Of a DNA stretch of 20,158 bases, positions 1 through 20,158 are shown piece by piece (the stretch's first letter is position 1; the number at the start of each line of letters is the position of its first letter). The notes beneath the pieces were generated by a model, which saw only the letters and a list, made by a program, of their open reading frames with translations, was not told where the DNA came from and searched no databases. The position numbers were made by a program, and so were the translations under genes. Source of the DNA: a virus; IMG/VR virus record IMGVR_UViG_3300030090_006528, positions 1 through 20,158 of that record; one strand, written 5' to 3'.

Positions 1-1082
<1,082 letters not shown>

Positions 1083-1083
<1 letters not shown>

Positions 1084-1802
1084 TATATTGCCTCCTTATC
1101 TGTTAACCTTAATTTATTTTCAATTTCGTATGAACTTCTCATACATGATATTCCTAATTGTTCCTTAATCATTTCCGGTGTTGTACATGACTGATTAAAA
1201 CTTGCAAAATCTGTTTTACTTGGGAATCTACCACATCCAGCAAATAAACAACCAAATGCATTTGAAAGATAATCAGCAGCTGCATAATCACATTTTTTAA
1301 TCATATCACATCCTGGCCTAAAAGATTTTGCAGCCTCAATTCCCATATCAATCATTTTCTTTCTTAATAGCCAATGTAAACCTACAATAAATTCTTCCTC
1401 ACAAAACTTTAATCTTCTCATCATTTGTCCTCTTAATGAACCTATATTTTGTTCAACAGTATATGTACATTCTCTTGACATAAGATTAAATAATTCTGGA
1501 TTTTTCTTTTCTGCGTTTCTGTGCTTTTCCAGTTCAGATAGCGTTTTTATGGTTTTATCGCAAAAGTCTGAGTTTTTCTGCATTAATTCATATATCTGAG
1601 TATAGACAACATATACAGGATTAGGATTCACCTCATAGTTTAGGAATTTAATTCCAACCCTAGCTCTTGAATGTTGGTCAAATTGGCAAATTGGAGTACC
1701 TTTTATTTGATATGTTATCATACCAGATGCCTCATGCCAATTTAATATATCTACCTCAAGGTTTTTTACACCATATTTTATTTCAATACCATTAATTTTC
1801 AT
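1083..1802 (-). CDS. Divergent ThyX-like protein, second of an adjacent pair (tentative)
   Basis: 239 residues with a Cys-rich C-terminal third. By eye, residues 29-51 (ITYQIKGTPICQ, then DQHSRARVG) match the ThyX segment FRIKxP...RHRIAS, with RAR in place of the RHR flavin/dUMP motif. Residues 109-133 (SRECTYTVEQNIGSLRGQM and following) resemble the ThyX LPxxxYT...N.RSLxxFL helix. The canonical SxRY and LR...AQxEI signatures are not obvious. Cysteines at about 165, 171, 185, 190, 206 and 220 could bind metal or be redox active; ThyX proteins normally lack such a cluster. Start: an upstream ATG at 1838 exists, but the ATG at 1802 follows AAAAGG at good spacing and overlaps the previous stop by 11 bases, so I use it. 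It could be a partner subunit of the neighbouring ThyX-like protein. The family assignment is a hand alignment and uncertain. Confidence 0.6.
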
Positions 1803-2613
1803 AGAATAACCTTTTATCTTTTTCATCAAGATTATCAAATTTATAATCTCTTATTTTATCTAATATAGCATCTGTGTCATTAAATATTACATCAAGGTAT
1901 AGACCAATGAATGGAAATTTATTTTTTACCTCCTCAACCAAAACCTTATATAATTCTGCAAGTGACCTTTCCTTTATATTATCACCAAATTTTCCAGATG
2001 CATTAAAACCTCTCATCGATACAAGAGATAATAAATTTTGTCCAAAGTGATATGAATGCTGATAGCTTTGTGGTAGGAATGTTCTACCTGATTGCCAACT
2101 TGACTGATCCTCATTTAATACATCTGCATATATTTGTTTTAATTCATTAAATGTATTCTTTTCTGCATCAGAAAGTTTTCTATCTCCTACAGTAATAATA
2201 TCTACATCAGATTTATTATTATCACGGCAACCAATACTCATAAAACTTGTAAAAGGTGTTTGTGTATGATAATCAAATAACCATCTTGGTACACCTCTTA
2301 CACGAAATATAAATTGTACCATTTCTCTTGCCTGAGGTAATGTATTATGAGTTAATACTGCCTTAACGACCTCGAATTTTCCTTCTGGTGATGTTATGGG
2401 CCATTTTTGCTCAAATTTATTATCACCCCAAGTAGATGTACTTGTGACAAACATTGATTTGTAGGGATTTGTCATGTTATCCTCCAACGTAACCTCGACC
2501 TCATCGCTCATATTATGAAATTCGGTAACAACTGGTGGCCTTTCCTCTGGTAGAGTTCCCATGACCTTTCGTAGGTTTTCTACGACCTCATAACTTAATT
2601 TTTGTTCTTCCAT
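1792..2613 (-). CDS. Divergent ThyX-like (flavin-dependent thymidylate synthase family) protein
   Basis: 273 residues. The middle and C-terminal parts align by eye with ThyX. FIFRVRGVPRWLF (101-113) corresponds to the strand before the RHR motif. TSFMSIGCR (122-130) corresponds to ASYxExSxR. SGRTFLPQSYQHSYHFGQN (175-193) corresponds to ARxxLPxxxYTxxxxTxN, and SLAELYKVLVEEVKNKFP to the C-terminal helix. The signature arginines are not conserved: RHR is replaced by QTP-like residues, and the LRxxxxAQxEI dUMP-binding motif by FNASGKFGDNI. The N-terminal 50 residues are extra compared with ordinary ThyX (about 220-250 residues). The start uses AAAGG eleven bases upstream, slightly long. Between a kinase gene and another ThyX-like gene, it probably belongs to pyrimidine deoxynucleotide metabolism. 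Loss of key residues suggests a changed substrate or a structural role in a heteromer. Fold assignment likely, activity unknown. Confidence 0.72.
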   Translation of the reverse strand: MEEQKLSYEVVENLRKVMGTLPEERPPVVTEFHNMSDEVEVTLEDNMTNPYKSMFVTSTSTWGDNKFEQKWPITSPEGKFEVVKAVLTHNTLPQAREMVQFIFRVRGVPRWLFDYHTQTPFTSFMSIGCRDNNKSDVDIITVGDRKLSDAEKNTFNELKQIYADVLNEDQSSWQSGRTFLPQSYQHSYHFGQNLLSLVSMRGFNASGKFGDNIKERSLAELYKVLVEEVKNKFPFIGLYLDVIFNDTDAILDKIRDYKFDNLDEKDKRLFYEN

Positions 2614-2648
2614 ATTTTTATAACCTTTCTTATAATAATAAATATCTC

Positions 2649-3602
2649 TTAAATATAAAAATGTAACGAATCAAATTTTATATTTATTTTAATTTTGTCA
2701 ACCTCACAACATTTATCAAACCATATTTTTACCATTTTACATATTGATATAAAATCATGATTAAATAACATAATATTCGATGACCTAAAATTTACATTAA
2801 CATGTAATGTATCACCTCTAAATAGCATATGAACATATGATAGACATTCATCATCTGTAAATACAAATCTTCTACTATCAGACATTTGTTTTTTGCCATA
2901 ATATCCTGAAAGTTCTGATTCTATCTTTTTTGTAAATTTTGCAAGTTGAAATTTATAACTATCTATTTCCAATTGTTCATAGTCATTAATATTTTCCAGG
3001 CCTGTATATAGGTCCTTTGATGCCCAATTCTTAATTTGGCCAGATGTTAGGTCAAAATCCATTTTATAATTTATAAGCTCCTTAGTGCCCATATGTTCAC
3101 TACCAAACTCTTGTAGTGCCGTAATTGCAGTTCCAATTTGATGTTCTGGTCCTAGTAGAAAATCATTATACATTTCAAGTATTCCATTAATTCTATCTGC
3201 TATTTCATTTGGTTTATCTTTTGCATTAATTATCCAAAAGTTTCTGTGTTTTGCAAACTTAAGAGAAAACTCCTTATATAGCTTTGCAACATTTTTTATT
3301 GATTCCCAATTTTGAAATTCATCACCTCTTTCTGAATACCTATTAAATAACTCTACCTCATCTATGTCAAAGTAGAATACTATATTATCATTTAGATATG
3401 ATATAAATTCTCTTTGTCTTTCATAAAAGTTGTTAAATCTGCCATTAAGTTTACCGTAAACCAATATTGACATCAGGCCTCTATCGTTTAATAATACGTC
3501 AAAATCGTTAGCAGATTGTATTTTTTTCCATATCTTTTGATATTGAGTTGTTTTACCTGAGCAGTCAGGTCCTTCAAATACTAATTGTAGTCTTTTATTC
3601 AT
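2649..3602 (-). CDS. P-loop deoxynucleoside monophosphate kinase fused to a ThyA-like domain
   Basis: 317 residues from the ATG at 3602. Residues 1-145 are a thymidylate-kinase-type domain: P-loop GPDCSGKTT (11-19), NDRGL at 39-43 matching the DRY/DR motif, and a lid-like RYSERGDEF. Residues 150-317 resemble thymidylate synthase/dCMP hydroxymethylase: MGTKELINYKMDFDLTSG like GTxxxxGxxMRFdL, SDSRR (241-245) like the phosphate-binding double Arg, Cys253, then exactly 20 residues on Arg273-Ser274 (the E. coli Cys146 to Arg166-Ser167 spacing), Asp283 near the Asn177 position, and HFY at 314-316 like H207-x-Y209. The domain is compact (about 165 versus 264 residues) and lacks much of the folate-binding region. 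In T4 dCMP hydroxymethylase the Asn177 position is Asp, so a cytosine substrate is conceivable. The start overlaps the polymerase stop (ATGAATAA) with AAAGG upstream; ATGs at 3605 and 3617 are less well placed. Confidence 0.78.
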   Translation of the reverse strand: MNKRLQLVFEGPDCSGKTTQYQKIWKKIQSANDFDVLLNDRGLMSILVYGKLNGRFNNFYERQREFISYLNDNIVFYFDIDEVELFNRYSERGDEFQNWESIKNVAKLYKEFSLKFAKHRNFWIINAKDKPNEIADRINGILEMYNDFLLGPEHQIGTAITALQEFGSEHMGTKELINYKMDFDLTSGQIKNWASKDLYTGLENINDYEQLEIDSYKFQLAKFTKKIESELSGYYGKKQMSDSRRFVFTDDECLSYVHMLFRGDTLHVNVNFRSSNIMLFNHDFISICKMVKIWFDKCCEVDKIKINIKFDSLHFYI

Positions 3603-5841
3603 CATTAAACCTTTCATAAATTTTATTTAGAAACATTGTTTCACTATCCTTAAACCTACCTAATGAAATTAATACCAATTCACCAGGTTGTATTTCCTCA
3701 AACTTTTTCATTTTATTTTGCCATATAAAAAAGTCCAATGAACCGTTGTCATCCTTTAACGTAGCAATACCCATTGGTTTGCCAGATGATTTACTTCTTT
3801 TTGCAATATATTTATCCAAAATACCAATACAATATATTCCCATTTTATTACCCATTTTCATTCTTACCTCACTTGGCAACATTGTATCTGCAAATTTGAA
3901 GTCACGTTCAACAAGTATTTGTACCATTTCCTTAATTGTGTCATTAATTAAATACTTTACATTTGTTGACATCGCACCATATTCAAATTGTTTTAATTCT
4001 GTAAAATTAAATTTTTGTTCCTCATATAGCGACTGTTTTTTCTTTGGTAGCCTACCTTTATGGAATTCATTAAATATTTCTACCTCCTCACCCCATGAAT
4101 CAAACGCACCAGCAAATATAAGGTTTTCAACCTTTGCTTTATTTTTAATTGTTGACCTATCCAAAAAGTCCTGAAAGTCATTGTATGGTGCATTTTCAAT
4201 TATACCATTTACATCATTTGGTGTTATGGTTTTTATTGCACCAAAACCAAAAAGAATCTTTTTGTCAACAATTGAAAATTTCCTTTGTGATGCATTTATA
4301 TTTGCACGTTCAACAGAAAAACCTAGTTTTTTGGTTACATTAATATGTTTCATCATATCTGTACCTGGTTCTGAATTGTCCAATATTACCTTCATATATT
4401 CAATAGGATAATTTGCCTTGAAATATCCACCCCAGTATGAAATTAATGAATATGATACAGAGTGTGCCTGATTAAATCCATAGGCAGCAAAAGCAGCACA
4501 TTTTTCAAATAGGTCAAGTGCATCAGATTCCTTAATATATTTTGATAAACCTGTAATAAATTTTTCCTTATACGCACCAATCTTTTTCTGCCTTTGTGCC
4601 ATTGATTCCCAATCTCGGTATTTTACAAGTACTTTTCTGAATTTATTAGATTCTGAATCTGTAAAGCCGGCAATAAGTGCAAGTTTCATAATTTGTTCCT
4701 GGTAGGTAATAATACCGTATGTTTCCTCCAATACAGTATTTAATGGTTCTGGCCACCTTTCATATTGACCTGAAAATTTACGTTTTGCATATTCTGTTGG
4801 CATACCTTCCATAAGTGGTCCTGGCCTTAATAATGCAGATACAGCAGATAATTCGGCAACAGAATCTGCCTTTACATCCTTAAGAATACCTTTTGCTGTA
4901 CCAGATTCAAATTGAAATATTGTATCAGTATCTGCAGTGTGAAATATTTTTTTGAATGTATATTCATCATCCAATGGAATGTCACTTAATTTCCAATTTA
5001 ATCCATGCCTTTTATTTACAAGGTCAAGTGTTGCACCTACAATTGATACATTTTTAAGGCCAAGTATATCAAACTTTACATAGCCCATATGTTTAAGACC
5101 ATAGGTACCAGTACCTTCCTCCCATGCAGAAGATATACCATCACCAATTTTATTTAATGCAATATTTTCATCAAGGTTTTCAGATGATATAATAACACCA
5201 GCTGGGTGTGTACCATAATTCCTAAGCATACCCCTAATTTTTTCTGCATAAAATTTAACCTTAGGATACTTTTTGAAATATTGTTTTAATTTATCAAAGT
5301 CCTCTGCCAATTCATCAAAAGTTTTCTTTTCAGTTGCATCACCTGCCTGAATTGTTTTTGTCATACCAAATGTATCCTTTGCAGGTACACCAAGTGCACC
5401 AGCGACATCCTGTATTACAGCTCTTGTTTTTGCAAGTTGATACACACCAATTTGTTTTACCTTTTCCTTGCCAAACCTTTCATATATATAATTTATCACC
5501 TTTTGTCTACCATGTCGGCATACATCCTGGTCAATATCAACAAGGTCAACATCACCATCAGTTATCATTTCTGGTTTTTTACCAGTATCAATTGGATTAT
5601 CCTCATATATATCCAACAACCAATACAAAAGACTATTTTGTTTATTGCCAGGTAATTTTTTACCCTTATTATCTGTTATAAACTTTTGTATGTCCTTGTA
5701 TTGATCGGGATAACGTGCTTGATAAAAATCAATTGCATCACATTCTTGTTGTAGCCAAGCAATATGCTCATCAAGACCTCTATCCCTAAGGATTTTTGAT
5801 GCATTGCTGAATATTTTATCTCCAATTAGTATTTTACTCAT
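3595..5841 (-). CDS. dnaE: DNA polymerase III alpha, C-terminal polypeptide (palm catalytic part, thumb/fingers, OB fold)
   Basis: 748 residues carrying the catalytic half of a C-family replicative polymerase. VDIDQD (101-106) matches the family PDxDxD pair, and VKFDILGL (Asp258) is the third metal-binding Asp; the 154-156 residue separation equals that in E. coli DnaE. Also visible: THPAGVIIS, FQFESGTAKG, LLRPGPLMEGM, YGIITYQEQIM, the fingers segment AAYGFNQAHSVSYSLISYW, a helix-hairpin-helix-like GFGAIKTIT region, and a C-terminal OB fold (MGIYCIGILDKY... GSLDFFIW... GELVLI). The first roughly 95 residues have no counterpart I recognise in ordinary DnaE. The ATG lies one base after the stop of the PHP-containing gene and has no good Shine-Dalgarno, so coupled translation is likely. 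It must assemble with that protein, because the GPGRGS dNTP-binding loop is encoded there. No tau-binding tail beyond the OB fold was recognised. Confidence 0.95.
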   Translation of the reverse strand: MSKILIGDKIFSNASKILRDRGLDEHIAWLQQECDAIDFYQARYPDQYKDIQKFITDNKGKKLPGNKQNSLLYWLLDIYEDNPIDTGKKPEMITDGDVDLVDIDQDVCRHGRQKVINYIYERFGKEKVKQIGVYQLAKTRAVIQDVAGALGVPAKDTFGMTKTIQAGDATEKKTFDELAEDFDKLKQYFKKYPKVKFYAEKIRGMLRNYGTHPAGVIISSENLDENIALNKIGDGISSAWEEGTGTYGLKHMGYVKFDILGLKNVSIVGATLDLVNKRHGLNWKLSDIPLDDEYTFKKIFHTADTDTIFQFESGTAKGILKDVKADSVAELSAVSALLRPGPLMEGMPTEYAKRKFSGQYERWPEPLNTVLEETYGIITYQEQIMKLALIAGFTDSESNKFRKVLVKYRDWESMAQRQKKIGAYKEKFITGLSKYIKESDALDLFEKCAAFAAYGFNQAHSVSYSLISYWGGYFKANYPIEYMKVILDNSEPGTDMMKHINVTKKLGFSVERANINASQRKFSIVDKKILFGFGAIKTITPNDVNGIIENAPYNDFQDFLDRSTIKNKAKVENLIFAGAFDSWGEEVEIFNEFHKGRLPKKKQSLYEEQKFNFTELKQFEYGAMSTNVKYLINDTIKEMVQILVERDFKFADTMLPSEVRMKMGNKMGIYCIGILDKYIAKRSKSSGKPMGIATLKDDNGSLDFFIWQNKMKKFEEIQPGELVLISLGRFKDSETMFLNKIYERFNDE

Positions 5842-5842
5842 A

Positions 5843-7126
5843 TTATATCATTTTTGGGAACGAAGCCTTATCTCTACCAAGGTCCAAAAACCTTTCAAAA
5901 ATTAAACCCCAATCCAGTGGATTTACCTCTGTTAAACCTATTACGTAAGCAATAAGGCTACCAGCAACCGAACCTCTACCTGGACCTATATATATTTTTT
6001 CCTTATTGCAATATTCAATTATGTCCTCAAGAATAAGAAAGTATCCAATGTAGTTCATTTTACGTAATACTGAATATTCGTATCTTATCCTTTCTTTTAC
6101 CTCATCTGATATGTCATTACCAAATCTGTATTTTAGGCCTTTTTTAATTTTTTCCTGAAATATAATTTGTTCGTCATCATATAGTTTTGGAAGTTTTACG
6201 TCAGCATCAAAATTAGTGTCCTTAACCATATCCAAAATTTTATGACAATTATTTGCAGACCTAATAAATACCTCCTCGGTAAAAAATTCATTTTTATGAT
6301 ACCTTTCCCATGATGCATGCATTTCATCATAATTTTTATAATATAGTTCTCTTGCATGATAACCTTTTAGATTTTCACAGTCGGCATGGTCGTCCTTATT
6401 TGACCTATCACGAATAGTTATAAGCATATCGTGTACCTCCTGGTCATCATAGCGAATATAGTGAGCGTCATTGGTCACAACTGTTTCTATATCAAGTTCT
6501 TGTGCAATTCTAACCAATTGTTTATTACAATCAATTTGTTCCTGCATTTGGTGAACTTGTAATTCTATAAAGTATTTGTCACCAAACCTATCCTTGTATT
6601 GCTTGGCAACACTTTTGGCCTCCTCGTAGTCACCATTCATTAAATGAAACGGTATTTCACCACCTAGACACGCAGATGTGATAACAAGACCCTCACCATA
6701 TTTGCTTAACATTTCAAAATCAGTTCTTGGTTTTGAATAAAATCCATTCATGTGTGCATCATTATTAATGCGAATAAGATTTTTAATTCCTTTATCATTA
6801 TATGCTAGGACAAGAAGGTGAAAATACTTTCTGTATTTTTGTTTGCCATCATCTGTTTTTCTTGAATCCTCATCCATGAATCTGTGGTTGTTGACATAAA
6901 CCTCACATCCAAATACAGGAGTGATACCTTCTTGTCTAGCATATTTCCATAACCTTGCCCAGGACGAAATAACACCGTGATCAGTTATTGCCAAATGACT
7001 AAGGTTATTTTCCTTACCAAAGTCAATTAATTCCTGCAATTTTGATAGTGCATCTCGAGTTGAAAATTCACTATGGCAATGTATTTGTACAAAGCCTTCC
7101 TTAACATCTTTTCTGGGTTTTATCAT
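5843..7126 (-). CDS. dnaE: DNA polymerase III alpha, N-terminal polypeptide (PHP domain plus start of palm)
   Basis: 427 residues. The PHP domain has most metal-ligand motifs: HCHSEFS (16-22), ITDHG (47-51), GCEVYV (73-78), the HLLVLAYND strand, SACLGGEIP (151-159) and TNDAHYI (218-224). It is followed by the first palm strands: NYIGYFLILEDII, GPGRGSVAGSLIAYVIGLT (381-399) and NPLDWGLIFERFLDLGR (402-418). It stops at ASFPKMI, exactly where an intact DnaE would read PDxDxD, so the catalytic aspartates are on the next gene. PHP in DnaE can be structural or a 3'-5' exonuclease; the retained ligands allow activity but do not prove it. There is no Shine-Dalgarno: a TATATT promoter element ends 6 bases upstream of the ATG, so the mRNA is probably leaderless. 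Start supported by homology, since the PHP HCHS normally lies about 15 residues in. Confidence 0.95.
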   Translation of the reverse strand: MIKPRKDVKEGFVQIHCHSEFSTRDALSKLQELIDFGKENNLSHLAITDHGVISSWARLWKYARQEGITPVFGCEVYVNNHRFMDEDSRKTDDGKQKYRKYFHLLVLAYNDKGIKNLIRINNDAHMNGFYSKPRTDFEMLSKYGEGLVITSACLGGEIPFHLMNGDYEEAKSVAKQYKDRFGDKYFIELQVHQMQEQIDCNKQLVRIAQELDIETVVTNDAHYIRYDDQEVHDMLITIRDRSNKDDHADCENLKGYHARELYYKNYDEMHASWERYHKNEFFTEEVFIRSANNCHKILDMVKDTNFDADVKLPKLYDDEQIIFQEKIKKGLKYRFGNDISDEVKERIRYEYSVLRKMNYIGYFLILEDIIEYCNKEKIYIGPGRGSVAGSLIAYVIGLTEVNPLDWGLIFERFLDLGRDKASFPKMI

Positions 7127-7132
7127 AGTATT

Positions 7133-7161
7133 AATATAACAATTTTTTGTGACATAAAAAA
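7133..7161 (-). promoter_or_regulatory. Promoter upstream of the polymerase gene; -10 abuts the ATG
   Basis: Minus-strand -35 TTTTTT (7161-7156), exact 17 bp spacer ending TTGT, -10 TATATT (7138-7133). Only six bases (AATACT) separate the -10 from the ATG at 7126, so transcription would begin at or near the start codon. Would drive polymerase, kinase, ThyX-like and groESL genes. Confidence 0.65.
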
Positions 7162-7165
7162 ATAA

Positions 7166-7729
7166 TTACCTATATATTTTTGAATTTTTCCAATTCCTAA
7201 ATGCAAATTGTATTTCCTCATCAATTGGTTCTGGTTCGTTTACTGTAACCTCCTTAATAGGTTGCGGAAACATAACGTCCAATATTTCCATAATTTTTCG
7301 CCTTTGTATACCATTTATACTTTTTGATTCCAATGACGATTCGACATGTTGTATTGCATTTTTACGCATATCCAATTCCATATATTCCACAGCAGTTTCC
7401 AAAACACGTTTAAGGTCATCGTGTGTATATTGACGATAATGCCTAATTGGTTTTGTATTTGGTGTAATTTTTGTAGGTGTGGATTTTGGTGCCTTACCAC
7501 TACGTAAACCACGCATGATACCATAGCCCGAACGCTGCGATAATTTGTTTAACCTATCTGCAGTTGCCTTGTCTGTGATTTGAATTGTATTACCAGTTTT
7601 GTGATAGGTAATATCCACACAAGAGACAGCCTCGACAGTTGAGCATTCGACACAAACATTAAAACCTAGATCGATACGACCTTGTGGTATTTTGTTTGTA
7701 TTACATTTTGGGCATATGATATCGTACAT
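7166..7729 (-). CDS. TraR/DksA-like zinc-finger protein of unknown function
   Basis: 187 residues. The N-terminus has a four-cysteine finger: CPKC (6-9), then IPQGRIDLGF, then CVEC (26-29). The arrangement resembles TraR/DksA zinc fingers (CxxC...IPxxRL...CxxC). A basic middle part (SGYGIMRGLRSGKAPKSTP, residues about 66-84) is followed by helical segments and an acidic stretch (EPEPIDEEIQF) near the end. DksA-family proteins bind the RNA polymerase secondary channel; a transcriptional role here is a guess from the finger alone. I chose the ATG at 7729 rather than the in-frame one at 7804 because a promoter-like TATATT element lies between them and the extra N-terminus would be encoded by promoter DNA. 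No clear Shine-Dalgarno precedes the chosen start. It appears to have its own promoter. Confidence 0.7.
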   Translation of the reverse strand: MYDIICPKCNTNKIPQGRIDLGFNVCVECSTVEAVSCVDITYHKTGNTIQITDKATADRLNKLSQRSGYGIMRGLRSGKAPKSTPTKITPNTKPIRHYRQYTHDDLKRVLETAVEYMELDMRKNAIQHVESSLESKSINGIQRRKIMEILDVMFPQPIKEVTVNEPEPIDEEIQFAFRNWKNSKIYR

Positions 7730-7752
7730 AGATTGATTTTTTATATAGTATA

Positions 7753-7781
7753 AATATAACAATTTTCTCGCAAGAAAAAAA
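7753..7781 (-). promoter_or_regulatory. Promoter upstream of the TraR/DksA-like gene
   Basis: Minus-strand TTTTTT (7781-7776), 17 bp spacer ending TTGT, TATATT (7758-7753), matching the other copies. The spacer contains a short inverted repeat (TTTTCT-TGCG-AGAAAA), a possible operator. The start codon at 7729 is 23 bases downstream. Confidence 0.65.
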
Positions 7782-7818
7782 ATTTCTAACGAACTATTTT
7801 TCAAAAGTTATTAACAAT

Positions 7819-8172
7819 TTATGCACAATGGTTCATCCATTTTCCATAAAAATTAAGATATTTTTTCTCCAATTTACCAAATGTAAGTGTTTTGAAGTGT
7901 ACTGCTTCATAACTTTTATCTGGTAAATGAGCTGAAAGATAATTATTAATAAGGTTTTGTAAAGAAGTCACATTATGATTTTCTATTAAATCTGTAGGAA
8001 AACAAAACATGAATTCCTTTGTATTACTTTCATCTCTTTCCAAAATGTAACTCCAAAAATCATCTACATACATTCTAGATTCTATTTTTTTCTCTACTTG
8101 TGTTTCCCAAAATTTTATTTCAGCCTTTGCAGCTGGATTTTCATAGAAGCACGTCGTTAATTTTACTTTCAT
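7819..8172 (-). CDS. Hypothetical protein, 117 residues
   Basis: Not recognised. A small soluble protein with alternating charged helical segments (KAEIKFWETQVEKKIESRM, residues about 16-34), a central LQNLINNYLSAHLPD helix and an aromatic C-terminus (LEKKYLNFYGKWMNH). No signal peptide, membrane segment or metal motif. The ATG at 8172 lies inside the end of the dUTPase/HAD gene, a 32-base overlap, larger than the other overlaps here. Only a weak AAAG-type ribosome site precedes it. The open frame fills the space to the next promoter with no competing gene, supporting it as real. It is probably co-transcribed with the FAD oxidoreductase and the dUTPase/HAD fusion. Confidence 0.62.
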   Translation of the reverse strand: MKVKLTTCFYENPAAKAEIKFWETQVEKKIESRMYVDDFWSYILERDESNTKEFMFCFPTDLIENHNVTSLQNLINNYLSAHLPDKSYEAVHFKTLTFGKLEKKYLNFYGKWMNHCA

Positions 8173-9079
8173 AAGCTATTACTTTTACACCTTTATTAAT
8201 TTTTCTATTTAATGTTTCCTCAGTATAAAGACCATAATTAGGGTTTAGATATACCTCAAAACCACTGTCATCTAATTTGTTTGCATTGCCAATATCATCA
8301 TCCAAACAGAATGCAACCTGGTTGGGGTCAAAATTATTAATAATATATTTTTCCTTTTCCTCATCAAATACAATTGCATCATAACAAATTTCATTATCAT
8401 TAAGCCATTTAATTGTATCTGAATATATTCTAAAATACTTTTTATATGGCCTTGCTGTTAATAATACAACATTATATTTTTCACATGCATCCTTCATAAA
8501 CTCCTTTGCTCCATCCAATACATCCAGTGTTGCCTTAACACCACATGTCCTATATTCAGACTTTATTCTATACTGTTCCTTTTTATCAACCTTTGACTTA
8601 AAATCATTTAGGCTTTTATAGCCAGACCACTTTAGGAATCCACCAGGCCAATCTGCAAGTACACCATCAATATCAATAAATGCAATTTTTTTATCAGATG
8701 CCTTAATTTTTTTCATTACCTTTTCCTGGTTAAATTTTGCCTCAACAACTCTTGATTTATCCATAAATTTTTCGTATAAATCATCAACATTAAATCCATT
8801 TAGCTGGATTATTCCAAAAAGGTATTTTAGTACATCAACACATTCCTCTAATACATTATCATTTACATCTTCTGTCTTTTTTGATGTATGCATTTTCCAA
8901 TCAATTTCATCAAGTACCTCATATACCTCCTTTGATAATGCCAAAACATATTCCTTGTTCCATTTTATTTTTAATTCCTTATCTTTTACAACATCATCAA
9001 TTGTAAGACCATGCTTATCCTTAAAAAATTTTTCTGTAAAATCTTTTTGTATTCCAAATATTCTTTCTAATTTATCCAT
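8141..9079 (-). CDS. All-alpha dUTPase-like NTP pyrophosphatase fused to a HAD-family 5'-nucleotidase
   Basis: 312 residues in two domains. Residues 40-120 fit the dimeric dUTPase/MazG-type all-alpha fold: ALSKEVYEVLDEIDWKM (47-63) then NVLEECVDVLKYLFGIIQLNG (75-95), giving the paired ExxxE and ExxxD metal-binding helices, ending with the family-like YEKFMDKSRVVEAKF. Residues 131-300 are a HAD phosphatase: FIDIDGVLADWPGG (nucleophile Asp136, acid Asp138), VVLLTARP (motif II), and CLDDDIGNANKL with the motif IV aspartates. Expected chemistry is dUTP (or dCTP) to the monophosphate, and removal of a 5'-phosphate or other phosphoester by the HAD part. The start shares TAATG with the preceding stop and has GGAG upstream. 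Coupling these two activities in one chain is unusual; it could shape dNTP pools or remove host nucleotides. Domain calls are confident, substrates are inferred. Confidence 0.85.
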   Translation of the reverse strand: MDKLERIFGIQKDFTEKFFKDKHGLTIDDVVKDKELKIKWNKEYVLALSKEVYEVLDEIDWKMHTSKKTEDVNDNVLEECVDVLKYLFGIIQLNGFNVDDLYEKFMDKSRVVEAKFNQEKVMKKIKASDKKIAFIDIDGVLADWPGGFLKWSGYKSLNDFKSKVDKKEQYRIKSEYRTCGVKATLDVLDGAKEFMKDACEKYNVVLLTARPYKKYFRIYSDTIKWLNDNEICYDAIVFDEEKEKYIINNFDPNQVAFCLDDDIGNANKLDDSGFEVYLNPNYGLYTEETLNRKINKGVKVIAYESKINDVLL

Positions 9080-10047
9080 TACTTAAACTCCGGGTATGGT
9101 TTTCTATATTTATTTGTCCAATCAATTACTCTATCCAAAACTTCATTTGCCTTTATTTTATGATTCCATTGTGCAAATCTACCTAACATAAATACTCTGT
9201 CAAATCTATCAATGTCAATACTATTTTTTATCTGTATTGGCATACTTTCAAATTGATTCATTACAGGATATGGTGGTATAAAAGGATTAACAGATTCATA
9301 TACCATATAATCATTAAAATATGTTTTTCTTGTCCATCCTTCCTTATAACCATATACGTAATCAAAGCCAGACCTTTCACCCTTATTTGTTTGATAAAAA
9401 CATTTTGGTAGTGTTGTTAGGTCCAAGCCTTTTAATTCATCACCTTTCCAAATACCTCCCATTCCATTATAGTCTTTTGCCAATAATTTTAATGATAGTG
9501 TATTTATAATTGTTTCATATTCATAGCACATTGAAGGTCCTAAACCTTCCTTTGCATGTATGAAGCCTGATGGTACTATTTCTGTAACCTTTTGTCTTTT
9601 TAACTGTCCTCTATCCTTGTCGATTATTTTTAACAATGTTTGAAATAAAAATCTATAACTATATTCACCTAAATCATTTATTTCAAGGTGTTCTATTTCA
9701 TTTTTACCTTCAGATAGATAGCTTGATTCTGCATCGGATTTGCCTCTTGTTAGCTTTGTGTAGTTTTTCCTAAAACCTTTAGGTGGTATTGCCATTGCCA
9801 TACCGTCCTGTTCATATCCAACCTTTGCAACAACAGTTTTTATTTTATATCCAAATAAACCAGCATCATCCAATACACTTCTAACAAATTTTTCTGTGTT
9901 TTCTGTCCTTTGTATTAATCTAGGACCTGGTATGAATGGTAAATTTAGTTGACCTAATGGTTTTTCATCCAATACAGGAAATTCAGGAAAGTAATATCCT
10001 GCAATTAATCCAGCTGGACCAGCACCTATAATACAACCTTTATTCAT
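9079..10047 (-). CDS. FAD/NAD(P)-binding oxidoreductase (flavin amine-oxidase/UDP-galactopyranose-mutase-like)
   Basis: 322 residues from the ATG at 10047. A dinucleotide-binding GxGxxG starts at residue 8 (IIGAGPAGLIAGYYFPEF), and a C-terminal FMLGRFAQWNHKIKANEVLDRV matches the second FAD-contact segment of NAD(P)-binding Rossmann flavoproteins, where a G-R-F/Y precedes an aromatic residue. There is no signal peptide or membrane segment. Substrate unknown; the C-terminal pattern recalls UDP-galactopyranose mutase and related amine oxidases. The start was moved from 10062 because the earlier ATG overlaps the GAGGAG ribosome site, which is correctly spaced 7 bases before 10047. A TATATT promoter lies just upstream. 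First gene of a unit with the dUTPase/HAD fusion, so a role in nucleotide or DNA-base chemistry is possible but unproven; sugar modification is an equal alternative. Confidence 0.8.
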   Translation of the reverse strand: MNKGCIIGAGPAGLIAGYYFPEFPVLDEKPLGQLNLPFIPGPRLIQRTENTEKFVRSVLDDAGLFGYKIKTVVAKVGYEQDGMAMAIPPKGFRKNYTKLTRGKSDAESSYLSEGKNEIEHLEINDLGEYSYRFLFQTLLKIIDKDRGQLKRQKVTEIVPSGFIHAKEGLGPSMCYEYETIINTLSLKLLAKDYNGMGGIWKGDELKGLDLTTLPKCFYQTNKGERSGFDYVYGYKEGWTRKTYFNDYMVYESVNPFIPPYPVMNQFESMPIQIKNSIDIDRFDRVFMLGRFAQWNHKIKANEVLDRVIDWTNKYRKPYPEFK

Positions 10048-10067
10048 ATTTATTCTCCTCATGTGTT

Positions 10068-10096
10068 AATATAACAAAAATTCTCCAAATAAAAAA
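10068..10096 (-). promoter_or_regulatory. Promoter upstream of the FAD oxidoreductase gene
   Basis: Minus-strand TTTTTT (10096-10091), 17 bp spacer ending TTGT, TATATT (10073-10068). A GAGGAG ribosome site follows 6-8 bases after the -10, giving a very short leader before the ATG at 10047. Confidence 0.65.
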
Positions 10097-10102
10097 ATAA
10101 TT

Positions 10103-10498
10103 TTATACCTTTATCCATTTTCCATCTGTTTGCAATTGAAAAGAGCCTACATATACCTGATTCCACTCGTTAGGTCCTATTAAACTTAACCACAAACTTT
10201 TATCTTTTTTTTCATACATATGATATGTGTGCCCAACAATTGGTTGAAATGCGTATGATGATTCATATACCAACCTTGTCCAGTTATATTCCTGTATAAG
10301 TTTTTTATATTCCTGTCTAAGTTCATCTAATCTTGATTCAAAATAGTGATTAGCAGTAATTCCTGAACTTTTGTCTACACTAATTGGTTCAAAACCTGGT
10401 GCACCTACAGACGTTGGATAAGGTTTAATATTTGCATCAAACTTATCTAATTTATAGTCATAAACTATGTTATCCGGATATTTCTTTTTTATAGACAA
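10103..10498 (-). CDS. DUF2452 family protein, TTG start
   Basis: 131 residues with the pattern I know from DUF2452: VGAPGFEPISVDKS (31-44), a helical segment with RLDELRQEYKKLI, then the FQPIVGHTYHMYEK and LSLIGPNEW motifs and a final W. The family is widespread in bacteria and has no established function. No ATG is available before the conserved region: in this frame a TGA lies just upstream and only TTG at 10498 gives a full-length product. AGAGGTGAGAG upstream can serve as a ribosome site. The start overlaps the cysteine synthase stop by 10 bases, so translational coupling probably compensates for the weak start. Last gene of the presumed SSB-to-DUF2452 unit; a promoter follows at once for the next unit. 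Confidence 0.83.
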   Translation of the reverse strand: MSIKKKYPDNIVYDYKLDKFDANIKPYPTSVGAPGFEPISVDKSSGITANHYFESRLDELRQEYKKLIQEYNWTRLVYESSYAFQPIVGHTYHMYEKKDKSLWLSLIGPNEWNQVYVGSFQLQTDGKWIKV

Positions 10499-11385
10499 CT
10501 TAGATATCTCTCACCTCTATCACATAGTATTGTGATTGCCGTTTTTTTATTATTGTCATGCAAATATTGAAAAGCAGCAAATACATTTGCACCTGCACTT
10601 ATTCCTACAAATAAGCCATATCGCTGAGCCAAGTATTTTGCAACTGCTTTTGCACATTCTGTTTTAACTGTTTTTACCTTACTAATCTTTTTTAGGTCCA
10701 CCAAAAACTTACTACCATCACCTATACCTTGTATTCCATGCAAGCCAGGTTTTCCACCTGACATAACGGCTGATTCCTCTGGTTCAACTGCTATAGTTTC
10801 CATTCCTGGACATTGTTCGCTAAGGTATTTTCCTGCACCCATTATAGTTCCACCTGTGCCAGTTCCTGCTACAAATGCCTGCATCCACCCACAATCACTG
10901 TATTTGTGATTTCTTTGAAATTCTTTCCATATTTCAGGACCTGTTGTTTTATAATGTACCTCTATATTTAATTTATTATGAAATTGATTGCAATTAAAAT
11001 ATCCTTCAAGTTCTGATAGTTCATCTCTTACATCTATTGCTTCATCAAAATCTCCAGCACCAACCTCTATAAGTTCTGCACCATAAAATCTTAACATTTG
11101 CTTTCTTTCATTAGACATATTTTCAGGCATAACAATTTTCATTTTATATCCACGTTCTGCTGCTAACATTGCAAAGGCAATCCCTGTATTTCCAGAAGTT
11201 GCCTCTATTAGTGTATCACCTTTTTTTATAAGTCCATTTTGTTCTGCATTATTAATAATATACGTTGCCATTCTATCCTTTACGCTTCCACCTGGATTCA
11301 TAAATTCACATTTGCCCCATACTGTGTAACCTCCAAATCTAATTGGAATAAGTGGTGTATTACCCACGCAATCTGATAGTTTCAT
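10489..11385 (-). CDS. cysK: Cysteine synthase (O-acetylserine sulfhydrylase), PLP-dependent
   Basis: Forms cysteine from O-acetylserine and sulfide in the cytoplasm. 298 residues, slightly short of bacterial CysK (about 310-325), with every core motif: VGNTPL, NPGGSVKDR with the PLP lysine at 36, the substrate loop EATSGNTG (62-68), the phosphate-binding GTGTGGT (174-180), HGIQGIGDG and the serine loop GISAGAN. It ends CDRGERYLS, as in the family. It looks active. The start overlaps the preceding small Zn-ribbon gene by ATGA. Phage-borne cysteine synthase is unusual: possible roles are supplying cysteine or sulfide for FeS and redox proteins during infection, or binding a host partner as CysK does with several proteins. 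The related cystathionine beta-synthase type or O-phosphoserine-using variants cannot be excluded. Confidence 0.94.
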   Translation of the reverse strand: MKLSDCVGNTPLIPIRFGGYTVWGKCEFMNPGGSVKDRMATYIINNAEQNGLIKKGDTLIEATSGNTGIAFAMLAAERGYKMKIVMPENMSNERKQMLRFYGAELIEVGAGDFDEAIDVRDELSELEGYFNCNQFHNKLNIEVHYKTTGPEIWKEFQRNHKYSDCGWMQAFVAGTGTGGTIMGAGKYLSEQCPGMETIAVEPEESAVMSGGKPGLHGIQGIGDGSKFLVDLKKISKVKTVKTECAKAVAKYLAQRYGLFVGISAGANVFAAFQYLHDNNKKTAITILCDRGERYLSCL

Positions 11386-11579
11386 TTATCGAAAAACCTC
11401 TCCGTTTCTTTTTGAGTTGGCCATTTTAATGCCTTTTTACATTTCGAACATACCCACATTAATTCCTTTCCTTTTACAAATTGTAAGTCCTGATTTTTGT
11501 GTTTACATTCATGTTGAATTTTTTCTATTTGCTTTTGTAACCGATTAATCTTTTCATTAAGATTATCGACTGGTTCCAT
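11382..11579 (-). CDS. Small coiled-coil/zinc-ribbon protein
   Basis: 65 residues. An N-terminal amphipathic coiled-coil helix (LNEKINRLQKQIEKIQ, residues 7-22) leads to a candidate zinc site with CKH (25-27) and CSKC (44-47). It then ends in a short basic/aromatic tail (ALKWPTQKETERFF). It may bind nucleic acid or protein, but no specific family is recognised. Start follows GAGGGA at normal spacing, a few bases after the RNR large-subunit stop; the TGA stop overlaps the cysteine synthase ATG. This tight placement and ribosome site support a real gene despite its length. Confidence 0.7.
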   Translation of the reverse strand: MEPVDNLNEKINRLQKQIEKIQHECKHKNQDLQFVKGKELMWVCSKCKKALKWPTQKETERFFDK

Positions 11580-11585
11580 AGTATT

Positions 11586-13358
11586 TTATCCCTCACAGGC
11601 AGCACAATCCTCCTTCATTGCGTTTGCAGCAATATCACCTCTTAATACACTTTCTGTCCTAAAATAATAAAGTGTTTTTACACCTGCTTTCCATGCCTCA
11701 AGATGTACCTGATTTATCCATTTTGGGGTTGCCTCTTTTGGAAATGCAAGATTAAGTGATACAGCTTGGTCAACATATTGTTGACGGATTCCTGCTTGCC
11801 TTACTAGTTCTAATTGGTTAATTTCTTTGAAAGTTTTATAAACCTCTTTAACCGGAATTGGGTCGTCTGTTTCAGATGCATCACTGCATAAAATTAGTTT
11901 TGCCTTAACATAGCACCACTTATCCAATTCTTTTATATCCTGCACACTTCCACCATCTGCAAGTATTTTGTCCCATGTTTCTTTATTATTTATTCCTGCT
12001 TTTCTAAATACTTTTTCTAATTCTTTATTTTTTCTAATAAATGTACCTTTTGCACTTTGTTCAGTATATACATTTGCTGGTATTGGTTCAATTCCTGAAC
12101 TTACACCACCTGCCAATTTACTATTTGATACTGTTGGAGCTACTGCTCTTAAATGTGTATTTCTAAATCCACTACCTGCACACCAAAGTGGTTCACCATA
12201 TTCAGTTGCCATGTCTCTAGATGCTTGTTCTGTTTCAGTTTGTATTTGGCCAAATATCCTTCTTGTTTCAAACTGTGCAGGTAGGCCTTCAAATGGTATT
12301 CCTCTTTGTTGTAAATATGTATGCCATCCTAATACACCTAAACCTAATGCTCTACCTTTTTCTGCACTTCTTACTGCATTTTCAAATCCTTGTCTATACT
12401 TTGCCTTTTGTATAAATTCCTCGAGGACTCCATCCAAGAACCATGTAGCTGTATAAATTAAATCTGTATCTTTCCATTCATCATATCTTGCAAGATTTAG
12501 TGAACTTAAACAACAAACAAAAGAGTGGTTTTCATCTGTGTGTAAAACTATTTCACTACAAATATTTGTCATATAACATTTTAATCCGTTTTTCTTATAT
12601 TGTTCTGGGTTTTGCTTATTTACATTGCCTCGATACATAATATATGGTTCACCTGTTTGTCTACGTTTTTTAAGTAGATTCATCCACTTTCTTCTACACT
12701 CAGGGTCTCCTGCCTCAAGATTTCTCATAAATTTATCACCAACAATTGCACATTGATGCATATTTAACGATTGTCTATTTACATCACCTTTAGGTTCTCT
12801 AATTTCCAACCAATCATCAAAATCTGGATGGTCAATATTTAGATTTACACTAGCGGCACCTCTACGTACAGCACCTTGGTTTGTAGCAAGAATAGTAGAA
12901 TCATAGATTTTACAAAATGGTACCACACCATCACTTGTTCCATTTCCAGTGATTGCTGCACCTGCTGGCCTAATTTGATTTATACCAATACCTACTCCAC
13001 CACCATGTTTTGCTAATAACATCATTTCAAGGTTTTTCCTACCTATATCATAAATGCTATCAGCAACATCAATTCCAAAACAACTAATTGGTAAACCTCT
13101 TTCCAATCCTGTATTACTTAGTACAGGACTTGCAAGGCATAACCAACCTTTCCAAATATAGTCAAAAAACTTTGTTGCTAATTCTGGCTTACCCAACCTT
13201 TTTGCTACTGTTGTACAGACTCTCCAATATGCATCCTTTGGTTTTTCACCATTATGTAAATAACCATTAGATATTGTTTGTACGTATACTTTATTATTTG
13301 CCCAACTTGGAAAATCAACATCAACCTCCCATCCAAGATGTTCTGCGTAATTTTTCAT
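11586..13358 (-). CDS. nrdA: Class I ribonucleoside-diphosphate reductase, alpha (large) subunit, no ATP cone
   Basis: Reduces NDPs to dNDPs. 590 residues against about 760 in E. coli NrdA: the N-terminal ATP-cone is absent and the protein starts near the barrel, so the dATP off-switch should be missing. Visible catalytic features: SPVLSNTG (77-84), Cys93 in ISCFG (first redox cysteine), the finger-loop NICSEI with Asn265, Cys267 and Glu269 (radical cysteine site), Cys282/Cys283 (partner redox position), and PTVSNSKLAGGVSSGIEP. The tyrosine pair of the radical pathway is in TLYYFRT, and the C-terminal swinging-arm CAAC is at 585-588. A good Shine-Dalgarno (AGGGGAAAG) precedes the ATG, 12 bases after the beta-subunit gene. 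Gene order nrdB-nrdA is the reverse of the usual bacterial order. It looks complete and active. Confidence 0.96.
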   Translation of the reverse strand: MKNYAEHLGWEVDVDFPSWANNKVYVQTISNGYLHNGEKPKDAYWRVCTTVAKRLGKPELATKFFDYIWKGWLCLASPVLSNTGLERGLPISCFGIDVADSIYDIGRKNLEMMLLAKHGGGVGIGINQIRPAGAAITGNGTSDGVVPFCKIYDSTILATNQGAVRRGAASVNLNIDHPDFDDWLEIREPKGDVNRQSLNMHQCAIVGDKFMRNLEAGDPECRRKWMNLLKKRRQTGEPYIMYRGNVNKQNPEQYKKNGLKCYMTNICSEIVLHTDENHSFVCCLSSLNLARYDEWKDTDLIYTATWFLDGVLEEFIQKAKYRQGFENAVRSAEKGRALGLGVLGWHTYLQQRGIPFEGLPAQFETRRIFGQIQTETEQASRDMATEYGEPLWCAGSGFRNTHLRAVAPTVSNSKLAGGVSSGIEPIPANVYTEQSAKGTFIRKNKELEKVFRKAGINNKETWDKILADGGSVQDIKELDKWCYVKAKLILCSDASETDDPIPVKEVYKTFKEINQLELVRQAGIRQQYVDQAVSLNLAFPKEATPKWINQVHLEAWKAGVKTLYYFRTESVLRGDIAANAMKEDCAACEG

Positions 13359-13370
13359 TTCTTTCCCCTA

Positions 13371-14363
13371 TTAAAACATATCATCCCAGTCATCACCTTC
13401 ACCAGCTTTACTATAATCAGTAGGACGAATACTGAAAAAGTCAGTATGAGTATGCCCACCAGTAAGATGATAGAACCAATCCAGATTGCTAGCTTGTTCC
13501 TGATTAACCACGAATACTTCGCCATAACCTAACTCCTTTAATTTATCATTTGTTCTTTGCTTTATAAATTCTTTTAGGTCTGAAGCTTTAAGATTTTCAA
13601 GGTCACCCATTTCAAACATCTTATCTATAAACTTTTCCTCTAGTTCTACAATTAATTTTGCAGCCTGAACTATTGAGTCCTTTGATTGTTCTCTTAATTC
13701 AGGATATTCCTCACACATGTGATTAAATAGTTGGCATCCCATTCTACTATGTAATGATTCATCTCTTACAGACCATTTCATTTGTTGGCCAACACCTTTT
13801 AATAAATTTCGCATTTGAAAACTATATAATACAGCAAAAGAGCTATAAAGACTTACGCCTTCAGCAAAAGCAGAAAAAATTGCCAAACTTCTTGCAACCT
13901 CTTGCCTTGCATTTTCATTTTTTGCTAAATCTTCATGTGTATAATCTGCACTTGTATTCATTAGTAGGTCAAATTTATCTGCAGTAGCTGGTTCATGCAA
14001 AAATGCCTCAAAGTCCTCTAATCCTAATGTTTCATTAAGATATGAATATGCAACTGCATGTATTGTTTCTTGACTTCCAAACATCATTGACATTTGTCTT
14101 ATTTCATGTTTTGGAAACCATTTAGTAACCATTCCTGTCCAATAGTCAGATACTGCACACTCAGTTTGTGCAAATCCTAAAAGTATATTTCCTACCAAAT
14201 TTTTTTCTGCTGGATTTAGATTTTCTTTCCAATCCTTAACATCACCTTGCATTGCTATTTCTGTATGCAACCAAAATGCTTGTGCCTGTTTAAGCCAACC
14301 TTCTGTGTAGTATATTGGATACTCAAATGGCTTAAAAGGCACCCTCTCTTCAAAAAGTGCCAT
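13371..14363 (-). CDS. nrdB: Class I ribonucleotide reductase, beta (small, radical-generating) subunit
   Basis: 330 residues, ferritin-like fold holding the dimetal-tyrosyl radical cofactor. The ligands are identifiable by spacing: Glu68 (QTECA), Glu99 and His102 (ETIHAVAYSY), radical Tyr106 four residues after His102, Glu168 (FAEGVSLY), Glu202 and His205 (RDESLHSRMG). The first ligand is Glu where E. coli has Asp84, but Tyr106 is retained, so this resembles a tyrosyl-radical enzyme rather than the Phe-containing Ic type. The C-terminal tail ends DDWDDMF, a plausible alpha-docking peptide. Start follows AGGAG six bases upstream. It lies between the helicase gene and nrdA, within the same transcription unit as SSB and UvsX, so dNTP supply is probably co-expressed with replication proteins. 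Confidence 0.96.
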   Translation of the reverse strand: MALFEERVPFKPFEYPIYYTEGWLKQAQAFWLHTEIAMQGDVKDWKENLNPAEKNLVGNILLGFAQTECAVSDYWTGMVTKWFPKHEIRQMSMMFGSQETIHAVAYSYLNETLGLEDFEAFLHEPATADKFDLLMNTSADYTHEDLAKNENARQEVARSLAIFSAFAEGVSLYSSFAVLYSFQMRNLLKGVGQQMKWSVRDESLHSRMGCQLFNHMCEEYPELREQSKDSIVQAAKLIVELEEKFIDKMFEMGDLENLKASDLKEFIKQRTNDKLKELGYGEVFVVNQEQASNLDWFYHLTGGHTHTDFFSIRPTDYSKAGEGDDWDDMF

Positions 14364-14415
14364 ATAATTCTCCTGTTTTTATTTGTTCAACTATAATTAT
14401 CATTATATATGTATA

Positions 14416-14562
14416 TTAAGACGGATTTTCATTTAATTCCTCAAACTTATTTTTTAATAGCTTTCTTGTTGTTTCCTCATGGTTATCCATCTGCTTCTGT
14501 ACCTCCCTGCCTTGTACAGATGATTGTGCAAAAATGTCAATATGACCATTACTTGCATTCAT
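14416..14562 (-). pseudogene. C-terminal helicase segment in the -1 frame (or a separate 48-residue peptide)
   Basis: The -1 frame relative to the helicase gene continues open through its TGA stop and encodes MNASNGHIDIF followed by a charged helical tail (about 48 residues, ending ELNENPS). From memory of gp41/DnaB-like phage helicases, KNRFGxDG is normally followed within a few residues by K(M/I)(N/D)xSxGxIxI, so this looks like the missing end of the same protein. The overlap is AAATGA, where an ATG in the -1 frame overlaps the TGA. Three readings are possible: -1 slippage at CAA-AAA-TGA, a small indel (natural or sequencing), or re-initiation giving a separate peptide. No good Shine-Dalgarno precedes the ATG. 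An open frame also extends upstream to an ATG at 14607. Confidence 0.6.
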
Positions 14563-15764
14563 TTTTGATGGCCATCTGGTCCAAATCTGTTTTTTATAAC
14601 ATGCCATCTACCTGTACCATCTACCTTATCTTCTATTTTTCTTGATAATGATACCACAAAATCTGCCGTCATAATTTTTGAATATGATTCTGCAATTTTA
14701 TCTGCCTGTATTACATCTTCCTGTAATGCAGACCTATTTGCCTGTGATGCTGTCCATACTGGTATCTCCTGTTCACCTGCCAAACCTCTTAGGTCTTCAT
14801 ATATATTTCCTAATTGTATTCTTAATTCACTTGTTTTACCTGTACCTCTTAATAGGTCGGCATAGTCAACGATTACAAGGTCTGGTTTTATACCTTGCAT
14901 TTTACATTTTTCAATGTGGCTTGAAATTGTATTTACTGATGCACCTTTTGTTGGATAATATTTTACAACAAGATTTCCTTTTATTGTTTTTAACTTTTCC
15001 TTTACATCATCAATATTATATTTTAGGTTTTGTGCCGCAATACCTGTAAATACACTGTCATATCTTAATCCTACATATGCCTCATTTAATTCAAGTGTAT
15101 AATGTAATACAGTTTTACCTGCCTTTACGGCATTTGCAGCAACATTTACCAATGCCCAAGATTTACCAATACCTGCAGGTGCAACCATAACACCTAATTC
15201 ACCTTTTCCTAAACCACCATCAGCAAGTTCATCAATTACCTCCCAACCTGTTGTAATTGTATTCCTAACAGACTCCTCATATCTTTCATCAATATTATCC
15301 ATATATTCATGTCCAATATTTCTTTCGGAACCTGCCTTCATTGCTGTATCTATTAGATTTTTTATTGCATCATATTCACCATCCTTAAGTAATTCCACAG
15401 ATTGTATGATTGCACCTTTAAGGTTTTGATTTTTGCAAAAGTCAAGTGTTTGTTGTTTTACAAAGTCCAAATCCTCTGCACCAATATATCTATATACATC
15501 CTTAAGGTGTTCAACTACTGTCTTTTTTAGAACATCATTATCAATTTCAGTAACCTTTACCTTAAGTACCTCTTTTGTTGGAGGTGCCTTATATTCATTA
15601 AAATATTCCTTAACAATATCAACAATAAATCTATTTGCATCATTTTCAAAAAACTTTGATTCAAGAATGTCAATTATCTGCTGTAAAAATGCCTTATCAG
15701 TAAATAAGCATGTCAGTATTTTTATTTGAAAGCTATATCCGTATTCTGATAATTTATTACTCAT
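14559..15764 (-). CDS. Replicative DNA helicase, DnaB/T4 gp41 type, C-terminus interrupted
   Basis: Hexameric 5'-3' helicase that unwinds DNA at the fork. 401 residues: an N-terminal helical region (1-150), then a RecA-like motor with a linker TTGWEVIDELADGGLGKGEL, Walker A APAGIGKS (195-202), the HYTLEL strand (221-226) with the catalytic Glu, Walker B DLVIVDYADLL (295-305), the PVWTASQANRSA sensor, and RWHVIKNRFGPDG near the end with the arginine-finger-type basic residues. The frame stops at GHQK, while the usual following motif lies in the -1 frame. GGAGG precedes the ATG, which overlaps the nuclease stop by 8 bases. It would act with the split Pol III and a primase that is not in the window. 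The motor itself looks intact. Confidence 0.93.
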   Translation of the reverse strand: MSNKLSEYGYSFQIKILTCLFTDKAFLQQIIDILESKFFENDANRFIVDIVKEYFNEYKAPPTKEVLKVKVTEIDNDVLKKTVVEHLKDVYRYIGAEDLDFVKQQTLDFCKNQNLKGAIIQSVELLKDGEYDAIKNLIDTAMKAGSERNIGHEYMDNIDERYEESVRNTITTGWEVIDELADGGLGKGELGVMVAPAGIGKSWALVNVAANAVKAGKTVLHYTLELNEAYVGLRYDSVFTGIAAQNLKYNIDDVKEKLKTIKGNLVVKYYPTKGASVNTISSHIEKCKMQGIKPDLVIVDYADLLRGTGKTSELRIQLGNIYEDLRGLAGEQEIPVWTASQANRSALQEDVIQADKIAESYSKIMTADFVVSLSRKIEDKVDGTGRWHVIKNRFGPDGHQK

Positions 15765-16812
15765 TCTTGTCCTCCACTATTGAATATGAATCAAGGCTTC
15801 TCCATGTATCTTGTAGCCAAAATTCTGGGTTTTTCATTGTACTATTTATTTTATCCTCAAGGAACATTGTTAAAAATTTAGGTTTATTTAGCCTTTGTAT
15901 TGGCCTTCTAACAATATCCAAAATTGATGATTTTGCATGACCTGAGATATCTACCTCTCTTAATTGCATAAGTTTGTAATTTAGTCTTAATATATCACCA
16001 CTTTCTGCAATTGTTGCAAGTATTTTAGCATCAGATTTATTATCCTCTGCTTGCTTTAATATGTCATCAATTGTTATTTTTTTATCACCAAAAATTATTG
16101 GTAGCCTTTTTTGTAGTGTTTTTAGGCCTGTCCCCTTAATTCCTGGAATATTATCTGAACTATCACCTAATAATGTTCTATATTCCAAAAAGTTATTTGC
16201 AGGTACACCAAATTCCTCTAGTATTGTTTCCTGAAAATAAAATTTCTTTTTTGTAGGTGACCAAACCTGAACCTTGTCATTTACAAGCTGTAGATAATCC
16301 TTATCTGTTGACATTATAAATTTTTGTGATTCAGGATATATTTGTTCACATATATATGCAATTGCATCATCAGCCTCTATGTTTTCAGTTGCCAAAACTG
16401 TAACTGGCAGTGTTTCCAAGTATTGTGTAAGCCTTCTTATTTGCTGGCCCATTGCAATTTGTTCATCGCCAACATTTCCATAATTAGACATTCTTGTAAG
16501 TCTTGTTCTTACCCTGCGATTTGCCTTATAATCTGGAAACATTTTTCTGCGCCTTGTACTACCACCTTTTCCATCCCAACATATAATAACACGTGTTGGC
16601 CTTATATTTCTAATTGCATATCCTATGGATTGAAGAAAGCCGGTCATACCACCAATATGAACACCATCATCATTAGAACTTGGATTGACGGCAAAGCTTC
16701 TGATAAATGTGTTCAATCCATCAATCAATAAAATTCTACTGTTTTTGTGTGTTTCTTGTGTGGTCTGTTTTAGACCGTCAAGTATCCTAAAATACCTCTC
16801 TCTTCTTTCCAT
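15757..16812 (-). CDS. 5'-3' exonuclease / flap nuclease (T4 RNase H type)
   Basis: Removes RNA primers and 5' flaps from lagging-strand fragments. 351 residues with the FEN-family acidic sites: LLIDGLNTF (Asp31), CWDGKGGSTRRRKMFPDYKANR (Asp80, then the basic helical arch), ENIEADDAIAY (Glu146, Asp148, Asp149), MSTDKDYLQL (Asp170, Asp172) and RTLLGDSSDNIPGIKGTGL (Asp217, Asp220 and the helix-hairpin-helix with its K-ion loop). The N-terminal 25 residues before the first catalytic strand are longer than usual and hydrophilic. There is no polymerase I domain, so it is a stand-alone nuclease as in T4. AAAGG upstream; it follows UvsX directly and overlaps the helicase start, forming a recombination/replication cluster. 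Confidence 0.94.
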   Translation of the reverse strand: MERRERYFRILDGLKQTTQETHKNSRILLIDGLNTFIRSFAVNPSSNDDGVHIGGMTGFLQSIGYAIRNIRPTRVIICWDGKGGSTRRRKMFPDYKANRRVRTRLTRMSNYGNVGDEQIAMGQQIRRLTQYLETLPVTVLATENIEADDAIAYICEQIYPESQKFIMSTDKDYLQLVNDKVQVWSPTKKKFYFQETILEEFGVPANNFLEYRTLLGDSSDNIPGIKGTGLKTLQKRLPIIFGDKKITIDDILKQAEDNKSDAKILATIAESGDILRLNYKLMQLREVDISGHAKSSILDIVRRPIQRLNKPKFLTMFLEDKINSTMKNPEFWLQDTWRSLDSYSIVEDKNE

Positions 16813-16833
16813 AGTTTATAACCTTTATTTATT

Positions 16834-17958
16834 TTATCCAGTTGGTACGTCATCATTACCAATTTCAATATCATCAATACCAAATTCATCTGCCTTATAA
16901 TTCATAATCAAAGCATCACAAATCATATTGTAAATTCTCTGTTTATTAACATCATCCTTTAGTACTCTTGATTCAAAATCTTTAGACTGAAATTTAATTT
17001 CCTCACCTGTTTCTGGGTCCTTATAGGTATACCAAGCACCTGATACTGTGACTAGTTTATAGTCCTTTAGTACCTGTAGCCATCCACCTATATCATCGAC
17101 GCCTGATTCAAAAAAGATATTAAATTCTGCAGTCCTTAATGGTGGTCCCATTCTGTTTTTAACAACAACAGCTTTTGTTTTAATTCCAATAACCTGTTCC
17201 TTACCATTTACCTTTGCCTTTATTTGTCCAGCAGCCTTTAACCTTAACCTACAACTTGCATGAAATTGTAATGCCTTTCCACCACTTGTTGTCCAAGGGT
17301 CACCAAACATAACACCAAGCTTTTGCCTTAATTGGTTAGTAAATACACATGCAATTCTTTGTCTACCAATAAGATTTGTAATTTTCCTCATTGCCTTTGA
17401 CATAACAATTGCCTTTCCTGTAGACCATCCATCCTTGTCATAATCTGCAGATTGTTCTACCTTAGTAGTTGCAGCTGCAACAGAATCAACAACTATAGTT
17501 ACAAGTTTATCCTTATCAGATTCTCTTGCCTTAAGTATAATAGTTTCCATTACCTCAAATATATCCTCAACTGTTTCAAGCTGAATATATAACATTTTTG
17601 ATACATCGATACCAATTGCTCTTAAGAACTCCTCATTCATAGCATTTTCAGTATCAATATAAACTGCAGTACCACCTTGCTTTTGTGTATTTGCCAAGAG
17701 ATGGGCAGAAAGCAGTGATTTACCACTTGCCTCCATACCCGTTATCTCGGTTATTCTACCTACTGGAATTCCACCATTTGGTCTATTAGCAATAGCTAGG
17801 TCAAGAACAGAAGAGCCAGTACTTATCCATTCAGTTAAATCTGTAGGTGTATCCTCAGACCCATCCAAGAAATAAGCAACCTTAAAATCCTTGAATTTTT
17901 TATTTAATGAATCTGCAAGTACATTTGCCAAATCATCTCTTTTGTTTCCTTTAGCCAT
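16834..17958 (-). CDS. uvsX: UvsX/RecA-type recombinase
   Basis: ATP-dependent strand-exchange protein that forms filaments on ssDNA for recombination, repair and recombination-primed replication. 374 residues: an N-terminal linker, STGSSVLDLAI (46-56), Walker A GMEASGKS (74-81), YIDTENAM (100-107) with the catalytic glutamate region, Walker B VTIVVDSVAA (153-162), an L1/L2-type DNA-binding region around MRKITNLI...CVFTNQLR, then KALQFHASCRLRL and an acidic C-terminal tail (DEFGIDDIEIGNDD). The tail resembles the regulatory acidic tails of RecA/UvsX. AAGGAG precedes the start. It sits directly downstream of its likely partner SSB. A UvsY-type mediator was not recognised in this window. Confidence 0.95.
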   Translation of the reverse strand: MAKGNKRDDLANVLADSLNKKFKDFKVAYFLDGSEDTPTDLTEWISTGSSVLDLAIANRPNGGIPVGRITEITGMEASGKSLLSAHLLANTQKQGGTAVYIDTENAMNEEFLRAIGIDVSKMLYIQLETVEDIFEVMETIILKARESDKDKLVTIVVDSVAAATTKVEQSADYDKDGWSTGKAIVMSKAMRKITNLIGRQRIACVFTNQLRQKLGVMFGDPWTTSGGKALQFHASCRLRLKAAGQIKAKVNGKEQVIGIKTKAVVVKNRMGPPLRTAEFNIFFESGVDDIGGWLQVLKDYKLVTVSGAWYTYKDPETGEEIKFQSKDFESRVLKDDVNKQRIYNMICDALIMNYKADEFGIDDIEIGNDDVPTG

Positions 17959-17968
17959 CTATTACTCC

Positions 17969-18733
17969 TTAGTTATTATCGTTAAATAAATCATCAAATG
18001 CATCACCAATATCATCAGCCTTCTTTACACCTTCTGGTGCTGCAGTAGCTGCAACTGGTTGTTCATTTTGTTGTTCCTCATCGCCACCATCTAACCAAGT
18101 TTGTAATGCACCTTTAAGTGTATCATAATCAACCTTTTTATAGATATCATGGATATCTTGTTGATTATTCATAATCTTATCAGCTACATTTTTATCCTCA
18201 GTTGCTGGTGTTTGATTAGGTTTAACCATAATTGTTGTTTTTGGGAATCTTTCAGTTCCTTCTGCTGGGTGGAATGTTACTACAACATCTCTACCAGATG
18301 AAAGATCAGTAATATCACCATAATCAGGGTCTGCAATAAATTGCAAAAGTTCCTGGTATACTGTTTTACCAAATCCCCAGAACTTTACACCTTCTGATTC
18401 CTGTCCTCTTACAATAACTGGAAGATAACATCTCATTTTAGGTTCCATTTTCTTACCTAATTTCCAATCATCTCTGTTACCTGATGATTTTAACTTTTCA
18501 GAAAATTCTACAACAGGGTCAGCCTCACCAAATGTCACGGGTGACAAATAGTTTTTCTTACCTAAATCATAGTGAAAATAAAGTTCAATAAATGGGTTGT
18601 CCTTATTATACTGATAAGGTACTATACGTACCTGATTCTTACCAGGTTCTGGTTTCCATAAATTGTTTGTACGAGTCGTTTGACTCTGTAAATTGTTGAG
18701 CTTAGCTCGGATTGCATTCAAATCAATTGCCAT
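17969..18733 (-). CDS. Single-stranded DNA-binding protein, T4 gp32-like
   Basis: 254 residues. The N-terminus has a short basic region (RAKLNNLQSQTTRTNNLWKP), then a gp32-type OB core (NQVRIVPY, FIELYFHYDLG, RCYLPVIVRG, VKFWGFGKTVYQELLQFI, DLSSGRDVVVTF). The C-terminus ends in a low-complexity linker and an acidic tail (KADDIGDAFDDLFND) typical of SSBs that recruit replication partners. Unlike T4 gp32 there is only one cysteine, so the structural zinc site is absent. The ATG follows AAAGGAG, almost identical to the groEL leader, suggesting strong translation. A TATATT promoter about 40 bases upstream probably starts the unit that includes UvsX, nuclease, helicase and RNR. The assignment is strong because of the tail, the core pattern and UvsX next door. 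Confidence 0.92.
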   Translation of the reverse strand: MAIDLNAIRAKLNNLQSQTTRTNNLWKPEPGKNQVRIVPYQYNKDNPFIELYFHYDLGKKNYLSPVTFGEADPVVEFSEKLKSSGNRDDWKLGKKMEPKMRCYLPVIVRGQESEGVKFWGFGKTVYQELLQFIADPDYGDITDLSSGRDVVVTFHPAEGTERFPKTTIMVKPNQTPATEDKNVADKIMNNQQDIHDIYKKVDYDTLKGALQTWLDGGDEEQQNEQPVAATAAPEGVKKADDIGDAFDDLFNDNN

Positions 18734-18773
18734 TTTTTTCTCCTTTAATTTTGTTATTCATTGATTTCACATT

Positions 18774-18802
18774 AATATAACAAAAATTTCTTTAATCTGA
18801 AA
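18774..18802 (-). promoter_or_regulatory. Promoter upstream of the SSB gene
   Basis: Minus-strand TTTCAG (18802-18797), 17 bp spacer ending TTGT, TATATT (18779-18774). The -35 lies inside the 3' end of uvsE. It gives a leader of roughly 35 bases with AAAGGAG before the SSB start. Confidence 0.6.
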
Positions 18803-19802
18803 CTTCTGTTAAAACTTTTTTATATTTTTTTAGTGCCAATTCCTTGGCCTTTGCCTCGACAACAACATCGATGTCAAGTCCATAATCATTAATATCTGAT
18901 TTAATATAATCGGAATGTGCCTGTTCCTTAATTTTTTGGCATTCCTTGTACATTTTTTCCATTGTAGGAAAATCGTGGATTTGTTCCAATGTAATATTAC
19001 TGTCATTTAGAAAGTTTTCCACCTTTAGCATTTTTTCCTTACGCCTTGATTCTGAATAATGCGTACATTGTTTTACACCTTTTGGCCATGTAGATGCTGC
19101 AAGTTTTAGTGCCTGTTCCTCGGTAAGTCCACCTGTACAAAATTTGTGGTGATAGTAGTCGAATACAATAGGTATGCCTACGACCTTGTAAATACCTTCG
19201 TATAGGTCCACAACAGAATACATAGATGCCTTGTCGTCGTTTTCGATAGTTAGACGGGATTGTACACCTGGTGATGTTGTTAGATAATTTTTACAAAACC
19301 TTTCGAGTGCAGATTTTTTATCACCATAGGCACCACCAACATGAATGTTAATTTTTGCCATACGAGACCTAGGTAAACCCATAAGGTCCATAATTTGTGA
19401 TGATTTATTTAGTTCGTTAATTGCAGAATCAACAACCTTTTGACTTGGTGATGCAAGAACACAGAATTGACCTGGATGGAATGAAAGACGTTGGCCATAT
19501 TTTTTTGCCAAATTACCAGCACCTTTTAGTACCATACAAAGTTTTTTGTAGTCAGGTAGGTCTGTAAATTCATATTCGGACATCCACGGAAATATATCGG
19601 AAGGCATCCTAAATACCTTAATACCATTTTCGTTGTTCCATTTAATAATTTCCACAAGGTCACGAGCATTTGCAAGACATAGTTCAGACACATAATCCAA
19701 ACCTTTTGCATCGAATGTACGCCTAATCATAGAGCGTTTTGCGTTAATACCTTTTTTACGTAATTGCATGTTAATACATGCGTATCCTAATTGTTTTGCC
19801 AT
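18792..19802 (-). CDS. uvsE: UV damage endonuclease (UvdE/UvsE)
   Basis: Nicks DNA 5' of UV photoproducts and other lesions, starting alternative excision repair. 336 residues with the TIM-barrel metal-site motifs of the family: FRMPSDIFPW (64-73), SFHPGQFCVLASP (106-118), INIHVGGAYGDK (150-161), TIENDDK (184-190) and VFDYYHHKF with the histidine pair. The usual carboxylated lysine region is consistent. No Shine-Dalgarno precedes the ATG; a TATATT element ends nine bases upstream, so the message may be leaderless. Presence suggests a phage exposed to sunlight (surface-water or skin-like habitats are possible); the sequence does not decide. The C-terminal 60 residues are lysine-rich helix with no recognised domain. 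Confidence 0.95.
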   Translation of the reverse strand: MAKQLGYACINMQLRKKGINAKRSMIRRTFDAKGLDYVSELCLANARDLVEIIKWNNENGIKVFRMPSDIFPWMSEYEFTDLPDYKKLCMVLKGAGNLAKKYGQRLSFHPGQFCVLASPSQKVVDSAINELNKSSQIMDLMGLPRSRMAKINIHVGGAYGDKKSALERFCKNYLTTSPGVQSRLTIENDDKASMYSVVDLYEGIYKVVGIPIVFDYYHHKFCTGGLTEEQALKLAASTWPKGVKQCTHYSESRRKEKMLKVENFLNDSNITLEQIHDFPTMEKMYKECQKIKEQAHSDYIKSDINDYGLDIDVVVEAKAKELALKKYKKVLTEVSD

Positions 19803-19811
19803 ATTGTATAT

Positions 19812-19840
19812 AATATAATAAATTTATGCCGTTTTCCAAA
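19812..19840 (-). promoter_or_regulatory. Weaker promoter-like element upstream of uvsE
   Basis: Minus-strand TTTGGA (19840-19835), 17 bp spacer, TATATT (19817-19812), but without the TTGT before the -10 seen in the other four. Nine bases then the uvsE ATG, so any transcript would be essentially leaderless. Confidence 0.4.
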
Positions 19841-20144
19841 ATAATTGTACACAAATTATTGCGGTTGCCAATAAAAGTGATGTTAATGTTTTAAGATTTA
19901 TACCTTCACCCATAAGCCACCATGTTAAAAATGCGTATGATACAATACCAAGTCCAAATGCAAGAAATCTACCAGGCCAAAGAAGGCCATCGAAATGTTC
20001 GACTGCATATTTTGTACCTAAAATAAATAAATATGAAATAAGGAATCCTGTTGCTGCCAGGATGTGTGGATGGTCTGCAAACCATTTCCATTTGAATTGT
20101 CCATTGGTTTGGAACCAGATTAAGATTTGACCACTCAAGTACAT
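19824..20144 (-). CDS. Small multi-pass membrane protein, unknown; may extend past the window edge
   Basis: 106 residues from the ATG at 20144, with about four hydrophobic segments: SGQILIWF (near the start), ILAATGFLISYLFILGTKY (28-46), GRFLAFGLGIVSYAFLTWWLM (58-78) and TLTSLLLATAIICVQLFW (86-103). The loops are short, with a Trp/His-rich FKWKWFADHPH stretch between the first and second. The frame stays open upstream of 20144 (Ile-Ala-Ile-Thr) to the edge, and that stretch is hydrophobic, so the true start could lie outside and the first helix may be longer. No Shine-Dalgarno is visible close to the ATG, which favours that. Function unknown; no lysis or transport family is recognised. Confidence 0.7.
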   Translation of the reverse strand: MYLSGQILIWFQTNGQFKWKWFADHPHILAATGFLISYLFILGTKYAVEHFDGLLWPGRFLAFGLGIVSYAFLTWWLMGEGINLKTLTSLLLATAIICVQLFWKTA

Positions 20145-20158
20145 GGTTATTGCAATTG

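Follow-up and report, generated by a model that had tools for sequence, protein, structure and literature searches.

Do two neighbouring, strongly diverged ThyX-like genes of an uncultured virus encode two separate proteins, or the two halves of a single enzyme? The question is raised by a stretch of 20,158 nucleotides (hereafter the window), which is part of a 52,047-base (52-kb) uncultured virus record (IMG/VR record IMGVR_UViG_3300030090_006528). A sequence-only reading of the window had claimed an adjacent pair of diverged ThyX-like genes at positions 1083-2613, and this held: both genes lie there, on the minus strand. Gene A (1792-2613, minus strand) encodes a ThyX-fold subunit of 273 aa and gene B (1083-1802, minus strand) one of 239 aa. 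ThyX itself is a homotetramer, with its sites located between three subunits. Our answer, which we consider likely, is that A and B arose as halves of a ThyX-type enzyme through duplication and partition, and function as an obligate A:B pair. Homology, fold, strict pairing, an exact partition of residues and the nesting of both proteins in an undivided family are shown below; the complex, FAD binding, chemistry and substrate are inferred, and all of the evidence is computational.

Gene layout and pairing of A and B

The start of gene B was placed at the ATG at 1802 because the conserved sequence starts there; an in-frame TTG at 1838, giving 1083-1838, is a less likely alternative. The start of B thus lies over the end of A with an overlap of 11 bases, the pattern expected for translationally coupled genes. 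On the minus strand the window carries, in order, two adjacent DNA polymerase III alpha genes, a kinase gene with a ThyA-like tail, A, B, groES and groEL, and the order A - B - groES is preserved in nearly all close relatives. The DNA polymerase III alpha genes (3595-5841 and 5843-7126, both minus strand) are divided into a PHP/N-terminal part and a finger/C-terminal part, and a relative (L037:717-4205) has the undivided form as a single ORF of 1162 aa. The window also holds a phage-borne cysteine synthase (cysKM, E 7e-94; 10489-11385, minus strand), and the same cysteine synthase is found in another relative (L011:10849-11739) at 74% identity to the window copy.

IMG/VR was scanned with motifs of A and, separately, with motifs of B. 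The two genes were found adjacent and on the same strand in 37 contigs, and one occurred without its partner only where the contig stops (L038, L058 and L071), so that the separate occurrence which would have spoken against a heteromer was not seen except at contig ends. Identities for A and B range from 49 to 87% over 24-28 contigs, with long invariant blocks, and their conservation is far beyond chance. IMG/VR contigs contain near-identical copies, hence the counts are not independent, and the completeness of the virus records is unknown, which makes absences weak evidence.

Searches outside this family returned little. Against 50,697 phage records (tblastn), no match was obtained with A and B of the window, nor with a divergent copy of B or a ThyA half (described below), and the undivided proteins gave weak canonical ThyX matches at most and otherwise none. 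Two pattern scans of the contigs of species genomes returned no cellular relatives, with patterns that reach fairly close relatives only. In the open-access literature searched, with subscription papers outside the scope, we found no report of a split or heteromeric ThyX. The hosts of these viruses are bacteria, and the split ThyX-type pair is known here from uncultured viruses.

Kinship to ThyX and the undivided relatives

Sequence comparison connects A to ThyX more readily than B. The window copy of A scores 19.2 bits (E 0.0011) against Pfam PF02511 Thy1, just under the curated cut-off of 24.8, and most of its relatives exceed that cut-off with 26-32 bits; in profile-profile comparison A matches the canonical ThyX profile at E 6e-6. 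B has no family match by sequence and no direct match to any ThyX profile. Its profile-profile comparisons fail both against canonical ThyX (E 0.039, probability 1%) and against A (E 0.12). Sequence searches of the PDB gave no ThyX match and nothing meaningful for A and its profile, and only chance matches for B and its profile. As the direct comparisons of B fail, its kinship to ThyX rests on a bridge of undivided relatives and on the predicted fold.

AlphaFold2 models of A and B reached pLDDT values of 84.4 and 88.9, respectively, from an input alignment that included one undivided sequence row. The best match (VIA) of the A model was ThyX 3hzg_A (Z 15.6, 202 residues, 3.0 Å; next non-ThyX Z 2.8), and that of the B model was ThyX 3fnn (Z 15.0, 146 residues, 2.4 Å; next non-ThyX Z 4.7). 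The top structural chains were all ThyX for both proteins, and Foldseek agrees. A and B are therefore predicted by their models to share the ThyX fold, common to Thermotoga TM0449 and M. tuberculosis ThyX, and no unrelated fold, which would have refuted the pair, was seen. In structure alignments the identity to ThyX is about 10-17%. The best Foldseek match of A was PolB, the UMP/dUMP methylase of Streptomyces cacaoi (PDB 4p5a, 4p5b), which has the ThyX fold as well and an altered substrate range. Unlike the viral proteins, PolB is bacterial, and it is not known to occur as a paralogous pair.

The bridge was provided by a distant A match (L041), a single protein of 322 aa that matches the A profile at 6e-40, the B profile at 6e-17 and Pfam Thy1 at 3.5e-18 (66.5 bits). 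Two further scans built on it brought undivided genes to about 23 contigs. These relatives match the A profile (to 4e-62) as well as the B profile (to 1e-57), and every member tested, including eight beyond the first, passes the Pfam Thy1 cut-off. The undivided proteins combine the N-terminal part of A, the Cys-rich extension of B and an A-like tail, and they thereby bridge A, B and canonical ThyX; we regard them as the decisive evidence for kinship. Undivided and split forms were seen together in no contig. Like the undivided relatives and B, Thermus thermophilus Thy1 (PDB 6j61) has an extra part at its C-terminus, but it differs from the pair in being a single gene; the likeness noted here is the presence of an extension. 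One undivided gene (L098:5001-6446, plus strand) holds an in-frame insert resembling a small intein, which begins CLMPGTKI and ends HN before a Cys, at the conserved KF|C-E motif.

In the tree, A forms one clade and B forms another (100/100 each), and both are nested in the undivided clade. Whether A and B are sister groups was neither demonstrated nor rejected (p-AU 0.31), and owing to long branches the exact origin of the two proteins is unsure.

Partition of the active site

The two proteins have departed from the ThyX framework in different places. As the sequence-only reading had claimed, A has lost the RHR motif and the LRxxxxAQxEI motif: FDYHTQTPF stands in place of the RHR region and the R174-AQ-E-I motif is missing. 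A retains the N-terminal helical part and has lost the C-terminal extension and R199. The claim that B keeps an RxR and a cysteine-rich end also held. B has DQHSRARVG, with RxR retained as RAR, and its C-terminal part contains invariant cysteines at 165, 171, 185, 190 and 206; it lacks the N-terminal helical part and the dUMP-side arginines, and retains the Cys-rich C-terminal extension.

Active-site residues were tabulated from an alignment of 18 undivided proteins, 21 A, 21 B and five canonical phage ThyX, numbered after M. tuberculosis (Mtb) ThyX except for Q75, which follows Thermotoga (TmQ75). R87, R107 and R172 are present in all 18 undivided and all 21 A proteins and in 0/21 B, and TmQ75, R95, R97 and R199 are present in all 18 undivided and all 21 B proteins and in 0/21 A. 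All seven positions are present in the canonical phage ThyX and in the undivided proteins; the full set of R87, R95, R97, R107, R172 and R199 occurs in one protein in 18/18 undivided relatives and in neither A nor B alone. Jointly, A and B supply all seven aligned residues, so the complementary differences that had been proposed held exactly. In the window, R110, R130 and R177 of A correspond to Mtb R87, R107 and R172; Q43 and R46-A-R48 of B correspond to TmQ75 and the RHR region, and R130 of B to Mtb R199. Two of the columns, R172 for B and R199 for A, fall within hard-to-align stretches, and a partition of seven positions does not amount to seven independent events.

The split coincides with subunit boundaries known from structures. 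Each dUMP in Mtb ThyX is surrounded by residues of different subunits, with one contributing the RHR motif and R199 and another R87, S105 and R107 (PMC6514825), and published structures put the A-set and the B-set on different subunits for five of the seven residues. Of the remaining two, R172 (Thermotoga R147) faces the nucleotide in ThyX structures and Q75 the flavin. Because of the subunit origin of the residues retained, A is expected to form the nucleotide (dUMP) side, and B the flavin side, of composite sites. The pair thus shares with ThyX the dUMP-side arginines (in A), the RxR and R199 (in B) and active sites expected at subunit interfaces; it differs in having two paralogous genes instead of one, in the Cys-rich C-terminal extension and in a number of substitutions. 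RHR is missing in A and reads RAR in B and in 16/18 undivided relatives, with its His altered throughout the split and undivided family. In all undivided and A proteins Ser105 is changed to Gly and the Tyr108 lid to Asp, and Arg190 of Mtb ThyX, which is an FAD contact from a further subunit, is lost across the whole family. With Arg190 lost and the RHR His replaced by Ala, FAD binding by A:B is not assured. The family-wide changes (RHR His to Ala, Ser105 to Gly, Tyr108 to Asp) suggest an altered chemistry, an inference drawn from sequence alone.

The heteromer that had been proposed for the pair is well supported by fold, strict pairing and residue partition, with complex formation itself inferred. 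In the history that we propose, a single-gene phage ancestor would have had a ThyX core preceded by an N-terminal helical part and followed by a Cys-rich C-terminal extension. Following the duplication, one copy (A) would have shed this extension together with R199 and the RHR region, and the other (B) the N-terminal part and the nucleotide-side arginines. Since a homomer of either would be without a complete site, A and B would have to assemble together, probably as A2B2 by analogy with the ThyX homotetramer. FAD at each site would be held by B, whose RAR segment and R130 would also make contact with the nucleotide; R110, R130 and R177 of A would serve to bind the nucleotide. The chemistry is expected to be that of ThyX, with a folate-derived one-carbon unit passed via flavin N5 to a pyrimidine deoxynucleoside monophosphate at its C5.

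Neighbouring genes and the question of substrate

The kinase gene upstream of A (2649-3617, minus strand; 322 aa) has a thymidylate-kinase-like N-terminal part (Pfam E 3e-9) and ends in a ThyA-family C-terminal half (2652-3083, minus strand) with Cys nucleophile, RS, cytosine-type Asp and SLHxY. The possibility that this tail is peculiar to the kinase of the window was rejected, the ThyA half being a separate gene in most relatives. Such a truncated protein is encoded in 23/32 contigs (14/15 with the split pair, 9/17 with the undivided form), and a further copy, a weak match, lies beside the first undivided gene, L041. Stand-alone ThyA halves are mostly 140-195 aa long and their PDB profile matches begin after TS residue ~110. 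By profile the ThyA half is closest to T4 dCMP hydroxymethylase (gp42; E 1.6e-4), with which it shares the equivalents of SRx, Cys148, RS, Asp179 and SLHxY. It differs in comprising only the C-terminal ~165 residues, without the N-terminal part bearing the folate-activating Glu (E58 in E. coli TS, E60 in T4). The Cys nucleophile, phosphate-site Arg, RS and nucleotide-site His are kept in 33/34 sequences, and Asp occupies the T4 position 179, Asn in TS, again in 33/34; in characterised enzymes this Asp marks cytosine substrates (PMC5175136, PMC6400193). Because TS and ThyX are reported to be anticorrelated in jumbo phages (PMC7824862), it is unusual to find a ThyX-type enzyme combined with a ThyA fragment.

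A canonical ThyX with RHR and QES(T/Q)RY motifs accompanies this family in five contigs, four with the undivided form (G013, G015, G022, G024) and one with the split pair (G030); these second genes lie at L153 380-1084, L154 335-1036 (minus strand), L155 412-1599 (minus strand), L156 274-942 (minus strand) and L157 371-973. One contig (that of L129) bears an undivided ThyX-type gene, a canonical ThyX and two different ThyA-family half-type proteins close together (L151 1228-1872 and 2734-3315, minus strand).

Further genes are frequently linked. A dUTPase_2/MazG-like pyrophosphatase joined in one gene to a 5'-nucleotidase-like (NT5C) domain (8141-9079, minus strand) belongs to a fusion family found near 22/29 split or undivided loci. 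The putative FAD-binding protein beside it (9079-10062, minus strand), in which a GAGPAGL motif is seen directly and no Pfam match was found, belongs to a family near 13/29 loci. Its relatives (L035, L036, L037, L088-L091, L097, L099 and L128) often adjoin the MazG-nucleotidase gene. An SDR-type protein that starts like FITGESG and resembles dTDP-rhamnose reductases (for example L024:1288-2295 and L035:4539-5498) also lies near the ThyX-type genes at 13/29 loci. One split-pair contig (that of L042), 1/32, encodes a Nol-like carbamoyltransferase (L158:2024-3931, minus strand; phrog_1601 E 4e-112), of a kind for which action on 5-hydroxymethylcytosine has been reported (PMC8670742). The neighbours point to a modified pyrimidine, perhaps a cytosine, as a possibility and not as proof.

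It remains possible that A:B is an ordinary thymidylate synthase converting dUMP to dTMP, its sequence altered only by drift and subunit specialisation. For this speak the seven active-site positions retained between the two proteins, the adjoining thymidylate-kinase-like gene, and the lack of any canonical thyX or full-length thyA found in the 52-kb record of the window or in most relatives. Against it stand the altered His, Ser105 and Tyr108 positions and the supply of dTMP that can come from hosts; moreover, in the five contigs named above the family is unlikely to serve for ordinary dTMP synthesis, because a canonical RHR ThyX is encoded there as well. The altered substrate suggested from the outset accordingly has only indirect support, from those five contigs, one of them with the split pair, and the activity is inferred. 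A quite different explanation is that A and B have no catalytic role and are degenerate paralogues of ThyX serving as regulatory or nucleotide-binding proteins. On its own each protein is missing half of the site, and the family as a whole has lost Arg190, Tyr108 and His96. We consider this explanation unlikely: the loss is non-random, each of the seven residues lost by one protein being invariant in the other (21 sequences each), and the single-gene relatives retain all seven. Such a pattern is consistent with selection still acting on a single active site shared by the two proteins.

A narrower version of our preferred explanation gives the ThyX-type enzyme, in its split or its single-gene form, the C5 position of a cytosine deoxynucleotide as its target (dCMP to methyl or hydroxymethyl) and places it in a phage modified-base pathway together with the kinase, the pyrophosphatase-nucleotidase and the ThyA half. 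It draws on the frequency of the ThyA half, above all beside the split pair, on its nearness to T4 dCMP hydroxymethylase with the cytosine-type Asp, on the separate canonical ThyX genes and on the carbamoyltransferase. On the other side, the specificity is inferred from neighbours only, the ThyA half could work alone, the carbamoyltransferase is confined to a single contig, and several undivided-form contigs are without a detected ThyA half (contigs may be incomplete). We think the evidence falls short of favouring this reading.

For the partitioned ThyX-type enzyme that we prefer, the product is likely to be something other than ordinary dTMP, as inferred from the above, and a cytosine nucleotide, perhaps dCMP, is our leading guess for the substrate, held with more doubt than confidence. 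A bolder reading, no more than possible, is that a phage ThyX became a flavin-dependent cytosine-deoxynucleotide enzyme, was later split into an obligate two-gene heteromer and works with the truncated cytosine-type ThyA protein; if true, two unrelated thymidylate synthase folds would cooperate in one modified-base pathway. In these viruses the roles of identical ThyX subunits have apparently been separated into two genes, with the undivided form persisting in related viruses, and the natural split provides a test of the standing structural model by which residues are assigned to subunits in ThyX. Among these uncultured viruses, some have a canonical ThyX beside the family and most have a cytosine-type ThyA fragment; this coexistence suggests an uncharacterised nucleotide modification.

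Follow-up and report, generated by a model that had tools for sequence, protein, structure and literature searches.

The locus considered here raises the question of how a gene for a replicative DNA polymerase can be cut within the catalytic palm domain and still be maintained. In a marine phage, a DNA polymerase of the bacterial replicative type is encoded as two proteins. The window, that is, the whole stretch of 20,158 nucleotides analysed in this study, comprises positions 1 to 20,158 of the IMG/VR record IMGVR_UViG_3300030090_006528, the source record being 52 kb long with ends not established as genome ends. We consider it fairly probable that the two proteins form a stable two-chain DnaE, separately translated and with an active site assembled across the chains, and that the break is a relic of homing-endonuclease insertion at the PDxDxD codons.

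Layout of the two chains

On the minus strand, an ORF of 427 amino acids (7126-5843) is adjoined by an ORF of 748 amino acids (5841-3595), and the translations and Pfam matches bear out the first-pass annotation, which had described a DnaE split into two ORFs at this place. Chain 1 (5843..7126, minus strand) is the N-terminal part of DnaE; it carries the PHP domain (PF02811) and the palm segment with GPGRGS, covers about the first 100 positions (3-100) of DNA_pol3_alpha (PF07733), and ends ...FERFLDLGRDKASFPKMI, the last residues being SFPKMI. Chain 2 (3595..5841, minus strand), the C-terminal part, carries the catalytic aspartates and matches the remainder of PF07733, the finger domain (PF17657) and HHH_6 (PF14579), with an OB-like end whose Pfam match falls below threshold. 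The PHP, palm, fingers and HhH domains stand in DnaE order across the two chains, and PHROG 405 (phage DNA polymerase) is covered from 42 to 440 by chain 1 and from 440 to 1053 by chain 2. The AF2 model of chain 2, with a pLDDT of 70 that makes it reliable for the overall fold only, matches as a whole the structures of Pol III alpha (7pu7, E 1.3e-32).

GPGRGS and the three catalytic aspartates are all present, yet they are divided between the chains, as had been noticed from the sequence at the outset. GPGRGS, the GS motif of the palm, occupies aa 381-386 of chain 1 (5969..5986, minus strand), whereas D102 and D104 belong to VDIDQD at aa 101-106 of chain 2 (5524..5541, minus strand), aligned with PDIDxD of intact DnaE, and the third aspartate, D258 (VKFDIL), lies at 5068..5070 on the same strand; the three are invariant in an alignment of 17 rows (A6). 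The two halves were also said to be otherwise intact in their motifs, and every catalytic motif and PHP residue is indeed kept. All nine active-site residues of the PHP domain are found in chain 1 (H16, H18, D49, H50, E75, H103, C153, D220 and H222; 6461..7081, minus strand), completing the HHDHEHCDH set, and the residue set HHDHEH[C/H]DH marks an active PHP proofreading domain (PMC12926913). An exonuclease of the RNase_T/DnaQ type was not found in the four records of the window clade, and the PHP domain of chain 1 probably provides a proofreading activity. Since the DnaE motifs are spread over two chains, with about 98 extra residues on the second, we regard the pair as a two-chain variant of the C-family Pol III alpha. 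In such an enzyme the chains would associate, chain 1 contributing the PHP domain and the GS motif and chain 2 the metal-binding aspartates and DNA-binding parts, so that the dNTP-binding GS motif would meet the aspartates in one palm.

While VDIDQD does lie on the second polypeptide, the further statement that it follows directly on the break did not hold. Where both motifs could be placed in an intact viral DnaE, 41-42 residues separate GPGRGS from PDxDxD. Chain 1 stops three residues past the Pro of the PDxDxD motif position, and chain 2 starts not at the Asp but with about 98 residues ahead of the catalytic motif (aa 1-98; 5548..5841, minus strand), which have no counterpart there in intact DnaE. 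This segment and the proposed origin of the break go beyond the first-pass annotation. Helices are predicted by AF2 at residues 6-20, 24-43, 45-58 and 67-75, followed by a low-confidence disordered linker (85-100) and the catalytic strand (102-108).

Selection on both pieces and translation across the junction

The window is a metagenomic contig, known as an assembled sequence, and the two ORFs might on that account be put down to a sequencing or assembly error or to a decaying gene. However, scans of IMG/VR for related phages with the same break point yielded three further contigs (L002, L003 and L004; 90-91% identity to the window in chain 2) which carry it, and the break is therefore not an assembly error; close relatives with one continuous frame were looked for, and none was found. 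Pairwise comparison of the window with L002 and L004 gave a dN/dS of 0.05 in chain 1 and of 0.05-0.06 in chain 2; the final 60 codons of chain 1 gave 0.02-0.05 and the initial 98 codons of chain 2 gave 0.06-0.08. In these pairs dS is around or above 1, and the values derive from four contigs that are closely related, L002 and L003 being nearly identical. Both chains are thus under strong purifying selection, which supports the retention of both gene pieces. A second DnaE or a PolB was not found in the records of the window clade, which are fragments. The view that the split is stable and functional rather than a sign of decay is supported by these results. Four contigs share the break and conserve the extra segment, the motifs are intact and dN/dS is about 0.05, which makes error or decay scarcely credible.

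At the break (5839..5845, minus strand) the TAA stop of chain 1, one base and the ATG start of chain 2 follow each other (..ATG ATA TAA T ATG AGT..). The window and L004 read UAA-U-AUG here, L002 and L003 UAA-UU-AUG, thus the one-base gap and +1-related frame described earlier apply to the former two only. Each of the four contigs provides chain 2 with a separate ATG; an in-frame TGA (UGA) stands three codons ahead of the chain 2 start. The gap of one base in some relatives and two in others means that the relative frame is not conserved, suggesting that chain 2 is separately initiated and is not a frameshift product; as the simplest reading, it is probably made by termination and re-initiation at UAA-U(U)-AUG, the two chains being translated as separate proteins. 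Frameshifting programmed at the UAA, of the kind known from the RF2 gene, could fuse both chains in some translation events, and a +1 slip at this codon would indeed enter the frame of chain 2 just ahead of its ATG in the window and L004; but the identical slip would miss the frame in L002 and L003, and with an ATG of its own in every contig chain 2 leaves a very slim chance for this explanation.

The mature enzyme might also be one chain if an unrecognised splicing element, either a split intein or an intron, rejoined the halves. Inteins or split inteins do occur at other palm and finger sites of related viral DnaEs (L018, L022, L079 and L138), and in Enterocloster phage CB473P2 (L048, OP172756) the DnaE-like gene also breaks after ...EIPD, upstream of an I-HmuI-type ORF. 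Nevertheless, a Pfam search at E <= 1 detected no intein domain or splicing block in chain 1 or chain 2, while the same library detected the inteins of L018, L022 and L138, and the segment of chain 2 does not combine Asn with a Cys/Ser/Thr end. An intron would not fit into the one or two bases at the break and would have to comprise the entire segment of about 290 bases, yet this segment is conserved as protein (dN/dS 0.06-0.08). Rfam introns were absent from the window break and from every other site searched, which is weakly informative since the CB473P2 break also gave nothing. We therefore hold splicing of either kind to be very improbable. Another proposal is that the chains no longer constitute one polymerase, chain 1 acting as a PHP nuclease and chain 2 in some other role, with replication left to a host enzyme or a PolA-like protein. 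The extra segment of chain 2 at the break would agree with this, as would a small PolA-like ORF of about 345 aa, present beside tail genes in the record of the window (G000:22329-23366, outside the window) and in a second record (G003:96421-97455); it has a motif-A-like EMDYDAFHLRLIA and a motif-C-like YIYDALVFD and is possibly a second polymerase, so that another polymerase could in principle carry replication. On the other hand, strong purifying selection maintains all residues needed for polymerisation. Among these is GPGRGS, for which a nuclease on its own would have no evident need. The pair also lies within a replication cluster with gp32-, RecA- and DnaB-like genes. Separate roles for the chains are accordingly unlikely, and assembly into one polymerase is the reading that we follow below.

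Interruptions of viral dnaE at the PDxDxD codons

Among intact genes, those closest to the window clade are L070 and L072; both are uninterrupted at the break site, thus the continuous state is taken as ancestral and the split as derived. Most genes in a survey of 80 viral DnaE loci, about 74 of which could be assigned to a class, are likewise uninterrupted; in this survey an intein-free break between GPGRGS and DxD was seen only in L004 and L005, both found again by it. In L005, chain 1 ends FERFLNPARMGSPNLETKEISIEEF... and is followed by a LAGLIDADG ORF and then by chain 2 with about 72 residues before CDIDVDF. The plan of L005 is repeated in L021, with a homologous endonuclease (44% identity) and a homologous flanking segment, and L022 is one continuous ORF at this site, carrying in frame the homologous insert, of about 110 residues, without the endonuclease. 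In the tree of the catalytic region, L005 falls among the intact L012-L018, L021 and L022 fall with the intact L029 and L037, and the window clade is placed elsewhere. A single origin of all interrupted genes was rejected (AU p = 1.5e-5), as was a clade of L005, L021 and L022 (p = 5.9e-5), the p-values being somewhat generous since both groupings were chosen after inspection of the tree. These rejections make the insert and its endonuclease look mobile, and the comparison indicates that at least three viral lineages have independently acquired an interruption of the PDxDxD codons of dnaE, with a LAGLIDADG cassette in two of them. Such independent interruptions are consistent with homing endonucleases whose targets are the most strongly conserved codons, and the palm motifs of viral dnaE emerge from the loci compared as repeated targets of mobile elements.

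No endonuclease gene is present at the break of the window clade, where only one or two bases separate the ORFs, and for this reason the locus is probably a relic rather than a member of the genes-in-pieces generated by an endonuclease. We propose that a homing-endonuclease gene was inserted at the conserved PDxDxD codons and later lost, which would have left the two reading frames and the segment of about 98 residues on chain 2. The window clade would then probably be a later stage, with the endonuclease gone and the genes still separate; we infer this stage, as the segment matches the L005-type insert weakly. The match amounts to 5.4 bits, a score reached by 9 of 2000 shuffles, and the two have in common the pattern N-x-x-N-S, then a Leu/Tyr-rich stretch, then Pro. 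A firm claim of homology was dropped in view of the weak score, and the kinship is at most suggested. The L005-type insert had no match in the bacterial genomes searched, and a search of bacterial genomes with chain 2 gave one match, an ordinary intact DnaE in a Dojkabacteria MAG. Matches of the L022 insert to Vibrio phage NrdA (E 3-9), where the gene is a single ORF, were taken as chance, and a likeness of the L005 chain 1 tail to intein block A was set aside, the second part being devoid of intein features.

As to its role, the segment of chain 2 may act as an interface for binding chain 1, may persist as a passive remnant, or may be a degenerate copy of the palm GS region. In the profile built from the L005, L021 and L022 inserts, DnaE palm fragments rank first among 2,325 fragments, and hhalign gives P = 3.5e-4 over 18 columns between insert and palm; the PF07733 alignment to chain 2 begins at residue 13, and the direct signal between the window segment and the palm is marginal, the observed score being reached by 35 of 3000 shuffles. 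Degenerate duplication of the palm was rejected as a firm claim since the HMM and hhalign signals are marginal, and early alignments that placed the inserts of split chains over the GPGRGS segment were excluded from modelling. It is a speculative and distinctly doubtful idea that a degenerate GS-helix copy fills the palm until the GPGRGS of chain 1 displaces it on assembly, whereby subunit binding would switch the active site on. AF2 of the continuous L022 palm with its insert was unusable (pLDDT 49).

Several viral dnaE genes are interrupted at additional sites. In L021 (3569-8499), dnaE is divided among a PHP piece of 332 aa, a piece of 135 aa with the GS segment and a remainder of 843 aa, with the LAGLIDADG ORF at the PDxDxD break, and the tail of the middle piece ends DRDIDIDYY, resembling the catalytic motif. 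L022 (5539-10272) carries, together with the PDxDxD insert, an apparent intein at CIYQEQ and another near SHAAAY, and has the PHP domain on a separate ORF. The genes of L018 (4927-9552) and L017 (4439-5776) are broken near FNKxHAxAYS; in L018 a split intein has the N part CITGSTLVLKEDG... and a C part ending ...IVSGN directly before SHAVAYS, with an endonuclease-like ORF between, and L017 has a C-terminal intein half, which we read as the fractured-gene arrangement in dnaE. At the GS motif, between GPGRG and S, L138 (786-6980) is broken by a split intein whose halves flank a methylase-like ORF and an uncharacterised one, and L079 (2823-7340) has a continuous intein. The DnaE-like gene of CB473P2 (5028-11304), annotated as hypothetical proteins, consists of three pieces separated by two I-HmuI-type endonucleases, probably in introns unseen by Rfam.

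Split phage enzymes and the replication cluster

Essential phage enzymes made as two chains are known. In Aeromonas phage Aeh1, mobE splits NrdA, the 'genes-in-pieces' ribonucleotide reductase, and the enzyme retains full activity; the two chains of the split gp43 of phage 25 co-purify and polymerise (PMC2988022). Like the DnaE of the window, Aeh1 NrdA is an essential enzyme cut in a critical region and made as two separate chains, and its split is endonuclease-driven, as that of the window probably was, but it is another enzyme, and an HNH endonuclease gene is still in the break while none is left in the window. The split T4-type gp43 is likewise a phage replicative DNA polymerase in two chains, but it belongs to family B rather than C and has an endonuclease gene or an untranslated spacer between its genes instead of one or two bases. 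By analogy, these precedents show that split enzymes can work.

Within family C, Corynebacterium phage P1201 has a DnaE as two adjacent ORFs (gp59/gp58) without an intein domain, but the break lies between palm and fingers, leaving the GS motif and all catalytic aspartates on one chain. DnaE is likewise annotated as two genes in Rhodococcus phage Trina (gp101/gp102) and Microbacterium phage Anakin (gp56/gp57), but there the break separates the PHP domain from the palm. Fractured genes with split inteins are two-piece genes whose pieces can be rejoined by protein trans-splicing (Dassa et al. 2009, as cited in PMC6892783), and those seen here in L018 and L138 resemble the window in being two-piece genes, in some cases with an endonuclease-type ORF between the pieces, but no intein parts were found in the chains of the window. 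In the other split phage DnaEs read closely, the break is thus between domains, bridged by a split intein, or beside an endonuclease gene. Among the genes examined, a break that lies within the catalytic palm and is retained with an empty gap is new for family C, and a literature search largely confined to papers outside subscription journals found no published description of one. If the pair is active, an active site of the C family can assemble from two chains, and the locus would offer a natural split polymerase for complementation or control in the laboratory. It also carries a warning for annotation, in that 'half' polymerase genes of metagenomic phages can be real.

The neighbouring genes combine a C-family, not a B-family, polymerase with T4-like replication functions, positions 11586-18733 of the window encoding a gp32-like protein, a RecA/UvsX-like protein, a 5'-3' exonuclease, a DnaB-like helicase and a ribonucleotide reductase. 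Further genes encode a Cpn10 (GroES-like) protein (781-1083), a PLP-dependent cysteine-synthase-like enzyme (10489-11385) and a UvdE-type UV endonuclease (18792-19802).
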